The notes beneath the pieces were generated by a model that was not told where the DNA came from, made no database searches, and saw nothing but the letters and a program-made list of their open reading frames with translations. A DNA stretch of 42,238 nt from a virus, in IMG/VR virus record IMGVR_UViG_3300021964_000154, positions 1-42,238 of that record. One strand, given 5' to 3'. The position numbers and the translations under genes were made by a program. Shown in pieces: positions 1 through 42,238 of this stretch (the stretch's first letter is position 1; each line of letters opens with the position of its first letter).

Positions 1-1
1 G

Positions 2-499
2 TCATCTGACAGCACTGCTTGGTCAACTACAAGAGCCGACTACAGAGATGACATTGGTAATCTTGTGTCAAGCACTAGCAATGAGTTTTACATCACCGGA
101 GTCCAGCTTGAGGTTGGCGAGACGGCCACGCCGTTTGAGCATGAACCCTATGGGGTCACGCTTCAGAAAGCACAACGCTATTATTTCAAGTTTCTTGAGG
201 GCAGCAGCAAAGAGATTGGTGTTGGCTGGTACTATAACAATACGCATGTCAGCTTCATGTTCCGCTACCCTACGACGATGAGGGCAACACCGACTGCCAC
301 CGACACAACTGGGACGAACTATTACATTATCTATCGCAACAATACGTCTGATGCCTTTAACTCTGTCAGTTTTGAAAATGGTAGCACAGAGCAATTCAGT
401 GCTTACAACAATACAGACATTAGTGGAACGGCGGGACAGGCAGGTATTGTGCGTTCCAACAATGCCTCTGCCAAGATTGAATTTGATGCGGAGTTGTAA
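2..499 (+). CDS. Tail fibre / receptor-binding protein, C-terminal end (5' truncated)
   Basis: The reading frame is open from the window edge to the TAA at 497-499, so only the last 165 residues are present. Around residues 26-60 lies a pattern common at the ends of phage fibre and tip proteins: FYITGVQLEVGE, then TPFEHEPYG, then LQKAQRYYFKF. The rest is Ser/Thr/Asn/Gly-rich and predicted mostly beta, as expected for a trimeric, sugar-binding fibre tip. It would act at adsorption on the host surface. It precedes small accessory genes and the internal virion genes. The GTG at 65 is internal and not the start. Role is inferred from family pattern and position. Confidence 0.7.
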   Translation, partial: SSDSTAWSTTRADYRDDIGNLVSSTSNEFYITGVQLEVGETATPFEHEPYGVTLQKAQRYYFKFLEGSSKEIGVGWYYNNTHVSFMFRYPTTMRATPTATDTTGTNYYIIYRNNTSDAFNSVSFENGSTEQFSAYNNTDISGTAGQAGIVRSNNASAKIEFDAEL

Positions 500-501
500 C
501 A

Positions 502-675
502 ATGAACGAAATGACAATCACAGACGCCCAGTATACGTCGCAGTCTAACGCCACGATTAAATGCACGATTGACGGCGTTGAGATGCAAGTGCCGTGTGAC
601 CCAGCCAACCGCCACTACGACGAAATCATGCGTCAGGTCGCAGCCGGTGACTTGACCATTGCGGATGCTGACTGA
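502..675 (+). CDS. Small conserved phage protein, 57 aa, unknown function
   Basis: ATG at 502 lies two bases after the fibre stop, and the frame ends TGA at 673-675. The product begins MNEMTITDAQYTSQ and contains a compact beta-like segment (IDGVEMQVPCDPANRHYDEI) followed by GDLTIADAD. Short proteins with this NRHYDEI-type ending occur next to fibre genes in many phages and are usually left as hypothetical. The stop overlaps the next ATG by one base, so translation is probably coupled to the fibre gene and the gene at 675. I do not recognise a function. Confidence 0.7.
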   Translation: MNEMTITDAQYTSQSNATIKCTIDGVEMQVPCDPANRHYDEIMRQVAAGDLTIADAD

Positions 676-902
676 TGGAGATGTCCGGCCTCATTGATGT
701 TCTGATTGGCTGTCTGCTTGCTGGCAGTGGCTGGTGGATTAACCGGATGGCAGTGGAACAGAAACGATTGGAAATCCTGCTCAATCGTACCCGTGAAGAG
801 TACGCCACGAAGTTTGAATTACGTGACGACATGAACCGTGTCATGGAGGCACTCCACCGTGTCGAAGATAAGCTGGACAAAGTATTGCAAGGAAGTAAAT
901 AA
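675..902 (+). CDS. Small membrane protein with coiled-coil tail, 75 aa
   Basis: The ATG shares its A with the previous TGA. Residues 5-24 are hydrophobic (LIDVLIGCLLAGSGWWI) and form one membrane span. The rest is a charged helix with heptad-like spacing (VMEALHRVEDKLDKVL). The architecture, one N-terminal span plus a short coiled coil, matches many small phage proteins near lysis or fibre genes, but no motif proves holin or spanin function. The gene at 31660 has the same layout. The stop TAA overlaps the next ATG (TAATG at 900-904). Confidence 0.65.
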   Translation: MEMSGLIDVLIGCLLAGSGWWINRMAVEQKRLEILLNRTREEYATKFELRDDMNRVMEALHRVEDKLDKVLQGSK

Positions 903-2968
903 TGGCAATGTTCAAAGCATTCAAACCTGAAGCAATGAATAAGATTGCAAAGGCAATGGGCTATTCTGGTGACATGGGCCAGTTCCAGCAATACATTGAG
1001 CAAGACCCAATGCGTCAACAGCAGATGCAACGGTACACTAACGCTGCTGTGCAGATGGCACGTGGTGGTGTAGTGAAGATGCAGACTGGTGGTGGTGTGC
1101 AAAAAAGTAGTCCTTATACTTACGAAGGTTCGTTTGACAAGCCTGACCTATTTGGTGCAGGGCCGGGGGCATTTCCCTTACCCGGTACACCTGTGATGAA
1201 TGACCCACGTGGTATTCAACCCGTCACAAAACCTGCTGCAAACACTGGTACTGTAGCACCGGCACCCACTACAACCACACCACCTGCTGCACAGACAGAG
1301 CAAGCACCAACTGTAACAGAAGCATCTATCCAACGTATGTATCAGCCGGGTCTGCCTGTTGGCGGCGTAACACAAGCTGCACTCACCCCTAGTGAGGCAG
1401 GTCAGTATATCGCACCGCAGGTTGGTACACTTACTGGTGCAGTTGCAGTGCCTACCACAATGGCACAGACTGCAGGTGCGGCACCTGTGCAAGAACAACA
1501 GGCTGCTCAGATGCAAGCCGCACAAGCCGCACCAGCGGTTGATGCTGCACTTGCCGCTACACAGGCAGCACAGGGTACTGTAGACCCCCGTGCGCAGGTC
1601 ACTGCGGCCCAGCAAACAGCATCTAGTGTGGGTAATCTACAGGCTGCACAGGGTAACGCTGTTCTTATTGACAATCCGGTACAGCGAAACATTCAAAGTG
1701 GTGAACTTATCAGTGGTGCTGCTGCTGATGCACAGACTGCAGCCACATTTACTGAACAGGTACAAGCAGCAGAAGCTACACCATCTACACAGGCTACCGT
1801 ACAGGGTCAGCTTGCCAATCTTACTGCTAACTTTGATGCTGCCAATCCACCTGCATGGGCTGCCGGTGCTATGCGTAATGCTACAGCACAGATGGCTGCA
1901 CGTGGACTAGGCGCAAGCAGCCTCGCTGGTCAGGCAATTGTTCAGGCTACGCTTGAGGCTGCTCTTCCTATTGCACAGGCAGACGCTGCCACTCGTGCGC
2001 AGTTTGAGGCACAGAACCTGTCTAACAGGCAACAACGTGCCATGCTTGCTGCACAGCAACGTGCGCAGTTCATGGGTCAAGAGTTTGACCAAGCATTCCA
2101 AGCGCGTGTAGCAAACGCTTCTAAGATTAGCGACATTGCTAACATGAACTTTACTGCAGAGCAACAGGTACAGCTTGAGAATAGCCGTGCTGCCAACACG
2201 ATGAACCTCAATAACCTGTCAAATTCACAGGCGATGGTTATTGCAGAAGCTAGTGCGCTAGCTAACATGGACCTGTCTAATCTAAACAATCGTCAACAAG
2301 CTGCAGTTCAGAATGCCCAGTCATTCCTTAATATGGATATGGCTAATCTATCCAATCAGCAGCAAACTGAGACACTGAAGGCACAACAGCGTATCCAGTC
2401 ACTGTTTACAGATCAGGCTGCAGAGAATGCTGCACAACAGTTCAATGCAACTTCGCAGAACCAAGTTGATCAGTTCTTTGCCAGCCTTGCTAATCAGGTA
2501 TCGCAGTTTAACGCTGCACAGATTAATGCACAGGGCCAGTTCAATGCGGGTCAGGCAAACACGGTTGAGCGTTTCAATGCTGAACTAAACAACCAGCGTG
2601 ATCAGTTTAATGCTCAGAACCAGTTATCCATTGCACAGGCCAATGCTCAGTGGCGTAGGCAGATTGCTACGGCTGATACTGCTGCAGTCAATGCCGCTAA
2701 TCAAGTTAATGCACAAGCAGTGCTTGGTATCTCTGAGCAAGCCTACGAAAACTTGTGGCAGTATTTTGCTGACACTATGGAGTGGGCATGGACTACTGCT
2801 GACAATGAAGCCGATAGGCAAGCTAATCTTGCCGTTGCTTCTATTAACGCTGATGCGCAACGAGACGTTGCTAAGTTTAAAGCAGATTATGAATCAAGCA
2901 ACGCAGTAGGCGGGTTTATCACTGATATTCTTAGCACGGGTCTTATGCCCGGAGGGTTTCTGAGGTAA
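902..2968 (+). CDS. Large Ala/Gln/Asn-rich helical virion protein with 11- and 22-residue repeats, 688 aa
   Basis: Starts in a TAATG overlap. Residues 1-50 are helical. A glycine tag (QMARGGVVKMQTGGG) lies at 52-65, a Pro/Thr-rich linker at about 71-142, then an Ala/Gln-rich helix to the end. From about residue 367 the helix repeats: 22-residue units carrying NLSNRQQ or NLNNRQQ, then at 535-578 four consecutive 11-residue units each with QFNA or RFNA. Such hendecad repeats favour long coiled coils. Position among virion genes and composition suggest an internal, ejected or tail-core protein. The exact role is unknown; no enzymatic motif is seen. The C-terminus (FITDILSTGLMPGGFLR) is hydrophobic. 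Confidence 0.7.
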   Translation: MAMFKAFKPEAMNKIAKAMGYSGDMGQFQQYIEQDPMRQQQMQRYTNAAVQMARGGVVKMQTGGGVQKSSPYTYEGSFDKPDLFGAGPGAFPLPGTPVMNDPRGIQPVTKPAANTGTVAPAPTTTTPPAAQTEQAPTVTEASIQRMYQPGLPVGGVTQAALTPSEAGQYIAPQVGTLTGAVAVPTTMAQTAGAAPVQEQQAAQMQAAQAAPAVDAALAATQAAQGTVDPRAQVTAAQQTASSVGNLQAAQGNAVLIDNPVQRNIQSGELISGAAADAQTAATFTEQVQAAEATPSTQATVQGQLANLTANFDAANPPAWAAGAMRNATAQMAARGLGASSLAGQAIVQATLEAALPIAQADAATRAQFEAQNLSNRQQRAMLAAQQRAQFMGQEFDQAFQARVANASKISDIANMNFTAEQQVQLENSRAANTMNLNNLSNSQAMVIAEASALANMDLSNLNNRQQAAVQNAQSFLNMDMANLSNQQQTETLKAQQRIQSLFTDQAAENAAQQFNATSQNQVDQFFASLANQVSQFNAAQINAQGQFNAGQANTVERFNAELNNQRDQFNAQNQLSIAQANAQWRRQIATADTAAVNAANQVNAQAVLGISEQAYENLWQYFADTMEWAWTTADNEADRQANLAVASINADAQRDVAKFKADYESSNAVGGFITDILSTGLMPGGFLR

Positions 2969-2970
2969 TT

Positions 2971-3159
2971 ATGAATACACGTATGACAGCTAACGCAATC
3001 CGAAATATTAACAGACGTGCGCAAATGCAGAACGCACAAAAACCTGTTGACTCAGGAACAAAGGGATTGCTTTTGCGCCGTAATTCTGGTACAATGTCCA
3101 GTAAAAATGAACCAGAAGCAGAACGCCTGTTTCGTCGCGCACGGGAAATGATGAAATGA
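2971..3159 (+). CDS. Small basic protein, 62 aa, unknown
   Basis: ATG follows a GAGG ribosome-binding site about six bases upstream. The product is Arg/Asn/Gln-rich at the N-terminus (RNINRRAQMQNAQ) and ends with an acidic-then-basic helix (EPEAERLFRRAREMMK). It overlaps the next gene by four bases (ATGA at 3156-3159). No known domain. It sits between two virion-type genes and is probably a minor virion or assembly protein, which is inference from position only. Confidence 0.65.
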   Translation: MNTRMTANAIRNINRRAQMQNAQKPVDSGTKGLLLRRNSGTMSSKNEPEAERLFRRAREMMK

Positions 3160-3668
3160 TCGACAGAGATATGCCCAAAGTTCCAATGGATGCGCCTATT
3201 CCGGGTCAGTCATTAACGGCACCTTTGGGCGGTCGTCCGTGGCAGAGACCTCCTGAGTTTTCTACGCCAGATGAAGCACTGGCATTTTATGTAGAAAAAA
3301 TTACTGACAAACGTACAACTCAGAAAATGTTTGACCTGTTGAAGATGGGTCTGCCTGTCGATAAACTGGTAGATACCATGCAACTTGGTGGCGTAATGGA
3401 AGGTCTGCACAGCGTAGATGTTGGCATGATTATTGCTCCTGCATTGCATGAAGTCATTACAGGCATGGCAGATAAAGTAGGAGTAGAGTATACATCTATG
3501 ACTGCGCCAGACGAAAATGCTTCCACGGATTCTCAGGTGGCTGTTGTTATGGATAAACTTCGTTCCGAAAAAGATACACTGTCAGTGCAAGAAGAACAGC
3601 CTGAAGAAGAAATGCCAACAGAAGAAACTGAAGAAGTTGTTCGTGGTCTTATGGCGAGGAAAAAATAA
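3156..3668 (+). CDS. Conserved marine-phage virion-associated protein, 170 aa
   Basis: Starts in an ATGA overlap. The N-terminal part (LGGRPWQRPPEF, then DEALAFYVEKI) and the middle (MQLGGVMEGLHSVDVGMIIAP) resemble a hypothetical structural protein I recall from cyanophages and pelagiphages, where it lies beside large internal proteins. The C-terminus is strongly acidic (EEQPEEEMPTEETEEV) and ends in a basic ARKK. Function is unknown. The stop overlaps the next ATG (TAATG), so it is co-translated with the gene at 3668. Confidence 0.65.
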   Translation: MIDRDMPKVPMDAPIPGQSLTAPLGGRPWQRPPEFSTPDEALAFYVEKITDKRTTQKMFDLLKMGLPVDKLVDTMQLGGVMEGLHSVDVGMIIAPALHEVITGMADKVGVEYTSMTAPDENASTDSQVAVVMDKLRSEKDTLSVQEEQPEEEMPTEETEEVVRGLMARKK

Positions 3669-4789
3669 TGGGCTTTAGTTTGAAATATGCTATTGCTGGT
3701 GCAGCTAAACGTGGTTCTGAAATTATAGAAGAAACACGCAAGGATGCTTTTAGCTTCATGGATCAACAGCTTAATAGCTGGAATGAAGACGCTAAAGAAG
3801 AAAAAGATAAACATGAAATGAAGACACTTCGTATGACAAACAATATGAAGTTTTTAAAAGTTCGCGGTTTTTCAGATGATCAAATTGGTGCAGCTTTATA
3901 TGAGGCAGATGGCGGTGACTCTATCGTAGAACACATCAAAGGACTTGAAGGCGGTGGACAGCCTATTCCTGTAGCTGATATTATTAGCTTTGCTCCGGGC
4001 TATGAAGCATCTGGTAAAACAGCATCTGATTGGCTTGGAGAAGCAGTAGGCAAAATTAATGCCGGTAAACCCATTGAAGAAGCGGTTGATGGTGGCTTGT
4101 CTGGTATGTTCATGCAGTCTCGCCTTAAGAGTTTTGAAGCATTGACTGGTCAAGACCCGTCACAAATGAGAGCATATGCTCGTGCTGATTATGAATATGG
4201 AGAAGCACCGTCAGGTGCAACAGTAACGCTGCTTGATCCGTATAAAAAAGCACAGATTGAAAAAACAATAGGTGGTACAGGTGCCTATTCACAATCTGAA
4301 TTTAGGCAGTTTGAATCTGCTGCAGGATTTGCACTAGGTGTTAATGTAGGATATGATGTTTCTGGAAACAGAATAACTCCTCAAGGAAAAGAAAATTTAG
4401 CAGAAATGGCTCAGAGGGCAGGATTGTTAGCCCTTCAAGAATACAACCGTCTTCAAACACCGACTGGTGGGGGCTATACTGAAGCCCAAGCTGCTGTAAA
4501 AGCTGCTGAGTTTGCCAAGGCAGAAGCTAAGAAACTCAGAAATGCTGGCAAACCTCCAGGTGCAAACAACGGAGAAGAGCAGATTATTGATTTTAGCAAC
4601 ATGAGTATTCAAGAAATATCTGATGCTACTAGATCACAAATTAAAGGGCTTGACCCTACAGACCAAGATGACCAAAGTAAAATACGCTCCCTTCTTACAC
4701 AGACTATGAAAGCATTAATGGATCAAGGAATGTCGTATGACGAAGCCGCAAAAGAAGTTGGTTTAATTAATAAAAGCATTACTAAGTAA
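3668..4789 (+). CDS. Putative internal virion protein, 373 aa
   Basis: TAATG overlap with the previous stop. The protein is mostly helical, with charged residues 20-60 (EETRKDAFSFMDQQL, EDAKEEKDKHEMK). Its middle (ADIISFAPGYEASGKTASDWLGEA) looks like part of a conserved family seen with internal virion proteins of cyanophage-like viruses. No catalytic motif is visible. It is followed after 11 bases by the very large gene at 4801. Likely part of the ejected or inner-core set, inferred from order and composition. Confidence 0.6.
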   Translation: MGFSLKYAIAGAAKRGSEIIEETRKDAFSFMDQQLNSWNEDAKEEKDKHEMKTLRMTNNMKFLKVRGFSDDQIGAALYEADGGDSIVEHIKGLEGGGQPIPVADIISFAPGYEASGKTASDWLGEAVGKINAGKPIEEAVDGGLSGMFMQSRLKSFEALTGQDPSQMRAYARADYEYGEAPSGATVTLLDPYKKAQIEKTIGGTGAYSQSEFRQFESAAGFALGVNVGYDVSGNRITPQGKENLAEMAQRAGLLALQEYNRLQTPTGGGYTEAQAAVKAAEFAKAEAKKLRNAGKPPGANNGEEQIIDFSNMSIQEISDATRSQIKGLDPTDQDDQSKIRSLLTQTMKALMDQGMSYDEAAKEVGLINKSITK

Positions 4790-4800
4790 TAGGCAAACAA

Positions 4801-7800
4801 ATGCTTAAGCCATACAACAGACAAGAAGATATTACTGAAGACGAACTGGCATTGGATCAAGATTTTTTGGACGATGCCAGTTTGTTTTTGCGTACACGCA
4901 GCCGTGAAACGGGGGTGTTAACGCCTGATGAAGTCAAGAACAAGTTTCTTGAGCATATGCGTTATCACAATACAAACGAAGTAACTACGCTTCGTGATCT
5001 TCACTATGCGCAAAATGCGTCTGAGGAAGAGAAGCAAGCCTTTGCTCGTCTGCTTGACGTATATGATAAAGTAGATACCGACTTCTCAGGTCGCATGATG
5101 GGTGACTATGCAGCATCTATTCTGACAGCACCATCTACCTATGCAGGTATTATATCCGGCGGTGGTGGTAAGGCAGCTACGGTTGCCGGTATACAGGCCA
5201 CTAAACTTGGCATTCGTAAAATGCTAATGGAAGGTCTTAAGTCAGCGGGTAAGGCCACAGCAGTAGAGGGTGTTATTGGTGCTGGTCAGGGTGCTATGCA
5301 AACAGCAACCCGTGTAAAGACAGGTCTTGAAGAAGAATTTACGCTTGATCGAACTGCAATCACCGGACTAAGTAGCGCGGTCACTGGCGGTGTCTTAGGA
5401 TTTCCTACAGGCATGGTTGCTGTATCTCGCGCAAACAAAGCAAATGAAATTGCAGAGTCAGCTAAGATTGCAGCAGCAGAAAAGGCTCGTATTGCTTCTG
5501 CAAAGTCGGATGAAGTTATTCAACAAGCAGGACCACTTGAAGTAGAAAAAGTTAAGAAGACACTAAACTCTCTTGACCCAGATGAGGTGTTTCAGGGGCG
5601 TCAGCTGCGTCGTGAACTCTCTCCATCTGATACGATGGAAGCTGCTCTGGGTTCAGACGTAGTACGCAACATCGCTGCTGCATCTATTAAAGCAAAAGAA
5701 AGACTGAACCTCAAAGAAGGTGATCGTATCACCACCGCTATCACGCAGTTAATTCGAGAGGGCGACGAAGAAATTATTCCTGAGATTGGTAATATTCTTC
5801 GTGATCATAATCTAAACTACGACCAATTTTCTCTTATCTATCTTGCGGAAATATCCGAAGCAGGTCGTAGCCTACAGGCACAGGGACAAGTCAAGCGTCT
5901 TCTAGGCGAACTTGATGTCATCAATCGTGCTGGCAAATCTCCCTTCACAAAAGAAGAAGCAAAGGCACTTACCTCTGGTAAGAAGGCTATGTCAAAAGCG
6001 TATCAAATGTTCAAGGACTTTGATACACTGGGTGTTGCATCATTGACAGTGCAGCCAGCAACTACCATGCGTAACACTATGGGTGGCGGGTTTCGCATTG
6101 CTGTTGATGCTACCACACGTGCTATGGACAACATGATTGAGAATGGTGTTCATGTAGCTACGTTTGGTAGACGTGGCAAGTTACGTAATCCGTTTGATGG
6201 CACCCTTGACATGGCACAGGGTGTGTTTGATCCATACGAAGCCCGTGTCATTAGGACACTTCTGTCTGAAAAATTCCCCAATGAAACAAGTAAACTATTT
6301 CGTGATGCTGCCGACCTTGCTGCACAGACAGAGGGTGAGACAGCACTTGTAACCATTGGTCGGAAGATTAACTTCCTCAACACTGCATCTGATAACATCT
6401 TCAAACAAGCCATGTTGTCTGCTTCACTCAAGAGACAGCTTCGTGACAAGTCTGACCTTGATCTTATTGAAGTTCTTAAGAATGCTGACTATGATAAGAT
6501 TACAGACGATATGTTCCGTGAGGCGGTTGAGGATGCTTACAAGTTTACGTATCAGTCGTCTGATGTAGGACCAGTTGGACGTTTTGCTATTAACGCACAA
6601 CAAAAGGTTCCTTTTCTCATCTCGTCTTTCATGCCGTTCCCTCGTTTTATTGCAAACCAAATAAAGTTTCAATACGAATATGCCCCTCTGATTGGTATGA
6701 TGCGTATGTTTAACAACTCACCCCAAGAAGTTATGGCTAAACAATTTACCGGTTGGTCTATGCTGAGTGCTGCCTATATGTGGAGAGCAAAACAAGGCAC
6801 AGAGGCTGAATGGTTTGAGATTAAAAAGAACGACGATGATTACTTTAATGGTAAAGCAGTGTACGGTCCAATGGCACCATTCATGGTAGCTGCTGATTAC
6901 ATATACCGCGCACAAACTAAAACTTTGCCTAGAGATGCTGCTAAATACTACGGCAGAGCCGCTGCAGAAGCCATGTTTGGTTCTACATTCCGTACCGGTT
7001 TAAGTCTTGCTCTTGTAGATCGTATCATGGATGGAACATTTGTCAATGAAATGACGGAACTAGAAGCGCGTGGTGCAGAATTTACTGGCAATATTCTAGG
7101 TCGCTACATGATCCCTCTTGGTGGTCGCGGTGTAGCCAAAGATGCGTATCCTCTGCTGTTCGATGATCAACGTGCTGCCAATGTACCGGCTACACGGGAC
7201 GGTGACATGAACATGTTTGACTACATGTATATGTTGACCACTCGTAGTTTGCCTGACCTGCCTATCGCTACACTGACTGATGGCACACTCACTACACGTG
7301 ACTATGACACTCCCGCAGTGTCTCCTTTCAAGACAGGTCCGCTGCGTCCTATTGATCCACTTGAGAAGCACATTCTTGGTGCGACAACTACACGTAAGAA
7401 TGTAGTGCAGAAAGAGATGTCTCGTTTGGGTCTGCAATACTATGATCTGTATCGCCGTGATCGTGATGACAAGATTGATTTTTACACACGCCAAGAACTT
7501 GCCCGTAAAACAGATGATCCGTATCTTGGTACAAATATGCAGATGCGCCTCACTGCACTCATCCGCAGCCCTAGCTATCAAGCTAAGTCTAAAGTAGAGA
7601 AAGAAATGCTGCTTAAGGCAGAGGCTGGAAATATTGTCATCGATGCAAAAGCTGCGGCAAAAGGACGGCTCGACAGAGAGGCTAAGTTCCGTGGTGATCC
7701 CTATAGCCGCACCGATATTGCGGAGTGGAACGCTGCAAATAAACGTGAACGTGATCTACTGAATCAAATATTCATTGAGCAGTATGGCGGTACCGATATT

Positions 7801-7896
7801 TCAGAACAGAAAGATTTGTATTTTGACTTTAACGGTACGCGCATCAATGTAATGGCGTGGGCAGCAACTAATCTCAAGGGATTAAAAGCAGAATGA
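4801..7896 (+). CDS. Giant internal virion / DNA-ejection protein, 1031 aa
   Basis: One of the two largest genes here. The N-terminal 100 residues are charged helix. Residues about 100-215 hold three Gly/Ala-rich amphipathic stretches (ILTAPSTYAGIISGGGG, AVEGVIGAGQGAMQ, LSSAVTGGVLGFPTGMVA), the kind of segment that lets ejection proteins insert into or cross a membrane. The rest is soluble mixed helix without a lysozyme or peptidase motif I can identify. Size, membrane-active segments and place beside the gene at 7893 fit an internal core protein released into the cell at infection, like T7 gp16 in role though not in visible sequence. It ends in an ATGA overlap with 7893. Confidence 0.6.
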   Translation: MLKPYNRQEDITEDELALDQDFLDDASLFLRTRSRETGVLTPDEVKNKFLEHMRYHNTNEVTTLRDLHYAQNASEEEKQAFARLLDVYDKVDTDFSGRMMGDYAASILTAPSTYAGIISGGGGKAATVAGIQATKLGIRKMLMEGLKSAGKATAVEGVIGAGQGAMQTATRVKTGLEEEFTLDRTAITGLSSAVTGGVLGFPTGMVAVSRANKANEIAESAKIAAAEKARIASAKSDEVIQQAGPLEVEKVKKTLNSLDPDEVFQGRQLRRELSPSDTMEAALGSDVVRNIAAASIKAKERLNLKEGDRITTAITQLIREGDEEIIPEIGNILRDHNLNYDQFSLIYLAEISEAGRSLQAQGQVKRLLGELDVINRAGKSPFTKEEAKALTSGKKAMSKAYQMFKDFDTLGVASLTVQPATTMRNTMGGGFRIAVDATTRAMDNMIENGVHVATFGRRGKLRNPFDGTLDMAQGVFDPYEARVIRTLLSEKFPNETSKLFRDAADLAAQTEGETALVTIGRKINFLNTASDNIFKQAMLSASLKRQLRDKSDLDLIEVLKNADYDKITDDMFREAVEDAYKFTYQSSDVGPVGRFAINAQQKVPFLISSFMPFPRFIANQIKFQYEYAPLIGMMRMFNNSPQEVMAKQFTGWSMLSAAYMWRAKQGTEAEWFEIKKNDDDYFNGKAVYGPMAPFMVAADYIYRAQTKTLPRDAAKYYGRAAAEAMFGSTFRTGLSLALVDRIMDGTFVNEMTELEARGAEFTGNILGRYMIPLGGRGVAKDAYPLLFDDQRAANVPATRDGDMNMFDYMYMLTTRSLPDLPIATLTDGTLTTRDYDTPAVSPFKTGPLRPIDPLEKHILGATTTRKNVVQKEMSRLGLQYYDLYRRDRDDKIDFYTRQELARKTDDPYLGTNMQMRLTALIRSPSYQAKSKVEKEMLLKAEAGNIVIDAKAAAKGRLDREAKFRGDPYSRTDIAEWNAANKRERDLLNQIFIEQYGGTDISEQKDLYFDFNGTRINVMAWAATNLKGLKAE

Positions 7897-10634
7897 GCAA
7901 CACACTAGACAGACAGCTAGTTGAGTTAGACGAGTTCCCCGAAGAGATTGTGGAGCGAGGTGAAGAGGGCTATGAGTATGGCCTCACTCGTGAAGCAGAA
8001 CCAAAAGCGTTTGGACTGGGCTACTTAGGAAACTTGTTCACTCCCTACAGGCAAGAAGTTATTGAGCCTGAAGTAACTACACGCACACGCCTTGACACAC
8101 TTGGCATGGACAGCGTACCCGGTGAATATCTCAAAACATATAAGCCAGCAGAATATGGTGAGCCTGAGTTTGGTCTTGAGTATATGCCCATTGTCCGTGG
8201 CAGCAAGGCAGCATTCGACTATGCTGTTGATCTGTTTGATTCTGGCGAAGTAATGGACAAGACTATTGACAGCATTGCTACCATACCTTCTGCCATGTCT
8301 GATGCTATCTCCGATCAAGTGACTGCCGGTATGGGCATGATGATGGGCTACGAGTCCATGATTGATCGTGATGGCACAGAGATACGCTATGATCCATTGA
8401 TGGCACCTGCTGCTATGGCACCCGCTGGTATAACTGCTCGTGTGGTAGCTAAAGAAAGTGGTGATACTGTGCTTGGCATCTTCGGTGGTAAGCTAGGGAC
8501 AGGTGCTAAAGAGCGTGTCGATCTGGAGCAAAAAGCAGTTGAAGAAGTAAAGTCACTTCCTGAAGTAGAAATTGCACCAGAGGCAGCAGACAAAATAGTT
8601 GATGGCACTTCTCTTGTAAGGGCTGCAGCATATGGGGATGTGACTATAAAGATGCGCGATGAAATGGGTGACGTGATTGATAAAAATGTTCACCCTATGG
8701 ATGCTGCGCGTCTCGTGAAGAGATATGTCTTCCAAAGAAGCGGTGTATTTTTGGGTGAAGACGATATTAAAAGATATGAGATCAATACAGAAGATGTTAA
8801 TGTAGGGCCGGATTTCCTTAAATCTCTTGAGGATGTAAACTCAATAGAAAAGATTAACACAGATTTTAATCTGGGTGTAAAGCTGCCTTATGCCATAGAT
8901 TTTCCTGAATTGTTTGAAAACTATCCACACCTACGTGATTACAACGTAGAGTACCTTGATGCTGATGATATTGCAGAGGGTATCGGAGGACATCACGATA
9001 TTACCACAAAAACAATTCGTATGAACCCAGAGGTTGTGCCAAAGTTTATACAAGATGAAGATACAAAGCGTCGATATCTTTCTATAATGCTACACGAAAT
9101 ACAACATGCCGTTGATCGTTATGAAGGTAGACAGGCAGGTGCTAATAAATATATGTTCTTGCCTCGTGATTGGAAGGCAGGTCAGATGAGCAACAATATA
9201 GGTATGGTCAGAGAGTTCCAATCCATAGTAAAGGAAACAGACAGTAACCGTAGGTTGCCTAATTCAGAAGAATTGTTTGGCCCAGATGCTTTGGCGGGTG
9301 ATGTTGATATGATTGAAACCCAACTGGATGCAATCATAAACGACTTAGATACAATGAAGCAAGTAAAGACGGGCGAAATTGATGTCAAAGATGCGATGCC
9401 TATTGTAACTGAGCCTGAACTTCTCTTACAAATTGCAAGCAGTGACTACATGACAGAATTGTTTAAGAGAGCAAAAGCACGTGTTGATCTTAAAAAGCGT
9501 TTTGAAGAAGAGAAAAGAGAGGCATATGCTAAATATATGGTAGCCTCTGGTGAAGTTGATGCGCGTGAAGTTCAAGATCGGTTCAAGGAAGAGAATAGAT
9601 ACAAACAATTTAGTAAAGGCTACGGAGAGAATGTCATAAGGATAGATATGGATGATCCTATGACAACAAGACTTGGGCCTATAGACACAGCGGGAGAGGT
9701 TGATGAAGCTGGCAGAATAGAGGAGGGCTTTCGTCCCGTCCCCGGTCTTTTCACAGACTATGGCGCACCTCAAGGCAAAGACTTGAAGCTAACGAATTAT
9801 GAGGGTGATCCCGTGTCTGCACAGACAAATGACGCATTTAGTCTGATGGAGTCTGATGCTGTAAAAGCTGTAGGTTTGACAGAGGATGACATCAAGGCAT
9901 GGCGTAGGCCAAAAGAAGAAGGCGGCAATGCCACATCAGAAGAGTTTCGTAAAAGCCTAAAGGGCAGGGACGAAACACTACAGGCTATGGCAAAGAAAGT
10001 AGAAGCCGGTGAGGCAGACGTAAGTGAATACAGGAAGATGGCTGATGAGCGTAGGCCAATAAGCAGGGTTGAGAAAGTTCCAGAGCCAGCTACACCTGTT
10101 GAGATTGTAAGTGCATTGAATAAGGGACAACGTGCCAAGGGTATCGTAGGTGTAAACAAATCCATACCCGAAGGCGATCTTATCACGGCACGTCTAGATA
10201 TTAATGCGTACACTGACTACGATGTATGGGTGCCTACCCTAACACACCCTGAACTGAAGACTGTATACGCTCCTACCGTTGTAATGCGTGATGTCAGCTT
10301 TATTAAGCCGGGCGACAAGGCAGTGACCTCTGCTTTGAGAGTTGCAACTGGTGGAGAAAAGGCTCCGTTTGCTGTGATGCAGGGTAAGTATGTTGACATG
10401 AATGCAGATGACGCATTCAAATACGCACAAGAAACTTTCGATTCAGATGAGTGGACACAGGTAGGGTACGATCCTGTCAAGCGTGGCTTCTTCTATGACA
10501 GAGAGACTGGCGAAGCTATCGTGGAAGCAGATGAGGTTATACAGGTAGGCCATCTGGTCTTGGCGCGTAATGCCTCGAAGGTGGCACCCGAAGAGTTTCC
10601 ATTTAATCGTGGTGGCTTGATGTCTCGAAGCTAG
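7893..10634 (+). CDS. Polyvalent-type virion protein with HExxH metallopeptidase motif, 913 aa
   Basis: The motif LHEIQHAVDRYEGRQAG places the zinc-ligand pattern HExxH at residues 401-405, with a Glu at 411 as possible further ligand. Similar HEIQH/HELQH domains occur in large polyvalent proteins of phages and conjugative elements, where they are thought to be injected with the DNA. A second conserved region at about 764-905 (DINAYTDYDVWV, then WTQVGYDPVKRGFFYDRETG, then VIQVGHLVLARN) resembles a domain found at the ends of such proteins. The C-terminus carries the glycine tag FNRGGLMSRS. Last gene of the rightward block, meeting the leftward operon tail to tail. Proteolytic activity is inferred from the motif only. 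Confidence 0.65.
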   Translation: MSNTLDRQLVELDEFPEEIVERGEEGYEYGLTREAEPKAFGLGYLGNLFTPYRQEVIEPEVTTRTRLDTLGMDSVPGEYLKTYKPAEYGEPEFGLEYMPIVRGSKAAFDYAVDLFDSGEVMDKTIDSIATIPSAMSDAISDQVTAGMGMMMGYESMIDRDGTEIRYDPLMAPAAMAPAGITARVVAKESGDTVLGIFGGKLGTGAKERVDLEQKAVEEVKSLPEVEIAPEAADKIVDGTSLVRAAAYGDVTIKMRDEMGDVIDKNVHPMDAARLVKRYVFQRSGVFLGEDDIKRYEINTEDVNVGPDFLKSLEDVNSIEKINTDFNLGVKLPYAIDFPELFENYPHLRDYNVEYLDADDIAEGIGGHHDITTKTIRMNPEVVPKFIQDEDTKRRYLSIMLHEIQHAVDRYEGRQAGANKYMFLPRDWKAGQMSNNIGMVREFQSIVKETDSNRRLPNSEELFGPDALAGDVDMIETQLDAIINDLDTMKQVKTGEIDVKDAMPIVTEPELLLQIASSDYMTELFKRAKARVDLKKRFEEEKREAYAKYMVASGEVDAREVQDRFKEENRYKQFSKGYGENVIRIDMDDPMTTRLGPIDTAGEVDEAGRIEEGFRPVPGLFTDYGAPQGKDLKLTNYEGDPVSAQTNDAFSLMESDAVKAVGLTEDDIKAWRRPKEEGGNATSEEFRKSLKGRDETLQAMAKKVEAGEADVSEYRKMADERRPISRVEKVPEPATPVEIVSALNKGQRAKGIVGVNKSIPEGDLITARLDINAYTDYDVWVPTLTHPELKTVYAPTVVMRDVSFIKPGDKAVTSALRVATGGEKAPFAVMQGKYVDMNADDAFKYAQETFDSDEWTQVGYDPVKRGFFYDRETGEAIVEADEVIQVGHLVLARNASKVAPEEFPFNRGGLMSRS

Positions 10635-10735
10635 CGCAAGCAGTCACACACTGTATGCACTAACCCTACACCAATTATGTAAGCGATGTACGTGACCACA
10701 ACAGCCACGTACACTCGCATCAACCACTTACTCAC
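10631..10735 (-). CDS. Candidate single-span membrane microprotein, 34 aa (GTG start)
   Basis: The GTG at 10735-10733 overlaps the mazG-like stop as GTGA, a typical coupled start. The product is a short basic N-terminus (SKWLMRVY), a 20-residue hydrophobic span (VAVVVTYIAYIIGVGLVHTV) and CDCLR. It is the last gene of the leftward operon. Against it: part of the sequence doubles as a long inverted repeat (10683-10718), and the stop overlaps the end of the convergent gene. A similar span-only microprotein lies at 11791-11901. Confidence 0.35.
   Translation of the reverse strand: MSKWLMRVYVAVVVTYIAYIIGVGLVHTVCDCLR
10683..10718. terminator. Hairpin between converging operons
   Basis: Perfect 8-bp inverted repeat TGTACGTG (10687-10694) and CACGTACA (10706-10713) with an 11-base loop. 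It is extended by GCGA/TCGC after one bulged base. It lies where the rightward virion block and the leftward operon meet. It has no U-run, so a classic intrinsic terminator is not shown. A bidirectional pause or 3'-end-protecting hairpin is likely. Confidence 0.45.
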
Positions 10736-11115
10736 CTATTGTCGCCGCTGCCTGACAACTTACCTCGTTTCTTCCTATCGTGCAGCTTCTCCAAGTTCTT
10801 CTCCATGACATGTCCTAAGTCCATGCCCATCTCTTGAGCAAGCACTGCGCAGTACCACATCACATCTCCAATCTCATAGCCAACCTGAATCTTCTTCTCA
10901 AGGAACTCTTCCTCTGTGGCTCCATCACGGATGAACTTCTTTACCTTGTTGGCAATCTCCCCCGCTTCACCTGTAAGACCTAGAGCAAGATACTCCATAG
11001 CCCTGTGCTTCGGAAAGATTGCTGTCTCACATGCTTTGTCTTGATAAAGCGTTGCTGTAATCGTACTCACTTGTTTCTCCTTCATCCACTGTTTAGCTTC
11101 TTGCTCTAGGCTCAT
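10732..11115 (-). CDS. mazG: MazG-like nucleotide pyrophosphohydrolase, 127 aa
   Basis: Hydrolyses NTP or (p)ppGpp-like nucleotides; phage versions are thought to adjust host nucleotide pools. The metal-binding signature of the all-alpha NTP-PPase fold is intact: ExxE at 50-53 (TGEAGEIANKVKKFI) and ExxD at 81-84 (YEIGDVMWY). The C-terminal KLHDRKKRGKLSGSGDNR pattern is common in phage MazG. I chose the ATG at 11115 (MSLEQEAKQ) because GGAG lies about ten bases upstream. A longer frame start at 11136 has no clear site. Overlaps the upstream gene by 23 bases and the microprotein downstream by 4. Confidence 0.85.
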   Translation of the reverse strand: MSLEQEAKQWMKEKQVSTITATLYQDKACETAIFPKHRAMEYLALGLTGEAGEIANKVKKFIRDGATEEEFLEKKIQVGYEIGDVMWYCAVLAQEMGMDLGHVMEKNLEKLHDRKKRGKLSGSGDNR

Positions 11116-11290
11116 CCTGTTTCTCCAAGTTCTCAAAGTAGGCGGCTTCCCACCCGCGCTGCCACTCCCTGTAGGAAGTGGTGTTCTTGCGCAGTGGGTT
11201 GCCTACCTGATGGAAGCGTCCGTTACGACGCTCCACCATATTAAAAGCCCTGTGACCATCTTCAAAGTTCTTAGCCAGACTTTTGTTCAC
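11093..11290 (-). CDS. Small RMF/CrpP-like protein, 65 aa (GTG start)
   Basis: The GTG start is preceded by AAGGAG at seven bases. The pattern DGHRAF, then GNPLRKN, then YREWQRGWEAAY (W43, W47) is typical of the small ribosome modulation factor / CrpP-like family, which has a conserved G-N-P-[YF/L]-R and W-x3-W. In hosts RMF silences ribosomes by dimerisation. In phages the role is unknown. It overlaps the GIY-YIG stop upstream and mazG downstream, so it is part of the same transcript. Family call is by pattern only. Confidence 0.6.
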   Translation of the reverse strand: MNKSLAKNFEDGHRAFNMVERRNGRFHQVGNPLRKNTTSYREWQRGWEAAYFENLEKQDEPRARS

Positions 11291-11789
11291 TCTGTAACTC
11301 CTTACTCAGTTCGTTCATTGCGTGTATGTTAAAGATGTTGATTGCCTTTATCCGGTCAATCTTGAACCACTCACCTCGACGCTCGTCAGCAAAGTGCGTG
11401 AATGCTTTGTGCATTTCCTTCTCTTTAACATGACGATCCGTTGCTGTCAACGTAGCAATGATGGAGTAGTCACGGAAGGGTGAGGAAGTCTGGTATCCGT
11501 TGAGGCGATCCTCTGCGATACTAGCCTTGCCTACCTTCACCCACTCTGGCCACGCATCATTGACGATGACATAGACTTCACCCTGAGTGGTGCTTTCAAT
11601 CTTAGTATGTGACCACGCATCATCCAGTGACTTGAAGCGACCCGGCTTATGTAGCGGGTGCTTCTTGGAAATCTCCTTGCCGTTTACGTACATGCGTCGT
11701 GCATCTCGTTTCTTAACCGCTTCGGGATTGTCCTTGTAATACATTTCTTTACCGGTGTACGGGTTAGCCTTGAATCGTTCCATTAACAT
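11271..11789 (-). CDS. GIY-YIG / T5orf172-type protein, 172 aa
   Basis: Residues 71-142 carry the T5orf172 (GIY-YIG-like) pattern: VYVI at 72-75 for the GIY, VKVGKA at 84-89 for the YIG, conserved R95 (EDRLNGYQ), and a later E-x-H plus GEWF. The N-terminal 70 residues are basic and may bind DNA (KANPYTGKEMYY). It could be a nicking or homing-type nuclease or a DNA-binding protein. No neighbouring intron is visible. ATG at 11789 is chosen because a GAGGAG site lies about nine bases upstream; the longer open frame has none. The upstream stop lies two bases before the start. Confidence 0.7.
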   Translation of the reverse strand: MLMERFKANPYTGKEMYYKDNPEAVKKRDARRMYVNGKEISKKHPLHKPGRFKSLDDAWSHTKIESTTQGEVYVIVNDAWPEWVKVGKASIAEDRLNGYQTSSPFRDYSIIATLTATDRHVKEKEMHKAFTHFADERRGEWFKIDRIKAINIFNIHAMNELSKELQSEQKSG

Positions 11790-11790
11790 T

Positions 11791-11901
11791 TCATTTCTCC
11801 TCTGTTTGTTTTTCCATCCACTTGCGGAAACTACGCAGTTCAAACCATAGCCCAAACAGGACAGCCCAAACTGCGATTAACACTATTACCTCATCCGTCA
11901 T
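11791..11901 (-). CDS. Single-span membrane microprotein, 36 aa
   Basis: The ATG overlaps the preceding stop as ATGA (11901-11898), and the stop lies one base before the GIY-YIG start. Translation gives MTDEVIVLIAVWAVLFGLWF, then a charged tail (ELRSFRKWMEKQTEEK): one membrane span with N-terminus acidic and C-terminus basic. It exactly fills an otherwise empty gap between two genes in a gap-free operon, with overlaps on both sides, which argues strongly that it is translated. Function unknown. Confidence 0.6.
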   Translation of the reverse strand: MTDEVIVLIAVWAVLFGLWFELRSFRKWMEKQTEEK

Positions 11902-12119
11902 AGCTTGTCAACATCCTCGTTAAAGTATTCGTTGTTAAACAGTTCTTCTAGCACAGGTGCATACTTGCTGTCAACTTCAAAGTCAATATTGTAATGCTCG
12001 TCACCCCATGTATTCAGGCTGAGTGTCAGACTCTTCGGTGATGCTTCCTTGTCGATACGGACAAATGCCGCAGCAGCTTTCTCTGCATCCTTAGTGTTAG
12101 TGTCTACTCTAATCTTCAT
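11898..12119 (-). CDS. Small protein, 73 aa, unknown
   Basis: AAGGAG lies nine bases before the ATG. The product (MKIRVDTNTKDAEKAAAAFVRI) looks like a small alpha/beta fold with an acidic C-terminal half (LEELFNNEYFNEDVDKL). No recognised family. Overlaps the microprotein start by four bases and the 44-residue frame upstream by 11 bases. Part of the leftward operon downstream of ribonucleotide reductase. Confidence 0.6.
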   Translation of the reverse strand: MKIRVDTNTKDAEKAAAAFVRIDKEASPKSLTLSLNTWGDEHYNIDFEVDSKYAPVLEELFNNEYFNEDVDKL

Positions 12120-12243
12120 TGTCTTTCTCCTTCTCTTTCATCTTCATCCATTCTTCGTAACAGGGATGGTGTCGAGGTGGGTTGTATTGCACCCACCCCT
12201 CACCTTGTTTCCAGACCTTACCACTATGCTGCGGCAATGTCAA
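12109..12243 (-). CDS. Candidate 44-aa protein with TTG start
   Basis: The gap between ribonucleotide reductase and the 73-residue gene is open in one frame. TTG at 12243 (GAGG five bases upstream) or TTG at 12237 would give LPQHSGKVWKQGEGW, then VQYNPPRHHPCYEEWM, then a Lys/Glu tail. Composition is protein-like (Trp, Tyr, Pro, His) and it overlaps both neighbours, as real genes do in this operon. No family is recognised. Rare start codon keeps confidence low. Confidence 0.4.
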   Translation of the reverse strand: MTLPQHSGKVWKQGEGWVQYNPPRHHPCYEEWMKMKEKEKDNED

Positions 12244-14164
12244 CTACCTCACAGACGCCAGCCGTACATGCCAACTCTCGTCCGCCTGATGTAGTGTCTT
12301 CCTTCTCAAACTCCCGCAGCAGTTCCCAGTTAACCTTAGTGGGCATCTGTGCTTTGAGTTCTTTGTACTGCTCTGCATCAATGTCCTGATATGGTGCTTG
12401 CTTGTAGGTATGCTCACTGAATGGCAGGAAGCTGATGCCTGACACTTCATCAAAGTGTTCGTACACCCATGAACCTACCTCCATCCACTCGTCCTCTTTC
12501 ACAGAGATGGTGACAGACGGCTTGTGTTCACACCAATGACGCTGGTACATGAGCCACAGTTCAAGCTGTTCAATGGCAGACATAGCTGTGCGTGTTACAG
12601 CACCAGCAGGTGACTTCATTGGGAAGCTGAACACTGTAGTGCTGTCAGGCTTCATCACATCCGGCTCTGCAGGAATACCCTCAGAGATGAGGAACTGCGT
12701 GATGGGGTCTTTGTTATCCCCACGTACAGTACGCACATAGTACGGATTGTGACGGGCATGAATGCCACTGGCACTGTCAACAAGCTGACTGACTGTACCG
12801 CTAGGCTTGACACAGGTAATAGCTGCTGACTGTGAGATGCCAAGTTCTGCTGACAGAAGACAGTTTGTATCTACAGCAACATTTTTGAGTGCCTCAAGTG
12901 TAGCACCAATGTTCGTGCCAAGATGAGCAGACTTACCTGCCATCAGAGCATTGTCCATGATGCCAGTCAGTGACACGCCAAGCAGACGTTCTTCCTCTGT
13001 ATTCTTCTTCCATATGGAACGAAGATACTTGAAGTCGGTAAGCGTGGCTTGGAACGTGCCAAGGATAGTAGCAAGGCGAACTTTATCAGTCAGTGTCTGC
13101 TGTGTGTCAGTAGAACGAACTACAACCTCAGACAGATTACAGAACTGGTATGGACGCAGGATGATTTCGCTGCAAGGGTTACACCCAAAGTCATGTTCAA
13201 TATCACGACGCCCATTCTTGGCAGCTTGCTTCTTAGCTGACTGCCTGTTGAAGATACCACGTTCACCTGACTTGCTCTCATACAGAGACAGCCATTCACG
13301 CATGAACGTACCCATCTGTGGCTTTTCTTTGTAGGCAACGCTGTTGTTAGCCAGCGCACGTTGCCCCTCGTTTTCCCACCACTGTCCTGCCTTTGCGTGA
13401 CGCATCTGGTCATCGTTCAGGTTGGACAGACTGATAAGTGCGCTGCGTCGGACACCACCCACGACGACAACCTCACCAATCTTACACATGATATCGTGAC
13501 ATTCCATTGGGTACAGGCGACGACCTGCTGCTGTCTTGAAGATGTCTACGATAAACTCAAACAACTCCTCAAGTGGGGCTGGGCCACTTGCTCTACCACC
13601 AAAGGTCTTGAGACGTGTGCCAGCAGGGCGAACCTCGCTGGTGTCCCATTGGGGTACTTGTCCTGCGTATAACAAGGAGATGAGTTCACGCAGGGACTTG
13701 GCCCAGCCCGGACGAGAATCGCCAACCTTGATAACAGTATCGGTACTGTGCATATCTTCGTTGACGATAGGCAGCTTCTCAACATGATGACGTTCTACTG
13801 AGAAGCCTACACCAGTGCCGCACATGAGGATATACATAGTCTCGTCAAAGGCACGAGGGTTATCCACAGGTACATAAGAGCAGTTGTAACCGCCTACATG
13901 ACAGCGGTCAAGTGCGGGACCGGCAGTCATCAATGCTCTCATGCTTGGCATGATGTCTTGGTTAAGCACCGCTTGTTCCAGTTCACCCCTCAGTGAATCA
14001 GGAAGCTGATAGTCATGCTTAGTGACCAGATGCTTAGTAATATAATCAAAGTATCGTGACACTGTTTCACTCCACGTCTCCCTTCGCTGTTCGTCTTCCT
14101 TCCACCGTGCGTACCGGGAAAGGGCAATAAAGTTTTGATAGTCTGTTGGTAGATAATTGTTCAT
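12224..14164 (-). CDS. nrdJ: Class II (B12-dependent) ribonucleotide reductase, monomeric type, 646 aa
   Basis: Reduces ribonucleoside triphosphates to deoxy forms with adenosylcobalamin, supplying dNTPs for replication. The active-site loop is NPCSE at 329-333, so C331 is the radical cysteine and C342 (QFCNLSEV), eleven residues on, is one of the reducible pair; C88 or C95 near the N-terminus is the partner. The C-terminal shuttle pair is C633 and C638 (LACTAGVCEVV). These spacings match the Lactobacillus-type monomeric enzyme (C408, C419, C731, C736). There is no ATP-cone, and the length is a little short for the family. This type is common in cyanophages and HMO-2011-like phages. It implies a cobalamin-supplied host. 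Confidence 0.93.
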   Translation of the reverse strand: MNNYLPTDYQNFIALSRYARWKEDEQRRETWSETVSRYFDYITKHLVTKHDYQLPDSLRGELEQAVLNQDIMPSMRALMTAGPALDRCHVGGYNCSYVPVDNPRAFDETMYILMCGTGVGFSVERHHVEKLPIVNEDMHSTDTVIKVGDSRPGWAKSLRELISLLYAGQVPQWDTSEVRPAGTRLKTFGGRASGPAPLEELFEFIVDIFKTAAGRRLYPMECHDIMCKIGEVVVVGGVRRSALISLSNLNDDQMRHAKAGQWWENEGQRALANNSVAYKEKPQMGTFMREWLSLYESKSGERGIFNRQSAKKQAAKNGRRDIEHDFGCNPCSEIILRPYQFCNLSEVVVRSTDTQQTLTDKVRLATILGTFQATLTDFKYLRSIWKKNTEEERLLGVSLTGIMDNALMAGKSAHLGTNIGATLEALKNVAVDTNCLLSAELGISQSAAITCVKPSGTVSQLVDSASGIHARHNPYYVRTVRGDNKDPITQFLISEGIPAEPDVMKPDSTTVFSFPMKSPAGAVTRTAMSAIEQLELWLMYQRHWCEHKPSVTISVKEDEWMEVGSWVYEHFDEVSGISFLPFSEHTYKQAPYQDIDAEQYKELKAQMPTKVNWELLREFEKEDTTSGGRELACTAGVCEVVDIAAA

Positions 14165-14170
14165 GGTGTC

Positions 14171-14329
14171 TTACTCCGTTAGTGTTTTCATATGTCTGAT
14201 TTCAGCACCCTCTACATCATAGAAGTATTCACGGATGCCGTCCTCAATCTCTATCCCCACATCCTCATCAGCAGGTATGGGGTACTCCTCTGGGTCAATG
14301 TCGATTGTGATGTATACTTTAACTCTCAT
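14171..14329 (-). CDS. Small acidic protein, 52 aa
   Basis: ATG at 14329 overlaps the end of the DUF3310-like gene by 11 bases, and the TAA at 14171 is six bases before the reductase start. The product (MRVKVYITIDIDPEEYPIPA, then DEDVGIEIEDGIREYF) looks like a small beta-alpha domain. Short acidic proteins of this kind occur in phage replication operons; function unknown. It fills a gap between genes exactly. Confidence 0.6.
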   Translation of the reverse strand: MRVKVYITIDIDPEEYPIPADEDVGIEIEDGIREYFYDVEGAEIRHMKTLTE

Positions 14330-14579
14330 TGGCCATAACTTCCTCAATCAACTTGTCCAGATACCACTTGGCTTTTTCCAAGTCCTCAAGTGGCTTGTCC
14401 TTGTAGCGGTAACGCCACAGATACTTGAGTATGTTGCCCTGTAGATAGAACTGGAACCCATCCTCTGTGGCAGCAGCGATAGCCTGAATACACTCAATGC
14501 CAGACTTGTTGTAGTGTGGTGGACTGTTCACCATGTCACTCTGCATAGCTGCTTGCCTCATAAACTCCTCGTGTCTCAT
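14319..14579 (-). CDS. DUF3310 / SaV-like phage protein, 86 aa
   Basis: Residues 18-80 show the DUF3310 pattern: SPPHYNKSGIECIQAI, then FYLQGNILKYLWRYRYKDKP, then LEDLEKAKWYLDKLI. The family is widespread in phages and often labelled nucleotide kinase, although direct evidence for that activity is thin. It lies between replication and nucleotide genes. The ATG overlaps the upstream stop (ATGA). Confidence 0.85.
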   Translation of the reverse strand: MRHEEFMRQAAMQSDMVNSPPHYNKSGIECIQAIAAATEDGFQFYLQGNILKYLWRYRYKDKPLEDLEKAKWYLDKLIEEVMANES

Positions 14580-14935
14580 GCTGAACCTCCTGTCTTGCTG
14601 TTGAATGTGAGGTGGACGACATTGCCGTCATACTCTTTCTCGACGCCCAACTCTTCCTCAAGTTCTACATCAAAACCTACCTCGTTGTCAACAACTTCCA
14701 TGACATATGTATGCACAAGATTGCGAATAGATTCGTCAGCTTCCATGATTGGTACAGTAGAACAGATCATCTTACAGAAGTGCATAAGCTGGCCATATCC
14801 TTCGTCATTAAGAGGGTTGTCAGCACCCGCAATAATGGAGATGTCAACTTCACCTGTCCACTCACCGTCATCTACAGTGGGTCTGACACGGATCACAAAA
14901 TCTTCTTCCAGTATATTCTCGTAGGTCGTGTCCAT
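14576..14935 (-). CDS. Acidic protein, 119 aa, unknown
   Basis: Starts two bases after the endonuclease I stop. Strongly acidic (ENILEEDFVIRVRPTVDDGE, VVDNEVGFDVELEEELGV), with predicted alternating beta and alpha segments. No motif recognised. Acidic small proteins in such operons sometimes mimic DNA or act as accessory replication factors, but nothing here shows that. Ends in an ATGA overlap with the DUF3310 gene. Confidence 0.6.
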   Translation of the reverse strand: MDTTYENILEEDFVIRVRPTVDDGEWTGEVDISIIAGADNPLNDEGYGQLMHFCKMICSTVPIMEADESIRNLVHTYVMEVVDNEVGFDVELEEELGVEKEYDGNVVHLTFNSKTGGSA

Positions 14936-14937
14936 AA

Positions 14938-15393
14938 TTATCTCCTTTTCACTTTGGTTCCATTAAACTTGATAAACTTAGGGTGCTTGTTCTTTCCCTT
15001 CTCTTTAAGCCAGTCTTCGGGAATGATGCGGTCATAGTATCTAAACCCGTACTTGATACACCACTCACCGTAGGTTGACTTGGCACCCTTGCGTAGCTTT
15101 CTCCTACTATTCTCGAACACAAAGCGAATGTCAAGTGCTGGATGCTGTTTCTTGATAGCAAGATGCTTGCGTCTGTCAGCAGCAGTGAACATGCCCTTCG
15201 TCTCAATGATAATGCCGTTGTGCAGCACGAAGTCTGGCGTGTAGGTGCGGTAGGCTAGGTCTTCCCACTCAATCTTGACTTGCTCATATAGATAATCAAT
15301 AGAGAGTTCGTCAAGATAGAGAGATACCTTATGCTCTAGTCCACTCCTGTATCCGTATTTCCGTGCTGCACGAAATTGTTTTGCGTTAGGCAT
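14938..15393 (-). CDS. T7-type endonuclease I (Holliday junction resolvase), 151 aa
   Basis: Cuts four-way and branched DNA, resolving junctions before packaging and helping degrade host DNA. Catalytic residues match T7 gp3 almost number for number: E20 (RSGLE), D54 (TPDF), E64 and K66 (IIIETKG), against E20, D55, E65, K67 in T7. The basic C-terminus fits DNA binding. The start at 15393 (MPNAKQF) gives this register and has GGAAGA just upstream. It overlaps the upstream nuclease gene by eight bases. A longer frame from 15414 would overlap more and adds no conserved residues. Confidence 0.9.
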   Translation of the reverse strand: MPNAKQFRAARKYGYRSGLEHKVSLYLDELSIDYLYEQVKIEWEDLAYRTYTPDFVLHNGIIIETKGMFTAADRRKHLAIKKQHPALDIRFVFENSRRKLRKGAKSTYGEWCIKYGFRYYDRIIPEDWLKEKGKNKHPKFIKFNGTKVKRR

Positions 15394-16246
15394 ATTCTTC
15401 CGCCAATGATACATAGGCTACAGTCTTGGGCTGCTTTGCCTGTGACGCAACGGATGGGCGTTCTTCTAGTCCGGGCCAGCAAGTAAAACGATAGCGACAG
15501 AACACGCAGTTCTGATCAAGTACCATGTTGCCTGTCTCTTTGCCCCTGAACTTCTCAGGCACAGCCTCAAAGCAACGCTTGAACTCATTAGTCTCCAGCG
15601 TCTTGGCTGTTTCCTTGATACGTTCAACCTGCTTCTCGACATCGAGTCCTGTAGCTGGTACGTACTTGAACTCACCGTTGGCTTTGTTCACAACCCACCA
15701 TCCACCGGCACGTTTGCCAGATGCCTTCGCGTACCCAGCAAGCTGGGACACATATCCAAATGGATCACCTACCCTGAGAGTGTCGAATGATTCAAACTTG
15801 TTATTGTAAGACCAATTAGACGCTGACTTAACATCGTCAACAGCACCATCAATAACAATATCGTAGGTGCCAGAGACGGATGTATCGTCATCAAGGTCAA
15901 GCGTAACTTTCTTATCATCTTCATACTCCACTCCTGCTTCCTTGAGTAGCCCCTTGAAGACAGCTTCAACGATGTCTCCAAGCATCATGTTCATCACGAA
16001 TGTTGTTGGTAGAGGCAGTGCTTTCTCTGGTTCGTTCTTGTCAAACCAAAGCTGACAAGTCGGTCTGCCTACATTAGACATACGCAGACCAAACTCATCA
16101 CGCTTATTGCCCCCACCAAACTGACGTGCAAGCGCACCCATAACATCAAGACCTACTTGCTGGATAGTTTCCACTGACATAGTGGACTTACCGTTAGCAG
16201 CATTCTCCATGTATTGATGCAACGCCAGTTCAGCAGGGTGGTTCAT
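15386..16246 (-). CDS. Cas4/RecB-like PD-(D/E)XK nuclease with iron-sulfur cysteines, 286 aa
   Basis: Probable DNA exonuclease used in phage recombination or host DNA breakdown. Nuclease core: E94 (MLGDIVEAV), D129 (SGTYD), D138 and K140 (VDDVKSAS), and the QxxxY motif Q168-Y172 (SQLAGY). Four cysteines, C64 (RPTCQLW) and C247, C250, C256 (CVFCRYRFTCWPG), match the iron-sulfur cluster of Cas4 and AddB nucleases. No CRISPR array or other cas gene is present, so this is a phage replication-recombination enzyme. TAATG overlap with the SSB-like gene. Confidence 0.85.
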   Translation of the reverse strand: MNHPAELALHQYMENAANGKSTMSVETIQQVGLDVMGALARQFGGGNKRDEFGLRMSNVGRPTCQLWFDKNEPEKALPLPTTFVMNMMLGDIVEAVFKGLLKEAGVEYEDDKKVTLDLDDDTSVSGTYDIVIDGAVDDVKSASNWSYNNKFESFDTLRVGDPFGYVSQLAGYAKASGKRAGGWWVVNKANGEFKYVPATGLDVEKQVERIKETAKTLETNEFKRCFEAVPEKFRGKETGNMVLDQNCVFCRYRFTCWPGLEERPSVASQAKQPKTVAYVSLAEEYA

Positions 16247-17139
16247 TACGCTACCTCATCTTCGATGTCAATCATCCCATCGGTGATTGCAATGTCATCA
16301 TCATCGTCGTGCTGATTAGCTTTTTCAGCATATGTATTGATGATATACTCATTGTAGTTCTGCACCCACGCCATGAAGTCAGTGAACAGTTCTTGATCAG
16401 ACTGCTCAATGTCCACGATGTTGGTCAGGTTGACCGTAGTCACCGGCAGGAAGAAGCTGTTACCATTAGGCAGCTTACGCTCCTCAGTAGCAGCATCCAC
16501 TACGTGCTGGATAGGCAGTCGCTTCTGCTTTGCAAAGGTGGCGAACACTTCACCCCACCCCTTGAAGGCATCACGATTATCTACTTCCCAGATAAACGGA
16601 GTGACATCTACCTCAACAGGATTACCCTGATCATCAGTAGGATCAACCAGTTCAACTGTGCCAAAGATTACACGTACACGTTTGATCTGCTTGATCAAGT
16701 CCTGTGTCTTCTCTGGCAGAGACTTGAAGTCTTGGATGTAGCCAGCAGGTTTACCGCAGTTGAACCCACCGTCATTGTCCTTGAGGTCAATGTTCAGGGT
16801 GTCCGCCATGACAGTCTTGACGTAACGATTAGGCGTGTTACCAGACGCCATCATGAACCGCTTATACATAAACCTCTGCATGTAAGGGCGGATACGTGCG
16901 GACGAGGCGTAGTAGGTGGGGCCATCTGGAATCTCCAGCTTATACTGGCCACCCTCTACAACCTCAACATTCACCTTCTTGCCATTGACTTCGGCCATAC
17001 CCATGATGGGTGTGTGATGAATACGAAGACGAGCAAGTGTGCTAGACTTTTTGCTGCTGCTTGTACCCTCGTTAGCAATGCCCATTGCTTTAGCCATTGC
17101 TGCATAGTTGTTAGTGTCAATTGTTGTGATCTCGTTCAT
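16246..17139 (-). CDS. Probable single-stranded DNA-binding protein, 297 aa
   Basis: No fold signature is certain from sequence. The protein has a basic, aromatic middle (YMQRFMYKRFMMASGN, IKRVRVIFGTVELV) and a strongly acidic C-terminal tail (HDDDDDIAITDGMIDIEDEVA), the arrangement of phage SSBs such as T7 gp2.5. It sits between DNA polymerase and recombination nucleases, where the SSB lies in related phages. It has its own near-perfect promoter at 17176-17204, as expected for a protein needed in high amount. The SSB role is inference. Confidence 0.6.
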   Translation of the reverse strand: MNEITTIDTNNYAAMAKAMGIANEGTSSSKKSSTLARLRIHHTPIMGMAEVNGKKVNVEVVEGGQYKLEIPDGPTYYASSARIRPYMQRFMYKRFMMASGNTPNRYVKTVMADTLNIDLKDNDGGFNCGKPAGYIQDFKSLPEKTQDLIKQIKRVRVIFGTVELVDPTDDQGNPVEVDVTPFIWEVDNRDAFKGWGEVFATFAKQKRLPIQHVVDAATEERKLPNGNSFFLPVTTVNLTNIVDIEQSDQELFTDFMAWVQNYNEYIINTYAEKANQHDDDDDIAITDGMIDIEDEVA

Positions 17140-17175
17140 GTATTTTATACTCCTTCTTTCGAGTCAGAAACCATA

Positions 17176-17204
17176 GTTATATCACGACACGTCCTTGGTG
17201 TCAA
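17176..17204 (-). promoter_or_regulatory. Near-perfect sigma70 promoter for the SSB-like gene
   Basis: On the minus strand TTGACA (17204-17199), 17-base spacer, TATAAC (17181-17176). The -35 is exact and the -10 matches five of six. It overlaps the polymerase stop codon and would start transcription near 17169, about 30 bases before the ATG at 17139. Confidence 0.65.
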
Positions 17205-19224
17205 GCCAGTTGGGGCCAATTTTTGCCTCAAGTTCTAGTGGAACATTGAACACTAACCCCCAACGTATAGCGATCAAGTCAGGCAAAGCCTTGTTAGTCT
17301 CTTGTATTATCTCAATTACTCTCTCCTCTTCATCTGGATGAACATCAATTACGATGCTATCGTGAACAGTGTTTACCACACATGACTGCATCCCGTCAAG
17401 TAGTTTATCAATATGCAGCAGAGCCAGAGGCACAATGTCCGCAGTGGCGAATGACTGCACAGGATAGTTCTTGATCTGCGTGAAGTTAGATACGCGACCA
17501 CTAGCCTTACGTACAACATCGGGGAATGCGAACTGCCTACCAGATGGCGTCGTAATGTAGCCTGTGTTTATAGCCTCTTTAGCCAGTCTGGAATGCCAAG
17601 CTGCGACCCCTTTGTATTTGTCCGTGAAGTGCGTGTAGTATTGGGCTTCTGCTGGCGTTCTGCCAAAGCCCGTTGCTCCATATAGCGGCGCGAATGTATG
17701 CGCCTTCGCAGTCTGTCTGTCCGTAGGCTGACCAGCATCGGTAATAACTTTAGCGGTGTATGCGTGAACATCAAACCCAGTAGATACTTCTTCAATTGCA
17801 ACTCCATCCTGTGATAGGAATGCTGCTGCACGGAACTCAAGCTGTGCAAAGTCAGCTTCCATAATCTTACCACCGTCGAAGCGTGATACGAATACCTTCT
17901 TGACAGGGAACGTACCGCCGCGTGGCATGTTCTGCATGTTAGGGTCAGCACCACTAAACCTACCTGTGGAAGTGCGATGCTGTAGCAGACGAACATGCAG
18001 CTTACCGTCCTGCTTAGTGTACATACGTATGCCATCAACAAAGGATGACAGGTATGTATCGACAGCAGACAGGCGTCGAACCTTTGACAAGAAGTCAACA
18101 GCATCTGTCATTCCTTTGACACGTGCTGCCTTCTCCAGTGTCTCTAGGTTCTGCTTACTGGTACTAAAGCCATTGGCACTTGCCCACTTGGCAGACGGCG
18201 GCTTGAACTTGAGGCCAGCAGTCTGATTGGTAGGCTGGAACAGATAGCCCTGTGCATCACACACCTTACAGCGATTGGGCTTGGCGAAAGGTGTGCCGTC
18301 CTTCTTGACCTTACGGACATAGCCTGTGCCATTACACTCCCGACACTGCACTGCCCGTGTCTTGGCGAGACGAGTGGTATGTGCATTGACCAGATGACGG
18401 AAGGATGTATCGTCCATGTACGGGTCAATCTGTGTGGCCCAGAACTGCTTGTCGTTTACCTTGCGGCTGTAGATAACCCAAGACAATTGCTCTGGGCTGT
18501 TCAGGTTGATAGGTGTGTCACCCATCAGCTTACGCACGTGTGCTTGTAGGTCAGCGGTAAGCTGGTCACGTTCCTGCTCAAACTCAACACGTACATCTTC
18601 CAGTGCCTTGCTATCAACCGTGAACCCACGTTGGTAAATGCGGGACAGACAGACAGCAACCTGATTGGTCAGGTCCACTGTACCCATAAGCCCACTATCC
18701 GCTGGTGTATTAAGACGATAATACAAACGATCTGCCAGTTGCTGTGTAGCATGTAGGTCAGCAGACAGATACTCTGACAGTTCATCAATAGGAATGGTGC
18801 GTGTGCTGTAGCCCTTCTTGAAGTATTCCTTCAGGGTGTCTTGCTTCTTAGTGTCAAGATCGTAGCGTTCAGCACATGCCTCAAGCGATAGCGGCTCCTT
18901 GACGCCACGTTGCAGGACATACTCAGCCAGCATCGTGTCGAACACAGGGCCATCATACTTGAAGCCACTCTCCCAAAGCCACAGCAAGTCGTGTGCTGCG
19001 TTGTGCATGATAAGCACCGTGGCCTCGTCAAGCCACTTCTGAATGATGGAGAAGCCACCAATGGTAGGCTCCCTATCCTCGTGGTCAAATACAATCAAGT
19101 CTTCCTGCCCTTGATCAGTCAGGACGCCGACCATAGTTAGACTGTTGTCCGCCTCGAATGGATCAAGGTGCATCTTACCGTCACGGTGTGTGACTGTATT
19201 CTCTACGTCAAGTGTCAGTTTCAT
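17182..19224 (-). CDS. polA: DNA polymerase, family A, with zinc-finger insert, 680 aa
   Basis: Replicative polymerase. The 3'-5' exonuclease is intact: D6/E8 (LDVENT), N75-D79 (HNAAHD), Y152-D156 (YLSAD). Between it and the polymerase core lie two CxxC units, C294/C297 (CRECNGTGY) and C319/C322 (CKVCDAQGY), a DnaJ-like zinc finger I know from phage HMO-2011. Polymerase motifs: A with D458 (EADFAQLEFR), B R503 to Y515 (RQTAKAHTFAPLYG), C H621-D622 (VHDS). The residue equivalent to E. coli F762 is Phe (F511). No 5'-3' exonuclease domain, as usual in phage enzymes. Lies after the helicase and one small gene. Confidence 0.95.
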   Translation of the reverse strand: MKLTLDVENTVTHRDGKMHLDPFEADNSLTMVGVLTDQGQEDLIVFDHEDREPTIGGFSIIQKWLDEATVLIMHNAAHDLLWLWESGFKYDGPVFDTMLAEYVLQRGVKEPLSLEACAERYDLDTKKQDTLKEYFKKGYSTRTIPIDELSEYLSADLHATQQLADRLYYRLNTPADSGLMGTVDLTNQVAVCLSRIYQRGFTVDSKALEDVRVEFEQERDQLTADLQAHVRKLMGDTPINLNSPEQLSWVIYSRKVNDKQFWATQIDPYMDDTSFRHLVNAHTTRLAKTRAVQCRECNGTGYVRKVKKDGTPFAKPNRCKVCDAQGYLFQPTNQTAGLKFKPPSAKWASANGFSTSKQNLETLEKAARVKGMTDAVDFLSKVRRLSAVDTYLSSFVDGIRMYTKQDGKLHVRLLQHRTSTGRFSGADPNMQNMPRGGTFPVKKVFVSRFDGGKIMEADFAQLEFRAAAFLSQDGVAIEEVSTGFDVHAYTAKVITDAGQPTDRQTAKAHTFAPLYGATGFGRTPAEAQYYTHFTDKYKGVAAWHSRLAKEAINTGYITTPSGRQFAFPDVVRKASGRVSNFTQIKNYPVQSFATADIVPLALLHIDKLLDGMQSCVVNTVHDSIVIDVHPDEEERVIEIIQETNKALPDLIAIRWGLVFNVPLELEAKIGPNWLDTKDVS

Positions 19225-19226
19225 AT

Positions 19227-19415
19227 CTATTCCTTCCTCATACTAAAGTATACTTTGCCATTCGCAGCGATGTGCGGAATGTTAGGATCAGCTTCATGCT
19301 TACCTGTATACTCAAACCGATATCCTTCGTTCCTCTTCTGTTCTACATCCTTGATAAACTCAGCGTTATCATTTGCGAACATAGCGAAAGCAAAAGTTGC
19401 GATCAATCCAAGCAT
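19227..19415 (-). CDS. Small protein with hydrophobic N-terminus, 62 aa
   Basis: GAGGGG lies about nine bases before the ATG and overlaps the helicase stop. Residues 1-14 (MLGLIATFAFAMFA) could be a short membrane anchor or signal. The rest is polar (KDVEQKRNEGYRFEYTGKH). The stop is two bases before the polymerase start. Not recognised; the tight fit between helicase and polymerase genes supports it as real. Confidence 0.55.
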   Translation of the reverse strand: MLGLIATFAFAMFANDNAEFIKDVEQKRNEGYRFEYTGKHEADPNIPHIAANGKVYFSMRKE

Positions 19416-19421
19416 TGTATA

Positions 19422-20645
19422 TCACCCCTCGTATCTTGCTGTCAAGTAGTCAAGTTCACAATTGACCATACCGTGCCAACCATTCAGCTTGTTCTTGACA
19501 ATGTTCATGTGCCGCATTGGGCTATCTTCATCCTGTCCCTCAACGGTTGCGGACTTTCCAATCAGGATCATCAGGTCAGCTTCTGCTGCTTTACCTGTAC
19601 GTGATCCTTCCATCATGCTCTGATTCAACTGCGACCTGCCCTCTGCTTCTGCAGAAAGCTGGGACATGTAGAACACAGCGCAGTCATACGCTTTGGCAAT
19701 CTGCCGTGCATGAATAGCACATGCCTTGAGTGCCTCATCCTGTCGGGCGAAGCCGCCCTCTGCCTTGAACTTGTCACCCATGTCAAGCACGAGAACGTCA
19801 GGGCGATACGTCTTGGCCACACTCTCTACCCAATTCATGTCACGACCAGATGCTTCCTTGATCCTGATGTTGTTCATCACAGGCTCATACAGAGACTTAG
19901 CTTTACCCATGTTCTCCTTGACCTCACGTGCTGACATGCCAGCGGCAGCGGTCAGGTATCGTGCGCCAACACGGTGTGTAGGTTCCTCGTTACATAGGAC
20001 TACACACTTGGCACCCTGATGTGCAAAGCCATTCGGACCTGCAATCAGGCTGGCGTGGAACGATGTCTTGCCCGTGTTGGGACGTGCGCCTACCTCAATA
20101 AGCTGACCAGCACTAACACCTTCAACCTTACGAGCAACGCTGGATATGTTGAACGACCACCGTGCTTCCAGTTCAGCCTTCGCCATTAGCGTTTCAATGG
20201 TGATGTCATCCCACTCGATATTGAGGTTGGGCGTGAAGTCATCGCCGTAACGCTCAAGCAGGTTACGCAGTGTCTCCATTGTACCGCCCGTACCACTCAC
20301 CATGTCGAAGCCAATGTTGGCAATGTCCTCGCCCACTACCTTCTGGAACAGCTTGGACAGCACCTCTTGTGCAATGTCGCTACCCATAGGTGCTTCGCGT
20401 TTGAGTTGAGCAAACAGACTGTCGAAGCCTGTCTTTTGTGCAGTGGTCATCGTTGGATTAGATGACAGGAACAAAGCCTGTACCTCATCCGGTGTGACGG
20501 TGCGATTGTAGTGATCCATCGCCTTGTCAATCGTCTGCTTGATCTTACGATTGTCTGCGCTGAACAGTCTGTCAGGACACTTGGCACCACGATGGTCGTC
20601 GTAGAACCCCTTGTCCATCAGACTTCTTAGCATTGATACTTCCAT
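19422..20645 (-). CDS. Replicative DnaB-like helicase, 407 aa
   Basis: Unwinds DNA at the fork using ATP. RecA-type core: Walker A GARPNTGKT at 186-194, catalytic Glu in LCNEEP (220-221), Walker B VLVLDM with D288, and a later QLSAEAEGR loop that fits motif H3. The N-terminal 150 residues resemble the helical DnaB N-domain only loosely. Unlike T7 gp4, primase is a separate gene, immediately upstream (TAATG overlap). Confidence 0.9.
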   Translation of the reverse strand: MEVSMLRSLMDKGFYDDHRGAKCPDRLFSADNRKIKQTIDKAMDHYNRTVTPDEVQALFLSSNPTMTTAQKTGFDSLFAQLKREAPMGSDIAQEVLSKLFQKVVGEDIANIGFDMVSGTGGTMETLRNLLERYGDDFTPNLNIEWDDITIETLMAKAELEARWSFNISSVARKVEGVSAGQLIEVGARPNTGKTSFHASLIAGPNGFAHQGAKCVVLCNEEPTHRVGARYLTAAAGMSAREVKENMGKAKSLYEPVMNNIRIKEASGRDMNWVESVAKTYRPDVLVLDMGDKFKAEGGFARQDEALKACAIHARQIAKAYDCAVFYMSQLSAEAEGRSQLNQSMMEGSRTGKAAEADLMILIGKSATVEGQDEDSPMRHMNIVKNKLNGWHGMVNCELDYLTARYEG

Positions 20646-21412
20646 TATCTATCTCCTATGTCGGCTAGGTTTTGCATGTCTGTTGGATTACGATATTTCA
20701 AATCATCTGTCAAGTAGAGGACACGGACATTCTCCACATGCCCCCTCAATTCTTTTGCCATAAGCAATGTCTTGCGTACTGCGTCGGGGTCCAGTGCAAT
20801 GACTGCTGTTGAGAACTGCGTGAGATACTTCTTGTGTGCATCTGACAAAGATGTCCCAAGCACAGCAACCCCGACAAAGTTACCACCACCAACCACAGCG
20901 GCACTCACGCAGTCCTCAACAACTACAGCGACTTTACCACAGCCATGAGCATATGGCAAGCCGCTTTTTCCATACCTGCGCCATTTAGGTAGACGCCTAC
21001 CAAGCGCACGGCCTGTAGCATCTACAATCTTACCCTCATGCTTGATGGGAAAGACAGCGCGGTGTTCACGAACATCATATAGCAAACCTAGTTCCTCTGC
21101 GTCAAGACCATACAGTTCGCTGGCCCACTCAGCCACGTCGAAGTTGTACGGTACGAGGTACGTAGGAACATCGAAGGCATAGTCACCTGCAAATCTCTCA
21201 GCATCTGATAGCTGCATACGAATATCATCAGCAGACATATGCACACGTGTGCCACCTCTGAGATTGCAAGACATACGGAAGCAGTTCCATACCAGTGATC
21301 CCATGTTGTTGGTCACTGTGAATGTACGTTGACCACAGTTAGGACACTTAGTTCTCACTGTAGTTCCTGTTGGTACATTCATATCACTTACAATGTTATA
21401 TATATTATTCAT
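20645..21412 (-). CDS. DNA primase with zinc ribbon and Toprim domain, 255 aa
   Basis: Makes RNA primers for lagging-strand synthesis. Zinc ribbon C23, C26, C44, C49 (CPNCGQRT, then WNCFRMSC). Toprim: E166 (VVVEDCVSAAV) and D208/D210 (IALDPDA). Length and split from the helicase fit HMO-2011-like phages. The leader between the integrase stop and this ATG contains AGGAGAG. A possible promoter lies upstream inside the integrase end: TTGACA at 21471-21466, 17 bases, TAAAAG. Confidence 0.88.
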   Translation of the reverse strand: MNNIYNIVSDMNVPTGTTVRTKCPNCGQRTFTVTNNMGSLVWNCFRMSCNLRGGTRVHMSADDIRMQLSDAERFAGDYAFDVPTYLVPYNFDVAEWASELYGLDAEELGLLYDVREHRAVFPIKHEGKIVDATGRALGRRLPKWRRYGKSGLPYAHGCGKVAVVVEDCVSAAVVGGGNFVGVAVLGTSLSDAHKKYLTQFSTAVIALDPDAVRKTLLMAKELRGHVENVRVLYLTDDLKYRNPTDMQNLADIGDR

Positions 21413-21435
21413 ATATACTCTCTCCTGTGCGGCAG

Positions 21436-22332
21436 TTAAGTGCTTTTACCATGTATCTTACGTGCTGTCAACGCAGTATTCGCACTCTCATACGTATTTT
21501 TCATATATGGTTTGACTGATTGTGGGTTAGCGTGTCCTGTAACCGACATAATTTGTGCCATACCGACACCAGCCTCTACCATTTCGGTTGTGCCAGTACG
21601 GCGCAGGTCAGACAGACGCAGTTCGCTTGACAATCCTGCCTCATCCATCAGCTTACGTGCGTGTAGTGGCAGCTTGTACTGGCTGTACGGTATGTAGCTA
21701 CCACCAATAGGCTGTGGACGTGGTGCAACGTATTGTTGAAAGCCAAAGTCCTCATGCTGTTGACGTAACATGTCAAGCAAGTCATCATCAATAGGCAGGA
21801 ACACTTCCGCCCTACGCTTGGACTGCTCAATATGCACACGCGCCTCATCAAAATCTATCGCACCCCATGTCAGCAGACGCATGTCACCTACACGTTGACA
21901 CCAAGCGTATGCCATGTGTGCAATCAGTCCAATATTACGGGTGCTAAAATCGCTGTACGCTACGTCTAGCAGTTTTTGTATATCTTCCCTACCCCAGACA
22001 GTCTTGCGCGGCTGTGTGGCCCTTCTGCGGACTGTAGAAAAGGGGTTCAGGTTACAATGCTCCATGCGTACTGCGTAGTTATACAGGATACGTGTCGCTG
22101 CCATGACATGATTGGCAAATGAGATGCCACGATCACACCACAAATCGTACGCCAGCTTGGCTTGTTTGGTGGTGACGCTTGCATGATCCAAAGAACCAAG
22201 GCGAGTATCATCTACCTCTGTGTCGAACATGACACCATGAAAGTATTGATACTGCGCCTTAGTCTCATCACGCAAGTTCTTGAAATCATGGGACAAATAA
22301 TATTCATCCGCTATTTCTAGAACTGTCGTCAT
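21436..22332 (-). CDS. int: Tyrosine recombinase / integrase, 298 aa
   Basis: Site-specific recombinase. Catalytic residues in XerD-like spacing: R147 (CQRVGD), K172 (EQSKRR), R244 (SDLRRT), H267 (VTGHANP), Y276 (KPYMKN); XerD has R148, K172, R247, H270, Y279. The first His of the usual HxxR box is Ser (S241). The SAM-like core-binding domain fills residues 1-110. ATG at 22332 is two bases after the DUF932-like stop; a TTG at 22350 would lie inside that gene. It sits within the replication operon and not beside an obvious att site. It could integrate the phage or resolve genome multimers. Confidence 0.88.
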   Translation of the reverse strand: MTTVLEIADEYYLSHDFKNLRDETKAQYQYFHGVMFDTEVDDTRLGSLDHASVTTKQAKLAYDLWCDRGISFANHVMAATRILYNYAVRMEHCNLNPFSTVRRRATQPRKTVWGREDIQKLLDVAYSDFSTRNIGLIAHMAYAWCQRVGDMRLLTWGAIDFDEARVHIEQSKRRAEVFLPIDDDLLDMLRQQHEDFGFQQYVAPRPQPIGGSYIPYSQYKLPLHARKLMDEAGLSSELRLSDLRRTGTTEMVEAGVGMAQIMSVTGHANPQSVKPYMKNTYESANTALTARKIHGKST

Positions 22333-22333
22333 G

Positions 22334-23191
22334 TTATGCTGCCCTGACAAGTGACCGGAACTGTGTGGTGTTGATCCACTTGGTCACATCAAACTCACGT
22401 CCAAGCATTGTCTTGGCTTCGGTATCGTTGCCAGTCTCACGCAGCTTGAAACCATTACGCTCGTCTGCATAGGTTGCATAGTTTGTGAAGGCAGAGTAGA
22501 GGGACCACAGGTTCTGGCCACGGGTCACTGCTTCCTCACGATACAGGGCGAACATCTTCTCAGCTTGCTTGTCATTCTTCATGATGCTTTCAAGCAGAGC
22601 CTTGACATCTACATGGACCAGTGGACTTTCTGCCCACCGCTGTAGCTGTTCTGTCCTAGCGTAGAAGTTATCCTTAGATGCACCCAGCTTACGGATGAAG
22701 GCATCTATATCAAAGCCGCTGGTGTTCTTGCGCTTCACCTTGTCATGCTCACCGATAATCATACCGTTGAGGCAGAAGAAATCAATCGCCCCAAAGATAG
22801 CCACGTTTGAGCATGTGCCATTCACACCATGCAGGGCAATGACACGCTGCTGCACGTCAGTCTCATGCCTAGTGGTCCTGATCTTGGCAGACACGTTAGG
22901 CAGACGAACATCCATGATAGCCATGCCATTGTTGTAGGCATCCTTCCATGTCACTACAGCACCCTCAGTCTCATGAGGCTGGAGATGCTCAGTCATGGTG
23001 GCAGCTACCTTGCGGAAGAAGTCACCGTGGTTCTCGCACTTGAAGCCATCACCTACGATGCCAATGTATTCATCGGTGTCTCCATTGATGACATACTTCT
23101 GGCCATCCATCTTGGTGTCCTCATATTTCACAGGGAAATCAAGGTGTTCTGGTACGTCCACGATGGACTGGTTTATATAATCAAACGGCAT
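22334..23191 (-). CDS. DUF932-like phage/plasmid protein, 285 aa
   Basis: The overall pattern (an N-terminal YVINGDTDEYIGIVGDGFKC segment, then CSNVAIFGAIDFFCLNGMI, then a helical C-terminal half) resembles the DUF932 phage/plasmid-like family, whose function is unknown though it is often near replication or recombination genes. AGGAG precedes the ATG. It is the first gene after a perfect promoter at 23224-23252 and leads into integrase, primase and helicase. Confidence 0.6.
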   Translation of the reverse strand: MPFDYINQSIVDVPEHLDFPVKYEDTKMDGQKYVINGDTDEYIGIVGDGFKCENHGDFFRKVAATMTEHLQPHETEGAVVTWKDAYNNGMAIMDVRLPNVSAKIRTTRHETDVQQRVIALHGVNGTCSNVAIFGAIDFFCLNGMIIGEHDKVKRKNTSGFDIDAFIRKLGASKDNFYARTEQLQRWAESPLVHVDVKALLESIMKNDKQAEKMFALYREEAVTRGQNLWSLYSAFTNYATYADERNGFKLRETGNDTEAKTMLGREFDVTKWINTTQFRSLVRAA

Positions 23192-23223
23192 GTATCTCTC
23201 CTATGTCCGTTAAGTGATGCCAT

Positions 23224-23252
23224 ATTATATGAGGTATAAGACACAATGTCAA
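23224..23252 (-). promoter_or_regulatory. Perfect sigma70 promoter, leftward
   Basis: TTGACA (23252-23247), 17 bases, TATAAT (23229-23224) on the minus strand, in the only real gap of this part of the operon. The start would be near 23217, where the half-site ATCACTTAA (23218-23210) overlaps it. The same half-site forms the dyads of the rightward control region, so both promoters may be under one regulator. Confidence 0.8.
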
Positions 23253-23254
23253 GC

Positions 23255-23500
23255 CTAGAAATCCCACTCCTTGACTGTTACGTCTTTGTCAACGATGGCG
23301 TTCTTCAACTGATACCATGCGCTGTCTACTTCCCGCAGGTCATCGTAGTCCAGCGAACATAACTCACTGACACGACTGCGGATAGGCACCCATGCTGCCA
23401 GCATATCCAGCACACACTGTTGCTGGTGTGGTGTCATGGCCTTCCATGATTTAGTTGCTTGCTCACGACGTACTTCCCATTCAGTTTTTTGCTTTGCCAT
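23255..23500 (-). CDS. Small helical protein, 81 aa, unknown
   Basis: ATG at 23500 (MAKQKTEWEVRREQ) has AGGAG about nine bases upstream; earlier starts at 23506 and 23530 are less well placed. Helical and charged, with no known motif. It ends just before the promoter for the DUF932-like gene, so it closes the preceding transcription unit. Confidence 0.6.
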   Translation of the reverse strand: MAKQKTEWEVRREQATKSWKAMTPHQQQCVLDMLAAWVPIRSRVSELCSLDYDDLREVDSAWYQLKNAIVDKDVTVKEWDF

Positions 23501-23513
23501 TGTCATTCTCCTT

Positions 23514-23696
23514 TCAATCACAGCTTTCAAATCTACTTACCTTGGCAACCCACAGCTTTCTATCTTCATCGTAGTAGGCTGGCCTGTCAAGGCTTGTGTT
23601 GTAGCCAAGCGGATGAAACATGTGCCAGTAGTGTTCTATCTTACGCTCAAGGGTATTGCGTTCATCCGCAGTCAGTTCTATTTTAAGTGTTCGCAT
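23514..23696 (-). CDS. Small protein, 60 aa, unknown
   Basis: ATG at 23696 (MRTLKIELTADERNTLERK) follows AGGA by nine bases and overlaps the end of the upstream gene by 14 bases. Continues HYWHMFHPLGYNTSLDRPAY and ends VAKVSRFESCD. Not recognised. The open frame extends upstream, but only over the neighbour's coding sequence. Confidence 0.55.
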   Translation of the reverse strand: MRTLKIELTADERNTLERKIEHYWHMFHPLGYNTSLDRPAYYDEDRKLWVAKVSRFESCD

Positions 23697-24222
23697 TGAA
23701 TATCCTTTCCAGCACGTCCTTGTGTGCTTGCATCCACTGTGGCATCTTACGTCCCTTATTATATCTAGCGAAGCGCATCTTGTCAATGATGTAGAATGCA
23801 CGGTACGCTTCGACTGGCCATATATCATCTGTCTTTAGGTCATCGTGACCGCTGAAGCACTGTGGGTGTGGTGTCAATCTGCCCGTGCCATATGGTATAA
23901 ATTTCATACCATACTCTAGGGCAGACAGATGCTTGCCAGCACCGTGTTGTTTGCCATAGCGTTGTGTGTATTCATCAAGCATACGCTTGTATAAGATAAG
24001 CGCATAGTGGTAGTTCGCACGTGTCTCCATTGCCCACAGGGTACATGGATGCTTCTGATGCACGGCTTTGTATAGGCCACACTCCTCTGCATACTCAGGG
24101 GCATGGTGCCACAGGCTAGTGCATAGCATCTGCGCTTCCTCTAGTGGCATCTTGACAATGTGCTGGTCACATAGCGACCTAGCGATGCTGTCAGGGTCAT
24201 GCTCAATCAAAAACCTGTTCAT
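23683..24222 (-). CDS. Possible DenV-like pyrimidine-dimer glycosylase family protein, 179 aa
   Basis: Begins MNRFLIEHDPDSIARSLCDQ, with LCDQHIVKM followed by a Glu pair (PLEEAQML), and later GAGKHLSALEYGMKF. Many marine phages have this protein, mostly annotated as hypothetical. The LxDQHxxxE start and GAGKH segment recall T4 endonuclease V, but the catalytic N-terminal Thr of T4 is not seen here, so the repair function is a weak inference. It contains a perfect leftward promoter (23758-23786) within its coding sequence. Confidence 0.45.
   Translation of the reverse strand: MNRFLIEHDPDSIARSLCDQHIVKMPLEEAQMLCTSLWHHAPEYAEECGLYKAVHQKHPCTLWAMETRANYHYALILYKRMLDEYTQRYGKQHGAGKHLSALEYGMKFIPYGTGRLTPHPQCFSGHDDLKTDDIWPVEAYRAFYIIDKMRFARYNKGRKMPQWMQAHKDVLERIFNANT
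23758..23786 (-). promoter_or_regulatory. Perfect sigma70 promoter inside a gene, leftward
   Basis: TTGACA (23786-23781), 17 bases, TATAAT (23763-23758) on the minus strand, within the coding region of the 179-residue gene. The start would be near 23751, about 55 bases upstream of the 60-residue gene at 23696. Exact match at all 12 positions and the ideal spacer. Confidence 0.65.
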
Positions 24223-24490
24223 TGTTTACTCCCGTGATGATTACGTCTTTACTCGTATCCATTGTATGCCCTATTCCAGCACCAATGTCAATCTGTTTTA
24301 CATGCCCTTCCAATAGAACAACATCGCCCACAATGTCATGAATAGCCCACGCCTTCATGTGTTTCATGTGTCCCTCAATGGCATCATCCAGTGTTTCGCC
24401 TTGGATATATTCCACTCGACTGGTCGGACCGTCCATTGGCGTATCATATCTATCATGTGCCGTGTAGACTGCAGTATACTTGTTCATCAT
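24203..24490 (-). CDS. Small protein, 95 aa, unknown
   Basis: AGGAG four bases before the first of two adjacent ATGs (24490, 24487). Product MMNKYTAVYTAHDRYDTPMD, then a helix (LDDAIEGHMKHMKAW) and a beta-rich end (GDVVLLEGHVKQIDIG). Overlaps neighbours at both ends. No family recognised; part of a run of small leftward genes upstream of the replication genes. Confidence 0.55.
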   Translation of the reverse strand: MMNKYTAVYTAHDRYDTPMDGPTSRVEYIQGETLDDAIEGHMKHMKAWAIHDIVGDVVLLEGHVKQIDIGAGIGHTMDTSKDVIITGVNNEQVFD

Positions 24491-24675
24491 ATCACTCCTA
24501 GTACCCAGTTCTCTGCACAATTCTCAGCGTACACCTCACTGTGTCCGGTGATTGTGCGTTCCTCACAGATGGTTTTATCTTCAAGCATGATGATAACATA
24601 GCCATCGTTCTCTTTGAATACCATAGACTTTCTGTCTTGGTAGTCACCCTGTCCATAGAACTCATGCAACAGCAT
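24487..24675 (-). CDS. Small protein, 62 aa, unknown
   Basis: Of three possible ATGs, 24675 (MLLHEFYGQGDYQDRKS) has the best spacing from AGGAG (seven bases). Contains GYVIIMLEDKTICEERTITG and ends CAENWVLGVI; probably a small beta-rich fold. Overlaps the DUF1281-like gene upstream by 14 bases. No function seen. Confidence 0.55.
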   Translation of the reverse strand: MLLHEFYGQGDYQDRKSMVFKENDGYVIIMLEDKTICEERTITGHSEVYAENCAENWVLGVI

Positions 24676-25153
24676 CTTCATTCTCCTCTGCCCACTCAGC
24701 AGCCATATGTTCACTGATACCGAACTCAAGGTCAAGGTCAGGGTATTCTGTGACTACACTTTCAACATCACCTGTAGACCAGTCGTTGCCGTCGATATAC
24801 TCACCGACATACAGCCACCCTTCGTCAAGATAACGTGCGTTCACCTCAAAGCCCATATCTACCAGCTTGTCGTAGATAGGGATAGGCGGCGACCATGCTG
24901 TGTCGAATGACAGCACAAGTGTGTTGGCATCCATGCGGTCACATGTGGCATTGTATATGTCCCACTTGGTACCCCAGTGTTCCAGCCGCCAGTCATACCA
25001 GCCACTTGTAGGCTCACCGGCATCGTCACGCGGCTCTGGGACAAGGTAGTTGCACAGTTCTGTGTCGTCTGTGTTCATGATGTTGTAGATGTTGTCAATC
25101 ATCTGGGTGTCATCGTGTGACAGGATTACTCTGTTGTCTGTGTGATTAGGCAT
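24662..25153 (-). CDS. Api92/DUF1281-like protein, 163 aa
   Basis: Begins MPNHTDNRVILSHDD, like the MPNHxxN start common in this family, and has the segment LSFDTAWSPPIPIYDKL then GFEVNARYLDEGWLYVGEY, typical of the ferredoxin-like Api92 domain of phage and plasmid proteins. The C-terminal 40 residues are acidic. Function of the family is unknown. ATG at 25153 overlaps the upstream stop and is nine bases from AAGGA. Confidence 0.7.
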   Translation of the reverse strand: MPNHTDNRVILSHDDTQMIDNIYNIMNTDDTELCNYLVPEPRDDAGEPTSGWYDWRLEHWGTKWDIYNATCDRMDANTLVLSFDTAWSPPIPIYDKLVDMGFEVNARYLDEGWLYVGEYIDGNDWSTGDVESVVTEYPDLDLEFGISEHMAAEWAEENEDAVA

Positions 25154-25391
25154 TTTCATTTTCCTTCTGCATTAGTTCGGTAATCTTTTCTTGTGTTTCT
25201 TCCACGACCATCATGTAGTAACCATACATGTTTTCACTGGCCTCGTAAAGAGGGCATTGCACTGGATCATCCTTGTCCTTGAAGTAGTGTTCTGTCAACA
25301 CACTTATAAATTCTTCGATGCCGTCCATCATGCCATTGTAGTACGCTTCCTTTTGACGCAGCTTTACAATCTCTAATGTGTTAGAGGTCAT
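25146..25391 (-). CDS. Small helical protein, 81 aa
   Basis: MTSNTLEIVKLRQKEAYYNG, then FISVLTEHYFKDKD and an acidic coiled-coil end (ETQEKITELMQKENENA). ATGA overlap with the upstream gene and eight-base overlap with the gene downstream. Not recognised. Confidence 0.55.
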   Translation of the reverse strand: MTSNTLEIVKLRQKEAYYNGMMDGIEEFISVLTEHYFKDKDDPVQCPLYEASENMYGYYMMVVEETQEKITELMQKENENA

Positions 25392-25567
25392 GGGTATCTC
25401 CTGTTCATGTGGTGTGCGACACTCTGCTGGTCAGGTTCGTCGCGGTCAAACCAGTAGTCCAGCAGAGTATACTTCACACGCTTGGCGTTGGCACGGACTA
25501 CCTGCTTCTCAGTCATCCGTCGCTTGTTTACCCGCTTGGTGCGGAACTTGTCTGTCTTCACTCGCAT
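25388..25567 (-). CDS. Small basic protein, 59 aa
   Basis: ATG at 25567 (MRVKTDKFRTKRVNKRRMTE) lies after GAGGGA at about seven bases. Very basic first half, then YTLLDYWFDRDEP. Overlaps the 56-residue basic gene by 59 bases in another frame. Possibly nucleic-acid binding by charge; function unknown. Confidence 0.55.
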   Translation of the reverse strand: MRVKTDKFRTKRVNKRRMTEKQVVRANAKRVKYTLLDYWFDRDEPDQQSVAHHMNRRYP

Positions 25568-25679
25568 TCTTGTCCCTCTTTCTATTGTATTTCTTCTTGT
25601 TAGGCACAACCTGTGCGCGTCTGCGGCTTTGCATCATGGCCTTTGCCACAGGATTAATCCTAGTGATGCGGTCGTTCAT
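25509..25679 (-). CDS. Small basic phage protein, 56 aa
   Basis: ATG at 25679, TGA at 25509. Product MNDRITRINPVAKAMMQSRR, then RAQVVPNKKKYNRKRDK. The opening INPVAKAM followed by a VVxxKKxYxRK block is a pattern I know from many small tailed-phage proteins of unknown role. Overlaps the next gene in a different frame. Too short to appear in a 60-codon cutoff. Confidence 0.6.
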   Translation of the reverse strand: MNDRITRINPVAKAMMQSRRRAQVVPNKKKYNRKRDKNASEDRQVPHQAGKQATDD

Positions 25680-25681
25680 TG

Positions 25682-25861
25682 TCAACCCCTAAGTTCGTAT
25701 ATCATCATCCTCAATTCGTCTTGGTATTCCTGTACCCTTGACCAGTCATCATCAGACAGACGGTCTATCTGTTTGTCTGTCAACAGGTGATGGATATTAT
25801 ACAGGTCAACGATGTCGCCATTGGAATAGCGTTCCAGCCTAGCAAAGTCTTGTCGTTTCAT
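25682..25861 (-). CDS. Small acidic helical protein, 59 aa
   Basis: ATG at 25861 after GAGGTGAAGAT, TGA at 25682, two bases before the next start. Product MKRQDFARLERYSNGDIVDL, then LLTDKQIDRLSDDDWSRVQ. Predicted helical. First gene after tRNA-Trp on the leftward transcript. Function unknown. Confidence 0.55.
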   Translation of the reverse strand: MKRQDFARLERYSNGDIVDLYNIHHLLTDKQIDRLSDDDWSRVQEYQDELRMMIYELRG

Positions 25862-25896
25862 ATCTTCACCTCTTTTGTTTTAGCGTACTAATACAT

Positions 25897-25970
25897 TGGC
25901 AGGGGTGCAAGGAATTGAACCCTGTCCTAGTGGGTTGGAACCACTTGTGCTGCCGTAACACTTCACCCCT
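25897..25970 (-). tRNA. tRNA-Trp (anticodon CCA)
   Basis: Full cloverleaf on the minus strand. Acceptor AGGGGTG pairs with CACCCCT. D stem GTGT/GCAC. Anticodon stem AGTGG/CCACT closes the loop TTCCAAC, giving anticodon CCA. Variable region AGGA. T stem CAGGG/CCTTG with loop TTCAATT. Discriminator G and a genome-encoded CCA end. The AGGGG acceptor and G73 are bacterial tRNA-Trp identity features. 74 bases. It is transcribed with the leftward small genes. Confidence 0.93.
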
Positions 25971-25993
25971 ATAAATTCAATAACAAATAAGGT

Positions 25994-26044
25994 GGGGTGC
26001 TTTTTCTTCAACCCATACCGTCGCACCCCTGTAACAGTATGGGT
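25994..26044. other. Possible H-type pseudoknot RNA between tRNA-Trp and the gene at 26106
   Basis: Two interleaved perfect inverted repeats: GGGGTGC (25994-26000) with GCACCCC (26023-26029), and ACCCATAC (26011-26018) with GTATGGGT (26037-26044). The order stem1-stem2-stem1-stem2 is that of a pseudoknot, with linkers of 10, 4 and 7 bases. It could equally be two alternative hairpins, as in an attenuator, in the leftward transcript upstream of the tRNA. The 135-base gap holds no gene that I can support. Confidence 0.4.
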
Positions 26045-26105
26045 CTACACCTATGTCATGGCATGTCTTACAACGCCTATCGCTTCGCATAGGTACTCCA
26101 CGAAA

Positions 26106-26705
26106 CTACTTGATATTGTGAATGCGACGCCATGTCACCCATGTAATCGCTTGCAATTCAAAGGCTTTCAGCGCACGGCCATTGACACGGGTACGCTTGG
26201 CGGCGGCTACATATTCTGCCTGTAGTGTCCTGTATTCCTTGACACCAATGTTGGTCTTGTCATCTGTCAAGCCTATACGCTCACCATATGCGATGTTTCG
26301 CGCATGGCCGTCGATGGTGCATGTGTCATCGCCCATGATGTTGCGATAGAAACTGGTGGTTTTCTGGCCTTTCAGCCTGTCAATCACCCCGTCATGGTCA
26401 AGCATATCCTCAAGAATAGACCATGCCTTGCGCTTGTTGGCACCATAGGTGGACACTTTGACACTGTCGATGCCGTCACCATTGATGAAGGCAGTGCATA
26501 GATCACGGGTGTTGGCAACATTGCGCGGCCACTTGTTGTTAGGCGATAGGCCAGCACAAGCACCCACCACAATGTGAATGGGCAGGTCTAGGTCAATGGC
26601 AATGCGGGTACAGTCACGCAATGCGTCAGCATACCACACAATACCATCACGCTTTTCCTCTGGCGTGGCCAGCTTGTAGATGGCAAGGATATTTTCTACA
26701 GACAT
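26106..26705 (-). CDS. Conserved marine-phage protein, 199 aa, unknown (DUF7178-like by memory)
   Basis: Begins MSVENILAIYKLATPEEKRD and contains ACAGLSPNNKWPRNV, then FYRNIMGDDTCTIDGHARNI, then a C-terminal FELQAITWVTWRRIH. I recall this pattern from cyanophage and other marine phage proteins; the number DUF7178 is from memory. The conserved SPNNKW and TIDGHA segments suggest an enzyme, perhaps with a helix-hairpin-helix-like layout, but this is unproven. ATG at 26705 has GGGTGAT upstream. Preceded by a leader with a hairpin shared with the next gene. Confidence 0.6.
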   Translation of the reverse strand: MSVENILAIYKLATPEEKRDGIVWYADALRDCTRIAIDLDLPIHIVVGACAGLSPNNKWPRNVANTRDLCTAFINGDGIDSVKVSTYGANKRKAWSILEDMLDHDGVIDRLKGQKTTSFYRNIMGDDTCTIDGHARNIAYGERIGLTDDKTNIGVKEYRTLQAEYVAAAKRTRVNGRALKAFELQAITWVTWRRIHNIK

Positions 26706-26768
26706 AATAATCACCCTTGGTTGGTAGTGTTAGGGGGAGCAATGCCCTACGAATAGAGCATTACCCCC
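26706..26768 (-). promoter_or_regulatory. Hairpin leader of the 199-aa gene (copy 1 of a repeated leader)
   Basis: The transcript would fold GGGGG (33-37 of 26,7xx) with CCCCC (26764-26768) and AATGC (26741-26745) with GCATT (26758-26762), split by a small bulge, then continue CCCCCTAACACTACCAACCA to the ribosome-binding site. The end resembles the leader upstream of 27155. TTGACT at 26776-26771 with TATTCG 17 bases on is a weak promoter candidate. Confidence 0.4.
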
Positions 26769-26774
26769 ACGAAG

Positions 26775-27155
26775 TCAAGCGGATTTGCGATGTGCTGCCG
26801 CACCTGTTGGCGCACATGCAAGGTCAGCAATGTCATCGACCTTGAACGAGCCAAGATCAATCGTGTGGTTTTTGCGATCCAGCGTCTTGTCAATACCGGT
26901 CAGCAACATCTCGAATGTTGTGATCGAATTGGACAAAATGCGGGTGCCAAACTCGTCTTTGATCTGACGTGCCGCATGGCGGCTGGCCTTGTAGCAACGC
27001 ATCTTGGACAGCTTGTTGCCCGTCTTGCGCTTGTATTTGGTAGCAACGCGAGTGAATTTGTTCTGGTTGTGTTCAGACAAATTCTGTCCGGTCAGACCGG
27101 TGCCTTGAAACCAATATGCTACGTTGACATTTACATTGATAGCTTGCTTAGACAT
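26775..27155 (-). CDS. Basic protein, 126 aa, unknown
   Basis: MSKQAINVNVNVAYWFQGTG, then a basic stretch (RVATKYKRKTGNKLSKMRCY, KASRHAARQIKDEF), then FEMLLTGIDKTLDRKN and a short hydrophobic/acidic end with AAAHRKSA. GAGGTAAT precedes the ATG. First gene of the leftward block after the control region, so an early product. Basic character fits nucleic-acid or ribosome binding. No family recognised. Confidence 0.6.
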   Translation of the reverse strand: MSKQAINVNVNVAYWFQGTGLTGQNLSEHNQNKFTRVATKYKRKTGNKLSKMRCYKASRHAARQIKDEFGTRILSNSITTFEMLLTGIDKTLDRKNHTIDLGSFKVDDIADLACAPTGAAAHRKSA

Positions 27156-27220
27156 GATAATTACCTCGTGGTTGGTTAGGTTGTGGGTGTGACATTACAC
27201 CCCCTAACAACACCTGTCAA
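27156..27220 (-). promoter_or_regulatory. Leader of the first leftward gene (copy 2) with TTGACA box
   Basis: TTGACA at 27220-27215 with TAATGT 17 bases on (27197-27192; three of six -10 bases). The hairpin GGGTGT (27202-27197 on the minus strand) and ACACCC (27090-type partner at 27190-27185) has a six-base loop. The end, CCTAACCAACCACGAGGTAA up to TTATCATG, closely resembles the leader at 26706-26730. Likely start region of the early leftward transcript. Confidence 0.45.
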
Positions 27221-27225
27221 GAGTG

Positions 27226-27277
27226 TACCGGCGACCATGCTTAACTGCCCAAAAGGACTAGCGCACTGTCGCCGGTA
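27226..27277. repeat. 10-bp inverted repeat upstream of the leftward promoter
   Basis: TACCGGCGAC (27226-27235) and GTCGCCGGTA (27268-27277) with a 32-base spacer, just upstream of the TTGACA box at 27215. It could be an operator bound by a dimer pair or a stable hairpin in a longer transcript. Confidence 0.5.
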
Positions 27278-27279
27278 TC

Positions 27280-27950
27280 TTGTCATAATCCCGATTTTCA
27301 CCTGCCTTGCTATCGGCAGTTTTTCACACCTCTTGCGTCAGCGGCATGTCCAAGGACAGCTAGGGCATCTGCGGTTGGTATAGATACTTGTCGGGTCCGA
27401 ATGTAGATTTGACCGGTAGCACTGTACGCGGTAGACCAGACAACACACAAAACTGGTCTTTTGATATTACGCCCCTTTACATCTGGAGTTGGGATTTCCC
27501 TTGCCGCCCTTGTTGGTCATACACTTTGCCCCTTGGTGCATCGTGCTGTAGTCCGACTGGTTGCGTCAAGATTGACCACCCTTCGCCCGTGCATAGTCCG
27601 CACATGGTATCGGTTCGCTAGGCTATCGGTAATTTGACCGGTCTTTGCCCTGTTTTTGGTCAGTGTCTCGCACTGGCGGCTTTTGAGGTGGCCCGTCACC
27701 TTTTCTTCAGTCTCTAAAGCCTAATCTAATCGGCTTTGGTAGTCAACAGGTTTTTTTATCTTCGCTTGCTACGTGGGCAAACCCTAGCCTTGCAAGCTAT
27801 CCGCTTCTATTCCCCTATGCGGACGGGGTAGTCTGTCTTCTAGTGCCAGCCCTATGTCGCCCGTGGCAGTCTAGGGTTATCTGGCGGTATCGTCCGCGGG
27901 TTGTCTTGCCTAGGGCAGAGCGTCGTCGCTTCTGATGATTAGAAACTGCC
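27280..27950. other. Hairpin-rich non-coding block, no supported gene
   Basis: No convincing reading frame on either strand. Short frames lack both ribosome-binding sites and protein-like composition. Many local inverted repeats are visible: TGTCC/GGACA (27348 area), GTGC/GCAC (about 27590), CAGTG/CACTG (27661-27675), AAAGCC/GGCTTT (27716-27737), GCTTGC/GCAAGC (about 27765-27800), TCCGC/GCGGA, and CTAG-TGCCA/TGGCA-GT-CTAG (about 27840-27875). The 11-mer ATTTGACCGGT occurs twice (27408 area and 27632 area). TTGACT at 27746-27741 with TAGGCT 17 bases on is a weak leftward promoter. Could encode a structured RNA. Confidence 0.45.
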
Positions 27951-28038
27951 TGAAACAAAAACGCTTTGCAAACACTTTTTTTCGACCATTGTTTTTATTA
28001 GGTTTTTTCGGGGTATCGAATGGGGACAGATAGAGTGT

Positions 28039-28073
28039 TCCTGTTTCGTTCCTAGTTCGGTCCTGTTTCGTTC
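28039..28073. repeat. Three tandem 11-bp repeats
   Basis: TCCTGTTTCGT (28039-28049), TCCTAGTTCGG (28050-28060), TCCTGTTTCGT (28061-28071), then TC. Units one and three are identical, and the middle differs at three positions. Phased exactly at one helical turn in an AT-richer non-coding stretch, as in iteron or activator binding arrays. Confidence 0.6.
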
Positions 28074-28207
28074 ATGTGTAGGCACGGGATATGAGAACAA
28101 AAGGGGAACGCTTACGTGTATATATAAAGGTGTGGGTATATGCTTGGCTTTGTCACATGGCGGTACCATCTGCAAAAACGTGCTGTTGTGTTAGCACATT
28201 AAAACGT

Positions 28208-28228
28208 CAAGTGATAGTCAATCACTTG
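28208..28228. promoter_or_regulatory. AAGTGAT dyad, operator-like
   Basis: CAAGTGAT (28208-28215) and ATCACTTG (28221-28228), eight bases perfect, five-base spacer. It uses the same half-site as the dyads at 28606-28690 and lies about 400 bases upstream of them, so one regulator could bind both and loop the DNA between. Confidence 0.45.
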
Positions 28229-28464
28229 CTTTGCTTCAGATGACTGCCTCAACCCATTGAAAACAAAGGACAAAGCATGGTTGATGCCAGCCAATCGCCG
28301 CCAATCCTGCGCCACCCGCCCATAATCGCGCAATATCAAAGGGGTAGGCAGGGGCCACCCCCACGTTAGTGGTATATATATACACAGAAACACACAGATC
28401 AGTAAAATTGAGTGTTAACCACAGTGACAACTGATACACATACATGCACAAGCACTGCACAATC

Positions 28465-28515
28465 TGCCTATTTTTTAGGCAATACTCTACTCACATACTG
28501 TTACATATTGTAACA
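28465..28515. promoter_or_regulatory. Two dyads upstream of the main rightward promoter
   Basis: TGCCTA/TAGGCA (28465-28470, 28476-28481) around TTTTT, and TGTTAC/GTAACA (28499-28504, 28510-28515) around ATATT. The second is a typical 17-bp operator shape and ends 36 bases before the -35 box. Protein and function unknown. The rest of 28,240-28,550 shows no gene I can support. Confidence 0.4.
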
Positions 28516-28550
28516 TATATCACAATTAACGCGGACTTGCACTTTTACTA

Positions 28551-28579
28551 TTGACACGCTATGTGTAATCTGGTATAAT
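28551..28579 (+). promoter_or_regulatory. Perfect extended sigma70 promoter, main rightward
   Basis: TTGACA (28551-28556), 17 bases, TATAAT (28574-28579), and TGG directly before the -10, giving an extended -10. All 12 consensus bases match. The start would be near 28586, upstream of the whole rightward block from 28716. AAGTGA dyads follow it directly. Confidence 0.85.
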
Positions 28580-28605
28580 TATATAAACTAGACGAACATA
28601 CACTA

Positions 28606-28690
28606 TAAGTGATCACTTAAATGTTATTTAGTAAATCTATAAATACATTTAAATGGACACTTAAGTGATGCGGACTATCACTTTAAGTGA
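28606..28690. promoter_or_regulatory. Cluster of AAGTGA/TCACTT dyads downstream of the promoter
   Basis: TAAGTGATCACTTA (28606-28619, perfect 14-bp palindrome), CACTTAAGTG (28658-28667) and TCACTTTAAGTGA (28678-28690). A different palindrome, CATTTAAATG, lies at 28646-28655. All fall in the first hundred bases of the transcript, the arrangement of a repressor roadblock or autoregulation. The last two overlap the earliest possible start codons (GTG 28665, ATG 28668) of the next gene. Confidence 0.6.
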
Positions 28691-28715
28691 CCCTAATGAA
28701 AGATTTTACTTGACA

Positions 28716-28931
28716 ATGGCGAAGAAATCCGTAAAACTATACACAGATAATGTTCTTGAAGCATTCTATGATGCTATCCGTACTAATTCCCTAGACCGTT
28801 TGCATATCCCTCACAGTGATGTCTTCTTCGTACGACAGGCAGTTGAAGCGCATTACGGTCGTTCATTTACATTGAAACATGTAGAGGACGCCATGAGGGC
28901 AGAGGGATGGAAAGAGCCGAATGAGGCATAG
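28716..28931 (+). CDS. Small protein, 71 aa, first rightward gene
   Basis: MAKKSVKLYTDNVLEAFYDA, then LHIPHSDVFFVRQAVEAHYG and FTLKHVEDAMRAEGW; helical, possibly a small DNA-binding fold (VEDAMRAEGW looks like a winged or helix-turn-helix end), unproven. I prefer ATG 28716 because upstream starts at 28665/28668 lie within the dyad cluster. The upstream option would add MRTITLSDPNERFYLT. The ribosome-binding site is weak for either. As first gene behind the operators it is a candidate autoregulator. Confidence 0.55.
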   Translation: MAKKSVKLYTDNVLEAFYDAIRTNSLDRLHIPHSDVFFVRQAVEAHYGRSFTLKHVEDAMRAEGWKEPNEA

Positions 28932-28933
28932 AT

Positions 28934-29128
28934 ATGTTCACTGCAATGGTATTAGCTTGTGTCATAGGCCAAGCTGATTTATGTATTGAAGCTACAGATA
29001 CGCTGGGTCCGTATGAGACACAGCAGGAGTGCATCCTCCGTGCGCACAACATGATTGCAGCACTGTCGGTGACCCTACCCGTACCTCATCAGTATCTGTA
29101 TAAATGTGACAAACAAGAGAGTGTCTAG
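28934..29128 (+). CDS. Small exported cysteine-containing protein, 64 aa
   Basis: Hydrophobic start (MFTAMVLACVIGQADLC) like a short signal sequence, then DTLGPYETQQECILRAHNMI and a final YLYKCDKQESV. Cysteines at 9, 17, 33 and 58 could form disulfides in the periplasm. I recall similar short proteins in marine phages. The gene at 31859 has the same plan. Function unknown. Two bases after the preceding stop. Confidence 0.6.
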   Translation: MFTAMVLACVIGQADLCIEATDTLGPYETQQECILRAHNMIAALSVTLPVPHQYLYKCDKQESV

Positions 29129-29130
29129 CA

Positions 29131-29424
29131 ATGGCTATTCCTGAGAGAGTAAAGAATAAGATGAAGGAAGAGGGACTCTCCGGTGTAAACAAGCCGAAGA
29201 GGACACCTAAACATCCTACAAAGTCACATTGCGTAATGGCATCTGAGGGTGGCAAATACAAGTTTATACGCTTCGGTCAGCAGGGCGTTAAAGGTGCTGG
29301 CAAAAGTCCTAAGACTGCGAAAGACAAAGCACGTAAACGCAGTTACTATGCGCGTCACGATGCGCAAGGCAAACCTACCAGTAAGCTATCAGCAAAATAC
29401 TGGTCTCATAAAGTTAAATGGTAA
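29131..29424 (+). CDS. Basic conserved marine-phage protein, 97 aa
   Basis: The central and C-terminal pattern, LSGVNKPKRTPKHPTKSHCV, then GGKYKFIRFGQQGVKGAG, then KARKRSYYARHDAQGK and SAKYWSHKVKW, matches a family I know from cyanophages and pelagiphages that has no assigned function. Very basic, perhaps DNA- or RNA-binding. Close spacing with neighbours indicates one transcript. Confidence 0.7.
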   Translation: MAIPERVKNKMKEEGLSGVNKPKRTPKHPTKSHCVMASEGGKYKFIRFGQQGVKGAGKSPKTAKDKARKRSYYARHDAQGKPTSKLSAKYWSHKVKW

Positions 29425-29437
29425 TTAGGAGAAAGTA

Positions 29438-30430
29438 ATGGCGTTTAACGAATTTCAACTAGAAGAACTTAAAAAGATCGAAGGCTTTGGTAAAGGCTTT
29501 GAGGCAGGAGAGAAGACTGCTGCTGGTGCAATGGGTGACATTGCTCTGATTATGATTCCGGGTATGGGTACTATAAAGCTAGCCCGTACTGGCGGTAAGC
29601 TGACCAAGAGTGCTATGGACTTTGTAAAACGGGCAAAGAAGATGTACCCGAATGCAAAGGTCAACCCAACGCCTACTGCTGCCCAAGTATCCAATGCCAA
29701 GCCTATTAGTGGTGTTACACTAAAGAAACCTGCGGATGTAGCTGTCAGTGCATTGAAGCCACGCCCTCGTGCTACAGCACCGGGTGGTAAGCCCACTACA
29801 GCTGCCGCACCCAAGCCAAAGGTACGTGTACCTGCCGGTACTGCAGCTAAACCTGCACCGAAGGCTACAGCACCCAAGCCATCTGCTAAACCTGCAGCCA
29901 AGCCAAAGCCACAAGCAAAACCAAAGTCTAAAGTTGGTGATAAACCACAACGTGCTGCAGCTGCACTTGCAGCAGTAACTGCATTGGCAGGTGCTGAACT
30001 AGAATCTCGTAAAAGAAAAGAAGCAGAGGCAGCTAAGAAAAAACCTATTAAAGTTACGCAAGATCGTTCAGCTAAACAAAGTGAAGCTGCGGCAAAACCT
30101 AAGCCTAAGCGCAAGCCTATTAAAGTTACGCAAGATCGTTCTGCAAAGCAAAGTGAAGCAGCTGCAAAGGGTAAGCGTAAACCTATTAAAGTTACACAGG
30201 ATCGTTCAGCTAAACAGAGCGAAGCTGCGGCAAAGGGTAAGCCTACTGTTAAGTCACGTCCAAAGCCAGTCACCGCCGGTAAGAATGTAGGCTTTGGTCC
30301 GAAGGGTAACATCTTTCCGAAGGATGCAGCGGATCGTCGTAGGCTCATGGCAAAGTATGGCGGCACCGGTAGTGCTGCTGCCAAAGCTGCTGCCGATGGT
30401 AAGCAGGGTAACTTGAAGAAGAAGAAATAA
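29438..30430 (+). CDS. Lys/Ala/Pro-rich protein with threefold repeat, 330 aa
   Basis: N-terminal 75 residues are ordered (GFEAGEKTAAGAMGDIALIM has a hydrophobic helix). Residues 95-185 are Pro/Ala/Lys-rich like histone H1 or TolA linkers. From residue 203 the unit KPIKVTQDRSAKQSEAAAK occurs three times at 24- and 22-residue spacing, then a basic tail (NLKKKK). Strong positive charge suggests DNA contact in the capsid or nucleoid-like packing; this is inference. Preceded by AGGAG. TAATG overlap with the next gene. The long antisense frame here is a by-product of Ala/Lys codons. Confidence 0.65.
   Translation: MAFNEFQLEELKKIEGFGKGFEAGEKTAAGAMGDIALIMIPGMGTIKLARTGGKLTKSAMDFVKRAKKMYPNAKVNPTPTAAQVSNAKPISGVTLKKPADVAVSALKPRPRATAPGGKPTTAAAPKPKVRVPAGTAAKPAPKATAPKPSAKPAAKPKPQAKPKSKVGDKPQRAAAALAAVTALAGAELESRKRKEAEAAKKKPIKVTQDRSAKQSEAAAKPKPKRKPIKVTQDRSAKQSEAAAKGKRKPIKVTQDRSAKQSEAAAKGKPTVKSRPKPVTAGKNVGFGPKGNIFPKDAADRRRLMAKYGGTGSAAAKAAADGKQGNLKKKK
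30044..30240 (+). repeat. Three direct repeats inside the Lys/Ala-rich gene
   Basis: The sequence starting CCTATTAAAGTTAC recurs at 30044, 30116 and 30182, periods of 72 and 66 bases, in frame. Silent differences between copies (GCA/GCT, CAA/CAG) show that the protein repeat is kept while the DNA drifts. Confidence 0.75.
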
Positions 30431-30708
30431 TGGCCAAGAAAAAAAGTGACAACGTAACTGTTATTTCTATCGGCATTGGTTCTATGCCTAGAAAACAAAT
30501 GGAGAAGAAAATGAAAGCCAAGAAATACAATAAGGGTGGATATGCTAACTGCGGTGCGTCTATGCCAGCCACTCAAGGTTCTTCTAAGAAGATGGCCGCT
30601 GGCGGTATGATGAAGAAACCAGATAATCCCGGTCTTGCGAAGCTGCCAACTGCAGTGCGCAATAGAATGGGTTACATGGCATACGGCGGCTACGCTAAGA
30701 AGAAGTAA
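30430..30708 (+). CDS. Small basic protein with three glycine tags, 92 aa
   Basis: TAATG start. Basic N-terminus (MAKKKSDNVTVISIGIGSMP), then KKYNKGGYANCGASMP, KKMAAGGMMKKPDNPG and the C-terminal YMAYGGYAKKK, three copies of the recurring Gly-Gly-hydrophobic tag. No fold beyond that. The stop overlaps the next ATG (TAATG). Similar tag-bearing small proteins occur in other marine phages as I recall. Function unknown. Confidence 0.65.
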   Translation: MAKKKSDNVTVISIGIGSMPRKQMEKKMKAKKYNKGGYANCGASMPATQGSSKKMAAGGMMKKPDNPGLAKLPTAVRNRMGYMAYGGYAKKK

Positions 30709-30818
30709 TGGCCAAGCAATTCGCAAACAGCTTCATGAAGAAGCGTCGTATTCGTAGACCCGGAAGGCACAAGAAGAATGTTAACAAAGCTAACAAACCT
30801 AAAACGTACTTCGGTTAA
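30708..30818 (+). CDS. Small arginine/lysine-rich protein, 36 aa
   Basis: Product MAKQFANSFMKKRRIRRPGR, then HKKNVNKANKPKTYFG. The KRRxxRRPGRHKKN pattern recurs in small proteins of marine phages. Starts in a TAATG overlap and is itself overlapped for 41 bases by the next frame. Charge suggests nucleic-acid binding. Short but well supported by position and pattern. Confidence 0.6.
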   Translation: MAKQFANSFMKKRRIRRPGRHKKNVNKANKPKTYFG

Positions 30819-30918
30819 ATACTTCGGCTGGGGTTTGCTCTACATGGGCAAGCCCTTTACTCGTATTGGTAATTGGTTTTGGAAAAAGCACAGAGATGTG
30901 CTGAATTGGAATGATTAA
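30778..30918 (+). CDS. Small Trp/Lys-rich amphipathic protein, 46 aa
   Basis: ATG at 30778 lies within the previous gene in another frame, after GGAAGG and AAGAAG. The frame ends TAA 30916-30918, overlapping the next ATG (TAATG). Product: basic start (MLTKLTNLKRTSVK), YFGWGLLYMGKPFTRIGNWF, then WKKHRDVLNWND. Aromatic and basic residues alternate as in membrane-surface helices. It exactly bridges a gap that otherwise has no gene. A shorter start at 30844 is possible. Confidence 0.5.
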   Translation: MLTKLTNLKRTSVKYFGWGLLYMGKPFTRIGNWFWKKHRDVLNWND

Positions 30919-31289
30919 TGGTACAACCTGCCGCATTTGATACCGCAACGGAAAGCGTGACCATTACTGCTACTGCTGGTGGTGCTAGTTCTAATGTTAT
31001 ATATACTGTACCAAACTTTCACGATGCTACGGTGGAGTTCCTGCATATCAGTAATGGTGCAGCTTCTACAGATACCGTAAGCATACAGTGGTATCACAAA
31101 GAAGACAACGCATATTATACCATTCTAAGCAATAAATCTATTGCGGGTAATGACGTATTCAACATGATTACGGCAGACAGACTACACTTACATGCTGGCG
31201 ATAAGATTACGGCATTTAATGGTGGTGGTAGTAATTTGGGTGTAACCGTTTCTGTAAAAGAATACTACAACCCTGCCCGTAGAGCATAG
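30918..31289 (+). CDS. Beta-rich structural protein, 123 aa
   Basis: Alternating polar and hydrophobic residues throughout (ESVTITATAGGASSNVIYTV, VEFLHISNGAASTDTVSIQW, HAGDKITAFNGG, VTVSVKEYYNPARRA) indicate a beta-sandwich. Similar small proteins in marine phages look like head decoration or tail accessory proteins. The YxNPARR-type end is shared with those I recall. Virion role is likely but inferred. TAATG overlap upstream. Confidence 0.6.
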   Translation: MVQPAAFDTATESVTITATAGGASSNVIYTVPNFHDATVEFLHISNGAASTDTVSIQWYHKEDNAYYTILSNKSIAGNDVFNMITADRLHLHAGDKITAFNGGGSNLGVTVSVKEYYNPARRA

Positions 31290-31300
31290 GAGATAGGAGA

Positions 31301-31660
31301 ATGCCCCTCACAGCTAAAGGTTCTAAGATTAAAGCTGCCATGAAAAAGCAGTATGGTGTAGAAAAAGGCGAGGACGTGTTCTATGCAGCAGCCAACAAAG
31401 GAACAGTTAAAGGCGTGGCGAAAAAGCAAAAGCTTGCGAAAGGCGGGGCAGCTAGAAAAGCTAGCAAACCGAAGAAGTCTAAAAAGAAGAGCAAGAGTAG
31501 AGTTAATGAAGCTGGCAACTACACTAAGCCAGCACTGAGAAAAAGATTATTTGAAAAGATTAAAGCTGGCAGTAAGGGTGGCAAGCCCGGTCAGTGGTCA
31601 GCACGTAAGGCGCAGATGCTGGCACGTGAATACAAGGCAGCAGGGGGCGGCTACAAGTAA
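31301..31660 (+). CDS. Two-part basic protein, 119 aa
   Basis: First half: MPLTAKGSKIKAAMKKQYGV, then EDVFYAAANKGTVKGVAKK, a pattern seen in many phage proteins. It is followed by the tag LAKGGAARKASKPKK. Second half: SRVNEAGNYTKPALRKRLFE, then GGKPGQWSARKAQMLAREYK, ending AAGGGYK, a separate conserved marine-phage domain. Both domains are of unknown function. Strongly basic. AGGAG at six bases. TAATG with the next gene. Confidence 0.7.
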   Translation: MPLTAKGSKIKAAMKKQYGVEKGEDVFYAAANKGTVKGVAKKQKLAKGGAARKASKPKKSKKKSKSRVNEAGNYTKPALRKRLFEKIKAGSKGGKPGQWSARKAQMLAREYKAAGGGYK

Positions 31661-31857
31661 TGGAAAAGCAAATTGTTGGCGGCTTGATGGCATTGCTGAT
31701 GGCTCTTGCTGCGTGGAATATGAAAACTGTAAATGACCTGCAACTTGAGATGCGGGAAGTTATGGTAGGCCATGCCACTGCAAAAGACATTGAAGAGTTA
31801 AGGCAAGACGTATTACGTCTGCAATGGGTTTTACATGACGAGGCTGTAGACAAATGA
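31660..31857 (+). CDS. Small membrane protein with coiled-coil tail, 65 aa
   Basis: One N-terminal span (IVGGLMALLMALAAW) followed by a charged helix (LQLEMREVMVGHATAKDIEE, LRQDVLRLQWVLHDE). The layout is the same as for the gene at 675-902, and both end in a coiled coil. Candidate lysis-accessory or virion membrane protein, but unproven. Confidence 0.6.
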   Translation: MEKQIVGGLMALLMALAAWNMKTVNDLQLEMREVMVGHATAKDIEELRQDVLRLQWVLHDEAVDK

Positions 31858-31858
31858 A

Positions 31859-32047
31859 ATGAAACACGTCTTTCTCCTATTGGTATTTCTTGGGATAGGA
31901 GAAGACAAACGTCAGGTCAGCAGCGACATGTACTTTCGTGACCTGAATGAATGTGTCTGGTATGCACAGAAACTCCATAAGCAGGGAGAGAATATCTCTG
32001 CATATTGCTTACCCAAATTAGTGAACGAAGATATGGAGACGTACTGA
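31859..32047 (+). CDS. Small exported protein with cysteines, 62 aa
   Basis: Signal-like start (MKHVFLLLVFLGIG), then SSDMYFRDLNECVWYAQKLH and ISAYCLPKLVNEDMETY. Two cysteines in the mature part could pair. Similar in plan to the protein at 28934 (hydrophobic leader, aromatic-x-x-x-E-C helix, later Cys). Familiar as a small unknown protein in marine phages. TGATG overlap with the next gene. Confidence 0.6.
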   Translation: MKHVFLLLVFLGIGEDKRQVSSDMYFRDLNECVWYAQKLHKQGENISAYCLPKLVNEDMETY

Positions 32048-32478
32048 TGCTTGCCGAACTCGCTGCTGCCAACGCTGCCTTCGCCGTTATCAAGACGGCT
32101 GTCCAGAACGGCAAGGACATTGCTGCTGCCGGTAGTGCGATTGCAAGCTTCGTCGGTGCCAAAGAAGACCTGCAAAAGAAAACCCAGAAGAAGGGTGGCG
32201 GCGGTGACCTAGAAGAGTTCTTGGCTCTTGAGCAGATACGTGAGCAGGAAGAGCAACTTCGTCAGATTATGATATACACAGGCCGTCCGGGTTTATGGAA
32301 TGACTGGCAGAAGTTTCAGGCAAAGGCACGTGTATCTAGACGTGAGGCAGAAGAAGAACGCATACGCAAGCGTAAGATGTATTTTGAAATAGCTATTGTG
32401 ACATTTCTTTTAATTGTGGGCTTGACAGTCTTGGCTGCATTTGTTATACTAGCACTACATTCACAGGGAAAAATTTAA
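32047..32478 (+). CDS. Conserved marine-phage membrane protein, 143 aa
   Basis: Amphipathic N-terminus (MLAELAAANAAFAVIKTAVQ, GKDIAAAGSAIASFVGAKED), a charged helix with QIMIYTGRPGLWNDWQKFQA, and a C-terminal span (IAIVTFLLIVGLTVLAAFVI). I know the GRPGLWNDW family from many marine phages, function unknown. ATG at 32047 (TGATG) is preferred over the upstream frame start at 32005, which lies within the previous gene. Its 3' end contains a promoter-like sequence (32422-32450). Confidence 0.7.
   Translation: MLAELAAANAAFAVIKTAVQNGKDIAAAGSAIASFVGAKEDLQKKTQKKGGGGDLEEFLALEQIREQEEQLRQIMIYTGRPGLWNDWQKFQAKARVSRREAEEERIRKRKMYFEIAIVTFLLIVGLTVLAAFVILALHSQGKI
32422..32450 (+). promoter_or_regulatory. Near-perfect sigma70 promoter inside a gene
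   Basis: TTGACA (32422-32427), 17 bases, TATACT (32445-32450). Exact -35, five of six -10 bases. Placed at the end of the membrane-protein gene and just before the block holding holin-like genes, lysozyme, terminase and portal. Confidence 0.5.
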
Positions 32479-32726
32479 TGGCACTTCGCACTCCCCAGCA
32501 AAGCCTCAAAGACTGGACAAAGCAGAAGTGGCGCACTAAGTCTGGTAAGCCATCAGCACAGACTGGTGAACGCTATCTCCCAGAGAAAGCAATTAAATCC
32601 TTGACATCTGCTGAATACTCTGCTACAACTAGAGCCAAAAGAGCAGGAACACGGAAAGGCCAACAGTTTGTACGACAGCCTCAGTCAATTGCAAAAAAGA
32701 CTGCAAGATTTCGCAGAGGCTCATAA
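32478..32726 (+). CDS. Small basic conserved phage protein, 82 aa
   Basis: MALRTPQQSLKDWTKQKWRT, then KSGKPSAQTGERYLPEKAIK, then SAEYSATTRAKRAGTRKGQQ. The SLKxWTKQKWRTKSGKPS and GERYLPEKAI blocks are a pattern common in marine phages, algal viruses and some bacteria. Function unknown. TAATG overlap with the gene before. Confidence 0.75.
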   Translation: MALRTPQQSLKDWTKQKWRTKSGKPSAQTGERYLPEKAIKSLTSAEYSATTRAKRAGTRKGQQFVRQPQSIAKKTARFRRGS

Positions 32727-32850
32727 CGACCCTCGTGAAGTAAGGCTAGTGGACGTTGAGTCTGACTTTGATAATCGTGTATTTCTCCTGAAGAAAAAGA
32801 TATGGGAACTGAAGCAAAATGATACAGGCACTAATCGGACCTATAGCTAG
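32668..32850 (+). CDS. Candidate small coiled-coil protein, 60 aa (TTG start)
   Basis: Open frame from TTG at 32668 (AAAGG nine bases upstream), overlapping neighbours on both sides and filling the gap 32727-32818. Product MYDSLSQLQKRLQDFAEAHN, then VRLVDVESDFDNRVFLLKKK and IWELKQND: regular heptads and good composition. Rare start codon and long overlaps keep this tentative. Confidence 0.4.
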   Translation: MYDSLSQLQKRLQDFAEAHNDPREVRLVDVESDFDNRVFLLKKKIWELKQNDTGTNRTYS

Positions 32851-33205
32851 TTTAGCTGGCACATGGCTAGAAGGCAAAGTTGAAACAAAGAAAGCAGAAA
32901 CCGGAGCCAAGGTCGCTAAAGCACGTGCTGAAGCAGTTATCATGGAGAAGAAGGCTACGGGTGAAATTGATTGGGACTTGGAGATGGCTAAAGGTAGTCA
33001 GTCTTCGTGGAAGGATGAATGGCTGACTATCTTGTTCAGCATTCCGCTTATCCTCGCATTCATTCCCGGTATGGAAGAGGTAGTTGCAAATGGCTTCGCA
33101 CAACTCAATGCAATGCCTGAATGGTATCAGTATTCACTGGGAGTCATCGTTGCCGCTTCTTTTGGCGTACGTTCAGCTACAAAATTCTTTGGTAAAAACA
33201 AATGA
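32819..33205 (+). CDS. Holin-like protein, 128 aa
   Basis: N-terminal short helix (MIQALIGPIASLAGTWLEGK), charged helix, then WKDEWLTILFSIPLILAFIP and YQYSLGVIVAASFGVRSATK, two spans after a Trp-rich approach. This is the pattern of the 3-span holins of gene-transfer agents and many marine phages. Followed by another membrane protein and a T4-type lysozyme, a lysis cassette. Holin function is inferred. ATGA overlap with the next gene. Confidence 0.65.
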   Translation: MIQALIGPIASLAGTWLEGKVETKKAETGAKVAKARAEAVIMEKKATGEIDWDLEMAKGSQSSWKDEWLTILFSIPLILAFIPGMEEVVANGFAQLNAMPEWYQYSLGVIVAASFGVRSATKFFGKNK

Positions 33206-33402
33206 CAATTGTAATGGAAAGAGTGCTGGCTTGGAAAATCCTGCCACGCCTGATGATGATTATGATGTCCGTGTCTGCTTGGCGTGTCGTTGAGTGGTTC
33301 ATGACTTTGCCAGACCCGACGACGCAGCAGTCTGCTCTTGTTAGTGTAGTCACTGGCGCAATGACTGGTGCGTTTGCCGTATGGATGGGACACGAGAAAT
33401 GA
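33202..33402 (+). CDS. Second small membrane protein of the lysis cassette, 66 aa
   Basis: MTIVMERVLAWKILPRLMMI, MMSVSAWRVVEWFMTLPDPT, then ALVSVVTGAMTGAFAVWMGH: two spans separated by a short PDPTTQ loop. Class II holin-like or anti-holin-like in size and topology. ATGA overlaps with both neighbours, so the three lysis genes are translationally linked. Confidence 0.6.
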   Translation: MTIVMERVLAWKILPRLMMIMMSVSAWRVVEWFMTLPDPTTQQSALVSVVTGAMTGAFAVWMGHEK

Positions 33403-33884
33403 AATATCGTAGAGACAATTTGATTGAGAAGCTGATTAGCCATGAAGGGCTGCGTCTTGAGGTGTATCAGGACACGCTTGGCATCAACACAATCGGCATT
33501 GGTAGAAATCTAGATGACCGGGGTATCACACAGGATGAACTGGACTGGATGGATTATCCGACTATTGAACATGTTTATTCTGATGGCATCACTGAAGCTG
33601 ACGCCATGTACCTCGCACAGAATGACGTACAGATTGTCGAAGAAGAACTTCTCGCTGCGCACCCTTGCGTAGAGAACTTAGACGCTGTACGTCAACTTGT
33701 TCTCGTAGATATGGCATTTAATCTTGGTGTACCTCGTCTGTGTAAGTTTAAGAATATGTGGAATGCCATTCATGAGGGCAACTTTGAAGCAGCAGCAAAA
33801 GAGATGCTGGACAGCAGGTGGGCAACGCAAGTCAAAGGACGTGCTACCAAACTTGCTAACGCAATGCACAACGGAGAGTTTTAA
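33399..33884 (+). CDS. T4-type lysozyme (GH24 endolysin), 161 aa
   Basis: Cleaves peptidoglycan at lysis. E16, D25 and T31 (SHEGLRLEVYQDTLGINTIG) reproduce T4 lysozyme E11-D20-T26 in order and spacing. Continues with the usual helical part (FNLGVPRLCKFKNMWNAI, SRWATQVKGRATKLA). No signal peptide, so it needs a holin. ATG at 33399 overlaps the previous stop; a frame start at 33381 lies inside the neighbour. Confidence 0.92.
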   Translation: MKYRRDNLIEKLISHEGLRLEVYQDTLGINTIGIGRNLDDRGITQDELDWMDYPTIEHVYSDGITEADAMYLAQNDVQIVEEELLAAHPCVENLDAVRQLVLVDMAFNLGVPRLCKFKNMWNAIHEGNFEAAAKEMLDSRWATQVKGRATKLANAMHNGEF

Positions 33885-33970
33885 TGTCTAAAGATTTCAA
33901 ACCGTGTAAAGGTTGTCCGACACCTGCTAACTGCAGTGCTGTAGGTAAGTGCCAAAACAAAGGTAAGTAA
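33884..33970 (+). CDS. Four-cysteine microprotein, 28 aa
   Basis: TAATG overlap with the lysozyme stop, TAA at 33968-33970. Product MSKDFKPCKGCPTPANCSAV, then GKCQNKGK. Cysteines at 8, 11, 17 and 23 are spaced like a small zinc or disulfide knuckle. I recall near-identical MSKxFKPCKGCP starts in other marine phages. Located between lysozyme and the small terminase gene. Function unknown. Confidence 0.6.
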   Translation: MSKDFKPCKGCPTPANCSAVGKCQNKGK

Positions 33971-33971
33971 T

Positions 33972-34346
33972 ATGGCTAGACAACTAACAGAGAAGCAGCA
34001 GAAGTTTCTGGCTGTTCTTTTTGATGAAGCCGGTGGCGATATGGTCATGGCTAAGAAGATGGCTGGGTACTCTGACACAAGTTCGACTGGGGAAATTGTC
34101 AAGGGCTTGAAGGAAGAAATCCTTGAGGCCACCCAGATGTACATGGCGCGTAATGCACCGAAGGCTGCTATGGCTATGACCGGCGCACTGTATGACCCAA
34201 CTGAACTTGGCATTCGTGATAAGATGTCTGCTGCAAAAGAACTGCTTGACCGTGTAGGTCTTGTAAAGACAGAGAAGATGCAGGTAGAGGCATCCGGTGG
34301 TGTTATGCTTATGCCACCGAAAGCCGCAGTAGAGGAGGATGACTGA
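33972..34346 (+). CDS. terS: Terminase small subunit-like protein, 124 aa
   Basis: Starts LTEKQQKFLAVLFDEAGGDM, with a helix-turn-helix-like MAKKMAGYSDTSSTGEIVKG, then TELGIRDKMSAAKELLDRVG and a conserved VEASGGVMLMPPKA end. The pattern is that of small terminases and related DNA-packaging proteins (Terminase_2 type), which recognise the genome and load the large subunit. Two genes upstream of the large terminase. TerS role likely but not proved. Confidence 0.65.
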   Translation: MARQLTEKQQKFLAVLFDEAGGDMVMAKKMAGYSDTSSTGEIVKGLKEEILEATQMYMARNAPKAAMAMTGALYDPTELGIRDKMSAAKELLDRVGLVKTEKMQVEASGGVMLMPPKAAVEEDD

Positions 34347-34606
34347 TGGCTGCTATAAACAAAAAAGGCGATAACAGCGTTATTTCACGCATTGAATATA
34401 TTGATAAACAATTAACAAATCCTAAATTGTCTCCTAAAGAAATTAAAATCCTTGAGTTGCGTCAAGAGAATTTAATGAAAATGTTAGCTGATGATCAGAT
34501 GACCTTCAACAAAGGCGGAATGTCCACTAAAAAATCTCGTGGCGCGACTGACTATCGTAAAGGTGGTATGGTTCTTTCCAGCGTAGATAACCGTAAAAAG
34601 AAATGA
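34346..34606 (+). CDS. Small protein with two glycine tags, 86 aa
   Basis: Helical first part (SRIEYIDKQLTNPKLSPKEI, LELRQENLMKMLADDQ), then MTFNKGGMSTKKSRGATDY and RKGGMVLSSVDNRKKK, two copies of the Gly-Gly-hydrophobic tag in a basic tail. ATG follows the previous stop region (GATGACTGATGG). Not recognised beyond the tags. Next to terminase genes. Confidence 0.6.
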   Translation: MAAINKKGDNSVISRIEYIDKQLTNPKLSPKEIKILELRQENLMKMLADDQMTFNKGGMSTKKSRGATDYRKGGMVLSSVDNRKKK

Positions 34607-35004
34607 CTAGAAGCGTAGGCAAGTGGAAGTTACCACAGCCCACAGACATAAAAGAAGAAAACGAATGGGTGCCTATCCCGCGTATTGCAAGGACTGTACC
34701 ATTTGGCTATAAGCAGAACGAAGAAGACCCCGACATTCTTGACCCTATCAAAGTCGAACTAGACTTGCTAGAGAAGGCACGTAAATACGTCAATCAGTAT
34801 TCTTACCGTGAGGTAGCTAACTGGCTGACATCAAACAGCGGCAGATACATCTCACACGTAGGATTGAGGAAACGGTTAGCACATGAGCGACAGCGTAAGA
34901 ACACAGCTAAAAGCCTCCGCAAGTGGGCAGAGTATGCGGAAACGGCAATCGCCAAAGCGAAGGAAATCGAAGAAGCAAGAACCGGAGCAAAAGCCAACGG
35001 TTGA
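34603..35004 (+). CDS. Helix-turn-helix-like protein beside terminase, 133 aa
   Basis: The centre (ARKYVNQYSYREVANWLTSN, SGRYISHVGLRKRLAHERQR) has the look of a resolvase-type helix-turn-helix: helix, turn at SNSGRYISH, recognition helix VGLRKRL. Long charged helix follows. The protein precedes the large terminase in many marine phages as I recall. Could be the true DNA-recognising packaging subunit. ATGA-type overlap with the gene before; overlaps terL by 122 bases. Confidence 0.65.
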   Translation: MTRSVGKWKLPQPTDIKEENEWVPIPRIARTVPFGYKQNEEDPDILDPIKVELDLLEKARKYVNQYSYREVANWLTSNSGRYISHVGLRKRLAHERQRKNTAKSLRKWAEYAETAIAKAKEIEEARTGAKANG

Positions 35005-36442
35005 AATTGCAGAGGTTGAATATGAAGCATCTAGCATTGAAGAACATGCTAACGTACTATTCAAACCTAATCCGGGTCCGCAGACAGAATTTCTTGCCGC
35101 ATCGGAACGTGAAGTTCTCTACGGCGGCAGTGCAGGGGGCGGTAAGTCATATGCAATGCTTGCTGACCCACTGCGTTACATGGGACATCCGCAGTTTAGC
35201 GGACTGCTCCTGCGACACACGACAGAAGAACTGCGTGAACTTATCTTCAAGTCTCAGGAGTTGTATCCAAAAATTTGGCCCGGTATCAAGTGGTCAGAAA
35301 GAAAGATGCAGTGGACCGCGCCATCTGGCGCAAGGTTGTGGATGTCCTACCTAGACAGGGATGAGGATGTCTTGCGTTATCAGGGTCTGGCTTTTAGCTG
35401 GATAGGCTTTGACGAACTGACACAATGGGCCACACCATACGCATGGAATTATATGCGAAGTCGTCTTCGGTCCACTGCACCTGATTTGCCTATCTTTATG
35501 AGGGCTACGACTAACCCCGGCGGTAGAGGGCATCACTGGGTTAAGAAAATGTTTATTGACCCTGCACCGTATAATAGGCAATTTGATGCAACCGACATTG
35601 AAACAGGAGAGGTACTCAAGTACCCCGCTGGACATAGCAAGGCTGGAAAGTCCCTATTTAAGAGACGCTTTATCCCGGCAAGACTTTCTGATAACCCATA
35701 CCTTGCGACAGCGGGTGACTATGAAGCCATGCTCCTCTCGCTTCCAGAACAGCAGCGTAGGCAGCTTCTTGAAGGCGATTGGGACATCAAAGAAGGCGCA
35801 GCGTTTACTGAGTTTGATAGGCGGGTTCATGTTGTTGAACCTTTTTATATCCCTAGTAACTGGGTCAAGTTTCGTGCATGTGACTATGGCTACGGGAGTT
35901 ATACTGGCGTTCTTTGGTTTGCAGTTGCGCCTGACGAGCAACTTATCGTATATCGAGAACTATACGTCAGCAAAGTCCTCGCCACAGACTTGGCTGATAT
36001 GATACTGGACTTGGAAGCCGAAGATGGGAACATTAAGTATGGTGTGCTGGATAGCAGTCTTTGGCATAAGCGTGGCGATACTGGACCGTCTCTTGCGGAA
36101 CAGATGATTAGTAAGGGATGCCGTTGGCGTCCATCAGACAGAAGTAGAGGTAGTCGTGTAGCCGGTAAGAACGAAATACACAGGCGTCTTCAGATTGATG
36201 AGTTTACAGAGGAACCTAGACTTGTATTTTTTGATAGCTGCACAAATGTCATCAGTCAGTTACCGGCCCTGCCGATTGACAAGAAAAATCCAGAAGACGT
36301 TGACACAAAGTCTGAAGACCATTTGTACGACGCCCTCCGGTATGGGATTATGTCTCGACCCCGGTTCTCTATTTTCGACTACGACCCGCACGGCAGACCG
36401 TCAAGCGGAATGCAAATAGCTGATTCTACCTTTGGCTACTAA
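34883..36442 (+). CDS. terL: Terminase large subunit, 519 aa
   Basis: Packaging motor ATPase and nuclease. Walker A GGSAGGGKS at 81-89, Walker B with D177-E178 (FSWIGFDE), coupling motif RATTNPGG at 207-214, nuclease acids D334 (ACDYGYGSYTG), D390 (YGVLDSS) and D479/D483 (SEDHLYDALRYG). The 50 basic residues at the N-terminus are extra. ATG 34883 is the start used here; ATG 34934 is possible and would reduce the overlap with the upstream gene. Confidence 0.94.
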   Translation: MSDSVRTQLKASASGQSMRKRQSPKRRKSKKQEPEQKPTVEIAEVEYEASSIEEHANVLFKPNPGPQTEFLAASEREVLYGGSAGGGKSYAMLADPLRYMGHPQFSGLLLRHTTEELRELIFKSQELYPKIWPGIKWSERKMQWTAPSGARLWMSYLDRDEDVLRYQGLAFSWIGFDELTQWATPYAWNYMRSRLRSTAPDLPIFMRATTNPGGRGHHWVKKMFIDPAPYNRQFDATDIETGEVLKYPAGHSKAGKSLFKRRFIPARLSDNPYLATAGDYEAMLLSLPEQQRRQLLEGDWDIKEGAAFTEFDRRVHVVEPFYIPSNWVKFRACDYGYGSYTGVLWFAVAPDEQLIVYRELYVSKVLATDLADMILDLEAEDGNIKYGVLDSSLWHKRGDTGPSLAEQMISKGCRWRPSDRSRGSRVAGKNEIHRRLQIDEFTEEPRLVFFDSCTNVISQLPALPIDKKNPEDVDTKSEDHLYDALRYGIMSRPRFSIFDYDPHGRPSSGMQIADSTFGY

Positions 36443-36453
36443 GGAAAAGTAAC

Positions 36454-38592
36454 ATGGATGAAGATGAAATCATGATTGAAGACGACGCTATTGCGTTGGA
36501 GGATACAGACGATTCTGTGCAGTACGATGCAGATGTGTCTAACATTATTCCTGTAATCATGGAAAAGTACAAACGAGCCGAAGACTACCGGTATCAGGAC
36601 GAAGAACGGTGGCTTAGAGCATACCGTAACTACAGGGGTCTCTATGGACCTGATGTCCAGTTCACTGAATCTGAAAAGTCTCGTGTCTTTATCAAGGTTA
36701 CAAAGACCAAAACACTGGCAGCTTACGGTCAGATTGTTGACGTGCTGTTTGCTAACAATAAGTTTCCACTTTCCATTGAGCCTACTGAACTGCCGGAAGG
36801 CGTAGTTGCTGATGTTCATTTTGATCCGCAAGAACCGGAGCAGCTGCGTGGCGATACAATGCTGTCTAGCCCTTACGGTTTTCCGGGTGACGGACGTGAT
36901 TTACCGCCGGGTGCTACAGCTAAATCACTGCGAGAACAGCTTGGTCCTCTTGGTGAAAAGTTGCAGCCTGTAGAAGATAAACTGAAAGAAGGTCCAGGCA
37001 AGACGCCTACTGCAATTGAGTTTAGCCCTGCTATGATTGCAGCTAAGAAGATGCAGAAGAAAATTCACGACCAGCTTGAGGAGTCTGGTGCTAACAAGAA
37101 CTTGCGCAGCAGTGCATTTGAAATGGCACTATTCGGCACTGGCATCATGAAAGGTCCGTTTGCTACAGATAAAGAGTACGCTAACTGGAGTGATGATGGC
37201 GAATACGATCCTGTTTTCAAAACTGTGCCACAAGTAAATCATGTATCGGTATGGAACTTCTACCCTGATCCAGATTCAAATAACATGGATGAGGCGCAGT
37301 TTATTATTGAACGGCACAAGCTGTCTCGTTCCCAACTACGTCAACTTAAAAAGCGTCCGTATTTCCGTGATCAAGTTATTGACGAAGCAATTAGGATGGG
37401 CGAAAACTACACTAAAAAGTATTGGGAAGATGATCTGTCTGACTATGCGCCAGAACACGGTATTGAACGATTTGAAGTGCTGGAATATTGGGGTACTGTA
37501 GACACAGACTTGCTGGAAGAGAATAACGTAGACATTCCAAAAGAACTGAAAGACTTTGATGAACTTCAGGCAAACGTGTGGATTTGTAACGGTAAACTTC
37601 TACGTATGGTTTTGAATCCGTTTAAGCCAGCACGTATTCCTTACGTAGCTGCACCTTATGAACTAAACCCATACAGCTTCTTTGGTGTAGGTATTGCAGA
37701 GAACATGGACGACACGCAGACGCTGATGAACGGCTTCATGCGTATGGCTGTAGATAACGCTGTGCTGTCAGGCAATTTGATTGTAGAGGTAGACGAGACC
37801 AATCTGGTACCGGGACAAGACCTGTCTCTATATCCGGGTAAGGTGTTCCGTCGTCAGGGCGGCGCACCGGGTCAGGCTATCTTTGGCACAAAGTTCCCGA
37901 ATGTGTCTTCTGAAAATATGATGCTGTTTGACAAGGCACGGCAGCTTGCAGACGAAAGCACCGGCTTCCCGTCATTTGCTCACGGTCAAACCGGTGTTAC
38001 CGGTGTTGGTCGTACTGCCAGCGGCATCTCCATGCTAATGGGTGCTGCTGCTGGTAGCATCAAGACTGTCATCAAGAATGTAGACGATTATCTGCTCCGT
38101 CCTCTTGGCGAAGGTTTCTTCCGCTTTAACATGCAGTTTGACTTTGATCCCGAAATTAAAGGCGACCTTGAAGTTAAAGCACGTGGAACAGAAAGCCTCA
38201 TGGCTAACGAAGTACGTAGTCAGCGTCTCATGCAGTTCCTGCAAGTAGCAAGTAATCCTGCTCTTGCACCATTCGCAAAGTTCCAATATGTAATCCGCGA
38301 GATTGCAAAGTCTATGGACCTTGACCCCGACAAAGTTACCAACAATATGAGTGAAGCTGCCCTGCAAGCGGAACTAATGAAACAGTTCCAAGCACCGATA
38401 CCAGAGCAACAACAAGGCGCACCTGCTGGTGCAGATGCTATGGATACTTCTGGTGCAGGGGGCGGCACAATGGGCGTAGGTATGGCTCCTACTCCGGGTG
38501 AACAAGGATTTAGTGGAAATGGACAAGCAACAAATACTCAGCCGCCTGAAGCCGGTGGTCAACAACAACCGCCAATGGGAGGCATTCAATAA
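36454..38592 (+). CDS. Portal protein, 712 aa
   Basis: Follows terL after 11 bases with AAGGAA upstream. Acidic N-terminus, then YRYQDEERWLRAYRNYRGLY, VFIKVTKTKTLAAYGQIVDV, and in the second half NMDDTQTLMNGFMRMAVDNA and GVTGVGRTASGISMLMGAA: a large portal of the marine podovirus type. Forms the dodecameric ring at the capsid vertex through which DNA passes. The C-terminus is Gln/Gly/Pro-rich (QQQGAPAGADAMDTSGAGG) and probably disordered. Confidence 0.88.
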   Translation: MDEDEIMIEDDAIALEDTDDSVQYDADVSNIIPVIMEKYKRAEDYRYQDEERWLRAYRNYRGLYGPDVQFTESEKSRVFIKVTKTKTLAAYGQIVDVLFANNKFPLSIEPTELPEGVVADVHFDPQEPEQLRGDTMLSSPYGFPGDGRDLPPGATAKSLREQLGPLGEKLQPVEDKLKEGPGKTPTAIEFSPAMIAAKKMQKKIHDQLEESGANKNLRSSAFEMALFGTGIMKGPFATDKEYANWSDDGEYDPVFKTVPQVNHVSVWNFYPDPDSNNMDEAQFIIERHKLSRSQLRQLKKRPYFRDQVIDEAIRMGENYTKKYWEDDLSDYAPEHGIERFEVLEYWGTVDTDLLEENNVDIPKELKDFDELQANVWICNGKLLRMVLNPFKPARIPYVAAPYELNPYSFFGVGIAENMDDTQTLMNGFMRMAVDNAVLSGNLIVEVDETNLVPGQDLSLYPGKVFRRQGGAPGQAIFGTKFPNVSSENMMLFDKARQLADESTGFPSFAHGQTGVTGVGRTASGISMLMGAAAGSIKTVIKNVDDYLLRPLGEGFFRFNMQFDFDPEIKGDLEVKARGTESLMANEVRSQRLMQFLQVASNPALAPFAKFQYVIREIAKSMDLDPDKVTNNMSEAALQAELMKQFQAPIPEQQQGAPAGADAMDTSGAGGGTMGVGMAPTPGEQGFSGNGQATNTQPPEAGGQQQPPMGGIQ

Positions 38593-38740
38593 CTACTTCG
38601 ATGATGCTATTGCGCAGCATCATAAAGTAATGGAACAATCAACAGATACTATTGCCTTGCATAGAGAGCAAGGAGCAATAGCAGTATTGCGTAAACTAAA
38701 ACAACTCAGGGATGAGATTAATGGAACGTCCAACTTCTAA
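38519..38740 (+). CDS. Small helical protein overlapping portal, 73 aa
   Basis: ATG at 38519 (MDKQQILSRLKPVVNNNRQW) within the last 74 bases of portal; a GTG at 38498 is an alternative. Continues FDDAIAQHHKVMEQSTDTIA and GAIAVLRKLKQLRDEINGTS. Similar short helical proteins sit directly after portal in related phages. Possibly a portal-associated or head completion factor; no evidence from motif. Confidence 0.65.
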   Translation: MDKQQILSRLKPVVNNNRQWEAFNNYFDDAIAQHHKVMEQSTDTIALHREQGAIAVLRKLKQLRDEINGTSNF

Positions 38741-41363
38741 ACCATCAAAAGCGCAGATGGAAGAAATACTGAAAGCTACAGACAGGGAACGTGTTCGTAA
38801 CATGTCGCTTCCAGAAAGTAAACCTTCTGAAAAAGAAATAGCAGAGATGAAAGAAGCAGGACGCCAAGAGTTCCGCGATAATAAGCAGCGAGTTATAGAT
38901 CACTTAAAAAAACGTGGCTTAAGCAATGCAGCTATTGCAGGTATTGTTGGAAACATTGACGTAGAAACCGGTGGATCATTCGATTACACACAACGTCAAA
39001 CTCGATCCGGTAATCCTCGTGATCCTCGTACAATAGAAAGTGGCGGTTATGGTTTGTTTCAGTTTGATGATCCTCGCAATAAAGCGGGACATGAAACATG
39101 GTATAAGCAATACCTAGAAGATAAGAACAAAGAAGATAGCGCAGAATCGCAGTTAGATTATTTTTTAGACATGGTTATGGCTGGTGAGGATTCACAAGAC
39201 CCTAACTACAAATACGCAAAAAATATGGGCGGAGGAAATGCCGGTACTATAAAAGCGTATTTACAGACTAATACAAACCCAGCACAAATTTCAGATGCTA
39301 TCACAGATAGATTTGAACTTCCCGGTATTCAACACTCTGATCGTCGCAGGGAGTCTGCGAAAAAAACTTTTGCAGAACTTGCCCCGCTGGAACGTAACGA
39401 GTTTGTACCGTCTATACCGGATGAAAGTGACCCGGCACAATACTTGAATCAACCGGGTGAAATTCGTGATACCGATACGGAAGTGCCTATTGTTGACGTA
39501 CCAGATGACGAATCTACATTTCAAAAAATTAAACCTTACATACCTATACTAAGACATTTTAACGAGGGCGGCATGTCTACTACAGAATCTGAAATGCAAA
39601 CATATCCTATTACCGAAGATATGATCGAGTCTCTCAATAGTATGACGGAAGAAGAGCGAGAGGCTTTCCGCAAACGTATTATGTCACGTGCTATTGAAGA
39701 TATGCAGCGGGGGGAAAGGTTTATGAAACCTCTGTCTACAGAAGGAGAAAATAGTCTAAAAAAATTACGTCGTTACTATGAAAAAGGCGGCATAGCTAAA
39801 CAAATGGAACTATTTGAAGACGGCGGTCTTATGGATGAAGGTGGTACAGTAGACCCTGTGTCGGGCAATGATGTGCCACCCGGCTCTACACAAGAGGAAG
39901 TAAGAGACGATATTCCAGCGCAACTTAGCGAGGGAGAGTTTGTATTTCCTGCAGACGTAGTTCGTTTTATTGGCCTTGAGAAACTAATGCAAATGCGTCA
40001 ACAAGCTAAGATGGGCCTTCAAACGATGGAAGACATGGGACAGATGGGCAATAGCGATGAAGCCATTATGCCGGATGATCTTCCGTTTGACATTAATGAT
40101 CTTGACATGGAAGACGATCTTGAGTATAATGTCGGTGGTTTTGTACCGGGACAGAGTAATCCATATGGTATTGCGGGTACACAGCAGTCTGCATTTGCGG
40201 GTGGTGTAGGTGGATACATGCCGTATCAGATGCCGCAGTACGGTCAGACACCAATGGCGCAAGCATATGTACCTGCACAACAACAGTTTGTTCCAACACA
40301 ACCTGTGCCGACTACATTGCCAACACCAGAACAATTCCTTCCCAAGACGCCTACTGATCCAGAGGTAACAACTAAAGAGTATATTAATCCCGAAACCGGC
40401 GAGAAACGTGTTATTACTTTTGTAGGTGGCCAGCCTACGATTGCAATTCCAGATGGTTTTATTACTATGGAAGAGTATCAAAAAACGCAGCCGCCTAAAA
40501 CTGAAGTTACTCCTGCTACACCCGAAACAACACGTGTAGTAGAACGAGATGATAGCGATGATGACCGTCGCCGCCGGGAAGAAGAAGAAATGTTTGGTCC
40601 CGGTGGTGGTAGGCTTGGTGTAGGTGGTGAAACATATGGCGTATCATTTGATATGCCGGAAGGATTTATGCCGGGTGCTATGGGCGTTGCAGGAACAGCG
40701 TTTGGTCTTTTGTCTGGTAAGCCTTTACCATCAGGGGTTACAGTTAATTTCCAAAGGGGTAAAGATAAATTCAAACTTACTGGAGATGAGTATAATCGGT
40801 TAAAAACTTCTATTGATGAGTCGGGGGCAAATTCTCCTGCCACTAGCGATCTTTTAGCAAACATAAAACAAGACGCACTTACAAGAGAAGCTAATAAAAG
40901 AGTTGCGGAACAAGAACGTATTGCTAAAGAAACACGAGAGCAACTTAAACGTGCAAACGAATTGGCTAGTAATGACGAAGAACGTGATCGAATTTTTGAT
41001 AACATAATTCAACAAAAAATTAAAGAGGCCACAAAAGAAGTTGCAGCAGACACGGGTTACGACGAAGACCTTGGTTCCGCACCTACTGCTGGTACAGGAA
41101 AAACTCGTGCTGAGTTGACACGAGAAAGAAATGAATCATACTTTGGTGACATTGGTGGTGGATCAGATAGCAGCAGTGGCCAGTCTTCTGGTGGAGGTCG
41201 TACAGGCTCGTCTAGCACGGATTGGAGTCAGCCAGACTCTAGTGCCAGTGTAGGAAGCCAAAGTGACTACGATAAAATGTACGGCAATCAAGGTGGTTTA
41301 GCATCTAAACCAAAACCCAAAGTCAAGAAGATGAAGCAAGGTGGACTAGCTTCTAAAAAATAG
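38721..41363 (+). CDS. Virion lysozyme fusion with glycine tags, 880 aa
   Basis: N-terminal phage-tail-lysozyme type domain at about 57-210: NAAIAGIVGNIDVETGGSF with likely catalytic E82, then GGYGLFQFDD and a helical end. A linker follows with tags FNEGGMSTTE (about 283), YEKGGIAKQ, FEDGGLMDEGG, then a widespread marine-phage module, DPVSGNDVPPGSTQEEVRDD and LSEGEFVFPADVVRFIGLEK. After this come NVGGFVPGQ, a Pro/Gln-rich stretch, a coiled coil (about 710-780) and a Gly/Ser-rich end with two QGGLASK tags. Probably a virion protein that locally opens peptidoglycan. ATG 38721 is preferred over 38712 because AGGG is nine bases away. Confidence 0.7.
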   Translation: MERPTSKPSKAQMEEILKATDRERVRNMSLPESKPSEKEIAEMKEAGRQEFRDNKQRVIDHLKKRGLSNAAIAGIVGNIDVETGGSFDYTQRQTRSGNPRDPRTIESGGYGLFQFDDPRNKAGHETWYKQYLEDKNKEDSAESQLDYFLDMVMAGEDSQDPNYKYAKNMGGGNAGTIKAYLQTNTNPAQISDAITDRFELPGIQHSDRRRESAKKTFAELAPLERNEFVPSIPDESDPAQYLNQPGEIRDTDTEVPIVDVPDDESTFQKIKPYIPILRHFNEGGMSTTESEMQTYPITEDMIESLNSMTEEEREAFRKRIMSRAIEDMQRGERFMKPLSTEGENSLKKLRRYYEKGGIAKQMELFEDGGLMDEGGTVDPVSGNDVPPGSTQEEVRDDIPAQLSEGEFVFPADVVRFIGLEKLMQMRQQAKMGLQTMEDMGQMGNSDEAIMPDDLPFDINDLDMEDDLEYNVGGFVPGQSNPYGIAGTQQSAFAGGVGGYMPYQMPQYGQTPMAQAYVPAQQQFVPTQPVPTTLPTPEQFLPKTPTDPEVTTKEYINPETGEKRVITFVGGQPTIAIPDGFITMEEYQKTQPPKTEVTPATPETTRVVERDDSDDDRRRREEEEMFGPGGGRLGVGGETYGVSFDMPEGFMPGAMGVAGTAFGLLSGKPLPSGVTVNFQRGKDKFKLTGDEYNRLKTSIDESGANSPATSDLLANIKQDALTREANKRVAEQERIAKETREQLKRANELASNDEERDRIFDNIIQQKIKEATKEVAADTGYDEDLGSAPTAGTGKTRAELTRERNESYFGDIGGGSDSSSGQSSGGGRTGSSSTDWSQPDSSASVGSQSDYDKMYGNQGGLASKPKPKVKKMKQGGLASKK
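40102..40130 (+). promoter_or_regulatory. Perfect sigma70 promoter inside the lysozyme-fusion gene
   Basis: TTGACA (40102-40107), 17 bases, TATAAT (40125-40130): all 12 bases match. It would start transcription near 40137, about 1.3 kb before the scaffold and, beyond the window, the capsid genes. Lies in codons for DLDMEDDLEYN. Confidence 0.55.
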
Positions 41364-41368
41364 TCCAC
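41341..41368. terminator. Hairpin across the stop codon of the lysozyme-fusion gene
   Basis: GTGGACTA (41341-41348) and TAGTCCAC (41361-41368), eight perfect base pairs with a 12-base loop. The TAG stop (41361-41363) is in the right arm. No U-run. More likely an RNA-processing or stability element between head genes than a full terminator. Confidence 0.45.
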
Positions 41369-41376
41369 ACGTATGT

Positions 41377-41430
41377 TGGCTACCCTAATCCCCCACCCGA
41401 CGTGGCTACGGTTGGCCCCAACTAGGAGAA
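41377..41430 (+). promoter_or_regulatory. Structured leader of the scaffold gene
   Basis: The 73-base gap contains TGGCTAC twice (41377-41383, 41403-41409), a small hairpin GTTG/CAAC (41411-41414, 41419-41422) and then AGGAGAAG seven bases before the ATG. The spacing of the repeated TGGCTAC is 26 bases. No promoter consensus here. I have the impression of similar GGCTAC-rich leaders before capsid genes in other marine phages, but this is unverified memory. Confidence 0.4.
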
Positions 41431-41436
41431 GTAAAA

Positions 41437-42238
41437 ATGGCAGAAGCCGAAATTATGGCTGAAGAAATGCAGTCACCTAAAAAAGTAGCGTTTGCAAATC
41501 GTAAGTACAGTAACGAAGACAAACGTAAAATGGAAGAAGAAGAACTTGAGCAGATGCTCAAAGAACAACGTGGTGAAGTAGAGCAAGAAGCTGCTGAACC
41601 AGAAGAAGAAGAGCCTACAAACGCAGAGGAAAAAACTTTTAAGAAGCGTTACTCTGACCTACGTAGGCATCAGCAGAAACAAGCTGAAGAGTTCAAAACT
41701 GAACTAGAAGCACTAAAGCGACAGCTTAGTGAAGCTACTAAAAAGGAAATGAAGCTGCCTAAGTCCGACGAGGACATTGAGCAATGGGCAAAGGAATATC
41801 CTGACGTAGCAGCCATCGTTGAGACAATTGCAATGAAGAAGGCACGTGAGCAATCTACTGCTCTGGAAGAACGCCTCAGAGCAATTGACGAGATGCAAAT
41901 GTCTGCTACTAAAGAAAAAGCTGAAGCAGAACTTATGCGTATTCATCCTGACTTTGACGAGATTCGTGACAGCGATGAGTTCCACGAGTGGGCAGAAGAC
42001 CAGCCTAAGTGGGTACAGGATGCGTTGTATGACAATGACAACGATGCACGTTCTGCCGCACGAGCAATTGATTTGTATAAAGCTGACACAGGCATTACGA
42101 CTAAAAAGCCTAAGTCAGATAAGGATGCTGCAAAGTCTGTATCTACAAAGAACAGCCGCAGCAAGCCACAAGAGAATGAAGCATCTACGTATCTTCGTGA
42201 GTCGCAAGTTCAGAAGATGTCGCCTCAAGAATACGAGA
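41437..42238 (+). CDS. Scaffolding protein (3' truncated)
   Basis: ATG with AGGAG at ten bases; the frame is open to the window end (267 codons). Very charged and helical: MAEAEIMAEEMQSPKKVAFA, then EEEELEQMLKEQRGEVEQEA-type acid runs, KTFKKRYSDLRRHQQKQAEE, and a conserved AELMRIHPDFDEIRDSDEFH then WAEDQPKWVQDALYDNDND. Typical of scaffold proteins of marine podoviruses, placed after portal and before the expected capsid gene. The C-terminal capsid-binding part is outside the window. Confidence 0.8.
   Translation, partial: MAEAEIMAEEMQSPKKVAFANRKYSNEDKRKMEEEELEQMLKEQRGEVEQEAAEPEEEEPTNAEEKTFKKRYSDLRRHQQKQAEEFKTELEALKRQLSEATKKEMKLPKSDEDIEQWAKEYPDVAAIVETIAMKKAREQSTALEERLRAIDEMQMSATKEKAEAELMRIHPDFDEIRDSDEFHEWAEDQPKWVQDALYDNDNDARSAARAIDLYKADTGITTKKPKSDKDAAKSVSTKNSRSKPQENEASTYLRESQVQKMSPQEYE

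Follow-up and report, generated by a model that had tools for sequence, protein, structure and literature searches.

Adenovirus and asfarvirus proteases cleave Gly-Gly-X sites, including those of the adenovirus core precursors, and the site of adenain, (M/I/L)-x-G-G-x, has its hydrophobic residue at position -2 from the first Gly. In phage T4, a short sequence, the CTS, is common to differing internal and ejected proteins, Alt among them, and directs them into the head core (PMC5694885). The CTS is an N-terminal propeptide of 10-20 residues that is cut off by the prohead protease. The polyvalent proteins of phages (Iyer et al. 2017, PMC5512222) are late-gene products that combine several domains in one large chain, a zincin-type HExxH among them; their modules are exchangeable, and injection is predicted for them. 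A search of that paper showed no Gly-Gly tag shared among these proteins.

Here we describe a short Gly-Gly (GG) element in the late proteins of a marine phage that recalls each of these systems in part. Like the T4 CTS, it is one short sequence on otherwise different proteins, but it is C-terminal or internal rather than an N-terminal propeptide and its sequence is different. As in polyvalent proteins, an HExxH stands alongside other modules in one late protein. As at adenovirus and asfarvirus sites, Gly-Gly occurs at joints as well as in small basic proteins of core type; unlike at those sites, conserved residues follow the GG, and a matching protease was not found in the proteins scanned. 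Finally, the tape-measure proteins of long-tailed phages share a GEFV module with the core protein described below, in a common order F-x-K-G-G-M ... D-x-[IV]-P-A-x-L-[ST]-x-G-E. In contrast to tape-measure proteins, the relatives considered here belong to gene sets of podovirus type, with an SU10-type portal and adaptor, and small proteins can also carry the GG motif by itself as a C-terminal tag. Searches of the openly accessible literature gave no description of the tag itself.

The phage and its relatives

The window, the whole stretch of 42,238 nucleotides analysed, is a fragment of an HMO-2011-type marine podovirus, a group presented in PMC9038755 as dominant and widely distributed in the sea. 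Its terminase region shares 77% nucleotide identity with HMO-2011, and its polymerase (19224-17182, minus strand) carries CRECNGTG and CKVCDAQG; in the second, Ala replaces the first Gly of the definition given in PMC9038755. The portal protein (36454..38592, plus strand; SU10_portal, E 8.1e-27), itself without the tag, and the adaptor are of SU10 types that point to a short-tailed phage. The comparison sample was made of 160 related metagenomic loci and HMO-2011, and the strict motif was defined as [YFML]-x-[polar]-G-G-[LMIVYF].

Enrichment of the motif on the virion strand

In the window, rightward proteins contain 10 strict matches against 1.16 after shuffling, and leftward proteins none against 0.51. 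When residues are shuffled locally, over 20 residues, the rightward mean is 1.36 and 10 is reached in 0 of 2000 shuffles. All peptides listed in a preliminary description of this DNA are present in the translations, and the rightward enrichment it proposed to check extends to the related loci. Its looser pattern gives 15 rightward matches (overlaps counted; 3.4 shuffled) and 2 leftward ones (1.3 shuffled). Thus, its claim of a rightward-only motif absent from replication proteins holds for the strict form but not for the loose one, which matches the helicase (FKAEGGF) at chance rate. Across the 160 loci and HMO-2011, the virion strand holds 282 strict matches against 60 in local shuffles, and the replication strand 4 against 21. 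On the replication side, an A-G version shows 4.3-fold enrichment owing to repeated homologues; raw counts can therefore mislead, so we tested at the family level, where the virion strand retains 14.7 matches against 4.7 shuffled. With AA in place of GG enrichment on the virion side is 2.3-fold, and the remaining dipeptides tried reach at most 1.5-fold on that side.

The motif could in principle be an artefact of local composition, given that Lys, Gly and Met are abundant in late protein tails, or of Shine-Dalgarno sequences, given that AAAGGAGG encodes Lys-Gly-Gly. We consider this hardly credible. Local shuffles yield 60 matches where 282 are observed; GGAGG is present in just 5 of 303 motif DNAs, 1-2% of the codons for the first Gly are GGA compared with 19% overall, and of 90 next starts 1 is spaced as a Shine-Dalgarno sequence requires. 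Global, local and family-level shuffles rule out chance or composition as the origin, and the avoidance of GGA at the first Gly rules out a Shine-Dalgarno overlap. Synonymous codons differ among 52 distinct tag DNAs of the type found in gene 34346 (see below), which makes a DNA-level site (packaging or promoter) unlikely. Given this codon variation and the scarcity of GGA at the first Gly, selection acts at the protein level and not on a ribosome-binding site.

Form and placement of the tag

The motif core reads [F/Y/M]-x-[K/R/N/E]-G-G-[M/L/V]-[A/V], where position -2 before the first Gly is mostly R/K/N/A, and Met in 17%. The final 25 residues hold 36% of motif matches for 9% of residues, and matches to the pattern lie near the stop in 90 of 119 cases by one count and in 37 of 57 by another. 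About 70 unrelated protein bodies terminate in tags such as DFRKGGMVLSTVDNRKKK, the conserved tail sitting on unrelated N-termini, LysM among them. C-terminal copies extend into a basic tail (e.g. VDNRKKK) and the mean net charge around them is +4.35, while internal copies are often acidic (FEDGGL, FDEGGL); an aromatic or Met at -3 and Met or Leu at +2 are constrained as much as the charges. One small protein family has RGG-like repeats, and one tagged protein a Tat-type signal peptide. FRKGGMVLSTVDNRKKK is the sequence of a tag peptide. Among 13 isolates, core protein and tag are present together or missing together; clear tags are few in CRP-2 and CRP-212. A tblastn search of annotated phages with the tag alone returned no matches, the query being probably too short.

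Tagged proteins of the window

All tagged genes are on the plus strand. Gene 902 (902..2968) encodes a 688-aa late protein with an N-terminal double motif, QMARGGVVKMQTGG, and with MARGGVVKM (motif at 1055-1072); 13 of 26 family members have the motif, mostly at residue 52. The 92-aa basic protein of gene 30430 (30430..30708) carries YNKGGYA (30526-30543), MAAGGMM (30592-30609) and the C-terminal YGGYAKKK (30676-30693), and the strict motif occurs in 19 of 25 family members; YGGYAKKK had been listed as a pattern member but fails the preliminary description's own pattern. LAKGGAARK (motif at 31433-31450), in a 119-aa basic protein (31301..31660), is present as had been claimed, as a weaker variant of Ala type: of 37 homologues, 21 fit a loose pattern and none fits the strict one. 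Between the terminase genes, gene 34346 (34346..34606) encodes an 86-aa protein with FNKGGMS (34505-34522) and the C-terminal tag DYRKGGMVLSSVDNRKKK; YRKGGMV (34553-34570) opens the C-terminal stretch YRKGGMVLSSVDNRKKK (34553..34606), whose synonymous codons vary. The motif is found in 29 of 29 members of this family, on changing N-termini, and conservation reaches up to 12 residues past the GG. The longest conserved tag is GGMVLSTVDNRKKK. The interval first assigned to the set, 30430-41363, leaves out two of its members, genes 902 and 7893.

Next to the portal, an 883-aa core protein (38712..41363; the ORF begins at 38712, not at 38721 as first given) bears at least six GG motifs and the C-terminal tag KMKQGGLASKK. 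Its last copies, GNQGGLASK and MKQGGLASKK (41283..41348), follow a family C-terminal consensus KxGGLASKK, and 53 of 59 family members have the strict motif. The N-terminus is a phage tail lysozyme (Phage_lysozyme2, E 1e-18, residues 56-221); in relatives, the core gene also adjoins the portal and N-terminal lysozyme and LysM modules are exchangeable. A conserved core module (residues 363-447; 39798..40052), KQMELFEDGGLMDEGG...DDIPAQLSEGEFV...GQMGN, has invariant columns across 40-45 homologues and the signature DDIPAxLSEGEFV. In addition to FNEGGM (39558..39575), YEKGGI (39777..39794) marks the joint between N-terminal module and core, at the same place in 34 of 47 fused cores, and FEDGGL (39813..39830) the start of the core, its GGL invariant in the alignment. 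Related cores of other phages (L350, L166, L320 and L347) resemble tape-measure families (PHROGs, E down to 1.5e-11); the window's own core matches them weakly (E 0.0075 and 0.099). In another phage, a related core gene is followed by that of a DNA-ejection-protein family member. A PDB sequence search gave no match, and the structure model of the core region is of low confidence.

Gene 7893 (7893..10634) encodes a 913-aa putative cargo protein whose C-terminal tag, FNRGGLMSRS (10602..10634), aligns with an FNKGG joint in locus L282. There, a homologous N-terminal module (E 4.6e-86) is joined via FNKGG to a portal-adjacent DDIPAxLSEGEFV core protein. Thus, contrary to what had been supposed, the tagged proteins are not quite devoid of other shared sequence. 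A second fused/split pair is L014/L195 versus L025. The HExxH of this module is conserved, as HEIQH in gene 7893 (residue 401) and L282 and as HEVEH in L121, and its Peptidase_M91 match is below cut-off. No named polyvalent-associated domains were found in protein 7893; LPD23 in L035 is below cut-off (E 0.0072). Of the 15 complete homologues of core modules that are separate proteins, just 5 pass a strict C-terminal test.

Docking, cleavage or leftover linker

The preliminary description had proposed a common partner. This idea is strengthened because the tag is strand-specific, conserved in relatives, C-terminal and carried by about 70 unrelated bodies, and because it is constrained at the protein level and equivalent to the joint of cargo-core fusions. 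Among the alternatives it gave, a sorting tag, a protease site and a sticky motif, the evidence favours a docking or sorting tag. We propose, with a probability of about one half, that the ejection (internal core) proteins of the phage share the GG element as a putative linear docking or sorting motif. Cargo modules marked by it, among them a zincin-like module, domains that lyse or bind peptidoglycan and many uncharacterised small proteins, would assemble with the tape-measure-like core protein beside the portal. Attachment would be in cis where a GG joint fuses the module to the DDIPAxLSEGEFV core, and in trans where a separate protein carries a terminal tag. Gene position and domains suggest that tagged proteins are located in the virion, from which they would be ejected. 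A common receptor, which could be the core module, the portal or another head protein, would bind the tag; since the core protein itself bears the tag, it may not be the receptor.

The main rival is a Gly-Gly maturation site at which a phage protease would cut after GG, freeing cargo modules in fusions and trimming the basic tails of separate proteins. The motif does lie at module joints, several sites per small basic protein recall those of adenovirus core precursors, and HExxH is conserved in the 7893 module. Phage P1 DdrB, which likewise contains a metallopeptidase, undergoes processing prior to packaging (PMC5512222). We nevertheless find cleavage unlikely: conserved residues run well past the GG in the 34346-type tag, no peptidase exceeded the cut-off among the virion proteins scanned, and the conserved hydrophobic residue (M/F/Y) precedes the first Gly by three positions, rather than by two as in the adenovirus consensus. 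Alternatively, basic C-terminal tails could bind DNA, so that proteins would be carried in with the genome and GG would be a flexible spacer. The charge around C-terminal motifs and the RGG-like family speak for this, but the equal constraint on -3 and +2 and the many acidic internal copies make it quite improbable. Even less probable is a gene-fission remnant or recombination joint, where modules swap and the tag is a leftover linker. Fusion joint and tag indeed have the same sequence; however, synonymous sites are not conserved as expected of a recombination site, and GGMVLSTVDNRKKK lies on proteins never seen fused to the core in the studied loci.

Implications

More generally, the docking tag might be a loading code of tailed-phage ejection machineries, a candidate that we put forward only tentatively. 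The motif would be native to tape-measure and internal core proteins and would then have been detached to serve as a plug-in tag with which each phage could load interchangeable injected proteins beside its portal. Late genes of HMO-2011-type phages are mostly without known function. Should GG turn out to be a protease site, the maturation chemistry of these phages would thereby be defined. If it is a loading tag, sequence alone would predict which uncharacterised proteins reach the host, regions of small genes would become candidate injected effectors, and the tag would offer a route to put cargo in phage particles.

A Gly-Gly motif is enriched in late proteins

All peptides from which the preliminary description had drawn a recurrent Gly-Gly motif are found in the window. 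Its pattern is indeed in excess in rightward proteins, those of the late or virion side (15 against 3.4 in shuffled sequences), but it is too loose to uphold the claimed absence from leftward, replication proteins (2 against 1.3). A stricter form, [YFML]-x-[KRNEQADS]-G-G-[LMIVYF], occurs 10 times in rightward proteins against 1.16 in shuffles, and 0 times in leftward ones against 0.51. With local shuffling, which keeps the composition of each 20-residue stretch, 1.36 were expected and 10 were reached in 0 of 2000 trials. Because this form was picked after inspection of the window, relatives serve as the independent test.

From IMG/VR we took 160 loci surrounding the large terminase and ribonucleotide reductase, added HMO-2011, called genes by a codon model that had been trained on the window, and divided the proteins by strand. 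In these loci, which are partial, often near-duplicate and called heuristically, the virion side holds 282 motifs against 60 expected by local shuffling, and the replication side 4 against 21. Since homologues repeat, one protein was also drawn per family, giving 14.7 of 145 families on the virion side against 4.7 expected and 0.13 of 119 on the replication side against 1.5. Thus the shuffled-control scan proposed in the preliminary description returns a virion-side excess in window and relatives alike, and the strict form in no leftward window protein. The motif is present in 29/29 members of the 34346 family (in the window, an 86-aa protein between the terminase genes), 53/59 of the 38712 core family, 19/25 of the 30430 family, 13/26 of the 902 family and 23/26 of another small family that has no called member in the window. 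The replication side of relatives has 106 copies of an A-G variant, a 4.3-fold excess that is probably a single conserved site repeated among homologues.

A C-terminal tag on unrelated bodies

The last 25 residues contain 36% of virion-side motifs and 9% of residues. Two DNA-pattern scans of IMG/VR, which sampled two spellings with patterns carrying no position information, placed F[R/S]KGGMV at most 25 residues from the stop in 90 of 119 among the matches listed, and FNKGGMA at most 30 residues from it in 37 of 57 occurrences. The C-terminal consensus is [KD]-[MFY]-[RK]-[KR]-G-G-[ML]-[AV] plus a basic tail; mean net charge over 20 residues is +4.35 for C-terminal copies and +0.97 for internal ones, which are often acidic.

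Constraint acts on the protein. Among 52 different DNA sequences encoding the tag, R, K, G, G, M, V, S and D never change while their synonymous codons vary (second Gly GGT 27, GGC 22; Phe TTC 22, TTT 21). A Shine-Dalgarno origin, AAAGGAGG encoding Lys-Gly-Gly, is ruled out by the rarity of GGA at the first Gly (1-2% against 19% of all Gly codons, in virion-side motifs of HMO-type loci), that of GGAGG (5 of 303 motif DNAs) and the wrong spacing of starts (a following start at Shine-Dalgarno distance in 1 of 90). This avoidance may mean that the phage preserves the peptide yet shuns a GGAGG that could act as a ribosome site within the gene.

Proteins of the 34346 family have a constant tail, DFRKGGMVLSTVDNRKKK or GGLATKNYVNPVTIVDNRKKK up to the stop, and a wholly variable N-terminus, with LysM domains among the variants. 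With the last 30 residues cut off, 191 distinct tagged bodies form 72 clusters; as these include a handful of chance matches (e.g. the T7 capsid) and short bodies are possibly over-split, about 70 unrelated bodies is an upper estimate. Certain loci carry multiple tagged small genes in a row. In a different phage (L218) the tagged protein adjoining the terminase has a weak, sub-cut-off transglycosylase-like match. Another (L236, 3744-4511, minus strand) opens with SRRTFLKGLAATGAVA, a signal of Tat type (Pfam TAT_signal, E 7.9e-7), which is surprising for a virion-internal protein.

Modules fused to, or separate from, a portal-adjacent core

The 38712-type gene lies right after the portal, or one small gene off, in nearly all HMO-type loci. 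The position at which its conserved core, KQMELFEDGGL...DDIPAQLSEGEFV...GQMGN, begins ranges from residue 38 to beyond residue 1000, owing to exchange of the module N-terminal to it. That module is Phage_lysozyme2 in the window and in L276, a lysozyme combined with LysM in L076 and a weakly matched polyvalent-associated domain in L035; in most other cases it belongs to no known family. The motif immediately precedes the core in 34 of 47 long fusions.

These N-terminal modules are also encoded as separate proteins ending in the motif. In L014 and L195 the gene directly upstream of the core is a 504-residue ORF that ends in MKSKGGLI and aligns (E 0) with the module fused in L025. The window's gene 7893, which lies far away from 38712, aligns with the module fused in L282 (E 4.6e-86), and this alignment is continuous across the joint (window HLVLARNASKVAPEEFPFNRGGLMSRS, then the stop; L282 HLVLAKKAQKGNPEDFAFNKGGVVPMKEQMEMFEDGGL, reading on). 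By gene-fusion logic, such equivalents suggest that tagged cargo and core work together, the C-terminal tag being the counterpart of the joint. Among separate homologues with complete C-termini the pattern finds the tag in 5 of 15, several of the untagged being short or marginal matches; by eye it is also in L079 (RYKGGMI) and L121 (DKGGLMARR). The large late protein of gene 7893 (7893-10634) has a HExxH of zincin-like type, HEIQH, and its C-terminal stretch weakly resembles mycobacteriophage L5 gp82 (E 0.0017, below cut-off).

Against tape-measure families the window core gives weak matches and the cores of other phages clear ones (E down to 1.5e-11). In L350 the gene directly after the core gene belongs to a DNA-ejection-protein family, and tape-measure-like proteins show the recurring order FSKGGMV...GTDTVPAMLTPGE. 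Thirteen isolates, not independent of each other, were compared with a looser pattern that gave a few chance matches in controls. Tag-like proteins are present in all 7 that have a core match; the 6 lacking one (T7, P22, SIO1, P-SSP7, HTVC010P, HTVC019P) show no convincing basic tag and a motif excess that is weak at most. CRP-2 and CRP-212 have few tags.

The window as an HMO-type fragment

In the 42,238 bases the replication genes form a leftward block and the late genes a rightward one; judged against HMO-2011, the coat gene and its neighbours lie outside the record. Over the terminase-portal stretch, identity is 77% to Puniceispirillum phage HMO-2011 and 66-74% to those CRP-series roseophages that match best. 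A DnaJ-like cysteine insert in the polymerase (CRECNGTG and CKVCDAQG) comes near the pair of CXXCXGXG motifs by which HMO-2011-type phages are defined (PMC9038755). Among the late small genes of HMO-2011 is one annotated methanesulfonate monooxygenase (47357-48439, minus strand); the sampled loci contain 15 members of its family.

Small basic late proteins of GQWSARKAQMLAKEY, SFCAR...LRAWNC and KQAIAIALSEA types, at 29131-29424, 31301-31660 and 32478-32726, make up a syntenic set that other phages also have in their tagged loci (L187, L188, L199, L232, L267). Within the lysine/alanine-rich 29438 gene, KRKPIKVTQDRSAKQSEAAAK is directly repeated (29990-30250); antisense to this gene, a 423-aa open frame (29455-30726, minus strand) is probably a composition artefact.

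A candidate docking tag

We observe enrichment, a bias of strand and position, unrelated bodies, protein-level constraint and fused/split equivalence. Our reading, to which we give a probability of about one half, is that the Gly-Gly element is a linear docking tag joining exchangeable cargo to a tape-measure-like ejection core beside the portal, the cargo being packaged and ejected with the genome. The main rival, that GG is a maturation cleavage site, seems unlikely to us: conservation extends past the GG, and no protease scored above cut-off among the proteins scanned. A structure model supported neither docking tag nor cleavage site.

The open-access papers that we searched contain no description of the tag. 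As a docking tag it would work like the T4 capsid-targeting sequence (PMC5694885), but that sequence is N-terminal by definition and the Gly-Gly tag is not. The core shares a module with tape-measure proteins, and the cargo resembles polyvalent proteins (PMC5512222). Bound by a receptor, the docking tag would assemble exchangeable cargo with the ejection core adjoining the portal; tagged cargo would thus sit in the virion and would be ejected along with the genome.
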